Source: Acidihalobacter prosperus (GTDB taxonomy: Bacteria; Pseudomonadota; Gammaproteobacteria; DSM-5130; Acidihalobacteraceae). From it: 64,000 bases of DNA. The stretch covers positions 403,585 to 467,584 of the forward strand of contig NZ_JQSG02000002.1 in NCBI RefSeq assembly GCF_000754095.2, given 5' to 3'. The notes under the pieces were generated by a model. It had not been told where the DNA came from, did not search any database, and saw only the letters and a program-made list of their open reading frames with translations. Position numbers and translations under genes: made by a program. Positions 1 through 64,000 of the stretch are shown one piece after another (position 1 is the first letter of the stretch; every line of letters starts with the position of its first letter).

Positions 1-487
1 GCAGCGAAGGGTTGAGCGCGCGCGCGCGCGCCACGCAGGCGGCGAAATGTGCCGCGCCGCCGTCGCGCAGGTCGTCGCGGTCGACCGAGGTGATCACCAC
101 GTAGGACAGCCCCATTTCGCGGATGGTGTGCGCCAAATGATCGGGCTCCTTCGCATCCAGTGGATTCGGACGGCCGTGCGCCACGTCGCAGAACGGGCAA
201 CGCCGGGTACAGATGTCGCCCATGATCATGAACGTGGCGGTGCCGTGATCGAAGCACTCGCCGAGGTTCGGGCAGGAGGCCTCCTCGCACACGGTATGCA
301 GCGCGTTCTCGCGCAAAATCCGTTTGAGACGTTCAACGCGCGGGCCGCCCGGCACCTTGACCCTAATCCATTCCGGCTTGCGCGCCGGCCGCTCGGTAGG
401 TGCGATCTTGATCGGTATGCGCGCCATCTTCTCGGCGCCGCGCTGTTTATGACCGCGTTGCGGTCCGCCCTTGGCGATCTCGCTCAT
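1..487 (-). CDS. lipA: Lipoyl synthase LipA (3' end cut by window)
   Basis: Radical SAM enzyme that inserts two sulfurs into octanoyl groups bound to lipoyl domains. The N-terminal 162 residues are present and the C-terminal half lies beyond the window start. Two family cysteine clusters are visible: [12 protein letters not shown] (auxiliary 4Fe-4S) followed by CTRRCPFC (SAM cluster, Cx3Cx2C). The ATG at 487 overlaps the lipB stop by 4 nt (ATGA), so translation is probably coupled. It is the last visible gene of the mrdA-to-lipA operon. It is distinct from the LipS-type synthases at 44-49 kb. Confidence 0.95.
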
Positions 488-1140
488 GCCCTGTCGATTC
501 CGTGATGACTGTGTCCAGAGGCGGCAGTGTACCCCAGTCGGCGGGCCAGGCGCTCGGCAAGCGCCTGGCCCGCCGTCCATAGATCGAGCGTGATGCCGTA
601 GTCGGCCAGCCGCGCCACCTCGAGACCACGGTAGCCACAAGGGTCGATGCGCGCGAAGGGCGCCGGATCGAGATCGACGTTGAGCGACAGGCCGTGATAA
701 CTGCAGCCATGGCGCACGCGCAGGCCGAGCGCGGCGATCTTGCGCCCGTCCACATACACCCCGGGTGCCTCCCGGCGCGACTCGCCGGCGATACCGTGGG
801 CGGCCAGCAGTTCGACCACGGTCTGCTCCAGGTTTTCCACCAGCGCGCGCACGCCGAGACGCAGGCGCCGCAGATCCAACAAAACGTAGAGCACCACCTG
901 ACCGGGGCCATGGTAAGTCACCTGACCGCCGCGATCGCTCTGCACCACCGGGATGTCGCCGGCATCACGCACATGCTCGGCGCGCCCGGCCTGGCCGAGC
1001 GTGAAGACCGGCGGATGCTCCACAATCCAGAATTCGTCGGCCGTATCCGCGCCGCGGGCGGCGGTGTAATCGCGCATGGCCTGCCACACGGCGGTGTAAT
1101 CACGCCGCCCCATGTAATGCACGCGCAGTTCCGGCGACAT
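484..1140 (-). CDS. lipB: Octanoyl-[acyl carrier protein]-protein N-octanoyltransferase LipB
   Basis: Transfers octanoate from ACP to the lipoyl-domain lysine, first step of de novo lipoylation. The 218 residues match the usual length. [12 protein letters not shown] lies at 70-81. Lys134 and Cys168 (in PCGYRG) fall where the E. coli catalytic Lys/Cys pair lies. It starts 1 nt after ybeD and overlaps lipA by 4 nt, so it belongs to the same transcript. Function is confident from motifs and synteny. Confidence 0.96.
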
Positions 1141-1141
1141 G

Positions 1142-1423
1142 TCAGAGCGCCATGGTGACCAGTTCGCAGGCCGTCAGCGCACGGTAGATGGCATCGAGCT
1201 GCGCGCGGTCGGTGGCTTCGATGGTCACGGTAAGGCTGAGATAGCGCCCGCCGCGACTGAGATTCTCGCGCACCGCGTCGTCGTCGACCGTGGCCGCGTG
1301 CTCGCGGATCAAGGCGAGCACGCGGCCACGGAACTCGGGCACCGCGGGCCCGAAGACCTTGATCGGGAAACGGCAGGGAAATTCGAAGGAGGTCTCTGCC
1401 CCGTCCTGTTCCCGATCGCTCAT
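1142..1423 (-). CDS. ybeD: DUF493 family protein YbeD
   Basis: Small (93 residue) conserved protein found between dacA and lipB in many gammaproteobacteria; it folds like an ACT-type regulatory domain, but the molecular role is not settled. The ATG at 1423 is chosen because it overlaps the upstream dat stop (ATGA) and gives the usual length. A longer in-frame extension would run into dat. FPIKVFGPAVPEF near the N-terminus and the alternating hydrophobic C-terminal half are typical of the family. Confidence 0.88.
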   Translation of the reverse strand: MSDREQDGAETSFEFPCRFPIKVFGPAVPEFRGRVLALIREHAATVDDDAVRENLSRGGRYLSLTVTIEATDRAQLDAIYRALTACELVTMAL

Positions 1424-2289
1424 GGACACTCGCCTCCGGCACGCAAGGCGGCCTTGCAGTCTTGGTACCACTCCGCCATGCGGCGCCACACAGGCCCAGG
1501 CCGGCCGTCGCCGACCGGCTGGCCGTCCAACCGGGTCACGGCCATCACCTCGCGGGTCGAACTGGTCAGCCAGATTTCGTCGGCGCGGCGCAGATCGGTT
1601 TCGGAAATCGCCCTTTCCGCCCACGGCAGGCCGTGGCGCTGCGCCAGTTCGAGCACCAGATCGCGCGTCACGCCGGGCAGTAGCGCGGGCCCCTTGGGCG
1701 GCGTCGACAACATGCCGTCCGCAACGATGAACAGACTGCTGGCGCTACCCTCGAGCACGGCACCGTCGCGCACCAGGATGGCTTCGTCGTCGCCGGCATC
1801 CAGCGCCGCCTGGCGCAGCAACACGTTCGGCAGCAGGGTGATCGCCTTGATGTCGCAGCGCGCCCAGCGCGTATCCGCCATCAACCGTGCCGACGCGCCC
1901 GTCTCGAGCCGTGCCGGCTCCGGTGCGCGCAGCGGATGGGTCATGGCAAACACCGTCGGCTTCACATCCGCCGCCGGGAAGGCATGGTCGCGTTTGACGT
2001 CCGCGCCCCGGGTCACCTGCAGGTAGACGCTGTGATCGCCGGGGCCGGCCGTCGCGACCAGCTCCTGCAGCAGTGCGCGCCACGTCGCACGGTCGTGCGG
2101 GTTGCCGATGCGGACCGCCGCCAGACTGGCGTCCAGGCGGTCTAGATGCGCTGTCAGACGGAAGAGATGCCCGCCATAGGCCGGGATCACCTCGTAGATG
2201 CCGTCGCCGAAGAGAAACCCCCGGTCGAGGACCGGCACGCAGGCTTCGGCCAGCGGCAGGAAGCGCCCGTTGAGATAGACGCGGCTCAC
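1420..2289 (-). CDS. dat: PLP fold-type IV aminotransferase, probable D-amino-acid transaminase
   Basis: Class IV aminotransferase of 289 residues from a GTG start at 2289, 8 nt after the dacA stop. An earlier ATG at 2346 would overlap dacA by about 50 nt. LDRGFLFGDGIYEV at 21-34 is the class IV signature, and Lys148 in CDIKAITLLPN is the probable PLP lysine. Its place between dacA and ybeD in a peptidoglycan operon favours D-alanine/D-glutamate transamination. Branched-chain aminotransferase or aminodeoxychorismate lyase activity cannot be excluded from sequence alone. Confidence 0.85.
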   Translation of the reverse strand: MSRVYLNGRFLPLAEACVPVLDRGFLFGDGIYEVIPAYGGHLFRLTAHLDRLDASLAAVRIGNPHDRATWRALLQELVATAGPGDHSVYLQVTRGADVKRDHAFPAADVKPTVFAMTHPLRAPEPARLETGASARLMADTRWARCDIKAITLLPNVLLRQAALDAGDDEAILVRDGAVLEGSASSLFIVADGMLSTPPKGPALLPGVTRDLVLELAQRHGLPWAERAISETDLRRADEIWLTSSTREVMAVTRLDGQPVGDGRPGPVWRRMAEWYQDCKAALRAGGECP

Positions 2290-2297
2290 CGCTGCGC

Positions 2298-3503
2298 CTA
2301 TTTGTGCTCGAACCACTGCAGCACGGTATCGCGCACCCGCTGCCACAGATTGCCCTCGGGATCGGCCTCCAGCGCCACCAGCGGCACCTGCGCGACCGGC
2401 TTGCCGGCCAGGCTGACCTTGACCTCGCCCACGGTCTGACCCTTGGCAATGGGCGCCTTGAGCGTCGGGTCGAGCGTCATTTCGGCCTTGAGATTACGGT
2501 ACTGGCCAGAGGGCACCGTGACGTAGAGATCCCGCATCAGCCCCAGTTTGACGTGCTCGTGCGCGCCGCCCCATACACGCGCCGTGTTCAGCGACTGGCC
2601 GGCACTGTACAGCTTGTGGGTGGAGAAAAAGCGGAAACCGTAGTTGAGCAGGGCTTCGGACACGCGCGCGAGGTTGATGTAGTTCTGCTCGCTGCTGGCC
2701 TTGGGCAGATTCACGCCCATCACCACAGCAATCAGCCGGGTGTCGTTACGCACCGCCGACGAAGCCAGGATGTAACCGGCCTCGCTGGTATAGCCGGTCT
2801 TGAGTCCATCGACGCTGGGATCGCGCCACAGCAACTTGTTGTAGTTGTACTGCTTGATCTTGTTCCAGGTGAACGATTTCTCCGAGAAGAAGTGATAATA
2901 CTCGGGAAACTGGGTGATGATCGCGCGCGACAGCTTGGCCAGATCCAGCGCCGAGGTGTAGAGATCCGGCTCCGGCAGGCCGTTGACGTCGGAATAGTGG
3001 GTGTTCGCCAACCCCAGCTGTTTGGCGTAGGCATTCATCAGCGACACGAAGGCGCCGGTAGTGCCGGCCACGCCCTGCGCCAGCGCCACCGCGGCGTCGT
3101 TGCCCGAAGGCACCAGCAGACCCTGCAGCAACTCCTTGACGCTGACGGACGAGCCGGGGTTCAGGAACATCCGCGAGCCGCCCTGACGCCAGGCCTTGTC
3201 GCTGACGTGGAACTTGGTATCGAGCGTGATGCGCCCGGCCTTGAGATCTTGGAAGACCACGTAGGCGGTCATCAGCTTGGTGGTACTGGCCGGTGCGCGA
3301 CGCTCGTCGGGATCCTTCTCGGCCAGAATCTGCCCGGTACGGTAGTCCATCAGCACATAGGATTTGGCACCGATCGGCGACATCGGCGGCACCGGCACGG
3401 GCAGTGGCGGCGTCGGGCCAGGAGCCGCCGGCGACGCGGCGAGCGCCTGACCGGCGAACAGGCTGACGAAAAGCAGGACCAACGAGCGGAACACTAGGCG
3501 CAT
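2298..3503 (-). CDS. dacA: D-alanyl-D-alanine carboxypeptidase, PBP5/6 type
   Basis: Periplasmic, membrane-anchored DD-carboxypeptidase that trims pentapeptide stems. There is an N-terminal signal peptide ending near AQALAAS (residues 1-23), then the penicillin-binding motifs STTK (73-76), SGN (133-135) and KTG (235-237). The C-terminal domain is followed by a short amphipathic tail (LWQRVRDTVLQWFEHK), the usual PBP5 membrane anchor. The 401 residues match the family length. It follows rlpA after a 95-nt gap. Confidence 0.96.
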   Translation of the reverse strand: MRLVFRSLVLLFVSLFAGQALAASPAAPGPTPPLPVPVPPMSPIGAKSYVLMDYRTGQILAEKDPDERRAPASTTKLMTAYVVFQDLKAGRITLDTKFHVSDKAWRQGGSRMFLNPGSSVSVKELLQGLLVPSGNDAAVALAQGVAGTTGAFVSLMNAYAKQLGLANTHYSDVNGLPEPDLYTSALDLAKLSRAIITQFPEYYHFFSEKSFTWNKIKQYNYNKLLWRDPSVDGLKTGYTSEAGYILASSAVRNDTRLIAVVMGVNLPKASSEQNYINLARVSEALLNYGFRFFSTHKLYSAGQSLNTARVWGGAHEHVKLGLMRDLYVTVPSGQYRNLKAEMTLDPTLKAPIAKGQTVGEVKVSLAGKPVAQVPLVALEADPEGNLWQRVRDTVLQWFEHK

Positions 3504-3598
3504 ATCAACGGACCTTGACGGGTGAACGAGGGAGGATGTGCATCGGGGCCTGCGATTCTAACCCCGGTGCCGCGATTGGGAAACGCCGACGCCTCATC

Positions 3599-4357
3599 TC
3601 ACTCCACGCCGACGCGAAAATGCTGAATACCGAGCGCGTTCATGCGCTTGGCTGCGGCATCCGCGGCCGCCACGTCCGCGAGCGGGCCGAGACGCACGTA
3701 ATACAGCGTCTGGTTGGGGCCAACCTGGCCGGACTGGATGATCATCGGCCCGAAACCGCGTAACGCCAGTTTGGCCTGGTAGCGCTTGGCATTGGCCAGT
3801 TCGCCGAAGGCGCCGACCTGGATGTAGATGTGCGGCGTCGGCCCGCCGTGAGCGGCATCCAGCGGCGGCGGCGGGTTGGCGGCGGGATTGCGCGGGTTGA
3901 TCGCCTGCACTTCGACCAGCGCCGTACCCGGGCCGATCATGCCCAGCCGTTTCGCGGCGGTATAGGACAGATCGATGATGCGATTGGCCACGAAGGGGCC
4001 GCGGTCGTTGATCTCGACCACCACCTTCTTGCCGTTCTCGAGGTTGGTGACCCGCACCCAGGTGCCAAGCGGCAGCACCTTGCTCGCGGCGGTCATCGCA
4101 TACATGTTGTACGGCACACCGCTGGCAGTCAGCTTGCCGTGGAAATTGGGACCGTACCAGGAAGCGATGCCGCGGCGTGAGTAGTCCTGGGCGGTCGGCA
4201 GCACGTAGTAGCGCTTGCCGAACACCACATAGGACTGACCGCCTCCGGAGGGTGGCGGACCCGCGCTCGGCGGCGGCACGACGGCACAGGCTGACATCAG
4301 CAACACCGGCGCGAGCGCCGCCGCTAGACGCCAGCGCGGGCCTTCGCATCTGCTCAT
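3599..4357 (-). CDS. rlpA: Septal ring lytic transglycosylase / RlpA lipoprotein
   Basis: Outer-membrane lipoprotein of 252 residues. The signal peptide ends in a lipobox (LMSAC). A double-psi beta-barrel domain (about 75-150, with GIASWYGPNFHGKLTASG and NDRGPF) is followed by a C-terminal SPOR domain (about 173-250) that binds denuded glycan. In Pseudomonas RlpA cleaves such glycans, and by homology this copy may too. Its ATG overlaps the mltB stop by 4 nt. Confidence 0.95.
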   Translation of the reverse strand: MSRCEGPRWRLAAALAPVLLMSACAVVPPPSAGPPPSGGGQSYVVFGKRYYVLPTAQDYSRRGIASWYGPNFHGKLTASGVPYNMYAMTAASKVLPLGTWVRVTNLENGKKVVVEINDRGPFVANRIIDLSYTAAKRLGMIGPGTALVEVQAINPRNPAANPPPPLDAAHGGPTPHIYIQVGAFGELANAKRYQAKLALRGFGPMIIQSGQVGPNQTLYYVRLGPLADVAAADAAAKRMNALGIQHFRVGVE

Positions 4358-5397
4358 GGCGCGTGTTTGCCGGCGGCCTCCGCCGCGCCGGCCGGATGCC
4401 GGTAAGCCTGTTCGATCGCTTCGCTGAGCTGGTACACCGCCATCGCATAGAGCGCGCTGGCGTTATAGCGCGTGATGACGTAGAAATTGCGCCCGGTCAC
4501 CCAATATTCGGAATCCTGCCGCAGTTGCAGGCCGACCAGCGCATAGCGCCCTTCGGCCGGCAGGGCGCGGCCGGGGCGAACACCCGCCGCGGCCAGCATC
4601 TTGGGCGTCAGCTGAGGTTTGACGCTGCTGGACAGCCGCTCGTAACCCTTGCCCTTGACGCGTGCCGGCACCGCGACAAAGCCCCCCGCCTGCCAGCCGT
4701 GGCGGGCCAGATAGTTGGCGACGCTGCCGATCGCATCGACCGGGTCGTTCCACAGGTCGCGCTCGCCGTTACCGTCGAAATCGACCGCATAGTGTCGGTA
4801 GCTCCCCGGCATGAATTGCCCCTGCCCCATGGCGCCCGCGTAGGATCCCTTGGGCTTGAGCGGGTCGATGCCCTCCTGCCGCGCCAGGAGCAGGAACTGC
4901 GCCAGCTGGCGGCGGAAATAATCCGCCCGCGGCGGGTAGTCGAAACCCAGCGTGGCCAAGGTGTCGAACACCGGATAGCTGCCCATGCGCCGTCCGTAGA
5001 AGGTCTCGACGCCGATGATCGCGGTGACCACCTGCGGCGGCACGCCATAGGCCTTCTGCGCGCGTTCGAGCGCTGCGCGGTGCTGCTTCCAGAAGACCAC
5101 GCCCTCGCGTATCCGCTTCTCGGTCAGGAATATCGGGCGGTATTTGTACCAGGGCAAGGCCTCGGCCGGGCGCTTCATGGCGGCGATCACCGCGGGCTGC
5201 GGCTGCGCCTTGTCGAACAGGCGTTCCAGATAGGCCTTGTCGAATTTGTCGTGGGTCACCAGCTGCTGGATGAAACTCTGCACCTCTGCACGATGCGCAA
5301 AACCGGCGTCGGCGGCGCGGGCGGCGGGCAGGCAAGAGGGGATGAGGACGAGCAGCGCGGCCAACCGGCGGACCGGGGCGGGGAGGAAGCGATTCAA
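4354..5397 (-). CDS. mltB: Membrane-bound lytic murein transglycosylase B
   Basis: Periplasmic muramidase-like enzyme that cleaves glycan strands to 1,6-anhydro-muropeptides. The catalytic Glu131 is in IIGVETFYGRRMG; GSYAGAMGQGQFMPGSYR follows. The N-terminal 29 residues are a signal peptide, with a possible weak lipobox (IPSC) around residue 22. No ATG lies in the 5' part: the start used is TTG at 5397, which overlaps the rodA TGA as TTGA and has a GGTGG 5 nt upstream. It yields 347 residues. Confidence 0.9.
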   Translation of the reverse strand: MNRFLPAPVRRLAALLVLIPSCLPAARAADAGFAHRAEVQSFIQQLVTHDKFDKAYLERLFDKAQPQPAVIAAMKRPAEALPWYKYRPIFLTEKRIREGVVFWKQHRAALERAQKAYGVPPQVVTAIIGVETFYGRRMGSYPVFDTLATLGFDYPPRADYFRRQLAQFLLLARQEGIDPLKPKGSYAGAMGQGQFMPGSYRHYAVDFDGNGERDLWNDPVDAIGSVANYLARHGWQAGGFVAVPARVKGKGYERLSSSVKPQLTPKMLAAAGVRPGRALPAEGRYALVGLQLRQDSEYWVTGRNFYVITRYNASALYAMAVYQLSEAIEQAYRHPAGAAEAAGKHAP

Positions 5398-6506
5398 TGG
5401 GCCACCAATCTGCGATGCGAGTGTATGCCCATGAGCATACCGAAAGCCGCCAGGATGGTCACCATCGAGGTGCCGCCGTAGCTCACCAGCGGCAACGGCA
5501 CGCCCACCACGGGCAGCAGGCCGATGACCATGCCGACGTTCACGAACACATAGACCGAGAACATCATGCTCAGGCTGCCGGCCACCAGGCGCGAGTAGGT
5601 GTCCTGCGCGCGCAGCGCGATATCCAGCCCACGCAACACAATGAACACGTACAGGGCCAGCAACAGCAGCACGCCGATCAGACCGAACTCCTCGCCGAAC
5701 ACCGAGAAGATGAAGTCGGTCGAGCGCTCGGGCAGGAAGTCGAGCTGGGCCTGGGTGCCGTTGAGCCAGCCCTTGCCGTAGACGCCGCCGGAACCCACCG
5801 CGATCATCGACTGGATGATGTGGTAACCGGCCCCCAGCGGATCGCGTTCGGGGTTGAGGAAGGTGAGTACGCGGTTGCGCTGGTAGTCGTGCATGAAATG
5901 CCAGATCACCGGCAGCGAGGCCAATCCCAGCAATACGAACGCCGCCAGCGTCCGGTATCGCAGCCCGGCGAAGAAGATCACGAACGCGCCGACCATGCCC
6001 ACCAGCAGCGCGGTGCCGAGATCGGGCTCCTTGGCGATCAGCATCACCGGCAGCAGCACGATCACACCGGCGACCGTGAGCTGGCCCGGCGTCGGCGGCA
6101 GGGCTCGTTCGGCGAAATACCAGGCCAACATCATGGGTACGGCCAGCTTCATGACCTCCGAAGGCTGGAAACGCATGAATCCCAGGTCCAACCACCGCCG
6201 CGCGCCCATGCCGATCTGGCCGACCAGCAGCACGGAGACCAGCAGCAGCAGCCCGGCAAGATAGATCCATGGCGCCCACTGCCGCAGACGCTCCACCGGC
6301 ACCTGGGCGATCAGGAACATCACCAGCAACGCGATCATCAGCCGCGTGGCCTGGCGGGTCACCATGTCCGCATTCTCACCGCTCGCGCTGTATAGGATGA
6401 ACAGCCCGGTGGCGATCAGGGCCAGCAGCGCCAACAGCAGCACCGGATCGACATGCAGGCGGCGCAGCCAGTACGTCAGCCCCGAATCCATGCCCTGATG
6501 CCTCAT
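5394..6506 (-). CDS. rodA: Peptidoglycan glycosyltransferase RodA (SEDS family)
   Basis: Inner-membrane SEDS polymerase of the elongasome, partner of PBP2. The 370 residues contain about ten hydrophobic helices. FMRFQPSEVMKLAVP and the C-terminal LPLVSYGGTSM are SEDS signatures. Start and stop overlap mrdA and mltB by 4 nt each, so the rod-shape genes are translationally linked. Confidence 0.97.
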   Translation of the reverse strand: MRHQGMDSGLTYWLRRLHVDPVLLLALLALIATGLFILYSASGENADMVTRQATRLMIALLVMFLIAQVPVERLRQWAPWIYLAGLLLLVSVLLVGQIGMGARRWLDLGFMRFQPSEVMKLAVPMMLAWYFAERALPPTPGQLTVAGVIVLLPVMLIAKEPDLGTALLVGMVGAFVIFFAGLRYRTLAAFVLLGLASLPVIWHFMHDYQRNRVLTFLNPERDPLGAGYHIIQSMIAVGSGGVYGKGWLNGTQAQLDFLPERSTDFIFSVFGEEFGLIGVLLLLALYVFIVLRGLDIALRAQDTYSRLVAGSLSMMFSVYVFVNVGMVIGLLPVVGVPLPLVSYGGTSMVTILAAFGMLMGIHSHRRLVAH

Positions 6507-8470
6507 GAGGCGTCGCCCGTCGCCGGCGCGCGCGTGGCCGTATCCCTGGGCTCGGTCGGCTGCAGATCGAGCTGCGTCGGCAGGTTCGACTTGAGCACCA
6601 GGCGTCCGTTGCGCAGCTCGGTGTTGTGCTTGAGGTAATAGTCGATCATCCGCCGCGCGACCGGAGCGGCGCTGACGTCGCCGCCGCCGCCATGCTCGAC
6701 CACGACCGCGACCGCAATCAACGGATGATCGGCCGGAGCGAAGGCGATGAACAGGCCGTTGTCGCGCAGACGATAGGGAATCGTGCCTTCTCGGGCATTG
6801 TCGGAATGGATGTGCGAGGTCACCTGCGCGGTGCCGGTCTTGCCGGCCACCACGTAATCGAAGCCGCGGAACTGCCGATAGGCCGTGCCGTCAGGCCGCT
6901 GCGTGACATTGCGCATGCCCTTGAGCACCGCGCGCCAATAAGCGGCGTCCTTGAGGCGGATCGCCGGCAGCGTCTCGGGCGGACGCGCCCGGACGTCGCG
7001 GGTCACCGGATCGCGCACGGCGCGCAGCAGACGCGGGCGGAATCGCTCGCCGCGCATCGACAGCGCCGCCGTGGCATCGGCGAGCTGCAGCGGCGTGGCC
7101 AGCATGAAGCCCTGACCGATGCCCGCGACCACCGTGTTGCCGGGATACCAGACCGTATTTTTGGTGCGCCGCTTCCAGGCCGGCGTCGGCAGCAACCCGC
7201 CCATCTCGCCGGTAGTGTCGATGTCGGTTTGCCGGCCGAGCCCGAACCGCGACAGAAAATCGTGCATGCGCTCGATGCCAAGCTGATAGGCGAGTCGGTA
7301 GAAATACACGTCGACCGACTGGGTGATCGCCTTGGAGACGTCGGTCATGCCGTGGCCATAGCGGTTCCAATCGCGATACTTGCGTTTCGCCGGATCGCCG
7401 GGAATCTGCCAGTACGGGCCGCAGAAAATGCGCTGATCGGTGGTGACCACGCCGTTGTTCAACCCTGCCAGCGCCATGAACGGCTTGATCGTCGAACCCG
7501 GCGGGTACTGCCCCGCGAGTGCGCGATTGAACAGCGGGCGCCAATCATTCCCGCGCAGTTCGGCGTAGCGCTTGCTGGAAATGCCGTCGACGAACCAGTT
7601 GGGGTCGTAGCTCGGCGCACTGACCATCGCGAGCACGTCGCCGTTGCGCGGATCGATCGCCACGGCTGCGCCTTCGCGCCCCTCAAGCGCCGCCTCGGCG
7701 ACGGACTGCAGCCCAGCGTCCAGGCTCAGGATCAGGTCGTCGCCCGGGACCGGTGGCTGATGCGACAGCACCCGGATCTGCCGGCCCTTGGCATTGACCT
7801 CGACCTGATCGTAACCGACCCGCCCGTGCAGGCGGGTCTGGTAGTAGGCTTCGATGCCGGTCTTGCCGTAATGCGTGGTGCCTTCGTAATTTTCCGCGTC
7901 GACCTTCTGCAGCTCGGCAACATCGATGCGGCTGACATAGCCGACCGCGTCCACCATCGCGCCGCCAAAGGGGTAGTAGCGACGCAGTCGCGCCTTGATG
8001 TCCACGCCAGGAAAACGATAGCGCTCGACCGCGAAGCGCGCCACCTCCTCGGGGCTCAGATCGAAACGCAGCGGCACGGCCTGGAAGGGCCACTTGCGGC
8101 GCATGGTCTGCCGGAAACGACGGATATCGTCGGGAGTGAGTGCGACGACCGACTTGAGTGCCTCCAGGGTGCGCGCCATGTCCGGCACCTGTTCGGGCGT
8201 GACGTCGAGGCTATAGGAAGGCACGTTTTCCGCCAGCAGCACGCCGTGACGGTCGTAGATCAGACCTCGAGGAGGCGGCACCGCCACGATATGCACGCGG
8301 TTGTCGTGCGACAGCGTGGCGTAGTGCTCGTGATCGATCACCTGCAGATAGATCAGGCGCGCAGCCATGGCCCCGTACAGGCCGACCACGACCAGCGCCA
8401 TGACCAGGGCGCGCCAGGCGAACTGGCGGCGCTCCTGACGCGGATCCCTCAGCGACTGACGGTCGGACAC
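6503..8470 (-). CDS. mrdA: Peptidoglycan DD-transpeptidase MrdA (PBP2)
   Basis: Elongasome transpeptidase that cross-links lateral wall peptidoglycan. One N-terminal transmembrane helix (about 20-42) is followed by the pedestal domain and the transpeptidase domain. Active-site motifs are STIK (Ser326-Lys329), SVD (about 385) and KTG (544-546). The 655 residues are close to the family norm. It is the first gene of the mrdA-rodA-mltB-rlpA operon, 26 nt downstream of ppa. Confidence 0.97.
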   Translation of the reverse strand: MSDRQSLRDPRQERRQFAWRALVMALVVVGLYGAMAARLIYLQVIDHEHYATLSHDNRVHIVAVPPPRGLIYDRHGVLLAENVPSYSLDVTPEQVPDMARTLEALKSVVALTPDDIRRFRQTMRRKWPFQAVPLRFDLSPEEVARFAVERYRFPGVDIKARLRRYYPFGGAMVDAVGYVSRIDVAELQKVDAENYEGTTHYGKTGIEAYYQTRLHGRVGYDQVEVNAKGRQIRVLSHQPPVPGDDLILSLDAGLQSVAEAALEGREGAAVAIDPRNGDVLAMVSAPSYDPNWFVDGISSKRYAELRGNDWRPLFNRALAGQYPPGSTIKPFMALAGLNNGVVTTDQRIFCGPYWQIPGDPAKRKYRDWNRYGHGMTDVSKAITQSVDVYFYRLAYQLGIERMHDFLSRFGLGRQTDIDTTGEMGGLLPTPAWKRRTKNTVWYPGNTVVAGIGQGFMLATPLQLADATAALSMRGERFRPRLLRAVRDPVTRDVRARPPETLPAIRLKDAAYWRAVLKGMRNVTQRPDGTAYRQFRGFDYVVAGKTGTAQVTSHIHSDNAREGTIPYRLRDNGLFIAFAPADHPLIAVAVVVEHGGGGDVSAAPVARRMIDYYLKHNTELRNGRLVLKSNLPTQLDLQPTEPRDTATRAPATGDAS

Positions 8471-8496
8471 GTCTCCCCCCCAGGTTCAGGCCCGGC

Positions 8497-9024
8497 TCAG
8501 CCCTTGGCGCGCGCGGCGCTTGACAGGATTTCGGCGCGTGCCGCCTCCAGCCCCTCGATACCGTCGACCTTGACCCATTTGCCTGCTTCCAGCGCCTTGT
8601 ACTGCTCGAAGAAGTGCCGAATCTGGCCAAGCAGGAACTCGGGCAGGTCGTCCGGCCCCTTGATGTGCGCGTAGGCCGGATACAGCTTGTCGACCGGCAC
8701 CGCGATGATCTTGGCGTCCGGGCCCTTTTCGTCGGTCATCTGCAACATGCCCACCGGGCGACAGCGGATGACGCTGCCGGCGTAGAGCGGGATCGGCGTG
8801 ACCACCAGCACGTCCACCGGATCGCCGTCCTCGGACAGGGTGTGCGGTACGAAGCCGTAGTTGCAGGGATAGACCATGGAGGTGCCCATGAACCGGTCGA
8901 CCATCAGGGCGCCGCTGTCCTTGTCGATCTCGTATTTGACCGGCGGCGCCAGGGCCGGGATCTCGATGACCACGTTGAAATCGTCGGGCAGGGCCTCACC
9001 GGCCGGCAGATTGGCGAGATTCAT
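8497..9024 (-). CDS. ppa: Inorganic pyrophosphatase (type I)
   Basis: Soluble Mg-dependent enzyme that hydrolyses pyrophosphate. The 175 residues carry the class I signature DGDPVDVLV plus [11 protein letters not shown] and [16 protein letters not shown] 9024 is preferred over one 12 nt upstream because GAGGA lies 6 nt before it and it aligns with E. coli Ppa. It is transcribed away from adk and lies just upstream of mrdA. Confidence 0.96.
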
Positions 9025-9140
9025 GATTGTCCTCAAGCGTTTGATGTATGAATGGATGGATGGCTGAGGGGCGGCGCGCCGGGACGGCCCCGCACGCCGG
9101 GAACGCGCCCTCTCAAGCGCTGCGGGGCATTATACCCGCG

Positions 9141-9178
9141 GCGGACGCCCGGCGCCTGCACGCATGCCGGGCGTCCGC
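9141..9178. repeat. 13-bp perfect inverted repeat between ppa and adk
   Basis: Arms 9141-9153 and 9166-9178 are exact reverse complements around a 12-nt loop, in the divergent ppa/adk intergenic region. No T-tract follows on either strand, so it is not an evident terminator. It may be an operator or a folded 5' leader of adk. Confidence 0.5.
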
Positions 9179-9259
9179 CTTGCTTGCGCGCCCACCGGCC
9201 AGCCGGTATAAGTGGCGCCCACCATCTCCATTATTCAAGACGGCAGAGGTTCGCGCGGC

Positions 9260-9928
9260 ATGAGGATCGTACTCCTGGGAGCGCCCGGCTCGGGCAAAGG
9301 CACGCAGGGCCAGAAACTGGTCGAACGCTATGGCATTCCGCAGGTCTCAACCGGCGATCTGCTGCGCGCCGCGGTCAGCGACGGCAGCGCACTCGGCCGC
9401 GAGGCCAAGGGCTATATGGACGCAGGACAGCTGGTGCCGGACAGCGTCGTTCTCGGCATGATCCGCGAACGCCTGACTCGCCCCGACGCCGCCCGCGGCT
9501 ACATACTCGACGGTTTCCCGCGCAACCTCGTCCAGGCCGAAGCGCTCGACCAGATGCTTGCCGAAACCGGCCAGCCGCTGGATCTCGCGCTACTGATCGA
9601 CGTCGACATCACCACGCTCAAGCAGCGCCTGCTCGGGCGGCTCACCTGCAGCGCGTGCGGGGCAGTCTACAACAGCTACACCTCGCCGCCGCGGCGTCCG
9701 GGCGTGTGCGATCAATGCGGCGGCGAACTGGTGCACCGCGCCGACGACAACGAAGCGACCATCGACAAGCGCCTCGGCGTCTATGAAGCGCAAACCATGC
9801 CGCTGATCGAATACTACGCCGGCGACAACCGCCTGCGCCGCATCGCCGGCATCGGCGACATCGACACCATCTTCGCGGCCATCACCGCCGACATCGAAGC
9901 CAGGCTGTCCCAGCAGACGGGCCGCTAG
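9260..9928 (+). CDS. adk: Adenylate kinase with zinc-type (four-Cys) LID
   Basis: Interconverts ATP+AMP and 2 ADP. The P-loop is GAPGSGKGT at 7-15 and the AMP-binding part contains DGFPRN at 84-89. The LID (about 126-160) carries Cys130, Cys133, Cys150 and Cys153 as two CxxC pairs, the zinc-binding arrangement of many Gram-positive kinases; E. coli Adk lacks it. ATG 9260 follows an AGAGG about 10 nt upstream and gives 222 residues. It leads the lptD-surA-pdxA-rsmA gene set. Confidence 0.95.
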   Translation: MRIVLLGAPGSGKGTQGQKLVERYGIPQVSTGDLLRAAVSDGSALGREAKGYMDAGQLVPDSVVLGMIRERLTRPDAARGYILDGFPRNLVQAEALDQMLAETGQPLDLALLIDVDITTLKQRLLGRLTCSACGAVYNSYTSPPRRPGVCDQCGGELVHRADDNEATIDKRLGVYEAQTMPLIEYYAGDNRLRRIAGIGDIDTIFAAITADIEARLSQQTGR

Positions 9929-9973
9929 GCCGGTGCGGCACCTTTGCGACGGCGGGCCGCCCGCAACGTGCCG

Positions 9974-12163
9974 ATGCGACTAGCCCGCTTCGCCGGCATC
10001 GCGCTGGCGGCGGTATCGCTGCACGCCCCCGCGGCCCATGCGGCCGGCGGTGAAATCGGCGAATGGGCGCTGTGCCCGATCGAGCCGCGGACGCCCGTAC
10101 CGCGCTATGGCGACCACCTGGTGCATATCCATGCCGACCGCGCATTCCTGAACCCGCGCGGCGTCTCGCGGCTGGAAGGCCGCGTGCAGCTGACCCGCGG
10201 CGACCAGACCCTGCTGTCGGACGCGATTGACTTCGACAATGCCACCCAGCTCGCCATCTCGCCCGGCCCGCTGACGCTGGAAACGCCGGACCTTAAGATC
10301 AACGGGCAGCACGGACGTTACAATTTCGGCGGTCAGACCGGCACGCTCGACCTCGCCCGCTACCATCTTTACCCCGCGCACGCGCACGGCGAAGCCAGCC
10401 GCATCCGGCGCCTCGGGCCGGACCGGACCGCTCTCAGCCAGGCCACCTACAGCACCTGCCCCATCGGGCACCGCGCCTGGCAGCTGTCGGCCAGCGACGT
10501 GCACCTCGACCAGCACGACGATATCGGTACCGCACGCAATGTCCTGATCCGATTCAAGGGCGTCCCGATCCTGTACACGCCCTATCTGAGCTTCCCGCTG
10601 AGCAACCGCCGCAAATCGGGCCTGCTCCCACCGGTCATCGGCCAGACCACCAACGCGGGCTTCCAATATCAGCAGCCGATCTACTGGAACATCGCACCGC
10701 AGGCCGATGCCACCCTCACGCCAGAAATCTTCAGCAGCCGCGGTTTCGGACTCGGCACGCAACTGCGCTATCTCGGCACTCGCAGCTACAGCGAACTCAA
10801 CACCAACTATCTACCCCATGACCGGCTCTACGGCGGCGCGCGCTATCTGTTCTCCTTCCGCCAGCACGCCAATCCGACCGACGACCTGTCCACCTACGTC
10901 GACTACAATCGCGTTTCCGACCCCAACTATTTCAACGACCTCGGCACCACGCTGCGCAACGTGGACACCACCTTCCTTGGCCAGGGCGCAGGCATGAGTT
11001 ATTACGGCGGAGACTGGTCGCTGTCCGCCATGGGCCAGCAATACCAAGTGCTGGACCCCGCCCTGCCCGCCAGCGCCGCGCCTTATGCGATCCTGCCCCA
11101 GGTCGATTTCAATGCACGGATCCCCACGCCCGGCGACCGCCTGCGGCTGAGTCTGCGTTCGCAATGGTCGCGTTTCGAGCGCCCGGGCAGCGTGACCGGC
11201 AATCGGCTCGACCTGATGCCGACCGCGCGTCTGCCGTTGAGCGGCGCGGCCTGGTTCCTCACGCCCGCCGTATCCTATCGCTATACCGCCTACCAGCTGC
11301 AAAACCAGCTCCCCGGCGACCCGGCGGCCCCCAGTCGCAGCCTGCCGATCGCCAGCCTCGACGGCGGCCTCTATTTCGAACGCAGCGCAGGCGCGCACAC
11401 CCTGCAGACCCTGGAGCCACGCCTGTTTTATCTGTATGTGCCCTACCGCAACCAGCAGGCATTGCCGGTGTTCGACACGACCGCCTTCCCGCTGACCTTC
11501 AGCCAGATGTTCGCGGACAACCGCTTCGTGGGCCCCGACCGCGTCAGCAACGCCAACCAGCTCACCGCAGCCCTCACCACGCGCTTCATCAACACCGACA
11601 CCGGGCGCGAACTGATGAGCGCCAGCCTGGGCCAGATCTTCTATTTTCAGCCGCAGCTGGTTACCCTGCCAGGTCAGCCTGTCGATACCGCGCGGCGGTC
11701 GGATTATGTCAGCCAGCTCAACGTGGCCATCGCGCGCAACTGGTGGGCCAATGCCGGCATCAACCTGAACCCGACGACCCATGTCGTCGACACCGCCACC
11801 TTCAATGCCCAGTACCGGGTGTCACAGGACCAGCTCATCAATCTCGGCTATCAGTTCTATCGCCAGCAATACGATCAGGCCAGCGTGTCCCTGGCATGGC
11901 CGATCACCCAGCGCTGGCAGATCGCGACCAGCCTGAGCTATTCGCCACAGGCCAAGCGTCTGCTGCAGGCCTTCGCCGGCATACAGTACGATACCTGCTG
12001 CTGGGCCTTCCGCCTGCTCGCGCAGCGCTACCTCACGACCCTCAACGGCAGTTACAATGAGGGCATTTCCTTCGAACTCGTCCTCAAGGGGCTGGGCAAT
12101 CTCGGCACCCCGATCGGCACCTATCTACAACGGACCATTCCCGACTATGTACCTCCTGCCTAA
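9974..12163 (+). CDS. lptD: LPS-assembly protein LptD
   Basis: Outer-membrane beta-barrel that inserts lipopolysaccharide with LptE. A signal peptide (MRLARFAGIALAA...AHAA) is followed by an N-terminal beta-jellyroll and a large barrel. A Cys near the mature N-terminus (WALCPIEP), one in TYSTCPIG and an adjacent pair in YDTCCWAF match the Cys set used for LptD disulfides in E. coli. The start is uncertain: ATG 9974 fits the signal peptide best, while GTG 9968 and TTG 9944 are in frame; none has a strong ribosome site. The 3' end overlaps surA by 17 nt. Confidence 0.93.
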   Translation: MRLARFAGIALAAVSLHAPAAHAAGGEIGEWALCPIEPRTPVPRYGDHLVHIHADRAFLNPRGVSRLEGRVQLTRGDQTLLSDAIDFDNATQLAISPGPLTLETPDLKINGQHGRYNFGGQTGTLDLARYHLYPAHAHGEASRIRRLGPDRTALSQATYSTCPIGHRAWQLSASDVHLDQHDDIGTARNVLIRFKGVPILYTPYLSFPLSNRRKSGLLPPVIGQTTNAGFQYQQPIYWNIAPQADATLTPEIFSSRGFGLGTQLRYLGTRSYSELNTNYLPHDRLYGGARYLFSFRQHANPTDDLSTYVDYNRVSDPNYFNDLGTTLRNVDTTFLGQGAGMSYYGGDWSLSAMGQQYQVLDPALPASAAPYAILPQVDFNARIPTPGDRLRLSLRSQWSRFERPGSVTGNRLDLMPTARLPLSGAAWFLTPAVSYRYTAYQLQNQLPGDPAAPSRSLPIASLDGGLYFERSAGAHTLQTLEPRLFYLYVPYRNQQALPVFDTTAFPLTFSQMFADNRFVGPDRVSNANQLTAALTTRFINTDTGRELMSASLGQIFYFQPQLVTLPGQPVDTARRSDYVSQLNVAIARNWWANAGINLNPTTHVVDTATFNAQYRVSQDQLINLGYQFYRQQYDQASVSLAWPITQRWQIATSLSYSPQAKRLLQAFAGIQYDTCCWAFRLLAQRYLTTLNGSYNEGISFELVLKGLGNLGTPIGTYLQRTIPDYVPPA

Positions 12164-13499
12164 ACCGATTTCGCGTCTCGTCCCAGCACTGCTCGCCCTG
12201 ACACTCGCCTTCGCGGCGACGCCGGGCGCCCGTGCCGACACCTCGCCGCAGCTGATCGACCGCATCGTCGCCGTCGTCAACGACGGCGTCATCACCCAGC
12301 GCCAGCTTGACGAAAAGACAGCGGAAGTCGCGCAGCAGCTGCAGGGCTCCGGCGAGACCCTGCCCAGCCACCAGGTACTCGAACGCCAGGTACTCAAGCG
12401 CATGGTCGTCGACAAGTTGCAGCTGCAAACAGCCAAGCAGATGGGCATCCAGATCGACGACGCCACGCTCAACGACACGCTCAACACGATCGCCGCGAAC
12501 AACAACATGACGCTTGACCAGCTGCATCGGCGCGTGGTCGCCAGCGGACAGCCCTGGCCGCGCTTCGTCCAGAACATCCGCGACCGCCTGACCGTGCAGA
12601 AACTGGAGCAGCGCGAAGTCGGCGACCGTGTCCACATCACCCACCAGGACGTGCGGGACTTCCTGGCGCAGCATGCCAACCAGCTGGATCCCGGTGTCGA
12701 ATATCATCTGGCGCAGATCCTGATCCCGATCCCCAGCGCGGCCGACCCCAAACAGATCGAGGCGGCCCTGAACAAGGCCGAGGCCATCCGCAAACAAGCC
12801 GAATCCGGCACCGCCTTCAGCAAGCTGGCGATCGCCGACTCGGCCGGGCAGAACGCATTCAAGGGCGGCGACCTCGGCTGGATGACCTCCGACCAGATGC
12901 CGACCTATTTCGTACGCACCGTCAACGTGCTCAAGACCGGAGAGGTCAGCCGACCGATCCGCAGCCCCAGCGGCTACCACCTCGTCAAACTGCTCGGTAC
13001 GCGCGGCGGCAAACAGGAGAAGATCACCGAATACAAGGCGCGCCAGATTCTGATCACGCCCAACGCCACCCTCACCAACGCTCAGGCCAAGGCCAAGATC
13101 GAACGCCTGCGCAACGAAATCCTGCACGGCGCCAGCTTCGCCAAACTGGCACAGGCCAACTCCATGGACCCCGGCAGCGCCGCCAACGGCGGTGACCTGG
13201 GATGGCTCAACCCGGCGCAGCTCGTACCCCAGTTCAGCAAGGTCATGGAATCGATACCGCTGGACCAGCTCAGCCAACCCTTCCATTCGCCCTTCGGCTG
13301 GCATCTGATCGAGGTCACCGGCAAGCGCGAGGTCGACAGCACCGAGAAAATGCTGCAGGCGCAGGCGCAGAACATCCTCTACCAGCGCAAGCGCGCCGAA
13401 GCGCTCGATATCTGGCTGCGCCGACTGCGCGACGAGGCCTACGTCGACATCCGGCTCGCCCCGTCCAGCGACGGCAAGCCAGCCGCCGCCGCGTCCTGA
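12147..13499 (+). CDS. surA: Periplasmic chaperone/peptidyl-prolyl isomerase SurA
   Basis: Escorts outer-membrane barrel proteins, including LptD, to the BAM complex. The 450 residues contain a signal peptide (to about GARADTS), the N-terminal chaperone domain beginning [20 protein letters not shown], and two parvulin PPIase repeats (about 195-300 and 305-410, the second with [16 protein letters not shown]). ATG 12147 lies inside the lptD 3' end, the usual overlap between these genes. Confidence 0.96.
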
Positions 13500-13503
13500 G
13501 CGC

Positions 13504-14499
13504 GTGAACCCGGCACCACTGGCGATCACCCCCGGCGAACCCGCCGGGATCGGCCCCGATCTGATCGCGCAGCTCGCACAGGTCCGGCGCTGCGACGACT
13601 GGGTCGCCGTCGCGGCGCCGGACCTGCTCGCACGCCGTGCCGAGCGACTCGGCCTGCAACTCGATCTGCAGATCGTCGAACCCGACATGCCGCTGCCGCC
13701 GGCACGCAAGGGCGCGCTGCGCGTGCTGCCCGTGCCGCTGCGACGCATCGAAACGCCCGGCCATCTCGACCCCGGCAATGCCGGCTACGTGCTCGACACC
13801 CTGCGCGAGGCCATCGACGGCTGCCTGCGCGGGACGTTTTCCGCCCTGGTCACCGGGCCGGTCCACAAGGGCGTCATCAACGATGCCGGCATCCCCTTCA
13901 GCGGGCACACCGAATTCCTCGCGGAACGCTGCGGCGGCGTCCATCCCGTGATGCTGCTCGCCGCCGGCAAGCTGCGCGTCGCGCTCGCCACCACCCATCT
14001 GCCGCTCGCGGAAGTCAGCGCCGCGATCAGCGCCGACAGGCTGACGCGCGTACTGCGCATCCTCGATCACGACCTGCGCGCCCGTTTCGGCCTCGCACAC
14101 CCGCGCATTCTGGTCTGCGGGCTCAACCCCCATGCCGGCGAAGGCGGCCACCTCGGGCGTGAGGAAATCGACACCATCGCCCCGACCCTGGAATCTCTGC
14201 GCACCGAAGGCCTGAACCTCGTCGGTCCACTGCCGGCGGATACCCTGTTCACGCCGCGGCACCTGCCCCATGCCGATGCCGTGCTCGCCATGTACCACGA
14301 CCAGGGGCTGCCGGTCCTCAAATACGCCGGCTTCGGCGAAGCCGTGAACATCACCCTCGGACTGCCGATCGTACGTACCTCGGTGGACCACGGCACCGCG
14401 CTGGATCTGGCGGGCAACGGGCGGGCCCAGAGCGGCAGCCTGGCGGCGGCCATCGATCTCGCCGCCGTGCTGGGCGCGCGCGCGACCGCGGCCGCATGA
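13504..14499 (+). CDS. pdxA: 4-hydroxythreonine-4-phosphate dehydrogenase PdxA
   Basis: NAD-dependent step of the DXP-dependent pyridoxal-phosphate pathway. The GTG start at 13504 lies 4 nt after surA. Family motifs include [11 protein letters not shown] near the N-terminus, [28 protein letters not shown] (metal-binding His) and [19 protein letters not shown]. The 331 residues match the family. Its stop overlaps the rsmA start by 4 nt, the common surA-pdxA-rsmA order. Confidence 0.96.
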
Positions 14500-15293
14500 G
14501 CCACGTCCCGCGCAAGCGCTTCGGGCAGCACTTCCTGCACGACCACCAGGTCATCGAACGCATCGCCGCGGCCATCGCGCCCCGCGCCGAGGACGCCCTG
14601 ATCGAGATCGGCCCCGGCGAAGGCGCACTGACCGCCGCACTGCTGGCGCGCATCGACCGTCTCGATGCGGTGGAGCTCGATCGCGACCTGGTACCGCGCC
14701 TGCGCACGCGTTTCGGCGGTCGTCTCGACGTGCACGAGGCGGATGCACTGCGCTTCGACTTCGCCGCCCTCGCACCGGCACAGGGGCTGCGCATCGTCGG
14801 CAATCTGCCGTACAACATTTCCACTCCGCTGATTTTCCATCTGCTCGAAGCCGCACCGCACATCCGCGACATGACCTTCCTGCTGCAGCGAGAGGTCGTG
14901 CAGCGTCTGGCCGCCACGCCCGGCAGCAAGCCCTACGGCCGGCTGTCGGTGATGGTGCAGTACCGCTGTCGGGCCGAGTCCCTGTTCGAGGTCGGCCCCG
15001 GCGCCTTCACGCCGCCACCGAAGGTCGATTCCGCACTGGTACGCCTGACACCCTGGCCGGCCCCGCCCCACCCGGCGCAGGACCCGCGCCTGTTCGCCCG
15101 CTTGGTCGAGCAGGCCTTTTCCCAACGCCGCAAAACCCTCGGCCGGGCGCTGCGAGGCCAGGTCGAGGCCGAAGATTTCGCGCAGGCCGGCATCGATCCC
15201 GTACGCCGGGCCGAAACGCTGTCGGTAGCCGAGTTTGTCGCCCTCGCCAACACAGCTCGAACTCGCACGGCCATCGGCAGTCCTAGTTCTTAG
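14496..15293 (+). CDS. rsmA: 16S rRNA (adenine1518/1519-N6)-dimethyltransferase
   Basis: Dimethylates two adenines in the 3' terminal helix of 16S rRNA late in 30S assembly. [11 protein letters not shown] opens the protein, the SAM site is [10 protein letters not shown] and the catalytic motif is NLPYNIS. The 265 residues match the family. It ends the surA-pdxA-rsmA run; about 100 nt separate it from tal. Confidence 0.97.
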
Positions 15294-15392
15294 GACGCGC
15301 GCGACATCTCGGCAGCCGACGGACCGCAATCGCCGGCAACCGCGACACGCAGACTGCTAGACTTGCAGCAACCACCTGTCAGGGAGGCACGC

Positions 15393-16520
15393 ATGTCGAA
15401 CCCCACTCCGCCCAATGCGCTCGCCGAACTGGGCCAAAGCATTTGGCTCGATTACATCCGCCGCGACCTCATGAGCTCCGGCGAATTGCAGCGCATGGTG
15501 AGCCAGGAAGGGCTACGCGGCATGACCTCCAATCCCGCCATCTTCGACAAAGCGCTGTCAGAAGGCGGGCTCTACGACGCAGCCCTGGTCGAGGCCTACC
15601 GCAGCGACCCGCAACTGACGCCCCAGGAACTCTTCTTCGCCCTCGCGGTGGAGGACATCCGCGCCGCCGCAGATCATTTCGCCGACGTCTATCGCGCCAG
15701 CGGGCGTCGCGACGGCTTCGTCAGCCTGGAGGTTTCCCCCGAGCTTGCCCACGATGCCGACGCCACGGTCAACGAGGCGCTGGCGCTGCACAATCGGGTC
15801 AATCGTGCCAACGTCATGATCAAGGTGCCGGCCACCCGCGCAGGCCTGCAGGCCATTCGCCACCTCACCGAAGCGGGCATCAGCATCAACGTCACCTTGC
15901 TGTTCTCCGTGTCGCGCTATGCCGAAGTGGTCGAAGCCTATCTCGACGGCCTGGAAGCCCGCCTGGATCGCGGCCTTGCGCTGGGCGGCATCAGCTCCGT
16001 CGCGAGCTTTTTCGTCAGTCGAGTCGACAGCCTCATCGACGACCGTCTTGCGGAGCACCCAGCCCCCGAGGCGCAGGCCCTGCAAGGCCGTGCCGCCATC
16101 GCCAACGCACAGCTCGCCTATGCCCATTTCCTCGTCGTCGCAGAGAGTCCCCGCTGGCGACGTCTCGCCGAGGCCGGCGCCAACCCGCAGCGCCTGCTGT
16201 GGGCCAGCACCAGCACCAAGAACCCGGACTACCCGCCCCTGCTCTACGTCGATGAACTGGTCGGCGCGCAAACCGTGAACACCCTGCCGCCGGCCACCTA
16301 CCGCGCATTGTTGCAGCGCGGCCAGGCGCCCGTCGCCACGCTGCCGGGCGACGTCGACGCCGCGCGCGAAGCCGTTTCGCGCCTCGCCGAGTTCGGCATC
16401 GACCTGCCAGCGGTCACCGACCGACTCGAAAGCGACGGCGTGGCAGCCTTCGCCGACGCATTCCAGCACCTGCTCGGCGGCATTGCGGCCCGCCTCGACC
16501 GCATCAAGGCCGATGCATGA
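15393..16520 (+). CDS. tal: Transaldolase (long, 375-residue form)
   Basis: Pentose-phosphate enzyme exchanging dihydroxyacetone units between sedoheptulose-7-P and glyceraldehyde-3-P. The Schiff-base lysine is in [15 protein letters not shown] near residue 50 and [11 protein letters not shown] in the C-terminal half are signatures of the long transaldolases also found in actinobacteria and cyanobacteria. ATG 15393 has AGGGAGG 5 nt before it. It overlaps pgl by 4 nt, so tal-pgl-glk form a sugar-phosphate operon. Confidence 0.94.
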
Positions 16521-17248
16521 AGGATGGTGCCCGCTGCCACACCCTCGCGGACGCCGACAGGCTTTACGCCGCCGTCGCCGACCGGGTAATCGCGCTGGCC
16601 GAGTCGGCCGTTGCCGCACGCGGCCGCTTTCACCTGGCCCTTGCCGGCGGCAACACCCCGAGACGCCTCTACGAGCGCCTGGCCGCGCGTGACGACACCG
16701 ACTGGAACCGTTGGGAAATCTGGTTCGGCGACGAGCGCTGCGTGGCGCCGGAACATCAGGACAGCAACTACCGCATGGCACGCGAAACCCTGCTTGCGCA
16801 TGTCCCCATTCCGGCCTCGCAGGTCCATCCGATGATCGCGGATCCAGCGATCGCACCGGAGCGCGCGGCCGCCGACTATGCCGATGCACTGAGCGCGCAT
16901 CTGCCGCAGCAGGCCGGCTGGCCGATACTCGACGCCGTGCTGCTGGGGCTCGGCCCCGACGGGCACACCGCCTCGCTGTTCCCCGGCACGCCCATCCTGG
17001 ACGTGCTGGACACGCCGGTCGCGGCGGTCCATGTGCCGCGCCTGTCCGCCTGGCGCATCTCGCTGACGCTACCGGTGCTGGCGCACGCGCGTCACCTGCT
17101 GTTCGTGGTGGAAGGCGCCGGCAAGAGCGACGTGCTGGCACGCCTCGCGCGCGGCCCCGCCGCCGGCGAGCCGCCGCTGCCGGTCGAGCGCGTCTCGGGA
17201 CCACGCGCCGAGTGGTATCTCGATGCGGCCGCGCGGGGCAGCGCATGA
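16517..17248 (+). CDS. pgl: 6-phosphogluconolactonase (DevB type)
   Basis: Hydrolyses 6-phosphogluconolactone in the oxidative pentose-phosphate/Entner-Doudoroff route. [33 protein letters not shown] and [15 protein letters not shown] are the family motifs. The 243 residues match. It is coupled by 4-nt overlaps to tal and glk. No zwf (glucose-6-phosphate dehydrogenase) is visible nearby. Confidence 0.95.
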
Positions 17249-18261
17249 GGTTGCTGGCCGGCGACATCGGCGGCACCAAGACCTTTCTGGTGCTCGCCCG
17301 CTTCGACGAGGAGGGCGGCATGGAACGCCTGCACGAGGCGCGCTATCCCAGCGCGGCACATGCGGATCTCGCGCCCATGGTCTCCGATTTCCTCGCCACC
17401 GCCCCTAGCGGCCCGCAGCGCATCGACGCCGCCTGCTTCGCGCTTGCAGGCCCGGTTCAAGACCAGGGTGGACACCAGCAGGCCCGCCTCACCAACCTGC
17501 CCTGGCAGCTCGACAGCGAACGCCTCGGTCGCGTCCTCGACATCCCCTACGTCGCCCTGATCAACGACTTCGCCGGCATCGGCCACGGCCTGCCGACTTT
17601 GTCCCCCGATGCGCTTGCGACGCTGCAGGCGGGTCTCCCTGATCCTGCCGCGCCACGCCTGGTGGTCGGCGCCGGCACCGGGCTGGGCGTGTGCACGCTC
17701 TGTCCTGTCGGCAACGGGCCGCCCCGCTTGCTCGCGGCCGAGGCCGGTCACGCCAATTTCGCGCCGGCAGACGCGCGCCAGCTCCGCCTTGCCGAACACG
17801 TCCTCGCCCGCGAAGGCCGCTGCACACGGGAACATCTTCTGTCGGGCGCGGGCCTGCGGCGCGTCTATGAATTCGTCTGCGCCGAAGCCCATCGCCCTCC
17901 CGGACCCGCCCTCGCCGCCGGCGATCCACCCGCCGCGATCGCTGGCGCGGCGCTGGCCGATACGGACCCGCTGGCCGCCGACGCGCTCTCGCTGTTCGTC
18001 GCAATCTACGCCGGCCAGACCGCCGACCTCGCACTCGCCGTGCTGCCCTTCGGCGGCGTCTATCTGGCGGGCGGCATCGCTCCCAAGATACTGCCGCGAC
18101 TGCGCCAGCCCGACGTCGTCGCCGCCTTCACCGACCGGCCGCCCATGCAGGCGCTGCTTGACGCAATGCCCCTTCACGTCGTGCTCGACGAGCATGCCGG
18201 TCTCGCCGGTGCGCTCGAATACGCGCGTCGCCTGGCAGCGGCGGGCGCTGACAAGAGTTAA
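17245..18261 (+). CDS. glk: Glucokinase (bacterial Glk, ROK-unrelated family)
   Basis: ATP-dependent phosphorylation of glucose. AGDIGGTKTFLVLARF at the N-terminus is the phosphate-binding loop and VVGAGTGLGVC the second ATP motif. The catalytic Asp is in LINDFAGIGHG. The ATG at 17245 overlaps the pgl stop, giving 338 residues. In a presumed sulfur autotroph this set may serve glycogen turnover; that role is inference. Confidence 0.93.
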   Translation: MRLLAGDIGGTKTFLVLARFDEEGGMERLHEARYPSAAHADLAPMVSDFLATAPSGPQRIDAACFALAGPVQDQGGHQQARLTNLPWQLDSERLGRVLDIPYVALINDFAGIGHGLPTLSPDALATLQAGLPDPAAPRLVVGAGTGLGVCTLCPVGNGPPRLLAAEAGHANFAPADARQLRLAEHVLAREGRCTREHLLSGAGLRRVYEFVCAEAHRPPGPALAAGDPPAAIAGAALADTDPLAADALSLFVAIYAGQTADLALAVLPFGGVYLAGGIAPKILPRLRQPDVVAAFTDRPPMQALLDAMPLHVVLDEHAGLAGALEYARRLAAAGADKS

Positions 18262-18282
18262 GACCGCGACCGGCGGTGCCGG

Positions 18283-18288
18283 TATAAT
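18283..18288 (+). promoter_or_regulatory. Candidate -10 hexamer just upstream of apaG
   Basis: A perfect TATAAT ends 6 nt before the apaG ATG in the 33-nt glk-apaG gap. No good -35 is seen at 17 nt and there is no Shine-Dalgarno before apaG. If used, transcription would begin near the ATG and give a leaderless apaG message. Confidence 0.4.
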
Positions 18289-18294
18289 GGCCCC

Positions 18295-18678
18295 ATGACG
18301 ACGACCCCAGACTATGCCATCGAAGTGGATGTGGAGACCGAATACCTGTCCGGCGAATCCGACCCGGCAGGCAACCGCTACGTCTTCGCGTACACCATCA
18401 CCATCCTTAACCGCGGCGTCCATCCCGCACGCCTGCTCTCGCGCCACTGGCTGATCACGGATGCCGACGGCGCGATTCAGGAAGTACGCGGCCCCGGCGT
18501 GGTAGGCGAACACCCGTATCTGCGCCCTGGCGAAGCCTTCCGCTATACCAGCGGCACCCAGCTGCCCACCGCGGTGGGCAGCATGCAGGGCAGCTATCAG
18601 ATGATCGCGGACGACGGCACCCGCTTCGACGCCACGATCGAACCCTTCGTGCTCGCGGCGCCGCGCACCCTGCACTGA
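18295..18678 (+). CDS. apaG: ApaG domain protein (Co2+/Mg2+ efflux-associated)
   Basis: Fibronectin-III-like beta-sandwich protein of 127 residues. YAYTITI-like strand (FAYTITILNRG), RHWLITDADG and GEHPYLRPGEAFRYTSG are the family core motifs. ApaG is tied to Co2+/Mg2+ homeostasis genetically, with no proven enzymatic activity. It normally lies between rsmA and apaH; here tal-pgl-glk are inserted before it and a methyltransferase after it. Confidence 0.93.
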   Translation: MTTTPDYAIEVDVETEYLSGESDPAGNRYVFAYTITILNRGVHPARLLSRHWLITDADGAIQEVRGPGVVGEHPYLRPGEAFRYTSGTQLPTAVGSMQGSYQMIADDGTRFDATIEPFVLAAPRTLH

Positions 18679-18683
18679 CCGCC

Positions 18684-19286
18684 ATGTCGCTGCGTGGCGC
18701 CTACACTCTTTGGGCTCCCGTCTACGATGCCCTGCTGGCCAGCGGCACGCACGCGCTGCGCGCACGCAGCCTCCGGCGACTCGGCTCGCAAAGCGGGCGT
18801 GACATTGTCCTGCTCGGCATCGGCACCGGTCTAGACCTGCCCTCCCTGCCGCCCGGTAACCGCTATACCGGCATCGACCTCACGCCAGCGATGCTCGCCC
18901 GCGCAAATCGGCGCGCGCAGCGGCTGGATCTGTCGATTTCGCTACAACTCGGCGATGTCCATCGACTCGACCTGCCCGACGCCAGCTTCGACGCCGTGAT
19001 CCTGCATCTGATACTGGCCGTGGTTCCCGACCCCGTCGCCTGCCTGCGCGAGGCCGCGCGCATCGCCAGGCCCGACGCGCCGCTGCTGATCCTCGACAAA
19101 TTCCTCAAGCCCGGACAAGCGGCGCCGCTGCGGCGGCTGATCAACCCGCTGATGCGACGCCTGGCCACGCGCACCGATGTAGTCTTCGAGGCCGTGCTTG
19201 CCCAGGTACCCGGGCTGCGCCTCCTCGAAGACCGCCCCGTCGCCGCCGGCGGCTGGTTCCGCGAAATCACCCTGGAGCGGCGCTAG
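18684..19286 (+). CDS. Class I SAM-dependent methyltransferase (UbiE/PmtA-like)
   Basis: Rossmann-type methyltransferase of 200 residues. The SAM motif I is LLGIGTGLDLPSLP (about 42-55), then an acidic residue in TGIDLTPAML and motif II-like FDAVILHLILAVVPDP. N-terminal LWAPVYDALL resembles UbiE and phosphatidylethanolamine N-methyltransferases; the substrate cannot be decided from sequence. It sits 5 nt after apaG and abuts apaH, so it is co-transcribed with them. Confidence 0.85.
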   Translation: MSLRGAYTLWAPVYDALLASGTHALRARSLRRLGSQSGRDIVLLGIGTGLDLPSLPPGNRYTGIDLTPAMLARANRRAQRLDLSISLQLGDVHRLDLPDASFDAVILHLILAVVPDPVACLREAARIARPDAPLLILDKFLKPGQAAPLRRLINPLMRRLATRTDVVFEAVLAQVPGLRLLEDRPVAAGGWFREITLERR

Positions 19287-20126
19287 ATGGCCGTGTACGC
19301 CATCGGTGACCTGCAGGGCTGCCTCGACCCGCTGCAGGCCCTGCTCGAACGGTTGCGTTTCGACCCCGCCGCCGACCGGCTGTGGCTGGTCGGCGATCTG
19401 GTCAACCGGGGGCCGCAGTCGCTCGAAACCCTTCGTTTCGTGCGGGCCCTAGGCGAGGCCGCGGTGTGCGTGCTAGGCAATCACGACCTGCATCTGCTTG
19501 CCCTGGCAGCCGGCGTCGGCACCCTGCGCCGCGGCGACACCCTGCAACCGGTGCTCGACGCGCCGGATGCGGCCGAACTACTCGGCTGGCTGCGTCTGCG
19601 CCCCCTGCTGCATCACGACACCGCACTCGGCTGGACCCTGGTACACGCCGGCCTGCCACCCGAGTGGGACGTGCCGCAGGCACGCGCCCGCGCCGCGGAG
19701 GTCGAGGCCGAACTGCGCGACGCACCCGCAGCGCTATTCGAGCACCTTTACGGCGACCAACCCGACCGCTGGTCGGAGACGCTCGGCGGCGCGGCGCGAC
19801 TGCGCTTCATCGTCAACGCGCTGACCCGCATGCGCTACCTGGACCCTCAGAGACGCCTCGACCATCGCTGCAAGGACGCGCCAGGGGCGGCAGCAGACGG
19901 ACTCACACCCTGGTTTCGGGTCGCCGGTCGCCGCAGCGTCGATGCGCGCATCGTCTTCGGTCACTGGTCCACGCTGGGACTGATCAACGAGCCCCACCTC
20001 GTCGCACTCGACACCGGCTGCGTCTGGGGCGGCACGCTCAGCGCGGTGCGCCTCGACGCCCCTCACCGCCCGCTCACCGCCATCCCCTGCCCTCAGGCCC
20101 ACCGGCCCAATGGCGGGGCACGCTAA
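19287..20126 (+). CDS. apaH: Symmetrical bis(5'-nucleosyl)-tetraphosphatase
   Basis: Metal-dependent phosphatase that splits Ap4A to two ADP and can decap Np4-RNA. Metal-binding motifs are GDLQGC, GDLVNRG and GNHD, with later conserved HAGLP and FGHWS. The 279 residues match the family. It starts directly after the methyltransferase stop (TAG ATG) and is the last chromosomal gene before the integrated element. Confidence 0.96.
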
Positions 20127-20228
20127 CCGAAAACACCTGAATCCGGAAGCAGCGTCACTCAGCGGGAAATACGCGCAAGACATCCGATGCCTCGCCGAAA
20201 ATCAACCGAAACGTCGCCCCAGAAACAC

Positions 20229-20257
20229 AAAAGGCCTACCGGTCAAGGTAAGCCTTT
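20229..20257 (-). terminator. Displaced original terminator of tRNA-Arg
   Basis: Arms 20230-20240 and 20247-20257 pair with one G-U. On the minus strand the hairpin is followed by a T-rich run (TTTTGTGTTT). It lies just beyond the truncated tRNA-Arg 3' piece, so it is probably the terminator that served tRNA-Arg before the element inserted. Confidence 0.65.
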
Positions 20258-20266
20258 CATCAAATA

Positions 20267-20316
20267 ATGGCGCGCCCGGAAGGATTCGAACCTCCTACCA
20301 CCTGGTTCGTAGTCAG
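20267..20316 (-). repeat. Left attachment site: truncated tRNA-Arg 3' piece
   Basis: A 50-bp copy of the tRNA-Arg 3' region (anticodon loop through CCA end) matching 29209-29258 at 48 positions. The sequence then diverges, so the tRNA 5' half is missing here. It is the remnant left when the element supplied a fresh 3' end to the functional gene. Confidence 0.9.
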
Positions 20317-20431
20317 TAATTTACCTGTTTCAGACAACATCAGCCAATCCCAATAAACAGTATATCTAGTTGATTTATATAGGTTAGAAATATCAACCCA
20401 TCTCAGCTAGAATCACCAAAACTCAAGCCAA

Positions 20432-20471
20432 GTGTAACCCAAGGTGTAACCCAAGAATGCCTGGGTTACAC
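20432..20471. repeat. Left subterminal GTGTAACCCA repeats
   Basis: GTGTAACCCA occurs twice in direct orientation (20432 and 20444) and once inverted (20462-20471). The 22-bp block 20432-20453 is repeated exactly at 29132-29153 near the other end. The subterminal placement suggests arm-type integrase or excisionase binding sites. Confidence 0.7.
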
Positions 20472-20481
20472 ATCTAGTCCA

Positions 20482-20539
20482 TACGTATACGTAAACATAT
20501 AGGTATACGTATAGGGCTACGTATAAGGCGCTACGTATA
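20482..20539. promoter_or_regulatory. Four TACGTATA repeats upstream of integrase
   Basis: TACGTATA starts at 20482, 20506, 20518 and 20532, ending 24 nt before the integrase ATG. Spacings are 24, 12 and 14 bp, roughly one or two helical turns. This fits cooperative binding of a regulator or directionality factor controlling int; the binder is unknown (the element's AlpA protein is one candidate). Confidence 0.6.
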
Positions 20540-20563
20540 GGGGCTACCTGTAGGAAGACTGGC

Positions 20564-21898
20564 ATGGGCAAACTGAACGCGAAGGTGGTACAGAACGCCA
20601 AACACAGCGGGCCGGGATTCGCCACCCTGCGTGACGGTGACGGGTTGGAGTTGCGTGTCAGGGCCTCGGGCACGAAGACCTGGTTCTTGCGCTATCAGTT
20701 CCAAGGTCAGCGCCGTGTACCGCGCATCGGCGACTACGGAGACGGAGAAGGCCTCCTCACGCTCAAGCAGGCGCGAGACGTGGCCGAGGACATGCGCCGC
20801 AAGCTGCGCGAGGGTGTCGACCCTGTCGAGGAACAAAAACGCATCGACGCCGAGCGCAAAGCCGCCGAGGAAGCCGAACGCGCCCGCCTTGAGGCTGAAC
20901 GCCTAGCGCTGGAGAACCGACGCACCTTTGCGAAGGCTTTGGACCGCTGGGCAGAGCTGGAGCTATCCAAGCGCAAGGACGGCGGCGCGGAGAGCCTGAG
21001 AGCGCTTCGCAAGGACGTAGTACCGGTATTGGGCAATCGCACGCTCACCGAAGTCGGTCGGGGCGATGTGGTCGACATTCTGGACAGCATCACCAGCCGT
21101 GGGTCGCGGATCATGGCAAACCGTGTGTTCGGCGACCTGCGCCAGTTCTTCAACTGGTGCGATACCCGCGAGTGGATCGACCGCAACCCGCTGCGCGGCA
21201 TTACCAAGGAGCGCATCGGCGGACGCGAAACGGAGCGTGACCGCGTCTTGTCACCGGATGAACTGGTGGAACTGCGCGACAAGCTGCCGAGCGCGAATTT
21301 GGAACTCCAAACCGAGGCCGCGATCTGGATCATGCTGTCAACGCTCTGCCGAGTCGGCGAACTGATTCAAGCTCAATGGGCGGACGTGAACTTTGAGGCA
21401 AGCACGTGGCGGATTCCGCCCGGCAACAGCAAGAACGCCCGCGAGCATCTCGTTTACCTATCCCCTTTCGCCCTGCGCTGGTTCAGAGCCTTGCACAAGC
21501 GCACGAAGTGGAGCGACTGGGTGTTGCCGTCCGTACTCAAGGACGGCGAGCACGTTTGCCTCAAGAGCATCACCAAGCAACTGCGCGACCGGATGCGCGA
21601 CACCCCCATGAGCAACCGCACCAAGGCCACGGGGGCGCTGATCCTGAGCGAGGGGACATGGACGGCGCACGATTTGCGCCGCACGGGCGCAACGCTCATG
21701 GGCGAGCGCGGCGTTCTGTCCGAGATCATCGAGCGCTGCCTAAATCATGTGGAACCGAGCAAGATCCGCCGCACCTACCAGCGTCACGAATACAAAGCCG
21801 AGAAGCGCGATGCCTGGGAACGCCTGGGTGCGTATCTGGATGAACAGCTCAATGGCACCGCGCGCATAGTCGTGAACATCGGCGAGGCGATCAGATAG
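20564..21898 (+). CDS. Tyrosine recombinase/integrase, P4 type
   Basis: Catalyses site-specific insertion of the element at tRNA-Arg. The 444 residues comprise an N-terminal DUF4102-like arm-binding domain (about 1-90), a charged coiled-coil linker (about 90-120), a core-binding domain (about 120-220) and the catalytic domain. Visible catalytic residues are Arg263 (LCRVGEL), Lys290, His369-x-x-Arg372 (HDLRR), His395 (LNH) and probable nucleophile Tyr405. The frame is intact, so the protein may be active. It is the gene nearest the left att site, far from the intact tRNA. Confidence 0.95.
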   Translation: MGKLNAKVVQNAKHSGPGFATLRDGDGLELRVRASGTKTWFLRYQFQGQRRVPRIGDYGDGEGLLTLKQARDVAEDMRRKLREGVDPVEEQKRIDAERKAAEEAERARLEAERLALENRRTFAKALDRWAELELSKRKDGGAESLRALRKDVVPVLGNRTLTEVGRGDVVDILDSITSRGSRIMANRVFGDLRQFFNWCDTREWIDRNPLRGITKERIGGRETERDRVLSPDELVELRDKLPSANLELQTEAAIWIMLSTLCRVGELIQAQWADVNFEASTWRIPPGNSKNAREHLVYLSPFALRWFRALHKRTKWSDWVLPSVLKDGEHVCLKSITKQLRDRMRDTPMSNRTKATGALILSEGTWTAHDLRRTGATLMGERGVLSEIIERCLNHVEPSKIRRTYQRHEYKAEKRDAWERLGAYLDEQLNGTARIVVNIGEAIR

Positions 21899-21953
21899 CG
21901 CCAGAGCACAAGACAACACCGTACAACCAAACCAATATCGATAAGGACAGGTC

Positions 21954-22850
21954 GTGGATGGCAACAAGGCAGGCACCAAGGGACGCATTGAATGCACGCA
22001 GGACGGTGACGAATGGGTAGCGCGTGACCTGGACACGGACGAATGCGCTTACGGTGGCACCCAAGCCGAAGCCCTCCTTGAACTCATTACCCAGAAGAAG
22101 CATGCATGGAATCAGTCGCAAATTTCGCCAGCACCCCAAACTGACGGCGCGCTATCCCAAGAGGCACAACTGAGGGACGACATATCCCAGATGTTTCGGA
22201 CAGGGCGAGCTGCCATTGCGGATATCAAACAGATTCAGAAGCAGATGGCAGCGGACGGTCCAGGGGTACTCGCCGTTAATACGACATTGCGGCGACACTT
22301 CACCCAAATCTTCCGCATGCAAGCGCTTGAAGATGCGCTTTTGCTCTCGGAAACGAAAGATGCGGCCATCATGAACCTGCTGCTGATCAACGTGCTCGTG
22401 CTCAGCACAACGGTTTCGATATTCACGATACCAAGCCTGATGATCGCCACACAGGCTATCTCTTCCGAAGAACAAACCCTCATCAATGGGATAAAAAGCT
22501 ACCTCGACTCCCTCACCGCGGTGCCGAATATCCTGGTGAACGAGCCGTTTGCGCAAAATAGGAAGAATCTTGAGGCCACAGTGGCCACGCATGAGAAGCA
22601 ACTCGAATTTGCTCAAAAGGTCCTGAACTCCCCCCTTGGCACAGCCGGGAAGCTGGCTACTCGGGGAGGCGCAGCTAAAAACCCGGAAGGGGCCGCACGC
22701 GGCGCGCTGATACGTGCCCTAGATCAATGCATTCCGCCCAGCTACAGCAGCGAGCATGGTTACAACCGCTTTGCTCTGATCAAACAGCTCCTGGGCATCG
22801 CACGCATCGAGGCCAGTCCTGCCCTGATCCGACGGCTGATATATGGCTAA
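21954..22850 (+). CDS. Element-encoded protein of unknown function, one hydrophobic segment
   Basis: 298 residues from GTG 21954, preceded by AAGGACAG. I do not recognise the family. The first 45 residues (RIECTQDGDEWVARDLDTDE) look like a small beta-rich domain. Residues about 138-168 form one long hydrophobic stretch (NLLLINVLVLSTTVSIFTIP), probably membrane-inserted. The rest is helical, with possible coiled coil around 195-220. It lies between integrase and alpA, where accessory or regulatory genes occur. Whether it belongs to the element core or its cargo is unclear. Confidence 0.7.
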   Translation: MDGNKAGTKGRIECTQDGDEWVARDLDTDECAYGGTQAEALLELITQKKHAWNQSQISPAPQTDGALSQEAQLRDDISQMFRTGRAAIADIKQIQKQMAADGPGVLAVNTTLRRHFTQIFRMQALEDALLLSETKDAAIMNLLLINVLVLSTTVSIFTIPSLMIATQAISSEEQTLINGIKSYLDSLTAVPNILVNEPFAQNRKNLEATVATHEKQLEFAQKVLNSPLGTAGKLATRGGAAKNPEGAARGALIRALDQCIPPSYSSEHGYNRFALIKQLLGIARIEASPALIRRLIYG

Positions 22851-22904
22851 ACAGTAAGCCGCCCTCGCGCCTTGCCAACTGTTTAATCGCCTGTAGGTAA
22901 ACAG
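22848..22904. promoter_or_regulatory. Three TAAACAG/CTGTTTA motifs upstream of alpA-like gene
   Basis: TAAACAG occurs at 22848-22854 and 22898-22904, and its reverse complement CTGTTTA at 22879-22885. The last two form an inverted repeat with 12-nt spacing in the 136-nt gap before the AlpA-like gene. A second short inverted repeat (TGACTC at 22957, GAGTCA at 22977) overlaps that gene's ribosome site. These look like operators. Confidence 0.4.
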
Positions 22905-22986
22905 AAAATCCAATCAATCCGCCCGCTTCGCCTTACCAAAGGTGGCAATGACATGCTGACTCTACAACATCAACTGGAGTCAACGA

Positions 22987-23172
22987 ATGCAAAGCCATCG
23001 CATCATCCGTAACAAGGCCGCCTGGAACTATCTGGGTATTTCTTCGAGTACCTACTGGCGCTTGATCAAGGCCGGCGAACTGCCCGCTCCTGTGCAAATC
23101 TCCAAACAGGCCTCCGGACAACCCGAGCATGTGCTGGTGTCCTTCATCGAACGCCGGGCAGGTGCCAAATGA
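22987..23172 (+). CDS. AlpA-family DNA-binding regulator/excisionase
   Basis: 61-residue MerR-like winged-helix protein of the AlpA/excisionase superfamily: AAWNYLGISSSTYWRLIKAGELPAPVQI is a helix-turn-helix plus wing. In P4 and CP4-57 elements AlpA controls integrase expression and excision. A GGAGTCAACGA precedes the ATG, and the stop overlaps the next gene by 4 nt, coupling it to the RepA-like ATPase. Confidence 0.85.
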   Translation: MQSHRIIRNKAAWNYLGISSSTYWRLIKAGELPAPVQISKQASGQPEHVLVSFIERRAGAK

Positions 23173-24299
23173 GTCGAGGGCTGGCGCAGATAGATCAAAA
23201 TTCCGAACTAGAACTGATCAACGCATCCAGCATTCAGCCTGAGCCGATTGACTGGCTGTGGCCCGGTTGGCTGGCACGCGGAAAGCTGCACATCCTCGCT
23301 GGCGCACCGAGCACTGGAAAAACAACGCTCACGCTGGCCATGGCTGCGATCATCACACGCGGCACAGCATGGCCGGATGGAGCACCTACGGCTCCTGGCC
23401 GCGTTGTCATCTGGTCCGGCGAGGATGATCCTGCGGATACGCTCACCCCTCGCCTGCTGGCAGCCGGAGCCGATACGGAGCGAGTCCACTTCGTTGGCTC
23501 AGTGCATGAGGATAACGGCGCACGCACATTTGATCCGGCAACCGACGTGGGCAAACTCGCGGAAGCGCTCGCCAAGCTCCCCGAGCCCCCTGCTCTGCTG
23601 ATCGTGGACCCGATTGTGTCCGCTGTGGCCGGTGACAGCCATAAGAACGCTGAGACGCGCCGTGCCCTGGCCCCGTTGGTCAATCTGGCACAGCTTCAGG
23701 GCTGCGCCCTGGTCGGCATTACACATTTCACCAAGGGTACGGCAGGCCGCGAACCCTTGGACCGCGTGACCGGGTCGCTGGCATTTGGAGCATTGGCACG
23801 TATCGTACTGGTCACCGCGCGCCGCCCCGATGACCATCCTGAAGGGCCCGCGCGACTACTTGTGCGCGCCAAGTCCAATATCGGGATCGACGGTGGTGGT
23901 GTTCAGTACGAGATCGAGGAAACAGAACTCGCCCTGTATCCGGGCCTTTGCACCTCTCTTGTCCGTTGGGGCGACCCTATTGAGGGCACGGCGCGTTCGC
24001 TGCTCATATCGGCCGAGACGCTGTCGGACGACGGTATCGAAACACCCACTAGTGCACCGGAGAAGACGCGAGCCGAAACATGGCTGCGGGACTTTTTGAG
24101 CTCGGGCCCGCTGCCGTCCCAGCAGGTCATCAAAGAAGCCAGGCGCGAAGGTATCTCCGAACGGACGCTGCACCGAGCAAGGAACGCCCTCGGGGTCGAA
24201 AGCGTATGCACAGGGTTCGGCAAAGATCGCCAATCCAAGTGGGTCATGCCCAAAGGGACGTTCTCGGCATCTGTGCCAGCCATCTGCCAACAAAATTAG
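23169..24299 (+). CDS. RepA-like hexameric ATPase/helicase (AAA_25 type)
   Basis: 376-residue RecA-fold ATPase. WLARGKLHILAGAPSTGKTT carries Walker A (45-52), and ALLIVDPI (about 139-146) is Walker B; a conserved HFTKG follows in the core. The C-terminal 80 residues (SSGPLPSQQVIKEARREGIS, ERTLHRARNALG) resemble a winged helix. Such proteins are plasmid or island replicative helicases. Coupling to the AlpA-like gene and the repeat cluster directly downstream suggest it initiates replication of the excised element; that is inference. Confidence 0.85.
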   Translation: MSRGLAQIDQNSELELINASSIQPEPIDWLWPGWLARGKLHILAGAPSTGKTTLTLAMAAIITRGTAWPDGAPTAPGRVVIWSGEDDPADTLTPRLLAAGADTERVHFVGSVHEDNGARTFDPATDVGKLAEALAKLPEPPALLIVDPIVSAVAGDSHKNAETRRALAPLVNLAQLQGCALVGITHFTKGTAGREPLDRVTGSLAFGALARIVLVTARRPDDHPEGPARLLVRAKSNIGIDGGGVQYEIEETELALYPGLCTSLVRWGDPIEGTARSLLISAETLSDDGIETPTSAPEKTRAETWLRDFLSSGPLPSQQVIKEARREGISERTLHRARNALGVESVCTGFGKDRQSKWVMPKGTFSASVPAICQQN

Positions 24300-24417
24300 G
24301 GTGGCAGAGATGAGAACCATGGCAGAAATGGGTTCCTATGCGGGTTTCAGCCGGCAGGACTATTCAAAGCGGCCATGCCTGCCATCCGCCAATGTTTTGG
24401 AAAAGATGGCAGGCATG
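24284..24417. repeat. Five TGGCAG/CTGCCA motifs with a 12-bp inverted repeat (candidate origin)
   Basis: TGGCAG occurs at 24302, 24320 and 24407, and CTGCCA at 24284 and 24379. The last pair lies in a perfect 12-bp inverted repeat (24374-24385 with 24406-24417, 20-nt loop). The cluster spans the end of the RepA-like gene and the gap after it. Iteron-like placement beside a replication ATPase suggests an origin, or an operator of that gene. Confidence 0.45.
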
Positions 24418-24683
24418 AAATTTACGCCGTTTGATTTTATTAGCGTCGCGCTAACGCAACGAAATATAGAACCATTTCGGTTACTGGGTTTTGACAAACA
24501 CCCGTCTGGACTTCCCGTGGACCATCAGAAGCTCATCTCGAATAACGGCCCTACGATAGAGAGTCGCCACCTTTTTCAAACGACTGCGGCACATTTTGAC
24601 AAGAGACTGACCGCTAATGGTCGTCGAGATCAGAAACTGAATCCGATTGAGGACAGATCTCCGCAGTCTGTCCCCTTCAATGG
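24300..24683. other. Non-coding gap between RepA-like ATPase and PHP-ATPase gene
   Basis: The two flanking genes converge here. The first 120 bp hold the TGGCAG repeats; the rest is locally AT-richer. A plus-strand frame (24301-24858) is open, but it runs 175 bp into the PHP-ATPase gene and has no recognisable domain, so I do not call it. Confidence 0.6.
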
Positions 24684-27671
24684 TTATCGAATACTCACCC
24701 GCAAACGTTTGGCGCGCTCTTTGAAAGCTTGCTCTCCACCTTCAAGGATATCGCACACGTGCTGCCGGATGTGGGGGTTTTCGAGACCCCCGCTCTCATA
24801 CGTAATGAGCGGCAACTGTCCTTGTCTGTGCGGTCCGCACTTCGCCACGATCACCTGATCCGCATCGGTGTTCACCACCAAGTTGGCGTTGTGCGTAACA
24901 ATGATGATCTGGCGTCCCTTCTTAGCGTCTCGGAAGCGATGCACCAGCTCTTGATAGATGGACTGAGGGTCCAAGTTCTCCTCAGGTTGGTCGATGATCA
25001 GTGGTCGGTCATCTTCCGCATCGACTGCCAAGTACAGCAGGAGCAAAACAATACCGCGCGTGCCCGGTGACAACTGCTCAATCTCTACACCGTCATACTG
25101 CACTCCGTAGCCAACGGTGATGTGATCGGTGCTATACAGCCAGTCTGAAATATTGCGTGCCCAAGCGCGTAACTCAGCGTTCTCCGGCATGTGGGTTCGG
25201 AGCGCCCCCTCATTGTCCCTAACGAAACGGAGCAAGGCGGCTGCGGCTTCTTCAGCGTCACCGGATTCCCATGACGCCAGCAGTCCAATGCGTGCCGACT
25301 TAAGCAACTCGCCGCGCCCCTTGAAAGGACCGGCCGTCCGTAGGTCCAACAGTGCCTCTCCCTTGGCAGCCCACTGAGCAAGGTTGACCTTCCGACGCAC
25401 ATTGAACGACAGCTTCGACAAGGAGCCGGCCGCCTCGTCGATACGCGTCTTTATAGGCGCGTAGAGATTCGCAAGTTCCTGCTCTTCCTCAACGATTGCT
25501 TCAAAGATGGCGGTATATGAGCTGCGTCGCGCTTCGATCAGCGCGCGAATCCGCTCGTCTGCACCGTGAATGCGTTCGATCTGCCGGACCACGTTGCGTA
25601 GCGCGGTCTCGGACTTGGTGATCTTTTCCGAGAGCGTGGCGAAGCGTTTGGCGTTCTGTTCGTCGACACCAACCAACTTGCGCAGGCGAGCGAGCTCCTG
25701 CTCAAGGAGTGAGAGCGGCTGATCTTCCAGGTTGGCGTTCTCGGGAATCAACGCAACAGTCGGATCAACATTGGTCTGAGCCTCCGAACCTGTTCTCACA
25801 GGGCCGTTCAGCGCAGCCACAGCAACTTTCGCTTGTTCGATGCGTTCAGTCAGCAATGCGTCGACCGGGCCGGCATAATCGAGCCTGAAGGCTTCCCAGT
25901 CAGAGGCGCTGAGATCGGCGTCCTCGCGCAGTTGTTTCAGGTCTGCGAGCAGAGATGACGCCTGACGGGCTCGGAAATCGCGCACGTCGTTTTGCAAGTG
26001 AAGCAGGGTTTGGTGTCGGCGTTTCGCTTGGTCTACCAATTGTCGCTTCGCATCGACCGCGAGCGATACCTGTTCATGACGCCTCGCGCGCTCTTCGTTG
26101 CCCTTGGCAACCAGCGATTTGCGGTCGGTTTTGTCCTTGTTGATCGCACGCGCCTTCTCGTCCCGCTCCTTCTCGAGTGCCTTGAGGGCGTCCTTTTTAA
26201 CACGCTCGTCGGTGAGATCCGCTGATGCCTTGGTCAGGGCCTGTTGCTGACGCTCACGCTTCTGACGCGATGATTCCAAACGAAGGCCCAGAAACTCCTG
26301 GAAAGAAGTGGCGCCTTGTCGTTCATTGATTGGGTGGGCATTGAAGATCACCCGTTCGATCTCGGTGACCAACGCATCGTCCAAGCCTTCCGCTGAGCAG
26401 AGCTGGTCAACGAACTGCTGCGACAAATACTGGACATAAGGACTGGCCAGCATTTCCTCCATATCGGTCTGCGTAAGTTCATTGCCAGTTTGTTCACCAG
26501 ACGCCCATTGCAGTTCGGCTTTACTGTTCCCAAGGTATTCTTTCGCGCGCAGGATAAAGGAACGCTCGTTCAAGTGAGGGGAGAGAGCAAGACCGCCTGC
26601 CGCAATTAGATCAGCTAAGGCGGTTTTTCCGGATCCTCGCGCGCCGATTACGGCAACCAGCCCCGAGTTCAGCACAACGCAATCGTTCGCAATCCAAGGG
26701 GCATTCGCTACAGACAGAGACCTAATGGTCTGGCCGTCCAATGCGCCGCGCGGTGGCTCGGCGCCGACAAAAACGCGTTCTCCGGGTTCTATGCAGGCCT
26801 GGCGTAGCGCCTCGAACACTAGGTCTCCCTTGATCCATGAACGGCGATCTCCATCAGGCTGTCCGACCTTGCTGACGGAATGCGCATCGGAGCCGTGCAG
26901 GCAGGGCTTGCAGCCGTTGTACTGGCTTTCGAGTTCTTCGACGGTGAGTGAACCCTTGCCCAGCCAAAAGCGGATCTGCTGAGGATTGGCGCTGAAGATA
27001 ATTTGGGCAAGGCCCTCGACATTTTTTCGCTGCGCTGCGAACGAGGCGGTAGCGTCGCGCAGACCAGACGTCCCGTCCTTCTCTCCGCCGGCGACAGCGA
27101 TTAGTGTGTTCTTTTTAACCCACTCGTTTTTTGACAATGCCTGCTTGAGCTGGTCGAAGTTCACCTTGAACTGGTTGGCGCCTTCGGATCGGGCCGCATC
27201 GTCATCTGTCAGATCGGGGTTATGGGCGCGGCCCAGGCGAATCAGGTCGCTGCGCTGGCAGCGGTAGGACTCTCCCAAATAGATGAATTCAAACTCCAAC
27301 AGGAAACGTTTGATCCGGTCTACGTGGTCGACGTCGTGCGGTGAGAAGAGCAGGTGAATGTTGACTGCCGATGCCTTCCTCGTTTCGATGCCCAGTCGCA
27401 ATTCAACGTTGGGAAAGATCAAGCCGACCCCGGACAGACGCCCACGGTGCTTTTCGTTGACAACCTGCTCGTAGCCTTCAATGCCGAAGTAGTCGGTGAT
27501 CCCTATCGCACGAATCGGGGGGTTCGACGTTTCAATGGCGTCTAAGAACGCTGGCCAAGGATCCGAACCGGAATACTGATCGTTCAGAGCGGTGCCGGGC
27601 GTGTGGATGTGAGGGTCCCATCGATGCCAGACGGAGCCTCGTTCGCTTTGCACTTCGTATGATGTCTTCAT
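24684..27671 (-). CDS. PHP-domain/SMC-like ATPase fusion, candidate defence nuclease
   Basis: 995-residue two-part protein. Residues 15-300 form a PHP metallo-phosphoesterase domain: DPHIHT (His21, His23), GITDYFG (Asp60), NVELR (Glu90) and HGSDAH (259-264) supply metal ligands. Residues about 335-990 form an SMC/Rad50-like ABC ATPase: Walker A GARGSGKT (343-350), a long coiled coil (about 470-800), signature-like LSPGTRG (867-873), Walker B LIIDQPEENLD and switch His927 (VTHNAN). The architecture resembles proteins annotated as TrlF-family AAA-like ATPases. ATG 27671 has GGAG 5 nt upstream. Island location next to a HEPN gene suggests anti-phage defence (inference). Confidence 0.85.
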   Translation of the reverse strand: MKTSYEVQSERGSVWHRWDPHIHTPGTALNDQYSGSDPWPAFLDAIETSNPPIRAIGITDYFGIEGYEQVVNEKHRGRLSGVGLIFPNVELRLGIETRKASAVNIHLLFSPHDVDHVDRIKRFLLEFEFIYLGESYRCQRSDLIRLGRAHNPDLTDDDAARSEGANQFKVNFDQLKQALSKNEWVKKNTLIAVAGGEKDGTSGLRDATASFAAQRKNVEGLAQIIFSANPQQIRFWLGKGSLTVEELESQYNGCKPCLHGSDAHSVSKVGQPDGDRRSWIKGDLVFEALRQACIEPGERVFVGAEPPRGALDGQTIRSLSVANAPWIANDCVVLNSGLVAVIGARGSGKTALADLIAAGGLALSPHLNERSFILRAKEYLGNSKAELQWASGEQTGNELTQTDMEEMLASPYVQYLSQQFVDQLCSAEGLDDALVTEIERVIFNAHPINERQGATSFQEFLGLRLESSRQKRERQQQALTKASADLTDERVKKDALKALEKERDEKARAINKDKTDRKSLVAKGNEERARRHEQVSLAVDAKRQLVDQAKRRHQTLLHLQNDVRDFRARQASSLLADLKQLREDADLSASDWEAFRLDYAGPVDALLTERIEQAKVAVAALNGPVRTGSEAQTNVDPTVALIPENANLEDQPLSLLEQELARLRKLVGVDEQNAKRFATLSEKITKSETALRNVVRQIERIHGADERIRALIEARRSSYTAIFEAIVEEEQELANLYAPIKTRIDEAAGSLSKLSFNVRRKVNLAQWAAKGEALLDLRTAGPFKGRGELLKSARIGLLASWESGDAEEAAAALLRFVRDNEGALRTHMPENAELRAWARNISDWLYSTDHITVGYGVQYDGVEIEQLSPGTRGIVLLLLYLAVDAEDDRPLIIDQPEENLDPQSIYQELVHRFRDAKKGRQIIIVTHNANLVVNTDADQVIVAKCGPHRQGQLPLITYESGGLENPHIRQHVCDILEGGEQAFKERAKRLRVSIR

Positions 27672-27991
27672 CTGCTCCGGGGCGGGGGTCGGTTCTGCCC
27701 ATCAGTCTGTAGGTTGCGTCGAGTCGATAAAACTGAACTAGAAGATGAATGCTACCAAGAGCGCAAACTCAGGCGTTCTCTTGTAGCCACTCTAAGTCGT
27801 CTCGTTGCCCACTTCGTCTCTAGTCGCCCTCTCCTGCAGGTCGTGTGCCGATCATAGTTCCGTCCGCTCTAGACAGCAAAACACCCGGTTAACGATCCAC
27901 CTGAGCCGCAGCTTGCCTTAGAGCTCAGCGGAATTATCAGCCGCCGGGGTCAAAGCTGTGATCGGTCGGCTTGAAGAGTTGCTACCACACC
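27672..27991. other. Non-coding gap between HEPN and PHP-ATPase genes
   Basis: About 320 bp with no convincing open frame, tRNA or strong hairpin on either strand. It must hold the ribosome site of the PHP-ATPase gene and could hold its promoter, so the two minus-strand cargo genes may not share one transcript. Confidence 0.5.
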
Positions 27992-28699
27992 TTAAAGCGA
28001 TGCTCCTATGGCTTTTAGCCTGTCTGAGTACACACCTATCCGCATGCCCCCGGGTGTCGCGACCCGAAGGTACTTACCAATCGAATTAATGTTATTAGTG
28101 CCGATCTCAAGCCCCGAGTTCGTGCATGTCGGCCCAGTAACAAGAGCGCGAACCTTATTGTTCATGACTTTCCTAGAACTTGCACTGTTATGGGCAATGC
28201 AATTTCGGATAGCGTGCGCTGCATCGACTAGAGCCACGTCCGAAGCTGAGAGAGCGGAAAACGCCTTTTCATGAGTTGGCGCGAGCCACTCTTTAGCTCT
28301 TACTTGCATAGCCGCCACGTCTTTAAACGTTACATTCCAGCTGGTTGGATCAAGAAGATTTGAAAGTTGAGCGGACGCAATGTGCTTAGGACCGCTGAAG
28401 TTCGTGTGCGTTGCGTGCCAAGGCGAATACTTGTTACTTATAGAGTTTTTGATCTTTGATTCGATATTGGAGAGATATGTTTTGTTGCTGTTGTTTATAT
28501 AGCCATGGAAGAGATCTGAGACCAGACACTCAAACTCTACATAAATTGAGGCGAGATAGTTCTCGCACAGGAAGTTTAGATCTGAAAGCTCTGTTGGCGT
28601 GCCCATCACGTGCGCGACTAAGCGATCGAACGACGCGCGTTTGGCAGTGATGCGACCAGAGTAGTCAGAGATGATCTTCTTCGTGTTGATCTTATTCAC
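27992..28699 (-). CDS. HEPN-domain protein, probable RNase partner of the PHP-ATPase
   Basis: 235 residues from GTG 28699, chosen because GGGGAG lies 5-6 nt upstream; the frame stays open to 29011 but the upstream part looks random. Arg165-Asn-x3-His170 (RNCIAH) is the Rx4H motif of HEPN ribonucleases. The surrounding sequence is all-alpha, with a long helix at about 40-65, as in the RiboL-PSP-HEPN family. Codon use is AT-richer than the surrounding chromosome, a sign of transfer. HEPN proteins are common RNA-cleaving effectors in toxin-antitoxin and anti-phage systems; activity here is inferred. Confidence 0.7.
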   Translation of the reverse strand: MNKINTKKIISDYSGRITAKRASFDRLVAHVMGTPTELSDLNFLCENYLASIYVEFECLVSDLFHGYINNSNKTYLSNIESKIKNSISNKYSPWHATHTNFSGPKHIASAQLSNLLDPTSWNVTFKDVAAMQVRAKEWLAPTHEKAFSALSASDVALVDAAHAIRNCIAHNSASSRKVMNNKVRALVTGPTCTNSGLEIGTNNINSIGKYLRVATPGGMRIGVYSDRLKAIGASL

Positions 28700-29163
28700 G
28701 AGAGCTCCCCTGCATTGGTTGGCGGGTGACCTGAGCTCCGAGAGCCCCACCAGTTCCCTAGACATTTTCGAGGCGTACATAGTTTCCGCATTCAGAAACA
28801 GACGGTCTAATGACGTAATCGGACGAAGGATCAGTGCCCGCTGTTTGGCCGGAATAAGGCCTACCGCACATCTACGCGTGCGATGCATGATCGGCCTGTT
28901 AACCCTGGCGATGACTGGATAACCGAGGCGCCGGTCTCCCTTACGCTGAGTGATGCCCGCGATAGGCTGCTGGGGCAATGTTGTATGAGGAACGATAACC
29001 GTTGAGTTCAACTAGGTCGTAACACTTCACTTCCCAACGGCTCGGGGATCTGAATGAAGGTCATAGCGCCCGCACATGACGATGAGGCCTCAACGCTTCT
29101 GAGCCCCTAGCCAGGCCCTTACGTCCGCGACGTGTAACCCAAGGTGTAACCCAGAGAGTGTAG
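28700..29163. other. Non-coding right end of the element
   Basis: About 460 bp upstream of the HEPN gene. It contains the 22-bp subterminal repeat at 29132-29153 and presumably the HEPN promoter. An in-frame extension of the HEPN frame (28700-29011) lacks start signals and family-like sequence. No other gene is seen. Confidence 0.5.
29132..29153. repeat. Right subterminal 22-bp repeat
   Basis: Exact copy of 20432-20453: two GTGTAACCCA units 12 bp apart, 56 bp inside the right att site. It matches the left-end block in the same orientation, as expected for integrase arm or directionality-factor sites. Confidence 0.7.
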
Positions 29164-29200
29164 AAATAAAAAAGGGATTAGAGACGAAATCTCTAACCCC
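29164..29200 (-). terminator. Element-supplied terminator for the rebuilt tRNA-Arg
   Basis: Arms 29174-29184 and 29190-29200 form an 11-bp stem (one mismatch/G-U). On the minus strand it is followed by TTTTTTATTT (29164-29173). It lies 10 nt downstream of tRNA-Arg, so the element brought a replacement terminator. Confidence 0.8.
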
Positions 29201-29208
29201 TTGATTAT

Positions 29209-29258
29209 ATGGCGCGCCCGGAAGGATTCGAACCTCCGACCACCTGGTTCGTAGCCAG
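29209..29258 (-). repeat. Right attachment site inside tRNA-Arg
   Basis: 50-bp block shared with 20267-20316 (48/50). It covers the CCA end, acceptor 3' strand, T arm, variable loop and anticodon loop of the functional tRNA, defining the crossover region within the tRNA 3' half. Confidence 0.9.
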
Positions 29259-29286
29259 GTACTCTATCCAGCTGAGCTACGGGCGC
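29210..29286 (-). tRNA. tRNA-Arg (anticodon ACG)
   Basis: 77 nt including an encoded CCA. The acceptor stem GCGCCCG pairs with CGGGCGC. The anticodon stem CCTGG/CCAGG encloses loop CTACGAA, giving anticodon ACG, and the T arm contains GGTTCGAATCC. It reads CGU (and CGC/CGA after A34 deamination). It is the integration target of the adjacent element. Confidence 0.97.
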
Positions 29287-29354
29287 GTAAAGGTGGCGAA
29301 TTATGGTGAAGCTTTTCTTCGCCGTCAAGCTGACGCAATGTATCTATTTGTATA

Positions 29355-29447
29355 TGGCGGAGAGAGAGGGATTCGAACCCTCGATGGAGCTTTTGACCCC
29401 ATACTCCCTTAGCAGGGGAGCGCCTTCAGCCTCTCGGCCATCTCTCC
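29355..29447 (-). tRNA. tRNA-Ser (anticodon GCT)
   Basis: 93 nt including CCA, with the long variable arm typical of class II tRNA-Ser. Acceptor GGAGAGA pairs with TCTCTCC. The anticodon stem CTCCC/GGGAG encloses loop CTGCTAA, giving GCT (codons AGC/AGU). It lies between csrA and tRNA-Arg on the same strand, a common gammaproteobacterial arrangement. Confidence 0.97.
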
Positions 29448-29528
29448 AGTTTATCTCGACCTCCTCCCGCCTCTGGAGCGCGAGAGGGCGTAAGGATACC
29501 CGGCGGGGGACGATAGGTAAAGCCGGCT

Positions 29529-29556
29529 GGCATGGGCGTGTTAACACGCCCATGCC
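29529..29556 (-). terminator. 28-bp perfect palindrome downstream of csrA
   Basis: 14-bp arms 29529-29542 and 29543-29556 are exact reverse complements (a TTAA tip would be unpaired). It begins 8 nt after the csrA stop and precedes tRNA-Ser. There is no long T-tract, so it may be a weak terminator or a processing/stability hairpin. Confidence 0.5.
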
Positions 29557-29563
29557 ACGGGCT

Positions 29564-29767
29564 TCAATCGCCGCCCGCCCCTCCGACATCGCCGTCGGGC
29601 GGAACCTCGCCGTGAATACGCTGATAGACCTCCTCACGGTGCACGGTGACATCCTTGGGCGCCTTGATGCCCAGCCGCACCTGATTGCCCTTGACACCCA
29701 GCACGGTCACCTCGATGGCATCGCCGATCACCAGCGTTTCACCCACCCGACGCGTCAATATCAGCAT
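29564..29767 (-). CDS. csrA: Carbon storage regulator CsrA
   Basis: 67-residue post-transcriptional regulator that binds GGA motifs in mRNA leaders. [15 protein letters not shown] and the RNA-contact region [16 protein letters not shown] are canonical. ATG 29767 has AGGAGG 6 nt upstream; an earlier in-frame start is discarded. The C-terminal tail after residue 55 is Gly/Asp-rich and variable, as usual. It follows alaS-lysC, its usual neighbourhood. Confidence 0.97.
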
Positions 29768-29955
29768 CTCAGCCTCCTGCTCCTGTCGTCCGTCACCCGG
29801 ACATTCCATCCGCCGACGGGGCGTCCCACCGACATGTGCTGCGACACGCGGTGGGCGGCCCGGCGCGAACTGCTCCGCATCAACCCGCCGAATCGTTCGT
29901 GCCGGCCATGCGGACGAGCATCGCCCTTGCGTCGATACGGCCCAGACTGCCTGGG

Positions 29956-31203
29956 TTAGGCATTCGGCAGGTCGGTACGTTCCTCAGGATGTCGGGCGAG
30001 ATCGAAGGCATCGTGTAGGGCGCGGACGGCCAGTTCCAGGTATTTTTCCTGGACGACCACCGAAATCTTGATCTCGGAGGTGGAGATCATGAGGATGTTG
30101 ACACCTTCCTGTCCCAACACACCAAACATCTTGCTGGCAATGCCGGCATGCGAACGCATGCCCACGCCGACCAGCGAAATCTTGGCGATGCGGGTGTTGC
30201 CGACCACCTCGCGCGCACTCATGTCCTTGACGACCTCGCGCAAACGATCCATGGCACGATCATAGTCGTTACGGTGGACTGTGAAGGTAAAATCGGTCAA
30301 ACCTTCGGCACTGACGTTCTGCACGATCATGTCGACTTCGATGTTCAGCTCGGCAATCGCGCCGAGGATGCGATAGGCGATGCCAGGCTCGTCGGGCACG
30401 CCGGTGATCGTGAGCTGGGCCTCGTCGCGGCTGAAGGCGATGCCGGAGATCAGGGCGTCTTCCATGGTATTGTCCTCGAGGGTGATCAGGGTGCCGGGTC
30501 CGTCCTTGAAGCTGGACAGCACACGCAGCGGCACGTTGTACTTGCCGGCGAACTCGACCGAGCGGATCTGCAGGACCTTGGAGCCCAGGCTCGCCATCTC
30601 GAGCATTTCCTCGAAGGTGATGCGATCGAGACGGCGGGCATCGTCGACCACACGCGGATCGGTGGTATAGACGCCATCGACGTCAGTGTAGATCTGGCAC
30701 TCGTCGGCCTTGAGGGCCGCGGCCAGCGCAACGGCGGTGGTGTCCGAGCCGCCGCGGCCAAGCGTGGTGATATGGCCCTCGGCATCGACGCCCTGGAAAC
30801 CCGCGATCACCACCACGCGGCCCGCCTCCAGATCCGCGCGTACCCGCGCCTGATCAATGTCGAGAATGCGCGCCTTGTTATAGGCGCTGTCGGTGAGAAT
30901 GCGCACCTGCGAACCGGTATAGGAACGCGCCGCACACCCGCGCCTGGCCAGCGCCATGCTCAACAGCGCGATGGTCACCTGCTCGCCGGTGGACAACAGA
31001 ACATCGAGCTCGCGGCCACGCGCCTTGGGATCGATCGCATGGGCAAGCTCGATCAGCCGGTTGGTCTCGCCAGACATGGCCGACACCACGACCACGACCT
31101 GGTGCCCTTCGTCCACGAAGCCCTTGACCTTGTCGGCCACGGCCTCGATGCGTTCCGGCGCGCCTACCGAGGTGCCGCCGTATTTCTGAACAATAAATGC
31201 CAT
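29956..31203 (-). CDS. lysC: Aspartate kinase (monofunctional, two ACT domains)
   Basis: First enzyme of lysine/threonine/methionine/diaminopimelate synthesis. [10 protein letters not shown] at residues 5-14 is the kinase signature and [13 protein letters not shown] the nucleotide/aspartate site. Two C-terminal ACT domains (about 265-335 and 345-405) imply lysine/threonine feedback control. The 415 residues match the proteobacterial monofunctional enzyme. It starts 46 nt after alaS. Confidence 0.97.
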
Positions 31204-31249
31204 ATGGATCCCGCAGTGGCGCCGTCAGCCGGCGCATTTCTATGGAGTC

Positions 31250-33886
<2,637 letters not shown>

Positions 33887-34357
33887 GTCGGTCCATTGAT
33901 AATTGAGGTCTAGTCGTCATCCCCGTCGCCCTCGTGGTCGAGAACGGTCGCCAGGGTGTCTGCGTCGAATCCGCGTTGTTGCATATGCCGCCAGCGCCGC
34001 GCGCGTTCGCGGTAGTCCGCCGGCGGTCCACTGAAATGCCGCTGGTAATACTGGCGCGCGCGGGCACGCCATGCTTCCGCATCGAGCGCCAGGGCCTCCC
34101 GGGCAGCGGCCTCGGAGGCGCCGCGCTGGCGCAATTCGGCCAGGATGCGCAAGGGGCCGTAACCGCGGTCGATCCGGCTGCGCACGTAGGACTCGACGTA
34201 GCGGACCTCGCTCAGCAGCCCCTGCGATTCCAACGCGTCGAGCGTCGGTTCGACCTCGTCGACCCCGAATCCGCGTTGCGCCAGCTTCCTAGCCAGCTCC
34301 GCGCGGCCGTGCTCGCGCCGGGCCAACAGCCCGAGCGCCAGCTCCCGCGCGGAAGCC

Positions 34358-35398
<1,041 letters not shown>

Positions 35399-35449
35399 CT
35401 TGAACCCTCTCCCCGCCGGCCGTTCCGGCAACTGTCCGAAAGGCGTCGA

Positions 35450-36007
35450 TTATCCCACAGATGGACCCGCCGACAAAGGCATGCCCGCATCCTGCGGATA
35501 GCGCGCCAGCACCTCGTAGCGCACGCCGGCAGGCGTATGGCGCGAGACCATCAGGGCGAACGCATCCGCCTGCCACTCGATCGGCGCGAACCGAGCCGCC
35601 GCCGGCATCTCGCGGGCCGCGTGCGAGAGGGTTACATGCGCGCGCAGGGGGCGCTCCTCCTGCATGGGTCCGCACGGAACGAGCGCCGCCGCCAGGCGCG
35701 CGGCCAACGACTGGAGGGCCGCATCGGCCGCGTGCGGCCCCAGCCACCAAACTCGGCTGCGCGCGAAGCCGTCCAGCCAATCGAGCCGGATTCGTATCGG
35801 CGAGAAGGCCACGCCGGCAGCGCGCGCATGCAGGCAGGCCAGCCGCGCAGGATCGGCCTCGCCAATGAAGACCAGCGTCAAGTGTAGATTGGCGGATGGG
35901 ACGGCGCGGCCCGCCTGCGGCGGCAAGGCGGCGACCACGTCGCCCAATGCCCGCCTCGCCGCCTCATCGGGCAACAGCGCAAAAAAAACGCGCACGGCGT
36001 CCGTCAT
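35450..36007 (-). CDS. thpR: RNA 2',3'-cyclic phosphodiesterase ThpR
   Basis: 2H phosphoesterase of 185 residues that opens 2',3'-cyclic phosphates on RNA. The two HxTx motifs are HLTLVFIG and HVTLSHAA. The ATG at 36007 overlaps the cinA stop by 4 nt. It sits between cinA and recA, as in many gammaproteobacteria. Confidence 0.93.
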   Translation of the reverse strand: MTDAVRVFFALLPDEAARRALGDVVAALPPQAGRAVPSANLHLTLVFIGEADPARLACLHARAAGVAFSPIRIRLDWLDGFARSRVWWLGPHAADAALQSLAARLAAALVPCGPMQEERPLRAHVTLSHAAREMPAAARFAPIEWQADAFALMVSRHTPAGVRYEVLARYPQDAGMPLSAGPSVG

Positions 36008-36495
36008 CCAACCCCGACGCGTGCAAGCAGCCCGCGCAGGGCTCTGTCGACCGCAGCACGTCTGACGGCGTCGCGATTTCCTTCGAATCGATGGCATTCG
36101 GCCTCGATCGTGCCGCCATTCTGCGCATAGCCGAACCAGACCGTACCCACCGGTTTATCCGAGCTGCCCCCCCCCGGACCGGCGATCCCGCTGACCGCGA
36201 CCGCGATATCGCCACTTGCCCGCTCGAGCGCACCGGCGACCATCGCCCTGACGCATGCCTCGCTCACCGCCCCGGCGCTCGCGAATACGGACTCTGGCAC
36301 TCCGAGCAAGGCCGCCTTCATCCGATTGCTGTAGGTCACGAAACCGGCCTCGAACCAGGCCGAGCTGCCAGACACGTCGGTCACCCGCTTGGCGATCCAG
36401 CCGCCGGTGCAGGACTCGGCCGTCACCAATCTCATCCCCCTGGCCGACAACGCCCTGCCCAGCAGCTCGGCGACATCCGATCTATCGTCCTGCAT
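36004..36495 (-). CDS. pncC: Nicotinamide-nucleotide amidohydrolase PncC (CinA C-terminal domain)
   Basis: Deamidates NMN in pyridine nucleotide recycling. TAESCTGGWIAKRVTDVSGS carries the family Ser/Lys site, and VSGIAGPGGGSSDKPVGTVW follows. The 163 residues are the stand-alone C-terminal CinA domain. ATG 36495 is chosen over one 12 nt upstream because GGGAGGGG lies directly before it. It is the first gene of pncC-thpR-recA-recX. Confidence 0.93.
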   Translation of the reverse strand: MQDDRSDVAELLGRALSARGMRLVTAESCTGGWIAKRVTDVSGSSAWFEAGFVTYSNRMKAALLGVPESVFASAGAVSEACVRAMVAGALERASGDIAVAVSGIAGPGGGSSDKPVGTVWFGYAQNGGTIEAECHRFEGNRDAVRRAAVDRALRGLLARVGVG

Positions 36496-36592
36496 TGCCC
36501 CTCCCATGAACCCGCAACTTCCGTCACGGTCAATTCATCAGGAATATACTTCAATACATCAATCGTTTAACCCCAGCATCACGAGGTTTGCG

Positions 36593-37429
36593 ATGTCTCT
36601 TGCAACCCGCCCCACGGTACCGCCGCACACGCACTGGCATCTCGAAGACGTCCCATTCCACGCCATCGACGGGCGCAGGATCGCCAGCGACACGTTCTAC
36701 TTCGATCTTCTCGTATCCGCGTCCTTCGTGGAAATCACCACCGAACTCTACACGCACAATCTGATCGAATATTTCGAAGGCGACGACAACCTGCAAAACT
36801 GGCTCCGCACACAATGGCTGCCGGAGGAAATGCAGCATGGCCACGCCCTGCGCCGCTACGTTGCTGCCGTCTGGCCGGCATTCGACTGGGAGGTCGCCTA
36901 TCGGGGCTTCTACGCCGATTACGCCCGCTTCTGCAAAACCGAGCTGCTCGGACCGACGCGCGGACTGGAAATGGCGGCCCGCTGCATAGTCGAAACCGGC
37001 ACCGCCTCGCTATACACCATGCTGTATCGCGCCAGCCCCGAGCCTGTGCTGCGCGAGCTGGCCAAACGGATTCGCACCGATGAAACCTATCACTACCAGC
37101 GCTTCCATGAGGCCTTTCTGCGCTATCGCGAGGAGGAGGGCCTCCCGCGCCACGCCATTCTCAGGACCGTATTCGGGCGCATTCGCGAAATCGACAGCGA
37201 GGACGCCTATTTCGCCTTCAAGCATGCCTATCGCGCGCGCTGCGCCGACGGGGATTTCGACGCGGCCTATCGGCAGTTCAGCCGGCAGGCACGTCGACTC
37301 GCACGCGTCCACTACCCGTACCGCATGGCTGTGCACATGGGTCTCAAGCCGCTCGCCCTGCCGGATGCCGTACGCCGCCTGACCGAACCCATGGTACGCG
37401 CCGCCACCCGCTATCTGCTGAGCCGATGA
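36593..37429 (+). CDS. Ferritin-like diiron protein, acyl-ACP desaturase-like
   Basis: 278-residue helical protein with a diiron ligand set: Glu in TTELYTHNL, ExxH in LPEEMQHGH, Glu in IVETGTASLY and ExxH in RTDETYHYQ. This E/ExxH/E/ExxH pattern is shared by soluble acyl-ACP desaturases and related ferritin-like oxidases. ATG 36593 has GAGG 9 nt upstream. It is isolated between pncC and mutS, so context gives no substrate. Fatty-acid desaturation is likely but unproven. Confidence 0.75.
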   Translation: MSLATRPTVPPHTHWHLEDVPFHAIDGRRIASDTFYFDLLVSASFVEITTELYTHNLIEYFEGDDNLQNWLRTQWLPEEMQHGHALRRYVAAVWPAFDWEVAYRGFYADYARFCKTELLGPTRGLEMAARCIVETGTASLYTMLYRASPEPVLRELAKRIRTDETYHYQRFHEAFLRYREEEGLPRHAILRTVFGRIREIDSEDAYFAFKHAYRARCADGDFDAAYRQFSRQARRLARVHYPYRMAVHMGLKPLALPDAVRRLTEPMVRAATRYLLSR

Positions 37430-37535
37430 GCCGATGAGCGACCGGACACGGCATGCCAGCATTGCTGGATTTGCTACAATTTTCATCAAAATCAACAAAA
37501 TATACCAACACAACGCGATCCCATGAAGGCGTGAC

Positions 37536-37931
37536 AAGACCAGACCGACGAAAAAGTGTGCTGCCAAGGCGCTGTTCAATGCGGCCGGCAGCCTGGGCAT
37601 CCGGCTCGAGGCTCCGCCCTGCGATGCCCATGAAGCGCGCGTCTCGTCGATAACCGATTACACCGACGCCCAGCGGCTCGGCAATGCCATGCGCCACAGC
37701 GGCGTCGAGGCATCCCGCTACGTCTCTGCGCGGGATCCCGCGCGCGGCCGCAACCTGGTGATGTTCGCGCCCGACACGTTCAGCGCCCCCTCCCCCCGCG
37801 ACCTGCGCGGATGGCACTGCACCACGACGAGCGATCGCGTCATCTTCGTTGCCGCGCACTGCGACGATGGCCGGCAATTCGAGCGCGACCTCTTCGAGGT
37901 CGACGTCGGCCTTCCCGCCCCAGCCCCCTGA
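37536..37931 (+). pseudogene. C-terminal remnant of an RES-domain toxin
   Basis: The frame ending at 37931 encodes sequence like the C-terminal half of RES-family NAD-degrading toxins: [38 protein letters not shown], then [15 protein letters not shown]. It stays open only back to a stop near 37520 and has no start codon or N-terminal RES half. The region upstream (37430-37520) is AT-rich and promoter-like but holds no Xre antitoxin. This looks like a decayed RES-Xre module. The first 40 nt of the span are approximate. Confidence 0.6.
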
Positions 37932-38008
37932 TACCCGACCTACCCAAGCACCCGATCGAGCGGCTACCATGGCGCGCTAAACGGCATCCGGCAACGGCGG
38001 GCATTCCA

Positions 38009-40609
38009 TTGAACAAGGCACGAGAAAAGACCGCCAGCAAGAGCGGCGGCGAACACACACCGATGATGCAGCAGTATCTGCGCATCAAGGCGGAACAACC
38101 TGAGCGCCTGCTTTTCTACCGCATGGGCGACTTCTACGAACTGTTCTACGAGGATGCGCGCAAGGCCGCCAAGCTGCTCAACCTGACCCTGACCGCGCGC
38201 GGTCAGTCGGCCGGCGAGCCGATCCCGATGGCGGGCGTGCCGGTGCATTCGGCCGAGCAGTATCTCGCACGCCTAGTACGTCTCGGCGAATCCGTCGCGA
38301 TCTGCGAGCAGATCGGCGATCCGGCAACCAGCAAGGGGCCGGTCGAGCGCGAGGTGGTCCGCATCGTCACGCCGGGCACAGTGACCGACGACGCTCTGCT
38401 CGACGCCCACCAGGACAATTTGGTGGCCGCCGTTGTCCCCGGCGCGGCGGGCGGTTACGGCGTGGCCGCGCTCGATCTCGGCAGCGGCCGCTTCAGCGTC
38501 TGCGTGCCGCAGGACGACGAGGCGCTGCTGGGGGAACTGGAACGCCTGCACCCCGCCGAACTGCTGGTGCCCGAAGGCTTCGCGCCGCCCGGCGGCGACC
38601 GCCCCGGTCTCACCCGTTATCCGCCCTGGCACTTCGAATCGGCCACCGCCTTCGAACTGCTGACGCGGCAATTCGGCACCCGCGACCTCAGCGGCTTCGG
38701 CTGCGACGACCTGGGCGATGCGATCGGCGCCGCCGGCGCGCTGCTGCAATACGCCGGCGAAACCCAGCGCAGCGCCTTGCCGCACATCACCGGCCTGGTG
38801 GCCGAACGCCACGACGACGCCATCATTCTCGACGCCATCACCCGGCAGAACCTGGAACTCGAACGCAACCTGGGCGGCGGCGAAACGCATACGCTGGTCA
38901 GCGTGCTCGATCGCACCGCGACGCCCATGGGCAGCCGCTGCCTGCGGCGCTGGGTCAACCGTCCGCTGCGCGACGCCGCCGTGCTACAGGCCCGCTACCA
39001 GGCCATCGGCACACTGATCGAAAGCGGCGCATATGAATCCCTGCATGAAGTGCTGCGCGGCGTCGGCGACATCGAAAGAATCCTCGCACGCGTCGCCCTC
39101 AAATCCGCCCGCCCGCGAGACCTCGCGACCCTGCGTCGCGCACTGGATACGATGCCGACATTGCACGGGATACTCGCGCCGCTGGACGCGCCGCTGCTTG
39201 TCCAACTGGTCACGGCACTCGACACGCACCCGCAGGTCCGCGATCTGCTGCGTGACGCGCTGGTCGAAGAGCCGCCCGTACTGATCCGCGATGGCGGCGT
39301 CATGGCCGCCGGTTACGATGCCAAACTCGATGAACTCCGCGCGCTCTCGGAAAACGCGGATCGGTTTCTGGTCGACCTGGAAGTGCGCGAACGCGAGCGC
39401 TGCGGCATCCCCACCCTCAAGGTGGCGTATAACCGGGTGCATGGCTACTACATCGAGATCAGCAAGGCCCAGGCCGCCAAGGCGCCGGCGGACTACTCCC
39501 GGCGCCAAACCCTCAAGGGCGCCGAGCGCTACATCACGCCCGAGCTCAAGGCCTTCGAGGACAAGGTCCTATCAGCCCGAGAGCGCGCACTCGCGCGCGA
39601 AAAGGCGCTCTACGATGACCTGCTGGACCTGCTGGCGCCATCGCTCGACAGCCTGCGCGACGCCGCTGCCGCGCTCGCCGCGCTCGATGTGCTTTGCGCC
39701 CTGGCCGAACGTGCGCGCAGCCTGGACTACACCCCCCCAGAACTGACCGACACCCCGGTCCTGCGCATCGAGGGCGGGCGCCACCCCGTGGTCGAGCAGG
39801 TACTGAAGGAACCCTTCGTCCCCAACGATCTCGACCTTGGCGACGCTCGCCGGATGCTGATCATCACCGGCCCCAACATGGGCGGCAAATCCACCTATAT
39901 GCGCCAGACCGCCTTGATCGTGCTGCTCGCCCACATCGGCAGCTATGTTCCGGCCCGCCGCGCCCTGATCGGACCCATCGACCGGATATTCACCCGCATC
40001 GGCGCGGCCGACGATCTGGCCTCGGGGCGTTCCACGTTCATGGTCGAGATGACCGAAGCGGCCAACATACTGAACAATGCCACCCCCGACAGTCTCGTGC
40101 TCATGGACGAGATCGGCCGCGGCACCAGCACCTTCGACGGCCTCTCCCTGGCCTGGGCTTGCGCCCAGCATCTGGCCGAACACAACCGCGCGTTCACGCT
40201 CTTCGCCACCCACTACTTCGAGCTGACCACGCTGCCCGAGGAATGTCCCGGCGTGGACAATGCCCATACCGAAGCCGTCGAGCACGGCGACCAGGTCATC
40301 TTCCTGCATCGCCTCAATCCGGGCCCGGCCAGTCAGAGCTATGGTCTGCAGGTCGCTCGCCTGGCGGGTGTCCCGCCGGCGGTGATCCAACGCGCCAGGC
40401 AACGCCTCGCAAGACTGGAGGATCAGGCCGCGGCGGTTACCGAAAATACACAGCAATACAGCCTGTTCTCCGCGCCGGCGCCCGATCCCATGGCCGATGC
40501 GCTTGTGCGTTCATTACGCGAGACCGACCCGGACACGCTGACGCCACGCCAAGCACTGGACCTGATGTACCGATTACGCGACATGATCGACGACATCCAC
40601 GAAGCTTGA
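38009..40609 (+). CDS. mutS: DNA mismatch repair protein MutS
   Basis: Recognises mismatches and recruits MutL. The mismatch-wedge FxE lies in [11 protein letters not shown], after HTPMMQQYL which E. coli MutS also has near its N-terminus. Walker A is GPNMGGKST and Walker [17 protein letters not shown]. No ATG gives the full N-terminus; TTG 38009 is the best start and gives 866 residues, close to the usual 855. The ribosome site is weak. The C-terminal [16 protein letters not shown] is the tetramerisation helix. Confidence 0.95.
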
Positions 40610-40642
40610 TCCGAACGCCCCCGGTGGAACCTGCCGGGCCTA

Positions 40643-41008
40643 TTAACCGCGCGCCACCTCCAGAGCGCAACGAAAGGGGGGCGGCTCATCGATGAGGCGC
40701 GACAATGCGAAGGCGGCCGCCGGCCGCATGTGCACTACCACCATTTCGATATTGGCAATACCGCAAAGCGCATGCACCGCAAGCAGCCAGCGGTAGTAAA
40801 CCTCATCGATCAGCGGCACGTTCTTGAGATCGTAGATCAGACGGCAAGCGGCGCGTCTCTGAATATGTGCCAGCAACGGCTCGAGATAGGCGTCGGGATC
40901 GGCCGGGTCGAGCCCTTCGCCGGGCTCCAGCAGGATATTGCCCAGGCCGATCCGCGTCAGGTGCATGCCCGAAAGCGTCGGCGTCTCGCGACCGTCAGCC
41001 GCCGGCAC
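40643..41008 (-). CDS. rsbS: Stressosome STAS protein, RsbS-like (phospho-serine replaced)
   Basis: 121-residue single STAS domain aligning with RsbS: IYDLKNVPLID, VVVHMRPAAAFAL and CALEVARG parallel the B. subtilis core. The position after the conserved Asp (Asp68), where RsbS has its phosphorylated Ser, is Glu69 here. GTG 41008 (GAGG upstream) overlaps rsbR by 14 nt; ATG 40966 is an alternative. It is the last gene of the four-gene module. Confidence 0.8.
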   Translation of the reverse strand: MPAADGRETPTLSGMHLTRIGLGNILLEPGEGLDPADPDAYLEPLLAHIQRRAACRLIYDLKNVPLIDEVYYRWLLAVHALCGIANIEMVVVHMRPAAAFALSRLIDEPPPFRCALEVARG

Positions 41009-41873
41009 CCGACACCTCGATGCCCATCTGCCTGAATGCGAGCTTGAGTCCCTCCGACAACGTCGAGCGCGTGGTGACGGCACCAAGGTCGATGTTCAGG
41101 CTGGTGATCGCGCGCGCGATATCCGGCCGAATACCGGTCAGAATCGCCGTCGCGCCCATCAACCCGATCGCCCGGATCATCTGTATAAGATGGTGCGACA
41201 CTTGGGAATCGATCGCGACCACACCCGTTACGTCGATCACCACGACCTGCGCCCGATCCGATTCGATGCGCGAAAGCAGTTTTTCCATGACCACCATCGT
41301 CCGCGAGGAATCCAGACTACCGATCACCGGCAACGTCAACACACCGTCCCAGATCTCCGTGATCGGGGTGGCTGTTTGTCGCAATTCCTCCTGCTGTGCC
41401 TGGATGGTTTTTTCTTTTTCCTGCAAATACACATGAAACACGTCAAGAATGATGTCGTTGAATACATTCGACAACAAAAGTGAAATATCGCGGATCAACT
41501 GAATATCCAGCCCTTCCTCAGCCTCGAGATTCCCGAGAAATACACGCTGCAGAAACTGGATGTACCTGACGAACTCGTCAAGCGTACCGCCTCGCATCAA
41601 TATCTGGCGTGAACAAACCGTAAAGAACTGCCTTAGCGCCTTGAACTCAACACCCTCGGGATCAATCTCATCGCCTGCCTGCAGCACCACGACAAACAGC
41701 TCGAGGAACTCGAGGCTGTAGTCGTTGATTTCATCCTTGGATAAAAGATTGACCTCACCGAAGATGTCGTTTCCCTGCGCCTCGATGATCGCCGATATCT
41801 TTCCCACATTCGTCATCAACTGCTCGATAAGGGCGCGGTTTACCGCCTTTCTTTTTGTTTTATCGGAATTCAT
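40995..41873 (-). CDS. rsbR: Stressosome sensor RsbR-like (STAS C-terminal)
   Basis: 292 residues. The N-terminal 150 are all-helical and acidic, not recognisably globin-like by eye; a short coiled linker (QEKEKTIQAQQEEL) leads to a STAS domain (about 175-290). There the kinase-target pattern is kept: IDVTG and IDSQVSHH (Ser223 after the conserved Asp). ATG 41873 has GGGAG 7 nt upstream and lies in the 3' end of the RsbT-RsbX gene. RsbR and RsbS together build the stressosome shell. Confidence 0.85.
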   Translation of the reverse strand: MNSDKTKRKAVNRALIEQLMTNVGKISAIIEAQGNDIFGEVNLLSKDEINDYSLEFLELFVVVLQAGDEIDPEGVEFKALRQFFTVCSRQILMRGGTLDEFVRYIQFLQRVFLGNLEAEEGLDIQLIRDISLLLSNVFNDIILDVFHVYLQEKEKTIQAQQEELRQTATPITEIWDGVLTLPVIGSLDSSRTMVVMEKLLSRIESDRAQVVVIDVTGVVAIDSQVSHHLIQMIRAIGLMGATAILTGIRPDIARAITSLNIDLGAVTTRSTLSEGLKLAFRQMGIEVSGAGG

Positions 41874-42906
41874 GTTTTCGCTCCCGCTGCGACATGGGTT
41901 CTCTGACAATGAAAAGCGAGCGGTCGTCATTGCCCCTCGATACTACCTGCCCCAGAAAAAAAGCTATCATCTGGGGGTGCAATTCCCAAAGCCCGGGAAA
42001 CGTCGATAGCAGCCAATTTCTGCGCATGCCATCCGAAGCGCTCATGCACAAGTCGCCCGGCCGCATTTCGGCAAACTGGATATCGGCACGCCGGTGTGCA
42101 TGCCCGAGTATGCCAGACGCGAGTGGCATCTCCCGGCGGACATTACCGCGCAAATGGTAGGCCGCCAAGTCGCCCACACCGCAAACCGCGACAGTGCCGG
42201 CCGACGAGTCCCATTCGCCAACGATGCCGACAGCGCCGCGTCCGCCGTGAAGATGATGGCCGATCTCGCGCAGCAGTACATCGAGGGACTCGCCCGACAG
42301 CAGCATTCGGCGTACGGGCGCCACGGCCTCGGCGGCGGCTTTGCCGTGACCCAACCCATCCAGATGCATCCAGCGCACGCGTTCCCGCAGCGGTTGCACA
42401 TGCAGGCAATCGCCGTTGTAGCAATCGTCCTGATAAGCCCGCAGATACTGCCCGATATCCGACGCCCATTCGGACGCAGGCGCATCGTCCAGATGAAAAC
42501 GCGCCCACACCGCCATGCCATGCCAGCCGGTCGCGGCGGATTCACGTACGGACTGGGTATAAAACGCACTATCGTCCGACAGCCGACGGACCGCCCCCAG
42601 ACCCTTCCCCATGGTACCGGCAGTGGTGTAACCGTCCCGCTCGGCCAAAGCCAGATCGTTCACGCCTGGGCCGTAATCGAGCACGAATAGATCAAGCCCC
42701 CTGGGTTCATCCGATTCCCACAACTGGATGACACCCGTGCCTGTCGCGAATTTGAGCTGATTCGACGTCGTCTCATTGCATACGAGTTCCATGCGCTCCC
42801 GCGATGCGCTCGAAAACCCCATGCGCCTCGCCACCGCTCGCAGCCGTGAGCGCAACAGCACCTGATCACTTTCATCCTTGATCAGTTGTTCCACCAGCAA
42901 CTTCAC
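41860..42906 (-). CDS. RsbT-RsbX fusion: HATPase kinase plus PP2C-type phosphatase
   Basis: 348 residues. Residues 1-135 are a GHKL serine-kinase domain like RsbT: N box ERMELVCNETTSNQ (Asn44), G1 DYGPGVND and G2 GTMGKGLGAVRR. Residues about 155-345 are a SpoIIE/RsbX-type PP2C phosphatase with DGLGHG (182-187) and SASDG near the end. Kinase and opposing phosphatase in one chain would phosphorylate and reset RsbR/RsbS. Its start overlaps the diguanylate cyclase stop by 4 nt. Confidence 0.85.
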   Translation of the reverse strand: MKLLVEQLIKDESDQVLLRSRLRAVARRMGFSSASRERMELVCNETTSNQLKFATGTGVIQLWESDEPRGLDLFVLDYGPGVNDLALAERDGYTTAGTMGKGLGAVRRLSDDSAFYTQSVRESAATGWHGMAVWARFHLDDAPASEWASDIGQYLRAYQDDCYNGDCLHVQPLRERVRWMHLDGLGHGKAAAEAVAPVRRMLLSGESLDVLLREIGHHLHGGRGAVGIVGEWDSSAGTVAVCGVGDLAAYHLRGNVRREMPLASGILGHAHRRADIQFAEMRPGDLCMSASDGMRRNWLLSTFPGLWELHPQMIAFFLGQVVSRGNDDRSLFIVREPMSQRERKHEFR

Positions 42907-43829
42907 TCGGCGTGCTCCGAAACGGCCACACAGACACGTCCGCGCCCCTGGCGCTTCGCCTCGTATAACGCCGCATCGGCGCGCCCGATCAATGATTCGT
43001 GGCTGTCGGATGGCAACAGGCAGGCGATTCCGATGCTGACCCTGCCCAGCATCCCTGTGAGGATACTTTCAGCGATGCGGCGCGCGGTCTCCACACCGGC
43101 AAACACCATGATCGCGAACTCGTCCCCGCCCATACGGCAAGGGATATCGACATGCGATCTGACGTGTTCACGCATCACCTGCGCCATGCGCTTGAGGTAT
43201 TCATCGCCATATTGATGGCCATTTTCATCATTGATCTGTTTGAAATAATCCAGATCCAGCATGATCAGGCAAAGCGGTTCCTGCTGACGTGCGCAGCGCG
43301 TGACCGCTTCCATCAGGCGATCGTCGTAAGCCCCTCGATTGTACAGTCCAGTCAGACTATCGGTTGCCGCTGCGCGAAGCGATGCCTGTAATTCCGCTTT
43401 TTTGCTCTCAAGTCTCGCTTCGAGTTCGGCAAACTCGGCGGCGGCACGCACCTTGGCATGTTCAAGCTCCATTTCAATCTGACGATTTCGGCGAACCAAG
43501 AGATCCGGATCGGTGGATTCGCTGGCCAGGCGAAGCTGTTCACTCAGAATCTTCAGCTGCTGCGTATCCGGCACCGGATCCAGCCTGCAAATCGAGACTC
43601 GCTTGCCGTTCCATTCGCAATACAGTGTTGCCTCGATGACCAGGAGCGAAATCTCCAGCCGCGCACCCACATGGCGATAGTCTTCACGCAGCCTGGGCAT
43701 GAGATTCACCAGTATGGATGCGCTGGAAAACGCACTGGCGCCAAATGCCTCAACGGCCTCGAATACGAATCGTGCAAACCGGTAACGATCCGACTCGGCG
43801 ACGATGGCCAACCTCAGCAAGGCGGTCAT
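42903..43829 (-). CDS. Diguanylate cyclase with uncharacterised N-terminal domain
   Basis: 308 residues: an N-terminal domain of about 90 residues that I do not recognise, a coiled coil (about 112-150) and a GGDEF domain with intact GGDEF at 234-238 and DSLTGLYNR at its start. The RxxD product-inhibition site is not intact (Ser at the Arg position). As first gene of the stressosome-like operon it is the likely output, making cyclic di-GMP when released or activated by the RsbT part. Confidence 0.87.
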   Translation of the reverse strand: MTALLRLAIVAESDRYRFARFVFEAVEAFGASAFSSASILVNLMPRLREDYRHVGARLEISLLVIEATLYCEWNGKRVSICRLDPVPDTQQLKILSEQLRLASESTDPDLLVRRNRQIEMELEHAKVRAAAEFAELEARLESKKAELQASLRAAATDSLTGLYNRGAYDDRLMEAVTRCARQQEPLCLIMLDLDYFKQINDENGHQYGDEYLKRMAQVMREHVRSHVDIPCRMGGDEFAIMVFAGVETARRIAESILTGMLGRVSIGIACLLPSDSHESLIGRADAALYEAKRQGRGRVCVAVSEHAE

Positions 43830-44024
43830 GAAAGGTATCGGGCCTCATGGGTGGGCGGACAGCATACTTATAGTCCACCCCGTACCGTCTTGCCGACAGC
43901 CAGGAAAACACGCGGTCGGACTCGCACGGGCTTAAGAATAGATTTAATATTGCGCCATTGGGCAGTCCGCCTGACGCAACACGCGCACGGCGGTACTTAG
44001 CATACTCTGAATCTGGAGAGCATC

Positions 44025-44348
44025 ATGACGTTCGTCGTCACGGAAAACTGCATCAAATGCAAATACACCGACTGCGTGGAGGTTTGCCCGGTCGACTGTT
44101 TCCACGAGGGTCCCAACTTTCTCGTGATCGACCCGGACGAATGCATCGACTGCACGCTCTGCGAGCCTGAATGTCCAGCCGAAGCGATCTATCCCGAAGA
44201 TGATCTCCCCGATGGTCAGGAACAATTCCTGGAACTCAACGCGGAACTATCCCGTAGCTGGCCTGTGTTAACGACACGCAAGGAAGCGCCGGCTGACGCC
44301 GAAGAATGGGACGGAAAACCCGACAAGCTGCAGTATCTGGAACGCTGA
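44025..44348 (+). CDS. fdxA: 7Fe ferredoxin FdxA
   Basis: 107-residue ferredoxin binding one 3Fe-4S and one 4Fe-4S cluster. Cysteines 9, 17, 21 and 25, then [12 protein letters not shown] (40-50), match the Azotobacter FdxA pattern. GGAGAG lies before the ATG. It diverges from the diguanylate cyclase operon and converges on lipS1. It could supply low-potential electrons to the radical SAM LipS enzymes next door; this is inference. Confidence 0.95.
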
Positions 44349-44372
44349 CAAGCGCCGGCGGCCCCTCACGAC

Positions 44373-44416
44373 GCAAAGGGGCGGGGGACTGTTGGGAAGC
44401 CGCCCCGCCCCTTTGC
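44373..44416. terminator. Bidirectional hairpin between fdxA and lipS1
   Basis: 14-bp perfect arms (44373-44386 and 44403-44416) with a 16-nt loop in the convergent gap between fdxA and lipS1. The tract after it is only moderately T-rich (CTTTC), so efficiency is uncertain. Confidence 0.65.
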
Positions 44417-44434
44417 TTTCAGGTCAGCCCCCGC

Positions 44435-45586
44435 TCAGTCCAACTGATCGTGGTCGACCGTACCGACATCCTCACCGGCCATCTGGCGCTTCACGAACCC
44501 CACATCCTGCGCGTTCAAGGCGAAGGGGAAAGAGCGGATATCCGTGGGACTGGAATCGCCATAAGGCCGGTTGCACGCCGAGATTTCCTCGTCGGTCTTA
44601 CCTGGGCAACCTGAGGTCTGGAAAGGCTTGCCCGATGCGATCAGGGCTTCAAGCTCGTCCTCGCCCATGCCGAAATCGATAATCTGCCCTTGCTCGTTGA
44701 AGCGCATGTCATCGATACGGCCACCAGCATAGTCGATGATGAAACGACCCAGCTGCACACGGCGCCACTGATCCTTCGGCACCGCAGGCCAGTCCTCCAT
44801 CAAAGACCCCTGCTCGGGAAAGAAGGCGAACATGTGGTTGTGACCGCCCATGTCGCGCATCTTCTGGCAGATTGCCATCATTTCCTGCTCGGTCTCACCC
44901 ATGCCGGCGATCAGGTGCGCACCAAACTTTTCAGGTCCGAAAATTTCGGCCGCCCATTCAATGGCCTGCCAGTACTTGTCCCAACGGTGCGGGCTGTCCA
45001 CCGTCTTGCCACGCGTACGCTCGAAAATCTCCGGCGTAACCGCATCGAGCGCCACAGTGAAGATATCAGCCCCCTCATCCCGCAACGTGACCAGATCCTC
45101 GTACTTCATCGTCGTCGGATTGGAAAGAATCGAGACGGGGATGTGCGGAACCGCCTTCATCCACTTGCGCAGCAGCAAGAGCGTGTCATGATCGGAATTC
45201 GGGTGCGTAATCATTGAAATGCACATCCGCTCGAACTGACCCTTGTCGGCATTCGCCTTGACCCGTTCGATCACCTCATCGTAACCCACCGTCGGCCAGT
45301 CGACACGAATGAAATTGCGGTCGGCATAATCACGCGACTCTTCGCGATGCCGGGCAAGACCGCAATAACTGCAGTTCGCCCGGCATCCTTCCGGATAGGT
45401 GACCAGCAGGTTCAGACAGTGGGTACAGGATGTCCGGTGCATGCTGCCAGGCACCAACCCGAGCGTGATGGCCGCAGCGGTCGAAAGCTGCACGTATTCA
45501 GGAGAACGCATCTCCGGTGTTTTCACATGATAATCCGGGCGATAGAAATTCACCGGAATCGTCAGGGTTTCCGCGCTCGCACTCAT
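44435..45586 (-). CDS. lipS1: Radical SAM lipoyl synthase component LipS1
   Basis: 383 residues. The SAM cluster motif is CRANCSYC (Cys68, 72, 75), preceded by an extra CTHC pair (54, 57); further Cys near the C-terminus (SGCPGKTDEE, ACNRP) may hold an auxiliary cluster. With LipS2 it inserts the two sulfurs into octanoyl-LbpA in the sHdr-associated pathway. GGAGG stands before ATG 45586. It is the last gene of the sulfur locus, 101 nt after lipT. Assignment rests on family resemblance plus context. Confidence 0.88.
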   Translation of the reverse strand: MSASAETLTIPVNFYRPDYHVKTPEMRSPEYVQLSTAAAITLGLVPGSMHRTSCTHCLNLLVTYPEGCRANCSYCGLARHREESRDYADRNFIRVDWPTVGYDEVIERVKANADKGQFERMCISMITHPNSDHDTLLLLRKWMKAVPHIPVSILSNPTTMKYEDLVTLRDEGADIFTVALDAVTPEIFERTRGKTVDSPHRWDKYWQAIEWAAEIFGPEKFGAHLIAGMGETEQEMMAICQKMRDMGGHNHMFAFFPEQGSLMEDWPAVPKDQWRRVQLGRFIIDYAGGRIDDMRFNEQGQIIDFGMGEDELEALIASGKPFQTSGCPGKTDEEISACNRPYGDSSPTDIRSFPFALNAQDVGFVKRQMAGEDVGTVDHDQLD

Positions 45587-45687
45587 TTACAATCCTCCAA
45601 AATATTCACATCCCATGAGCGGCGGCCCCGATTTGACCGCACGTTCCGTTTTACTTGCCTTGCCCGACACGGATTACCACGAACCCG

Positions 45688-46758
45688 TTAGGCTTCTACC
45701 GATGAAAAATATTCCGAAAACGCTATCCAGCCTTTACGCATGGTGTCATCGCTTTGCGCAGCCTGGGTACGCCATTGACGATTCAGGTAGGCACGCCGAG
45801 CCACGGCGCGCTCGATCGTCGCCTCGAACTGATCACGCACATCTTCTTCATAATCGTCGAAGGCGTCGTCCGCTCCACTCACAAAGGCGCCAGCGCACTC
45901 TCCTGCACGCTCGCCAGACACCACTGCCGCGGAGATACCGCCGCCCGTGATCGGATGCGTTAAGCCGGCGGCATCGCCCACGAACAGGCAGCGCTGGTGG
46001 ACCAGCCGCTCACGCAAGCCCCCCACGGGAATCGCGCCGCCAGTGCGATAATAAATCTCCTCGCCGACCAGACCCGCGGCAACAAGTTGTCGATGCAGCG
46101 ATTCGAGCGGCTTTTTCAGGTCGTCCTCGAAACGCCTGTCGGCGCCCAAACCCAGATTGGCCCTGTTTCCCTTGGGGAACAGCCACGCATACCCTCCGGG
46201 GTATTCGTCGGACAGCCAGATATCCGTATCCGCATATTGCGTCAGCAATGGCACCGTATACTGCCTGGTGTTCACGGTTGCCAGCGCGGGCAGGCCCAAG
46301 AGCTTCGCCACGGTCGAGTGCGGCCCATCGGCGGCGATCAGCACATCGTAGGAGACCGACTCCGTACCGTCCGCGTGACGCAACAGCGCCACACGTGCGG
46401 TCGGGTCCAGACGCTCGATCCGCGTCTGTACGCGCAGACGTGCACCCGCCTGTTCCGCCTGCTCGGCAATCGCCTGATCGAAACGCGCACGGTTGATCAT
46501 GAAGCCAGGGAAATCCGATTGATGCGCTTCGCCGGATGGCAGTATGCTCTTCATGCCGCTGATGCGCTGATACAACACCTGATCCGCACGCGTGTAGGCG
46601 CCCATCGGCGTCGGCACAAACTCGGCGCATTGCACCGGCTCGCCGATCGACCGATTGCGCTCGATACCCAGCACCTCCAGGCCGGCCTCGGCCGCCTTGC
46701 GGGCAGCGGAAGCGCCCCCCGGCCCAAGCCCGACCACCAGTACCTGCACATGCGACAT
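45688..46758 (-). CDS. lipT: FAD flavoprotein LipT (geranylgeranyl-reductase family)
   Basis: 356-residue FAD/NAD(P)-binding protein: VLVVGLGPGGASAARKAAEA at 6-25 is the dinucleotide fold, followed by IERNRSIGEPVQCAEFVP and GDAAGLTHPITGGGI, the second FAD motif. These features define the geranylgeranyl-reductase-like family. LipT genes accompany lipS1/lipS2/ligase in sHdr loci and are proposed to supply electrons to lipoate assembly; the exact reaction is not established to my knowledge. It overlaps the ligase stop by 1 nt. Confidence 0.85.
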   Translation of the reverse strand: MSHVQVLVVGLGPGGASAARKAAEAGLEVLGIERNRSIGEPVQCAEFVPTPMGAYTRADQVLYQRISGMKSILPSGEAHQSDFPGFMINRARFDQAIAEQAEQAGARLRVQTRIERLDPTARVALLRHADGTESVSYDVLIAADGPHSTVAKLLGLPALATVNTRQYTVPLLTQYADTDIWLSDEYPGGYAWLFPKGNRANLGLGADRRFEDDLKKPLESLHRQLVAAGLVGEEIYYRTGGAIPVGGLRERLVHQRCLFVGDAAGLTHPITGGGISAAVVSGERAGECAGAFVSGADDAFDDYEEDVRDQFEATIERAVARRAYLNRQWRTQAAQSDDTMRKGWIAFSEYFSSVEA

Positions 46759-47876
46759 CAGTGTTCCCCCGGTGCCGCAACCGACTGCAAGGGTGTCTCA
46801 TCGACAGCCAGCCGTATCAGCTTGATAAAATCTCCGGGCGTCAGGCGTAGCATCTGCGTCTGGGTGCCGGCAAAAAAACCATTGACGTTATCTTCCAGTG
46901 CCGTGATCGGCGTATCCTTCAGCGCCGCCTCGAGATCCAGCACCAGGCGGTTGGGACTGACGAAGAAATCGCCCGTGATCCACACCTGCTTGAGGTGGTT
47001 GCGTGAGCGATCAACCGCGACGCAAGCGCGCATAAGACCGCCTTCCGAGCGATAAACCGACTCCAGCATCGGCGCTTCGTCAATGGGCCGGTTATGCTGA
47101 AAAACCCATTCAGGAGAATCGATCTCCGCGAGCGCGTCGGCATATGCGCCCTGCTCGCAGACATTCATTTCAGACGCACTTTCGAAACGCACGCCGAATT
47201 CTTGCGCAAAGGCTTCCGTCATGGCCTGCTGTACGCGAGACATCGACGGCGCGCTACCGAGGAGCTCGCCCAGATTCACGACACGCTCGCGTGCGGAGGA
47301 AATGGCCTTGTCCGAAAGTTTCTCCGCAGGGATACGTAGCACCTTGAGCATTTTTTCGACGTCGAATTCGATCAGCAGAGTCCCCTGATACAAAATCGAA
47401 TCCCCATCAAAAGCGCCGCCCGTGCCGGAAATTTTTCGACCGTCTACTTCTATATCATTGCGGGGTCGGAAATGCGCATCGACGCCCAGGCTCGAAATCC
47501 CGCTCGCTGCTGCCGTGCATATTCGCGATGCGATGGCTCCCATGTCGGCCGTACCCAACGTGCGTTTATCGAGATAAAGCTCCCATCCCAATTGCGTCTC
47601 GTCAAAATACAGCGCACCACCGCCGGTAAGGCGACGTTGGATGTCGATGTCCTGCGCCTGGCAGTAGTCGATGCGCAATTCCTGTTCCACATTCTGATGA
47701 AACCCGACGAGAGCCGATGGCGTAAATCTCAGAAATCGCAGAGTATGGGGAGATTTCCCCGCCTGGTGACAACTCAACAATGCCTGATTGATGGCGAAAT
47801 TCTCCGCCGGGCGGCGCAGTCCGGTATCGATCACGCGCCAGGCTGCACCAGCGCGGACGCTCACGTCGAGCAGCAC
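46758..47876 (-). CDS. sHdr-associated lipoate-protein ligase (sLpl)
   Basis: 372-residue BPL/LplA-fold ligase with a C-terminal accessory domain. RRLTGGGALYFDETQLGWEL is the ligand-binding RRxxGGGxV-like motif and KISGTGGAF contains the catalytic Lys. It activates lipoate or octanoate and transfers it to LbpA. GTG 47876 overlaps the lipS2 end by 16 nt; a GTG 12 nt later is possible. Placement between lipS2 and lipT defines the dedicated LbpA-lipoylation set. Confidence 0.88.
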   Translation of the reverse strand: MLLDVSVRAGAAWRVIDTGLRRPAENFAINQALLSCHQAGKSPHTLRFLRFTPSALVGFHQNVEQELRIDYCQAQDIDIQRRLTGGGALYFDETQLGWELYLDKRTLGTADMGAIASRICTAAASGISSLGVDAHFRPRNDIEVDGRKISGTGGAFDGDSILYQGTLLIEFDVEKMLKVLRIPAEKLSDKAISSARERVVNLGELLGSAPSMSRVQQAMTEAFAQEFGVRFESASEMNVCEQGAYADALAEIDSPEWVFQHNRPIDEAPMLESVYRSEGGLMRACVAVDRSRNHLKQVWITGDFFVSPNRLVLDLEAALKDTPITALEDNVNGFFAGTQTQMLRLTPGDFIKLIRLAVDETPLQSVAAPGEH

Positions 47877-49048
47877 CCGGCAGCCGCGGCGTCGCTGCCC
47901 TGCTCGGCAACGATGCGGATACCGTTGAGGCCGTGACTGGCCATTTTGGCCATCCGCCGACGGTCACGCTCCTGCGCTATGATGGCGTCAAGATCGATAT
48001 CGAGTCCTGAATCCACGCCTTCGATTGCCATAACCTCGTCCCCCACTGCGATCGAGCAGCAGGCTGGCGTAACCTTGACTTGGCGGTCCAATCGCGCGGC
48101 GAGTTCAACCGTACCGTCGGAAGGATGGGCAATGCCGTTCAGCCCCGCCATCACGGCATAGGTATCGATCTGCAACTTCGTCATGCCCGGCGGTCTCGCG
48201 CAACCCAGCAGCAGCGGAGTCTCCGGCAGCGCTTGTCGTGCATCCATGAAGAAACGACCGACCGCATGCGCATCCGGCGTCGCGAATGGGCGGCTTTCCG
48301 GAGCATAGAAAGGCATGACGACAACCAACACGACGGCGTCGGGCAGATGACGACGAATCATTTCCAAGGCGTTCCACTCGCCTAGCAGACGACCGTAATG
48401 CAGGCCGATGACGATATGCGGCACCACCTTCATGTTGGTCGCAACCAGATGTTCCAGTGTCTGCTCGAAATCATCGACACTGCGGCGCAGGTGGTAGACC
48501 TGCGTGATGGTGTCCTGCGAACCGATCACATCCATCATTGCAGCATCGATACCGGCTTGCTCCATGCTCAATGCGATATCCGCATCGACCAGCGCGGTAT
48601 GCATGGCAATCTTGAAATCCGGAAACTCGTCTTTGATTCGGCGGATGGTGCCGTAGTATCGATCGTACTCGACTTGATTCTGATGGTTGGAGCCTCCGGT
48701 CAGCAGCATTCCCTGCGCACCATCTTCGATAATACCATTGACCACACGCCACAGATCTTCCGGCGTCCGCGCCGGCAGCATCGGCTCAAGTATCTTGGCC
48801 TTGCAGTGATCGCACTGCAGCTTGCAATCGCCGCCCGTGATCGACACCGCCGGCCATGCGCTCTTGCCGCAATCCTTCAGTTCCGAGGTCTGGAAAGCCT
48901 TGAACGTGGGCGTGTAGAAATTGATGCCTCGACTGGCACCCAAACCCGCACCGCCCCAGGACTGCTCTAGTTTGCCGACGAGCGACTCGTCGACCGGGAC
49001 GTCCTCAAGGGGTTCAACGTGACGCAAACGATCAAGCCAATCGGACAT
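47861..49048 (-). CDS. lipS2: Radical SAM lipoyl synthase component LipS2
   Basis: 395 residues from ATG 49048 (AGAGG upstream; ATG 49066 also possible). The SAM cluster is CKLQCDHC (Cys75, 79, 82). The C-terminus ends in a Cys pair (GCCST) and carries ACCSIAVGD, likely auxiliary ligands. Paired with LipS1, it is needed for sulfur insertion in the LipS pathway. It lies 165 nt downstream of lbpA2, with a stem-loop between. Confidence 0.88.
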   Translation of the reverse strand: MSDWLDRLRHVEPLEDVPVDESLVGKLEQSWGGAGLGASRGINFYTPTFKAFQTSELKDCGKSAWPAVSITGGDCKLQCDHCKAKILEPMLPARTPEDLWRVVNGIIEDGAQGMLLTGGSNHQNQVEYDRYYGTIRRIKDEFPDFKIAMHTALVDADIALSMEQAGIDAAMMDVIGSQDTITQVYHLRRSVDDFEQTLEHLVATNMKVVPHIVIGLHYGRLLGEWNALEMIRRHLPDAVVLVVVMPFYAPESRPFATPDAHAVGRFFMDARQALPETPLLLGCARPPGMTKLQIDTYAVMAGLNGIAHPSDGTVELAARLDRQVKVTPACCSIAVGDEVMAIEGVDSGLDIDLDAIIAQERDRRRMAKMASHGLNGIRIVAEQGSDAAAAGCCST

Positions 49049-49160
49049 GCCGCACAACCTCTTCATGGGGAGCCGATAGACGGTTCCGGAACCTGCGCCA
49101 ACGGCGGGTGTCGGCCGGTCGGCCGATCGGACCCCACCGTCGATAAGGGGTACGTTCTCG

Positions 49161-49200
49161 ACTGTTCCCCGAAGCGCCTCGCAGCGCCTCGGGGAACAGT
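49161..49200 (-). repeat. 12-bp inverted repeat between lbpA2 and lipS2
   Basis: Arms 49161-49172 and 49189-49200 pair perfectly; the loop contains two GAGGCGCT units. No T-tract follows on the minus strand. It may reduce read-through or protect the abundant upstream hdr-lbpA mRNA from decay, giving lower expression of the assembly genes. Confidence 0.5.
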
Positions 49201-49213
49201 CCACGCTACGACA

Positions 49214-49651
49214 TCAGCAACCGCCGAACCCGTCTGCTTCCATCTTGGCCTCGAAAGCGGCAAGCGCATCTGCACCCGTGGTCAGGTCGGCGCTATCGCC
49301 AGACCAGTCGGCAGGCTTGATCTTGACCAGCCAACCTTCGCCATAGGGATCTTCGTTGATCAGCCCGGGCTGAGCAGAAACCGCGTCGTTGATCGCAATC
49401 ACTTCGCCGGCAACCGGTGCCTTGGCCGGCCCCACCCACTTGCCGGACTCCACCGTGGCGCAGGACTTGTCCTTCTTGACGTCCTTGCCCACTTTTTTCG
49501 GGGTATAGGAGACAATCTGGCCCGCCAGCGAGCAGGCGTAGGAAGTCAGGCCGACGGTGGCAGAACCATCACTCTCCTGGCGCACCCACACATTGTTATC
49601 CACGCTGTACATCAGATCTTCCGGAATGTTGCAACCGCGCACCGCGCCCAT
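49214..49651 (-). CDS. lbpA2: Lipoate-binding protein LbpA2
   Basis: 145-residue GcvH-like carrier. Lys71 in ATVESGKWVGPAKAP is the lipoylation site, in the beta-turn typical of the family. LbpA proteins are dedicated lipoyl carriers of the sHdr pathway, distinct from glycine-cleavage GcvH. It lies downstream of a DsrE gene and upstream of the lipoate-assembly genes. Tail residues (ADGFGGC) end in Cys. Confidence 0.92.
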   Translation of the reverse strand: MGAVRGCNIPEDLMYSVDNNVWVRQESDGSATVGLTSYACSLAGQIVSYTPKKVGKDVKKDKSCATVESGKWVGPAKAPVAGEVIAINDAVSAQPGLINEDPYGEGWLVKIKPADWSGDSADLTTGADALAAFEAKMEADGFGGC

Positions 49652-49716
49652 GGAATTCCTCCTAAGTTTCGTATGTCAAAAGGCCCGACTGTCCAATAGT
49701 TGAGCCGGAATCGTGG

Positions 49717-50127
49717 TCAAAATGTGATCACATTGTCACTACGCAACACCAAATCCGCCAGCACGCTGGCCCTGGAGACATGATCCACTTCCTCGATCAG
49801 ATCATTATCCTCATCGATTTTATAACCCGGCAAAGCAGGCTGGCAAACGTGCAGTGTCACGCCTGCCCTTTTGGCGTCGCGGATAAAATCGATGATTTTT
49901 TTCCCATCTTCCATTGCCGCAAATGACTCCGCCACGCCGCGCTGCATCAAACGAACGCCTTCCATGGTGAAAAAGACGTGCACCTCCACATCCATGGAGG
50001 CCATGATCGCCCCCAGGTAGAAAGGCGTAGCGCATCTCTGCGGCGTAGACGGACCGCTGGTCATCACGATAACGACGGTTTTCTCGTCGTTGTCGAGGTA
50101 ATGGTCCACGTCGGCAGACACGCTCAC
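49717..50127 (-). CDS. DsrE-family sulfur carrier protein
   Basis: 136 residues from GTG 50127, overlapping the lbpA1 stop (GTGA) with GGAAGGTGAG just upstream. TVVIVMTSGPSTPQRCATPF opens the DsrE fold; a second Cys (HVCQPALPGYK) is the probable persulfide-carrying residue. DsrE3-type proteins pass sulfane sulfur from rhodaneses/TusA toward sHdr. Its position between two lbpA genes supports such a delivery role. Confidence 0.85.
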   Translation of the reverse strand: MSVSADVDHYLDNDEKTVVIVMTSGPSTPQRCATPFYLGAIMASMDVEVHVFFTMEGVRLMQRGVAESFAAMEDGKKIIDFIRDAKRAGVTLHVCQPALPGYKIDEDNDLIEEVDHVSRASVLADLVLRSDNVITF

Positions 50128-50618
50128 CTCACCTTCCGCTGGCAGTGGATATCCTCGTCGCGTGCTCGCCGGCAATAGCCTTCATGGGCCTCGTCGCCGG
50201 TCAGGAATGCCTCCAACGCCGCATCCACCCCCGCACTCGCCTCGACGCGCGCTATCCAGGCATTGTAGGGATCGCTATTGAGCAGAACCGGGTTTTCGAG
50301 CACCTCGATATTCCCCTCCAGGATCACGCAGTGAATGAAATTGGGAATGGGGCCAGCCCATTTGCCGCTTTCAATCGTGGCGACAGGTTTGCCCGGTTCT
50401 CGAATCGTGCCAGGGCGTCTGACCCTGACATGCAGAATTTTGCCGGCGATGGTCTGGGAAATATCCGTCATGCCCACCGTCAACGAATCGTCGTGCTCGC
50501 GACGCAGCCAAATCTGGTATTCCGAGTCGTAATAGAGCTCGGAATGGAATTCGCAACCGTTGCACTCCATAAAACGCGCTGTCCGCTTGCTGGACGGATC
50601 GAACGAACCATCCGCCAT
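50124..50618 (-). CDS. lbpA1: Lipoate-binding protein LbpA1
   Basis: 164-residue GcvH-like carrier; Lys86 in ATIESGKWAGP is the lipoyl acceptor. A CNGC pair at 19-22 and a charged Cys-containing tail (GYCRRARDEDIHCQR) distinguish it from LbpA2. The start is doubtful: ATG 50618 directly abuts the T-tract of a terminator hairpin and has no ribosome site; ATG 50570 would remove 16 residues. It is coupled to the DsrE gene. Symbol numbering is only for order here. Confidence 0.87.
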   Translation of the reverse strand: MADGSFDPSSKRTARFMECNGCEFHSELYYDSEYQIWLRREHDDSLTVGMTDISQTIAGKILHVRVRRPGTIREPGKPVATIESGKWAGPIPNFIHCVILEGNIEVLENPVLLNSDPYNAWIARVEASAGVDAALEAFLTGDEAHEGYCRRARDEDIHCQRKVR

Positions 50619-50655
50619 AAAAAACGAAACAAGGGCGGGATCACCCCGCCCTTGT
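50619..50655 (-). terminator. Intrinsic terminator between hdrB2 and lbpA1
   Basis: 11-bp perfect stem (50629-50639 with 50645-50655) followed on the minus strand by TTCGTTTTTT, ending at the lbpA1 ATG. It should end or attenuate the hdrC1-hdrB2 transcript, so lbpA1 and downstream genes may depend on read-through or their own promoter. Confidence 0.85.
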
Positions 50656-50667
50656 CATCCGGCGCAG

Positions 50668-51579
50668 TCAGATCACGCCCTTTTCCTTGAGGTAACCCAC
50701 CGAGTCACTGATATTCTCGTGGATGCCGAGTTTGCGCGGCGACAAGCCCAGCGCCAACCCCAGCAACTGGGTGAAGTACAGAACCTTGACGTTGGTCTTG
50801 ATCCCGAACTCGGTTTCCGCCCTGATCTGGTGCATTTCCAAACCCGAGTGGCAGGTTGGGCATTCCGTCGCGATCACCTCCGCGCCGGCATCCTCAGCCG
50901 CCTGAATGATGTTGAGCACCAGTTGGGTCGATGTATCGGAATCGGACAGGGTATGTGCACCGCCGCAGCAAGCCGTTTTCAGGGGGAAATCCACGTTGAC
51001 GGCACCGGCCGCGCCCAGGAGGTCATCCATGAAATGCGGTTTGTAGCTCGACTCCGAACCGGGCCCCTGATCCTTCTCCGGGAAGATCTGGCGCGGACGG
51101 ACATACATGCAGCCGTAGTAGTTGGCGATCTTGATACCGTTCAGGCTCTTGCTGATACGCTGCTTGATGCCCTCGGTGCCCAGTTCTTCCATGAGCCACT
51201 CGAGCAGATGCAATGTACGCACATCGCCTTTATAGACCGGGTCGTCCGCCTTGCGGGCGAGATCCTGCACGGTCTCCATCGCCTTTTCGGAGGTCGCAGT
51301 CTCGTATTCGGCTTTCTTCAGGTTATGGTAGCAACCGTTGCAGGGCGCCATCACGGCGTCGAGTCCCATCTGCTCACTGGCAATGGCCATATTGCGCGCG
51401 GACAGGTACGTCTGCAGCATCGGGTGAATATTCTTCACCTCCATGGCGCCGCAACAGTTGTAGTCCTTCAGGTTCTCCATTTCCAAGCCGAGCGCTTTGA
51501 CCAAGGCGCGCGTTGACTTGTCGTAAGGTCCGCCGGATCCCTCCAGCGCACATCCGGGGTAATACGCAACCTTACCCAT
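50668..51579 (-). CDS. hdrB2: sHdr complex subunit HdrB2
   Basis: 303-residue HdrB-like protein with two CCG-type cysteine-rich domains: YNCCGAMEV (Cys42-43) with APCNGCYHNL, and ACCGGAHTLS with ECPTCHSG. In methanogen HdrB such domains hold non-cubane 4Fe-4S clusters at the disulfide site. In sHdr this is thought to be a catalytic site for sulfane sulfur oxidation. The gene overlaps hdrC2 by 8 nt and ends at a strong terminator. Confidence 0.93.
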   Translation of the reverse strand: MGKVAYYPGCALEGSGGPYDKSTRALVKALGLEMENLKDYNCCGAMEVKNIHPMLQTYLSARNMAIASEQMGLDAVMAPCNGCYHNLKKAEYETATSEKAMETVQDLARKADDPVYKGDVRTLHLLEWLMEELGTEGIKQRISKSLNGIKIANYYGCMYVRPRQIFPEKDQGPGSESSYKPHFMDDLLGAAGAVNVDFPLKTACCGGAHTLSDSDTSTQLVLNIIQAAEDAGAEVIATECPTCHSGLEMHQIRAETEFGIKTNVKVLYFTQLLGLALGLSPRKLGIHENISDSVGYLKEKGVI

Positions 51580-52288
51580 GTGCGGCCTCCTTCTGTTCCT
51601 GAACGTATGCCTTCAAGACCTCGCCCGTCTTACCCCAGGACTTGGTACGCGGCTTGGCAATGAAATTAAGCCCCATCTTGGCCATCTGCGCGATCGGCAG
51701 GTATTTCATCATTCGTTTCCCGAAAACGACCAGCCAGTCCTGCATCAGAGGCTGATTGGTTTTCTTGAAGAACCCCATCATGACACTGGCGTCTTCGATA
51801 CGGCCAGTATGGTAAATCTCTTCCCAGAAGGTCTCGTCAAAGTGCGTCGAGGGAGTTTTTTCCGTGATGGACTGTTCTTCCATCCAGTGTGCCAGGGCTT
51901 TCATCACGCCTTCCGGCCGGACGTCCTTCGGGCAGATATTCGTGCACTTGTTGCAGGAAACGCACTGCCAGATGATGTCCTTGTCCTTGATGATTTCGTC
52001 CTTCAGCCCAAGGCGGGTGAGATAGATCCAATAGCGCGGATTGAACTGTACGTTCTGCGCGTACATCGTGCATGAGTTCGTGCAGGACCCGCACTGCCAG
52101 CAGCGATGTACATTCTCACCGCCCGCATATTTCTGTATCACTGCCTCGAAATCATCATCGTAGTCGCGGAGATATCGCGGGGTAATCATTGTATTCCACG
52201 AACCGGAAACGTCGACTCCGTCGACCACGAGCTTTTCTTCGGAAAGAATGCGCTCCGGTTCAATCAGTGATTTTTCATGAATCGCCAT
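51572..52288 (-). CDS. hdrC2: sHdr complex subunit HdrC2
   Basis: 238-residue iron-sulfur protein with two classic 4Fe-4S motifs: CWQCGSCTNSC (63-73) and CVSCNKCTNICP (109-120). It should wire electrons between HdrA and HdrB2. ATG 52288 (GGAGAG 6 nt upstream) is preferred to one 21 nt earlier. It lies between hyp and hdrB2 in the conserved sHdr order. Confidence 0.93.
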   Translation of the reverse strand: MAIHEKSLIEPERILSEEKLVVDGVDVSGSWNTMITPRYLRDYDDDFEAVIQKYAGGENVHRCWQCGSCTNSCTMYAQNVQFNPRYWIYLTRLGLKDEIIKDKDIIWQCVSCNKCTNICPKDVRPEGVMKALAHWMEEQSITEKTPSTHFDETFWEEIYHTGRIEDASVMMGFFKKTNQPLMQDWLVVFGKRMMKYLPIAQMAKMGLNFIAKPRTKSWGKTGEVLKAYVQEQKEAAHG

Positions 52289-52321
52289 TATGCTCTCCGT
52301 AATAATCACACTAGCCAGTGA

Positions 52322-53179
52322 CTAATGCAGCGTCGGCTCCCCGGCTTTGCCAATACCACGCCCCGTGGCCGGATCCACCCCTAGCAGCTTGATCAGCAGT
52401 TCGAGGGGGTGATGACTCTGGCCAAACTCGGCCTGAACCATACCCAATCCGCTAGACATCGCCTTCACGTAATCCGAATAGGCTTGCGCCAGCAACAAAT
52501 CGATCAACATCGGTACATCGCGGTAAAAACCCGCTTCGGCCAGCATTTCTGCGAACCAGACCCTGGCACCTTCGAAGGTCTCCGCACGATTGTCGATGGG
52601 TATTTCCGGCAATCCGTCGTTGCCACGAATGAATTCGCGCAACGCGCCGCTCGCCGTTGCTTCGTCCCAAACCCAGCGGGTCATCAGCGGCATACCCTCA
52701 GGGTCGCGAAAATGCAGAATTTCAGCCGCAAGATCGCGCATCGCACGTCGTTCCTTCTTCATCTCCTCGGGCACCAACGACACGAACCCGAGCAGGCGGT
52801 CCTGCAGCGACTTATCGCCATAAACCAGATCGACCACGCCATCGCCAAGCGCTTGCGCGCCGATGGCAGCATGGATAGCGCCCAACTTTCGCCTCACCTG
52901 AAATACCGCAGCATACACGGCATCCAGTGTCTCCTGCGTAAGGCTCCAGCCGCTCGGGCGCTTCGCTGGGAAGGCCGCCCCGAACAAAAGGCATTTCGCG
53001 TTCAGTGATTCGATCAGGTTTTCCACGCCGCCGACGTCTTTCGACTGCTCCAGCAAGGCATTCAGCTTGCTTTCCGCAATCGATCGATCGAAATCAACGG
53101 CCAGCTCGGCGGGGACGATGGCGTCATCGCCCCCGCTTTGCTGCGCTGTGGCGTCAGCCTGCTTTTTGTACCAGAGCAT
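52322..53179 (-). CDS. Conserved hypothetical protein of the sHdr core (Hyp)
   Basis: 285-residue helical, acidic protein without recognisable cofactor motifs. ATG 53179 overlaps hdrA by 26 nt. A hyp gene sits between hdrA and hdrC2 in the known core order C1-B1-A-hyp-C2-B2, so it is a pathway component although its function is unknown. Visible features: hydrophobic-acidic helices such as VYAAVFQVRRKLGAIHAAIG, and only one Cys (AKCLLFG), arguing against an iron-sulfur role. A scaffold or assembly role is possible. Confidence 0.85.
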   Translation of the reverse strand: MLWYKKQADATAQQSGGDDAIVPAELAVDFDRSIAESKLNALLEQSKDVGGVENLIESLNAKCLLFGAAFPAKRPSGWSLTQETLDAVYAAVFQVRRKLGAIHAAIGAQALGDGVVDLVYGDKSLQDRLLGFVSLVPEEMKKERRAMRDLAAEILHFRDPEGMPLMTRWVWDEATASGALREFIRGNDGLPEIPIDNRAETFEGARVWFAEMLAEAGFYRDVPMLIDLLLAQAYSDYVKAMSSGLGMVQAEFGQSHHPLELLIKLLGVDPATGRGIGKAGEPTLH

Positions 53180-54203
53180 TGAGGTCTGCCACCGCGCGCG
53201 AGCCTGCAGCCGCACCCTGCGAAATCGAATCGTCGATCGTCTCCGGCCCATAGGCCGCGCCGGCTGCGTAGATGCCGCGTCGAGTCGTGCCGCACGTGTT
53301 GGTGTAGTGCTCGGCACGCTCGATGAAGCCGTGCTTCTCGAGTGCGACGCCGAAAACGGAGGCGAGCTCGGGGTTCTCTTCGTTCGGGTCCATACCGATG
53401 GCGTGCACCACGATGTCGAAGGGAATGATGATCGGGCGCTTGACCAGCGTATCTTCGCCCTTGACCAGCAGGCGTCCGTCACCCGAAGCGGTCACTTCCG
53501 CAATACGGGCCTTCACGAACTTGGTCTTGAACTCTTCCTGCGATTTCCAGTAGAACTTGTCCTCGTACAGACCGAACGTACGAATGTCCATGTAGTAGAT
53601 GAACACGTCGGTCTGCGGAGACAGCTCCTTGATCTCCATGGCCAGATTCGCCGAAACGGTGCAGCAGATCTTGGAGCACCACTCGCGGCCGATCTGGCGA
53701 TCACGCGAACCGACGCAGAGCAGAATCGCAACACGCTCTGGCACACGGCCATCGGAAGGACATGCGATCTTGCCGGCCGACACCATCTGCTCCATCTGCG
53801 TCGTGGTCAGCACGTCCTCGAAGGTACCAAAACCCCATTCCGGCTTGTTGATCGAATCGAAGTGAGTGAATCCGGTCGCCAGAACCACCGCGCCGGCCTC
53901 AACCTTCTCGCCATTGCTCAGCGTCGCCGTGAAGCTACCCGGCTCACCGTCGAACTGGGTCACCTTCGCGCCCTTGTGCACGGTGATCGCCGCATCCTCT
54001 TCGACACGACTCACCATCCGACCGATGGCATCCTTCGCCCACTCGCCGGAGGGCACCAGCTTGGCATAACCGGAGAGGATGGGCGCGCCGCCCAGGATGT
54101 CCTCTTTTTCGACCAGTACGGCTTTGTATCCGGCCGCGCTCACCGTTGCAGCAGCGGACAGGCCAGCCGGACCCGCCCCCACTATCAGCACTGAATCCTG
54201 CAT
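53154..54203 (-). CDS. hdrA: sHdr complex flavoprotein HdrA
   Basis: 349-residue FAD protein: VGAGPAGLSAAATVSAAGY (8-26) is the FAD fold and GIYAAGAAYGPETIDDSISQ the C-terminal FAD motif. Cys163, Cys176, Cys180 and Cys181 (CVGSRDRQ...WCSKICC) form the HdrA cysteine cluster. It is much shorter than methanogen HdrA, as typical for sHdrA. It overlaps hdrB1 by 1 nt. The flavin should pass electrons released from sulfur oxidation to the C subunits. Confidence 0.95.
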   Translation of the reverse strand: MQDSVLIVGAGPAGLSAAATVSAAGYKAVLVEKEDILGGAPILSGYAKLVPSGEWAKDAIGRMVSRVEEDAAITVHKGAKVTQFDGEPGSFTATLSNGEKVEAGAVVLATGFTHFDSINKPEWGFGTFEDVLTTTQMEQMVSAGKIACPSDGRVPERVAILLCVGSRDRQIGREWCSKICCTVSANLAMEIKELSPQTDVFIYYMDIRTFGLYEDKFYWKSQEEFKTKFVKARIAEVTASGDGRLLVKGEDTLVKRPIIIPFDIVVHAIGMDPNEENPELASVFGVALEKHGFIERAEHYTNTCGTTRRGIYAAGAAYGPETIDDSISQGAAAGSRAVADLNALVQKAG

Positions 54204-55552
54204 TACGCCTGTCCTCCGTATGCCAGCTCAGGGTTATAGAGATATTCGATGTTGCCCTTTTCGACTTCTTTCAGATATTCCTGGAAATTCTTCTTTGCTT
54301 CGGACCAGGAAATACCCATCTTCTCCACCAGGTCCTCGCAGGGCGAGGCATGCCACTGCAGTTGGACGATCTTGAACGGATCGGCGCCGCAGGCAAGCGC
54401 GGCGAACTGCACATCCGCCACGATCGGGATCGAGAAATTCTGGTCGTGCGCCTTGCCGATCCACTGGTTCTTGTCCATGGTCGTCACGCAGCCGGTATCG
54501 TTGGCCAGCATCACGTCGGCGTTCGCCTCCTCACGAGCTACGCGGATCTTGCGGTCCATCGTGAACGAGCGAGTGAATTCACGTTCGGAAATAATGTGCC
54601 GGAAACCGAAGCCGCAGCAGTCGTACCAGGTCGAGTAGTCGATCACCTGCGCACCGAGTGCCTGCGCCACCGAAGTGATGATCGCGGTACGGTTGCCACC
54701 CAGCACCTCGGGATCGTACACCGCATCCTCGTGCACCATCTTGTAATAGTGACAGGCCACGTGGGCGGTCGCGCGGATGTTGGAAACGTCGATCTTCTGA
54801 AGCTCGGACGCAATACGGTTACGCATCACGTGCACCCACTCGGAGTAGTGCACGATCTCTTCGGGGATCACCAGCTTACCGTCGACCAGACGCCCCAGCT
54901 TGCCGAGAATTTTGGTGACCTTCTCGCGCAGCTCGGCGGATTCGATCAGGTACTTGCGGATCTCCTTGTAGTTACCGAAGGATGTGCCGCAGTGGACCAG
55001 CGGGTAAAAGTGGCCCAGCTCATGTCCGTGCTGTTTTCCCGACACATAGGCCTGATGGAAGTTGCGCAGGAACACCGCGGCCAACGACTCCACGTTGCCG
55101 ATGCCCGAACCGTGATAGTTCCAAGCCGTGCACGAGGTCTGGTCAGTCTCGTCGAGGTAATCCTTACCGGGAACAAAACCGAACTCGTTCATGAACCACA
55201 GCAGCGAGGTCGGATAGCCGGGAATATTGCCGCATTGGCCGCACGACTTGTGGTGCCACAGCTGCTTGGTGGGCACCTTCTTCTCCCAGCCAAAGAGCGT
55301 CCTGACAGCCATCGGCTCGTGTTCATCCGTGATGCGATGGATGATGATCTCGCCTTCCTTCTCCAGCTCGTACATATGCTCGCGCACATCGTCCATGCGC
55401 TCGCCAAGGTCCACCGTACGACGATCGACGTGCTTGCGCACCCAGTCCGTGGCGCGCACGGCCTCCTCGCGAGAGAGGTTGGTTTCCTGGAAGAAGGAAC
55501 CGTGTCCGGCGATGCCGGTATCGGGGCTGCCATTCTGATCAGTTGGTTTCAT
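54203..55552 (-). CDS. hdrB1: sHdr complex subunit HdrB1
   Basis: 449 residues, longer than HdrB2 by an N-terminal extension of about 90. Cysteine motifs include HKSCGQCGN, TSCTAWNYHG, VACHYYK, WYDCCGFGF, NDTGCVTT and ALACGADP, the spread CCG-domain pattern seen in sHdrB1. It follows hdrC1 in the conserved order. A role as second catalytic or substrate-binding B subunit is inferred from the family. Confidence 0.93.
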   Translation of the reverse strand: MKPTDQNGSPDTGIAGHGSFFQETNLSREEAVRATDWVRKHVDRRTVDLGERMDDVREHMYELEKEGEIIIHRITDEHEPMAVRTLFGWEKKVPTKQLWHHKSCGQCGNIPGYPTSLLWFMNEFGFVPGKDYLDETDQTSCTAWNYHGSGIGNVESLAAVFLRNFHQAYVSGKQHGHELGHFYPLVHCGTSFGNYKEIRKYLIESAELREKVTKILGKLGRLVDGKLVIPEEIVHYSEWVHVMRNRIASELQKIDVSNIRATAHVACHYYKMVHEDAVYDPEVLGGNRTAIITSVAQALGAQVIDYSTWYDCCGFGFRHIISEREFTRSFTMDRKIRVAREEANADVMLANDTGCVTTMDKNQWIGKAHDQNFSIPIVADVQFAALACGADPFKIVQLQWHASPCEDLVEKMGISWSEAKKNFQEYLKEVEKGNIEYLYNPELAYGGQA

Positions 55553-55621
55553 AGCGACTCTCCTTGAATGAGGTCTGTCCGGCCCCTCGCCGCCATCGGC
55601 GGCCGCGGGGCCGGACGTGTA

Positions 55622-56308
55622 TCAATCGTCGTCTTCCTGCTCCTCGAGCCATTCGTCGTACTCTTCGCGCTTCTCATCGATGAAGTCCTCGATGACGTCG
55701 AAGAGGTTCTCGTCCATCAGCTCAAGCGATTTCAGGACGCCGGTCATCTCCCAGATGGTGTACATCTCGACGGACGTCTTCAGGGAGACTTCCCACGCGG
55801 TTTCGACGGTTTGCAGCGTCTTCACGGGGATGGCCTTGCGCAGAACCGTCAGGTCGCCCTCGACCTTCTGGATGTTCGGACCCCAGTCGGGGAAATGGTC
55901 GGGCTGAATCATGTCGGGCGACAGCTGGTTACCCGTGGTGATCAGCTTGAGCATGACGCGACCGAAGGGACGCAGGACGTCCTTGGCGGACTGCATCTCA
56001 TGCTTGATGGCCACTTCGCGCATGATCGCGACCAGCCCGCCCGGGGAGTTCTTGAAGGGGCAGCGCGCGGCGCAGGTCATGCACTGGGCACAGGCCCAAA
56101 TCTTTTCCTGCATGGCGTCATAGATCTGCTCGACATTCTCGGTCCAAAGCAGCTGGACGATCTCGCGGGGGCTGTAGTCATAAAAATGAGCCGCCGGGCA
56201 GGTCGCGGTGCATATCCCGCAGTTCAGACACCCGTTGAGTTCGTTGTCGTACCTGAAATCTCCACGAATATCATCGTAGATTTGCTGCATCTCAGCATAT
56301 GTCGCCAT
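55622..56308 (-). CDS. hdrC1: sHdr complex subunit HdrC1
   Basis: 228 residues with two 4Fe-4S motifs: CLNCGICTATCP (27-38) and CAQCMTCAARCP (73-84). A very acidic C-terminus (EEYDEWLEEQEDDD) may mediate docking. GAGGTG lies before ATG 56308. It is the first gene of the hdr run, 139 nt after the rhodanese stop, with a candidate promoter in that gap. Confidence 0.94.
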   Translation of the reverse strand: MATYAEMQQIYDDIRGDFRYDNELNGCLNCGICTATCPAAHFYDYSPREIVQLLWTENVEQIYDAMQEKIWACAQCMTCAARCPFKNSPGGLVAIMREVAIKHEMQSAKDVLRPFGRVMLKLITTGNQLSPDMIQPDHFPDWGPNIQKVEGDLTVLRKAIPVKTLQTVETAWEVSLKTSVEMYTIWEMTGVLKSLELMDENLFDVIEDFIDEKREEYDEWLEEQEDDD

Positions 56309-56327
56309 ACAAGCACCTCACTTACGA

Positions 56328-56333
56328 ATTATA
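56328..56333 (-). promoter_or_regulatory. Candidate -10 hexamer for the sHdr operon
   Basis: Minus-strand TATAAT 20 nt upstream of the hdrC1 ATG. A -35 is not clear (TTGCAG at 14-nt spacing is too close), so activation by a regulator is plausible. A short leader would result. Confidence 0.4.
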
Positions 56334-56447
56334 GGCCAGCATCCTCACTGCAACATCGCTTGCCCGATCATCTGCCCTTCCGCCTGAGGACGGAACGTCT
56401 CTTCTGGTGACAACGGGCGCGTACGGACGGTTCCTTCTCTCACTCAC

Positions 56448-56807
56448 TCAAATCGATACCGTCTCGGGCGGAGACAGGCGATGACCCGCCGACATCCAGC
56501 CCATGACGCCGGCGCGAAGATTGTAAACTTCGGCTCCGTGCCGCTGCGCGACGAAGGCGCAGGCCTGCGCGGAACGCGCACCGCTTTGACAGTAGAACAC
56601 CAGGCGCGCGTCTCCGTCGCGCATCAACTCATCCAGCTTGACCGGCACCAGATGCAAAGGCATCAGCCGCGCACCCTCAATGATCCCGCGCGACATCTCG
56701 GCCGGCGTACGCACATCCACCAGACAGACGGACTCACCAGCCTCCATCCACTGCTTCAAGGTGCCGGCATCGACCTCATGAAATCCATACATGTCGCGGC
56801 GCTCCAC
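56448..56807 (-). CDS. Single-domain rhodanese sulfurtransferase
   Basis: 119-residue cytoplasmic rhodanese. The active-site loop is CQSGARS, with conserved VDVRTPAEMSRGIIEGARLMP upstream. It mobilises sulfane sulfur as a protein persulfide. As the most upstream gene of the sHdr locus it is a likely entry point feeding DsrE/TusA and then sHdr. A six-bp inverted repeat (56827-56832 with 56840-56845) lies just upstream, a possible operator. Confidence 0.92.
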   Translation of the reverse strand: MERRDMYGFHEVDAGTLKQWMEAGESVCLVDVRTPAEMSRGIIEGARLMPLHLVPVKLDELMRDGDARLVFYCQSGARSAQACAFVAQRHGAEVYNLRAGVMGWMSAGHRLSPPETVSI

Positions 56808-56922
56808 CAGGGAATTAAGAATATTACCACATTCTGCTTATGTGGCCAGACGCAGGTCAAGACCCGCGCCCGTTGGGATTGTCGCTTATTAGAATCTGGT
56901 GTTACTCTAGATCAGTTTAGAC

Positions 56923-57300
56923 ATGACGGCAACGATGGCGCGAGCCAAGCGCCGCGCCGATTCCCAACGATCCCACTATGCAGGAGTCGAGGCATTGGAC
57001 AAGAGCAGCTTTCGCGAAAACACCCGCTATGCCATCGCCATGAAGGACGAGAGCGGCAAACTTCGCCCCGCCAACATCTACGTCTACAAGCTCCATGACG
57101 ACTTCATGGTCGCGCGATTCACCGACAAATCCGGCACGCTGCACAAGATCGCGTACGCCGACGTGACCAAGATCGTCAAAACCGTCGAAGTCGAGCCCCG
57201 CGCGCGCTTCTTCGTGCCGGACATCCTGCTCTCCGCCAAAACCTGGCAGGGCCGCACGTCGATGCAGGCTTACGGCTCCAGCCCCCGCGTCGGCAAGTGA
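56923..57300 (+). CDS. Small conserved basic protein of unknown function
   Basis: 125 residues, basic, no signal peptide or Cys. I do not recognise the family. The central part (KLRPANIYVYKLHDDFMVAR and DKSGTLHKIAYADVTKIVKT) alternates like a small beta-barrel of Sm/PilZ-like size. It is transcribed away from the rhodanese and toward bepA, with 55 nt before the latter. The start could be ATG 56923 or 56935; neither has a clear ribosome site. Confidence 0.7.
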   Translation: MTATMARAKRRADSQRSHYAGVEALDKSSFRENTRYAIAMKDESGKLRPANIYVYKLHDDFMVARFTDKSGTLHKIAYADVTKIVKTVEVEPRARFFVPDILLSAKTWQGRTSMQAYGSSPRVGK

Positions 57301-57355
57301 CCCTTGGTGGCGCGGCCCTCACGGTCGCGCCACCGGCCCCGGCGCAACCGACCAC

Positions 57356-58822
57356 GTGGCCGCATCACGCCAAAGCCCATCTTTGCTGAAGCGCTGGCTG
57401 GCCTTCCTGGCCACCATTCCGCTCCTCCTTCCCTGCACCCTAGCCGACGCAGACCCTCTTTTTCCCGAACTGCCCACCCTCGGCGAAACGTCAAGCCGAA
57501 GCCTCACCATCGAACAGGAGCGCCGTCTCGGTCACGAGGCCCTGAACGAGATCCGCCAAAAACTCCCGTTACTGCAGGATCCGATCACCCAAGCCTACCT
57601 GGACGGGCTCGGCGCCCGACTACTCGCCAACGCGCGCCACGTACGCTTCGACTTCCGTTTCCTCATCATCGACGACCCTGCCATCAATGCCTTCGCCGCG
57701 CCCGGCGGCATCATCGCGATCAATACCGGCCTCATCAAGGCGACGCGCAACGAATCGGAACTGGCGGCCGTCATCGCGCATGAGATCGCCCACGTCACAC
57801 AGCGCCACCTCGCCCGCAGCCTTGAACACGGTCAACAATTTGGCGTGCCATCGCTGCTGGTCGCTCTCGGCGCGATCCTGGCAGGCATACACGACCCCGC
57901 CCTCGGCCAGGCAGCGCTCGCCTCCACCGTGGCCGGCAACGCCCAGCGCCAGCTGAATTTCTCGCGCGCAAATGAACGCGAAGCGGACGATGTCGGCATG
58001 CGCATTCTCGCCGAGAGCGGCCTGGACCCAGCGGCCATGGCGCATTTCTTCGCCACGCTGTCGCGAAGCAGTCACACGGACGAGGGCAAATTGCCAGCGC
58101 TGCTGCTCACCCACCCGGCGACCGGAGAAAGGATCGCCGAAAGCGCTGCGCGTGCCGCACAGTATGGCGGGCGCTACCGTGACGACAGCCTGCGGTTCGC
58201 GCTTTTCAAGGCGCGCATCAGCGCTCTGACCACGCCGCCGGATCTTTTGATCGAAGCCTACGCGGACACGCCGCCGCACGCCACGGATGCCGCAACCCGC
58301 TACCGCACGGCGATCGCCATGCTCCGGGCCGGCCAGACGCCCACCGCCCTGATGCTGCTGAGAGCACTCCATCGGGCGTATCCGAATGACACCATGCTAA
58401 CCGTCACCCTCGCCGACGCGCTTTCGTCGGCTGGCCGCGGCAGCGAAGCGATCACGCTACTCCGGCGCCTCGACGAGCTGTACCCCGAGCAGACGCTGGT
58501 GGTCACCAGCCTGGCCAATGCAATGCTGTCATCCGGGGATGCGGACGAAGCTTACGCCCTGCTTGCCAGACACACGCGCTACGGGCACGACCAGGCCACC
58601 ACGCTACACCTACTCGCGCGCGCCGCGGCAGCCGCCGGCCACCCTGCGACCAGCCATGAGGCGCTGGCGCGCTATTACGCAAAAATCGGCGACTTCGCAG
58701 CCGCCAAACAACAGATCGAAATCACCCTGCAGCAAAACACCATCGACGAGACGGCGCGCGCGCGGCTACTCGCCGAGAAGGCGCGTATCGAACAGGCGGC
58801 GCGCCTGGCAGCCATGGAATAA
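57356..58822 (+). CDS. bepA: Beta-barrel assembly-enhancing protease BepA (M48)
   Basis: Periplasmic zinc metalloprotease and chaperone that helps assemble or degrade LptD and BamA. The 488 residues have a signal peptide (about 1-32), the M48 motif AHEIAHVTQRH, a third ligand region NEREADDVGMRI and a C-terminal TPR region (about 310-480). The GTG start at 57356 precedes the signal peptide. It is unlinked to lptD/surA here. Confidence 0.93.
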   Translation: MAASRQSPSLLKRWLAFLATIPLLLPCTLADADPLFPELPTLGETSSRSLTIEQERRLGHEALNEIRQKLPLLQDPITQAYLDGLGARLLANARHVRFDFRFLIIDDPAINAFAAPGGIIAINTGLIKATRNESELAAVIAHEIAHVTQRHLARSLEHGQQFGVPSLLVALGAILAGIHDPALGQAALASTVAGNAQRQLNFSRANEREADDVGMRILAESGLDPAAMAHFFATLSRSSHTDEGKLPALLLTHPATGERIAESAARAAQYGGRYRDDSLRFALFKARISALTTPPDLLIEAYADTPPHATDAATRYRTAIAMLRAGQTPTALMLLRALHRAYPNDTMLTVTLADALSSAGRGSEAITLLRRLDELYPEQTLVVTSLANAMLSSGDADEAYALLARHTRYGHDQATTLHLLARAAAAAGHPATSHEALARYYAKIGDFAAAKQQIEITLQQNTIDETARARLLAEKARIEQAARLAAME

Positions 58823-58887
58823 ACCCACAGCATGCGACATCTTTATCCTTGAAGAGAGCATCGTCGGAGCCAGCAGACAGGGCTCGC

Positions 58888-58908
58888 GGAAGGTGGCCTT
58901 CCTTGCTT
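58888..58908 (+). terminator. Weak hairpin after bepA
   Basis: GGAAGG-TGG-CCTTCC followed by TTGCTTT about 65 nt after the bepA stop. It may end bepA transcription, although its tail overlaps the -35 of the candidate sox promoter. Confidence 0.35.
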
Positions 58909-58930
58909 TGCGAGGTGTTCAGGATATAGT
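58903..58930 (+). promoter_or_regulatory. Candidate sigma-70 promoter of soxXYZ
   Basis: TTGCTT (58903-58908) and TATAGT (58925-58930) are separated by 16 nt, giving a start about 110 nt before soxX. The 5' leader would be AT-richer than the genes and could carry further control sites. Confidence 0.45.
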
Positions 58931-59048
58931 TATAACGATGCGGACACATCAGGCTCGGCAACTCACGACACATGTGGCCCTGCATGCAACGATATCCGAT
59001 AACGCCGTTACATTAAGACACAAGGCACAAAACGAAGGAGGCTGACAA

Positions 59049-59426
59049 ATGCGGTACCCCGCGAAACTCATCTCGACTATGGCCTCGGCGGCCGTGTTGA
59101 CTGGAAGCTTGTACGCTCTACCCGGTACCGCGAGTGCCAGCGAGCCCACGGCAGCCGATATTGCCCAGGGCAAGGCGCTGGCTTTCAACCGCTCGGAAGG
59201 CAACTGCCTTGCCTGCCACGCGATCAAAGGCGGCAACATGCCGGGTGATATCGGCCCGCCACTGGTCGCCATGAAGGCCCGCTTCCCGGATCGGGAAAAA
59301 TTGTTCGCTCAGATCTGGGATCCGCGCCACAACAATCCGCAGACGGCGATGCCCCCCTTCGGCGCCAACCACATCCTGACGAAAGAGCAGATCAACAAGA
59401 TCGTCGATTTCCTATACACCTTGTAA
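59049..59426 (+). CDS. soxX: Sulfur-oxidation cytochrome c SoxX
   Basis: 125-residue monohaem cytochrome c with a signal peptide (to about TASASEP). Haem binds at CLACH (Cys53, Cys56, His57); Met101 in AMPPFG is the probable distal ligand. SoxX pairs with SoxA to load thiosulfate onto SoxY. GGAGG stands 8 nt before the ATG. No soxA follows in this operon. Confidence 0.9.
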   Translation: MRYPAKLISTMASAAVLTGSLYALPGTASASEPTAADIAQGKALAFNRSEGNCLACHAIKGGNMPGDIGPPLVAMKARFPDREKLFAQIWDPRHNNPQTAMPPFGANHILTKEQINKIVDFLYTL

Positions 59427-59446
59427 CGAGAAACGGAGCATCACGC

Positions 59447-59914
59447 ATGAACATGAAACGCCGAGTTTTCCTCAGGGGCACGTTTACCGCGAGCGCGATC
59501 GGCGTGGCGGTCGGGGCCGGTCTGCTGACGCCGCAGACGGTCTTGGCCGCCTGGCCCAAGGACGCATTCCGCACCAAGGACATGAAGGAAGCCATGAAGA
59601 TCATCGACGGCACCGATGCCGTCGAGAGCGGGCATGTCACCGTGCACGCGCCCGATATCGCCGAGAACGGCGCCGTCGTGCCGGTCACGATCTCCTCAGA
59701 CCTCAAGGGCGCCAAGACCGTATCGATCTTTACGCCCGACAACCCCTACCCGCTGAATTCAAGCTATGAGCTCATGGGTGCCATGCCTTATGTTTCCACC
59801 CGAATCAAATTGGCCAAGACCATGAAGGTGATGGGTGTGGTGCGCTCTGCAGACGGCAAGCTGTACAGCGCCAGCAAGGAAGTCAAGGTCACCATCGGTG
59901 GCTGCGGCGGCTGA
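59447..59914 (+). CDS. soxY: Thiosulfate-oxidation carrier protein SoxY
   Basis: 155-residue periplasmic carrier exported by the Tat system (KRRVFLRG in the signal). The C-terminal GGCGG swinging arm (Cys153) carries the sulfur substrate through the Sox cycle. It lies 20 nt after soxX and 35 nt before soxZ; SoxY is exported with SoxZ as a heterodimer. Confidence 0.97.
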   Translation: MNMKRRVFLRGTFTASAIGVAVGAGLLTPQTVLAAWPKDAFRTKDMKEAMKIIDGTDAVESGHVTVHAPDIAENGAVVPVTISSDLKGAKTVSIFTPDNPYPLNSSYELMGAMPYVSTRIKLAKTMKVMGVVRSADGKLYSASKEVKVTIGGCGG

Positions 59915-59949
59915 ACCAGCCATATCCAATTCAAGAGGGAACGACCAAC

Positions 59950-60267
59950 ATGCCTAGCAATACCATCCGAATCCGCGCGAAAATCAGCGGCGGCGTCACC
60001 GACGTCAAGAGCCTGATCAGCCATCCGATGACGACCGGGCTGCAAAAAGACAAGAAGACCGGCAAGGTAATTCCGGCGCATTTCATCGAACAGGTCACCG
60101 CCGAGCTCGACGGCAAGCAGGTTTTTGTCGCGAACTGGAGCATCGGTATCTCGACCAACCCCTTCCTGTCTTTCAAGGTTGAAGGCGGCAAGCCGGGGGA
60201 AACCCTCAAGCTGAGCTGGGTCGACAACAAGGGCGAGTCCGACTCGACCACGACCAAACTGTCCTGA
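59950..60267 (+). CDS. soxZ: Thiosulfate-oxidation carrier subunit SoxZ
   Basis: 105-residue immunoglobulin-fold partner of SoxY. IRIRAKISGGVTDVKSLISH and NPFLSFKVEGGKPGETLKLS are typical. It lacks its own signal peptide, as usual, and is probably co-exported with SoxY. It ends 22 nt before a strong terminator, closing the soxXYZ operon. Confidence 0.97.
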   Translation: MPSNTIRIRAKISGGVTDVKSLISHPMTTGLQKDKKTGKVIPAHFIEQVTAELDGKQVFVANWSIGISTNPFLSFKVEGGKPGETLKLSWVDNKGESDSTTTKLS

Positions 60268-60289
60268 AGGCTGTAAGGCGGTCGTGACG

Positions 60290-60329
60290 CAAGAAGGGGT
60301 GGCCGAACAGGCCACCCCTTCTTGTTTTT
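60290..60329 (+). terminator. Strong intrinsic terminator after soxZ
   Basis: 15-bp perfect stem (60290-60304 with 60310-60324), 5-nt loop and TTTTT (60325-60329). It ends the soxXYZ transcript, so no further sox gene can belong to this operon. Confidence 0.95.
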
Positions 60330-60413
60330 AGGGCACGCATGGCAAAGCTACCGCCAACACAACAACCGCATGCCGCGCATTTGCCAGCCCCCTGGTGAAG
60401 CCCCAGCAGGCTT

Positions 60414-61733
60414 CTAGAAATAGTGCTCGACTTGCAGCGAATAGCGGTCGCTGCCGTAGGTATAGATGCTAAACGTCGAATGCGCGTGGGTATGCTGATA
60501 TTCGCCCACCAGATACCACCCGCTCGACAAACGATATTGCGCGCCCAGTGATTCCAGGTACCTATCGTCCACCCGCCGCTTGCTGACCAGATTTCCACCC
60601 TGGAGCGTGATGTCGGGTGAACCGTAACGGCTGTGCTGATAACTCGCGTGCGCGAAAATCTTGACCTTCCCCGATACCGGCCAGCTTGCGCGCAGATAGA
60701 CCTCCTGGCGCGTCGGAGAGGCGCTGTAAAACTGGTTGCCGATTGTCAGATCTGAGCGGTTGTTGAGTTCCAACTCGTACCCGAGACGCAGCTTGAGCTG
60801 CCCCGGCGTCCAACGTGCCTGCGCACCCAACTGCTGCTGCCCCCCGGACAGATAGCCATAGGTCGCCAGCCCGGTAATCCTGCTATAACGGTAGCGCAGG
60901 CGAACCCGCCAATCCTCGCCGAGCGGATGCCACGCCCGAAATTCCAGTGAGTTGAACTGCTCGAATGCGCTGCCATGCAGATAGCTGTAATTGAGATAGG
61001 CAGCCGCCTCGGTCGCCCAGCCCGACATCGGCTGGCGGTAAGCCAAGCCCAATCTAGCAAGGGTCTGGTTATAGGCGCTCAGCGAGGAATAGCTGACATG
61101 GTAGACCGTACCGATGAGCCGCAGCCCATGGTCCGGCGTCCCCTGCAGCTGGCCGATAGCGCCGGCGAGCAGCTGCACGAAATTCGAACCTTGCCCCGCT
61201 GCGGTAATCAGATTGGAGCGCGACAACAACGAAACGTTGTTGTCGTAACCGCCGCCCAGATTGGCAAAACCCACCCAGCGTGGGGCCGGGCTGGCCGCCG
61301 TCGGATTCAGACGCTGGATCTGCTCGTAGGCCAGGGCCCTGATCTTGTCGGAACCCTCCGAGGCAGTTGCCCGCTTGAATGCCGCCATGGCTTGACGCTT
61401 TCGGTGCTCGGCGAGGGCTATCAGGCCAAGGTTGTAATGGGCTAGCGCCGCAAGTGCCGGCTCGCGGCTCAGTGCCTCGAATTCGCGGGCAGCCTCGCGG
61501 TAGCGCCCGAGTTTGAAATAGGTGGAACCCAGGTCGTAACGCAGGTTGGTGCTATCGATTCCCGAAGCCCGCGCCTTGAGAAAAGCCGATAGCGCGGCTT
61601 CGTAATCGCCTGCGCGAAAAGCCGTGACTCCCCTTCCGAAGGCGTCCATGCCTGGCGAGGCCTGGGCGACACCCGCAGATAATGCGAGGCATGTCGCCAT
61701 GGCGATTGGCGCGAGCTTGAACCCCGGTCGCAT
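60414..61733 (-). CDS. TPR-containing outer-membrane beta-barrel protein
   Basis: 439 residues: signal peptide (to about GVAQAS), two or three TPR-like repeats (about 30-135, FRAGDYEAALSAFLKARAS and YKLGRYREAAREFEAL-like units), then a barrel of alternating strands ending in aromatic HYF, the C-terminal signature of outer-membrane barrels. The layout recalls Slam/DUF560-type surface-protein modifiers, but I cannot confirm the family. ATG 61733 has GGGAG 7 nt upstream. It converges on soxZ. Confidence 0.75.
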   Translation of the reverse strand: MRPGFKLAPIAMATCLALSAGVAQASPGMDAFGRGVTAFRAGDYEAALSAFLKARASGIDSTNLRYDLGSTYFKLGRYREAAREFEALSREPALAALAHYNLGLIALAEHRKRQAMAAFKRATASEGSDKIRALAYEQIQRLNPTAASPAPRWVGFANLGGGYDNNVSLLSRSNLITAAGQGSNFVQLLAGAIGQLQGTPDHGLRLIGTVYHVSYSSLSAYNQTLARLGLAYRQPMSGWATEAAAYLNYSYLHGSAFEQFNSLEFRAWHPLGEDWRVRLRYRYSRITGLATYGYLSGGQQQLGAQARWTPGQLKLRLGYELELNNRSDLTIGNQFYSASPTRQEVYLRASWPVSGKVKIFAHASYQHSRYGSPDITLQGGNLVSKRRVDDRYLESLGAQYRLSSGWYLVGEYQHTHAHSTFSIYTYGSDRYSLQVEHYF

Positions 61734-61833
61734 CAAACACTCCCTGTGCAAGACGAAAAGGCACCGACTACCGGGCGCCTTTTCGCGATCGATTGTTCAT
61801 CCGTGTTTAGACTAAGCGCTAGCGACCTTCAAC

Positions 61834-62259
61834 TCAATCGGTATCGAGCTCCCTGTCTTGCGGAGCCTGGGCGCTTTGCTGAGCCTGATTCATCAGTTCT
61901 TGGGTCTGGTTGTGATTTTCCATCGCGCCCGCTTCCTGCCCGGCGCCCTGCCCAGAGAATTCCGGCGGCTCCGGCGCTTCGCCGACATCCGCGTGCCCTT
62001 CGCTTCCCTGGCGCTCGCCTTCCACATGAGCCAAGGCTCTGCGCGCGTCACTGCGACCCGCAGGCATCTCGATTTCATGTTCGATGACATCCCGCACGTC
62101 CTGCCCCGGGGCCACCACGCTGATGGTCACATCGAGCCCGTCGTCGGCCAGAACGGGTAATGGCAATGCCATGGCGAGGCAGAACGATGCGCCCGCCAAC
62201 AGGATCAACAGGCCTTTACTTTCACTATGGCTTTTTATGATTGAAATTCGATTCGACAT
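61834..62259 (-). CDS. Exported acidic Gln/Glu-rich small protein
   Basis: 141 residues: a signal peptide (about 1-38, ending LPVLADDG), a short folded part (LDVTISVVAPGQDVRDVIEH) and a low-complexity Gln/Glu/Gly/Ala tail (NQTQELMNQAQQSAQAPQD). No family recognised. It follows the anti-sigma gene by 32 nt on the same strand, so it is probably co-transcribed and part of the envelope-stress unit. Confidence 0.7.
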   Translation of the reverse strand: MSNRISIIKSHSESKGLLILLAGASFCLAMALPLPVLADDGLDVTISVVAPGQDVRDVIEHEIEMPAGRSDARRALAHVEGERQGSEGHADVGEAPEPPEFSGQGAGQEAGAMENHNQTQELMNQAQQSAQAPQDRELDTD

Positions 62260-62291
62260 TATCCCACACCCATTCGCCCGGATGTTGCCCT

Positions 62292-62933
62292 TTAGATATT
62301 GGACATCGTACGGTTACCCTTCACGTGCACGCCCACCTGAATCTCCCGTGCATACTCGCCGTACTGGACCTCGGCCCTCAATACGCCGCGCCCGCTTCGC
62401 TCCGCGACCAGTGGCAGGCTCAGCAGGTTGCGGCCCTGCTTGAGCTGACCATGCCAGACGATTTCACGCTGCCCCGGGTGACCGGCCACTTCTACACCGG
62501 CGGGCAGGATTACGGTGAAACGCACGCCTTGCACAGGCTTCGAGGCATTGAACACCAGCCGGATCGTATCCTTGCCTTGTGCGAGCTGCACCGTCGGCGC
62601 CCCCCCTTCCTGAGCCTGCCGCTGCACGCCGATGCCAATAGCGATACCGGCGAGCAGGCTCGCGGCGACTGCCAGCCCTACCATGCGCTGGCGGATAGGC
62701 TTGCGCACCGAGGGCTGGCGCACGGCCCTTGCGATCGCACGATCGGCGAACCCGGCACGCATCGGCGGCACGGACAGCTTTCGCAGATCGCTCCAGACCC
62801 GTCGCTCCCAGCTCAACTGCTCACGGCAGGCCGGGCAGTAGGCCAAATGCTCATCCAGCTCGCGACGATCATCTGCAGAGATCGTGCCATCCAGATACCG
62901 ATCAAAACGCCTACGATAGACTGGGCAGTTCAT
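62292..62933 (-). CDS. Zinc-finger anti-sigma factor
   Basis: 213 residues. The N-terminal cytoplasmic domain has the zinc anti-sigma motif (Cys3, His29, Cys33, Cys36 in HLAYCPAC). One transmembrane helix lies at about 84-102, followed by a periplasmic beta-rich domain (FTVILPAGVEVAGH). It should hold the upstream ECF sigma factor inactive until an envelope signal. Its start overlaps the sigma gene by 23 nt. Confidence 0.9.
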   Translation of the reverse strand: MNCPVYRRRFDRYLDGTISADDRRELDEHLAYCPACREQLSWERRVWSDLRKLSVPPMRAGFADRAIARAVRQPSVRKPIRQRMVGLAVAASLLAGIAIGIGVQRQAQEGGAPTVQLAQGKDTIRLVFNASKPVQGVRFTVILPAGVEVAGHPGQREIVWHGQLKQGRNLLSLPLVAERSGRGVLRAEVQYGEYAREIQVGVHVKGNRTMSNI

Positions 62934-63552
62934 CGGTCATCCCCTCGTCCAAAAAATAGAGTTCCTTCTGACCCACCTTGCGAGCCATCAGGCTGTCCTT
63001 GAGCGCACGCCGAGCACGGAACAGGCGCGATTTGAGCGTCCCCACCGGAACATCCAGCGTTTCCGCCAGTTCGACCAGGCTGTAGCCCTCCACGTCATGC
63101 AGCATGAGCACCGCCTTCTGTTCCTCGTTAAGCGCCTCCATCGCCTCCATGATGTGCCCTTCGAGCAGGCCTCGTTCGACGGTGGTTTCCGGACCGGCCT
63201 CCGACGAAGCCATGCGATCCCAAACGCCGGTGCATCCTCCGTCATCCTCGGACTCGGCATGTAGATCCAGATGCCCGTGGGGGCTTCTTGCATGCCGGCG
63301 CCTCCCGTCGACGAACAGGTTGTACAGCGCGCGCATCAACCAAGGACGCAGCACATCGATCGCGGCCAGCTCCGTCGACTTCGGGTACAGTTTGATCAAC
63401 AGATCCTGCACCAGATCCTCCGCATCGTCCTGATGTCCGGTAAACCGATAGGCCACCCGGTACAGGGTCTCGATGTGCGGAGCCACCAGCGCCTCGAAAT
63501 CGTCGGGCGGCAGCGGTCGGCTAAACCATTTGCTGAGTCGTTGGCTGTTCAT
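62911..63552 (-). CDS. ECF-type RNA polymerase sigma factor
   Basis: 213 residues with region 2 (LYRVAYRFTGHQDDAEDLVQ, about 31-50, and WLMRALYNLFVDGRRR) and region 4 (LMLHDVEGYSLVELAETLDV, then GTLKSRLFRARRAL). An acidic linker separates them. It is paired with a membrane anti-sigma factor, so it probably controls an envelope or redox response. The C-terminal 25 residues extend past region 4. Confidence 0.92.
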   Translation of the reverse strand: MNSQRLSKWFSRPLPPDDFEALVAPHIETLYRVAYRFTGHQDDAEDLVQDLLIKLYPKSTELAAIDVLRPWLMRALYNLFVDGRRRHARSPHGHLDLHAESEDDGGCTGVWDRMASSEAGPETTVERGLLEGHIMEAMEALNEEQKAVLMLHDVEGYSLVELAETLDVPVGTLKSRLFRARRALKDSLMARKVGQKELYFLDEGMTDELPSLS

Positions 63553-63679
63553 CACCTGTTGACACGGCAGATGTCTGAAAAAGGTTCCATGCCTGGTCCG
63601 CAGGACGGCCCGATCAATAGACTATCCGAATCAGCACATCATTCAAACTGATTGGTGGCCGGGATGAAGCCGCAAGGGC

Positions 63680-64000
63680 TCAGAAACCGGTCTTGACGCT
63701 GCCCAGATAAGCATCGGCGGGATAGCCCTGCCGCTCCCAGGTACCCGTGACCGGCTCGGCGGTGGCGACCACACGATCCACCCATTTCACCGACTTGTAG
63801 CCGTACATGCCCGGCACCACCAGGCGCAGCGGGAAACCGCCGCGACCAGGCAGCGGCTCGCCGGCGATACCGTAGGCCAGCATGACCCCACGCACCCGCG
63901 CCTGTTGTAGGCTGAGGCAGTCGACATACACGCCGTCGGCCGAATAAAAGGCGAGATAGCGCGCCTGCGGCAGCACACCGGCATGCGCCATCAAGGCCTC
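63680..64000 (-). CDS. Molybdopterin-dependent oxidoreductase, C-terminal part (5' end outside window)
   Basis: The last 106 residues of a sulfite-oxidase-family protein. CLSLQQARVRGVMLAYGIAG, EPLPGRGGFPLRLVVPGMYG and YKSVKWVDRV are the substrate-domain C-terminal motifs. The N-terminus and cofactor Cys lie beyond 64000. Sulfite oxidation is possible given the sulfur metabolism, but YedY-like or other substrates are not excluded. It lies 127 nt upstream of the sigma gene on the same strand. Confidence 0.8.
   Translation of the reverse strand, partial: EALMAHAGVLPQARYLAFYSADGVYVDCLSLQQARVRGVMLAYGIAGEPLPGRGGFPLRLVVPGMYGYKSVKWVDRVVATAEPVTGTWERQGYPADAYLGSVKTGF

Follow-up and report, generated by a model that had tools for sequence, protein, structure and literature searches.

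We found that a small island in the Acidihalobacter prosperus genome probably unites two single-gene cargo units, a gene for a TrlF-family PHP-SMC ATPase and a gene for a HEPN-type protein, rather than carrying a conserved system, and that each of the two products likely acts alone. The island lies in the 64,000-nucleotide stretch of contig NZ_JQSG02000002.1 that we analyzed (the window). Its two cargo genes are neighbours here, and comparison with other genomes separates them. The case shows that adjacency within an island can suggest a system that genome comparison does not support.

The features of the island and the evidence for each are as follows (window positions; strand in brackets).

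20267-29258 (no strand): integrative element of ~8.94 kb in a tRNA-Arg gene; direct repeats, integrase, element-free site in congener G747
20267-20316 (no strand): att repeat, a partial copy of the tRNA-Arg 3' part; 96% identical to 29209-29258
20564-21898 (+): tyrosine integrase; PF00589 (1.1e-20), PF13356, PF22022
21954-22850 (+): 298-aa ORF; no family above cut-off in profile scans
22987-23172 (+): AlpA-type excisionase/regulator; PF05930 (9.4e-5, 22.7 bits, cut-off 21)
23169-24299 (+): AAA_25 ATPase, replication type; PF13481 (5.7e-39), phrog_10729 DNA polymerase/primase (3.5e-27)
24526-27788 (-): unit common to G747, limited to trlF and short flanks; 82.9% DNA identity
24684-27671 (-): TrlF-family PHP-SMC ATPase, 995 aa; NF045780 (711.8 bits), motifs, structure model
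27965-28726 (-): unit common to locus L009, limited to the HEPN gene and short flanks; 83% DNA identity
27992-28699 (-): HEPN-type protein, 235 aa, GTG start, RNCIAH motif; alignment, relatives' profile matches, structure model
29209-29258 (no strand): att repeat within the intact tRNA-Arg gene; direct-repeat comparison
29210-29286 (-): tRNA-Arg (acg), the intact integration target; ARAGORN, Rfam RF00005

The tRNA island of the original prediction is borne out by the 50-nt att repeats (spacing 8942 bp), the intact tRNA-Arg, the integrase and the element-free site in G747, where the left flank (window 8865-20107 plus 20221-20316) joins the right flank (29194 onward) at the tRNA. An island-free site in a second genome, G358, is seen through the right flank and 20221-20316 only and is less fully shown. 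The island has a lower GC content. Its earlier description needs amending in its details: trlF and the HEPN gene, both on the minus strand, are separated by a gap of 320 bp and do not overlap, and the 298-aa ORF is also present. At the Rfam gathering threshold, the window and L009 yielded nothing beyond two tRNAs. A remnant upstream is presumably SRAP-like.

The original prediction had joined the two genes into one defence system, in which the TrlF ATPase would sense phage DNA and set off an abortive response by the HEPN RNase. For this HEPN family the loci covered showed no conserved linkage, an outcome that the original prediction had itself named as refuting it: TrlF is absent from all 26 HEPN loci (19 loci and seven viral loci), and a profile of the window's HEPN family found no member in 79 TrlF loci (sets of 30, 13 and 36), both collections being samples with some near-identical entries and with several HEPN contigs short on one side. 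The missing linkage rules out the two-gene system as the leading reading. In G747, TrlF is 85% identical to that of the window and the genome gave no HEPN match, while a HEPN relative 90% identical to the window protein occurs in L009. Each gene is thus found without the other, with the shared DNA ending just outside it, and the two are therefore separate mobile units; they also differ in composition (GC3 of 0.538 for HEPN and 0.655 for TrlF). Since the genes travel separately in related genomes, their adjacency is most likely chance company, and we infer that the two proteins do not cooperate.

These observations leave the two-gene system highly improbable, even though the genes share a strand and lie close together in one small island, and HEPN domains are part of defence systems that have been validated (PMC13092281, in the text available). 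It is also favoured by Shewanella baltica pS19501, in which two weakly HEPN-like genes precede trlF on the same strand, with all matches below cut-off (PF18735, E = 0.003; DUF4145, E = 3.1e-4, and HEPN_Swt1, E = 0.0077). On account of these genes, a coupling of TrlF with other HEPN proteins is possible. TrlF might on occasion gain a second layer in the form of an unrelated HEPN RNase, here and possibly in pS19501, the partner being swapped in from a mobile single-gene pool and not inherited; we would give this idea very little weight. If true, RNA cleavage would back a PHP-SMC DNA guard when DNA destruction fails. No description of a TrlF-HEPN pair was found in the literature covered, which excluded preprints and most subscription papers.

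The larger gene product is, by sequence, TrlF, a named family, and so not a new kind of protein. It matched the NCBIfam model TrlF_fam_ATP (NF045780) over residues 10-989 of 994 with 711.8 bits against a cut-off of 350. The PHP part carries WDPHIHTP and HGSDAH, and the ATPase part carries GARGSGKT, LSPGTRG, LIIDQPEENLD and VTHNAN. In an alignment of 19 proteins (18 from viral contigs), the PHP residues H21, H23, E90, D262 and H264 and the ATPase residues G348, K349, S868, G870, D894, E897 and H927 are invariant. The structure model (mean pLDDT 82.1) matches chains of MukBEF, JetABC, Smc and Rad50 and also the PHP domains found in RNase AM and Pol III alpha; a search of the PDB by sequence returned three AriA sequences as weak matches. 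A PHP phosphoesterase forms the N-terminal part, and behind it comes an SMC/Rad50-like ATPase that includes a long coiled coil; the fusion originally proposed is upheld by the family match, the conserved motifs and the model matches. As modelled, TrlF would share its SMC-type head and coiled coil with MukBEF and Wadjet/JetABCD, but it is one polypeptide that bears a PHP domain. The island ORFs that were scanned gave no recognisable gene for an SMC partner subunit.

The nearest characterized relative of TrlF is, on sequence comparison, Ppl (NCBIfam NF042955, PADLOC PDLC02208). In the available text of PMC12904381, Ppl is a one-gene anti-phage protein with a PHP 3'-5' exonuclease, and the E. coli protein is a 3'-5' ssDNA exonuclease that NTPs restrain. 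Like TrlF, Ppl is there encoded by a single gene with a PHP part followed by an ATPase, and the similarity between the two is significant, with the C-terminal ATPase as its best stretch. The similarity is partial, however, and TrlF is not a Ppl, because it reaches 109.8 bits on NF042955 against a cut-off of 1000. By analogy with Ppl, TrlF is probably a self-contained guard whose ATPase heads would grip the ends of DNA, or unusual DNA, and would then release the PHP nuclease onto invading DNA. The genes near TrlF on plasmids include AbiE, VapC and restriction genes.

The family name TrlF appears to have been taken by NCBI from the trlR-trlF-trlG operon of Photorhabdus. According to the accessible portion of PMC7554251, this operon is induced by a temperature up-shift, which could point to a stress or regulatory role for TrlF instead of defence. 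We consider such a role unlikely. The match to NF045780 is full-length and far above cut-off, and the PHP-plus-ATPase layout is shared; the TRL operon differs in having trlR and trlG (same source), while no trlG-like partner was recognised in the island, and none of six island ORFs scanned with Pfam profiles, as opposed to the TrlG sequence itself, gave a RecG-like match (the annotation of trlG) or an AlbA_2 match. In the same portion of PMC7554251, the changes in temperature-tolerant mutants fell in trlG and never in trlF, and that study, as far as this text goes, therefore demonstrates no function for TrlF. In addition, the plasmids and islands that carry TrlF offer it varying surroundings.

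Of 398 genomes sampled from the whole phylum, 36 contain TrlF, one of them being the window's own, and 28 of the 36 exceed the family cut-off. Viral contigs gave no match when queried with TrlF as a single protein and 36 loci when queried with the TrlF alignment. A literature search on TrlF and phage found nothing, and the protein itself seems to be little studied for a family of this frequency, so that assays for nuclease and anti-phage activity would be worthwhile. Either TrlF or the HEPN protein may have an anti-phage role.

The second unit encodes a small HEPN-type protein, a putative RNase. Its ORF is best read as 27992-28699; the ORF list has a longer TTG-started frame to 29011, and the GTG start is preferred because the relatives align from it. 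R165, N166, A169 and H170 of the Rx4-6H motif (RNCIAH) are invariant in 18 aligned sequences, its own included. The window protein itself has no HEPN match in Pfam, including PF18735 (HEPN_RiboL-PSP), but two of four relatives scanned pass the PF18735 cut-off of 28.4 (L007 with 29.3 bits and L008 with 29.2 bits). Motif, relatives' matches and model alignment together agree with the HEPN-type neighbour originally called. The four best alignments of the model are to MNT-HEPN toxins (Z 7.7-8.3), a level that helical bundles reach without kinship. Foldseek gave a best E of 0.55, to translin. The integron cassette protein 3jrt (Vpc_cass2; PMC3710099) also aligns structurally (Z 6.2 over 136 residues, rmsd 5.0), although at 11% identity, and unrelated helical bundles score likewise.

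In L009, the 90% identical relative sits in an integron-like array. A relaxed custom scan placed it between two attC-like sites on the plus strand, one of which recurs on the minus strand; a strict scan gave none on the plus strand and one elsewhere on the minus strand. Shuffled sequences contain a mean of 0.5 such sites per strand and up to three, and L009 is not richer, so that the count proves nothing; the integron argument is based instead on site position, folding and an integrase-domain ORF. On its upstream side the shared unit stops where an attC-like site also ends, and the similarity probably begins at a cassette junction. The attC-like sites folded with z-scores of -2.52 and -2.99, compared with -3.99 and -0.37 for two other L009 stretches; two window stretches were unremarkable (-0.17 and -0.81). 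The window copy differs in that the custom scan found no attC site within 20201-29300, where it is thus not a recognizable cassette, and no clear attC array adjoins the genome's own integron-type integrase.

The HEPN gene would thus have spread as a single mobile gene, once within an integron-type array. Its family was found on plasmids, on viral contigs and in that array, as a single gene in varied neighbourhoods; the window's own genome was the only carrier among 398 genomes of the phylum sample and 369 of the class sample, and phage records held no relatives at E 0.01. In the available text of PMC3710099, integron-cassette HEPN proteins were hypothesized in 2013 to be toxins that stabilize the element or induce dormancy. 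For this second unit, a stand-alone toxin of that type, with no part in phage defence, is a serious contender whose chances we put somewhat below even. The single-gene occurrence, the integron-type setting of L009, that published hypothesis and the predicted fold, as far as its alignments to MNT-HEPN toxins and 3jrt indicate, would favour it; against it, the scanned island ORFs included no recognisable antitoxin, and plasmid-borne relatives close to restriction-modification or Shedu genes fit defence equally well. The toxin reading is compatible with an island of two independent single-gene units, and the HEPN family is a second small target worth testing.

The original prediction had a PHP-ATPase gene and a HEPN gene forming a single two-gene defence system on a tRNA island. 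Both genes were placed correctly, with ORFs confirmed on the expected strand, and the spacing between them is 320 bp. The island was likewise confirmed, as an integrative element of approximately 8.94 kb with 50-nt repeats, an intact tRNA-Arg gene and a tyrosine integrase.

Gene content of the integrative element (window positions where given)
24684-27671, TrlF ORF (PHP and SMC/Rad50-like ATPase), 995 aa
27992-28699, HEPN gene (RNCIAH motif), GTG start preferred, 235 aa
AlpA-type regulator
AAA_25 replication-type ATPase
298-aa ORF, unassigned

In the congener genome G747, the tRNA occurs without the island, and the left flank (8865-20107 and 20221-20316, separated there by 1.36 kb of unshared sequence) joins the right flank (29194 on). 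The island also appears to be absent from a second genome, G358, in which the right flank joins 20221-20316 at the tRNA; left flank beyond 20221-20316 was not found within the fetched stretch. A decayed gene remnant can be seen at 29077-28780 (minus strand), which opens with MCGRYDLHSDPRAVGK followed by a stop, with YNIAP in a different frame. We presume this remnant to be a SRAP/YedK relative.

The two-gene reading was not borne out by the relatives examined, and we regard the TrlF-family member and the HEPN-type member as independent cargo. The trlF gene of G747, whose product is 85% identical to that of the window, is flanked by a HAD-type hydrolase on one side and an AIRS/HypF/HypD cluster on the other. 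DNA similarity between this locus and the window is confined to 24526-27788, besides one distant 56-bp match, and a HEPN profile search of the G747 genome found nothing. A HEPN protein 90% identical to the window's is carried by contig L009 within a run of ORFs, most on one strand, and is adjoined by an ORF with Phage_int_SAM_4 and partial integrase matches. Similarity between L009 and the window is confined to 27965-28726, besides one 37-bp match elsewhere, and its upstream limit (L009:6841) lies where an attC-like site (6765-6842) ends. A second attC-like site (7580-7639) lies downstream of the HEPN gene, and both sites form bottom-strand hairpins on folding, which we take to be integron cassette features. 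No attC site was detectable beside the window HEPN copy, which is therefore at most a decayed cassette. The TrlF and HEPN units do not overlap, and their GC3 values are 0.655 and 0.538, respectively.

L009:2345-10544 is an integron-type array with an integrase-domain ORF; this MAG contig is labelled Actinomycetes, which may be a binning error. The window's own genome encodes an integron-type integrase (G000:C3:609572-610510, locus L092; 474 bits), with no clear attC array beside it.

Linkage was also sought among wider sets of relatives. Using tblastn with the TrlF protein, which is sensitive enough to detect distant TrlF proteins in other loci, we found no TrlF in HEPN loci from plasmids and genomes (0/19) or viruses (0/7), some of which have short flanks (e.g. 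L021, L013) or are near-copies (L010/L011, L094-L097). This set left out the sixth plasmid hit, Cupriavidus campinensis NZ_CP043441.1 (L113), where a HEPN relative and trlF pieces occur on one replicon, ~440 kb apart. Identity of these pieces to the window's TrlF reaches 73%. The HEPN profile, which recovered the window at 2e-87 as a positive control, matched none of 30 genome TrlF loci (G747 plus 29 drawn from 43 non-own matches), 13 plasmid TrlF loci (sampled from 220 records with a match) or 36 viral TrlF loci. In a relaxed profile search of 510 ORFs neighbouring TrlF (TrlF itself located in 75 of 78 loci; L113 outside the set), the best E-value was only 0.049. Neighbours preselected for R-polar-x3-H (43 of 45 scanned, the two omitted L140 rows having the same coordinates as L138 rows) matched 57 families; among those listed, which leave out 32 single-member families, no HEPN family was matched by at least two members. 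The sole weakly HEPN-like neighbours of trlF in these scans are two genes directly upstream of it in Shewanella baltica pS19501 (L111), with sub-cut-off HEPN-like Pfam matches:

2119-2685, weakly HEPN-like gene
2798-3343, weakly HEPN-like gene

This pair counts against reading the genes as unlinked. TrlF and HEPN most likely each act alone.

The assignment of the small protein as HEPN-type is well supported by its motif and family relationship. Relatives were found in six plasmid records, 14 genome loci and seven viral contigs (four scoring identically), and none among phage records. Within RNxxAH, the R, N, A and H do not vary across the 18 sequences aligned (own included; L011, L022, plasmid hit H3 and viral relatives left out). 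Two of four scanned relatives passed the Pfam HEPN_RiboL-PSP cut-off; the window protein itself had no match to this family. Its model (pLDDT 86.4) gave nothing significant in Foldseek, and structural alignment placed HEPN toxins on top (Z 7.7-8.3) and the integron cassette protein 3jrt next (Z 6.2), values also reached by unrelated helical bundles.

The predicted fusion of PHP to an SMC/Rad50-like ATPase is confirmed by family match, motif conservation and model matches. The protein matches NCBIfam TrlF_fam_ATP over almost its full length (711.8 bits; cut-off 350) and Ppl_antiphage at 109.8 bits (cut-off 1000), and its top PADLOC match is Ppl (87.1 bits). The PHP and ATPase motifs are kept across an alignment of 17 proteins (own included; one row, with a later annotated start, is without H21 and H23) and in a 19-protein alignment with distant members. 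Structures matched by the predicted model (mean pLDDT 82.1, pTM 0.66) include the SMC-type heads and coiled coils of MukBEF (E 5.8e-8) and JetABC (E 1.3e-7), as well as the PHP domains of RNase AM (E 4.2e-4 and 6.6e-4) and Pol III alpha (E 1.1e-3); across the whole query, the TM-scores of these matches are low (0.14-0.21). The Photorhabdus temperature restriction locus is described as containing a trlF gene (PMC7554251), and our literature searches turned up no study that tested TrlF in defence. According to a 2026 review, Ppl is a one-gene system whose 3'-5' exonuclease acts on ssDNA and is switched on by depletion of nucleotides and by 3'-OH ends (PMC12904381), and a Staphylococcus epidermidis GWAS correlates ppl with phage resistance (PMC13152194).

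A stress-RNase role of integron-cassette HEPN proteins has already been proposed (PMC3710099). The small protein here is a putative RNase that would arrest the cell or cut invader transcripts; what the analysis shows is its motif, family relationship and fold tendency. In TrlF, the ATPase heads would clamp DNA ends or abnormal DNA, which the PHP domain would degrade as in Ppl; this putative nuclease activity is proposed by relationship, beyond the architecture and motifs seen in the analysis.

Elsewhere in the window, 44435-55567 encodes a lipoyl ligase and a CCG-domain protein along with two radical SAM proteins, a gene set that resembles sHdr-type clusters for sulfur oxidation.
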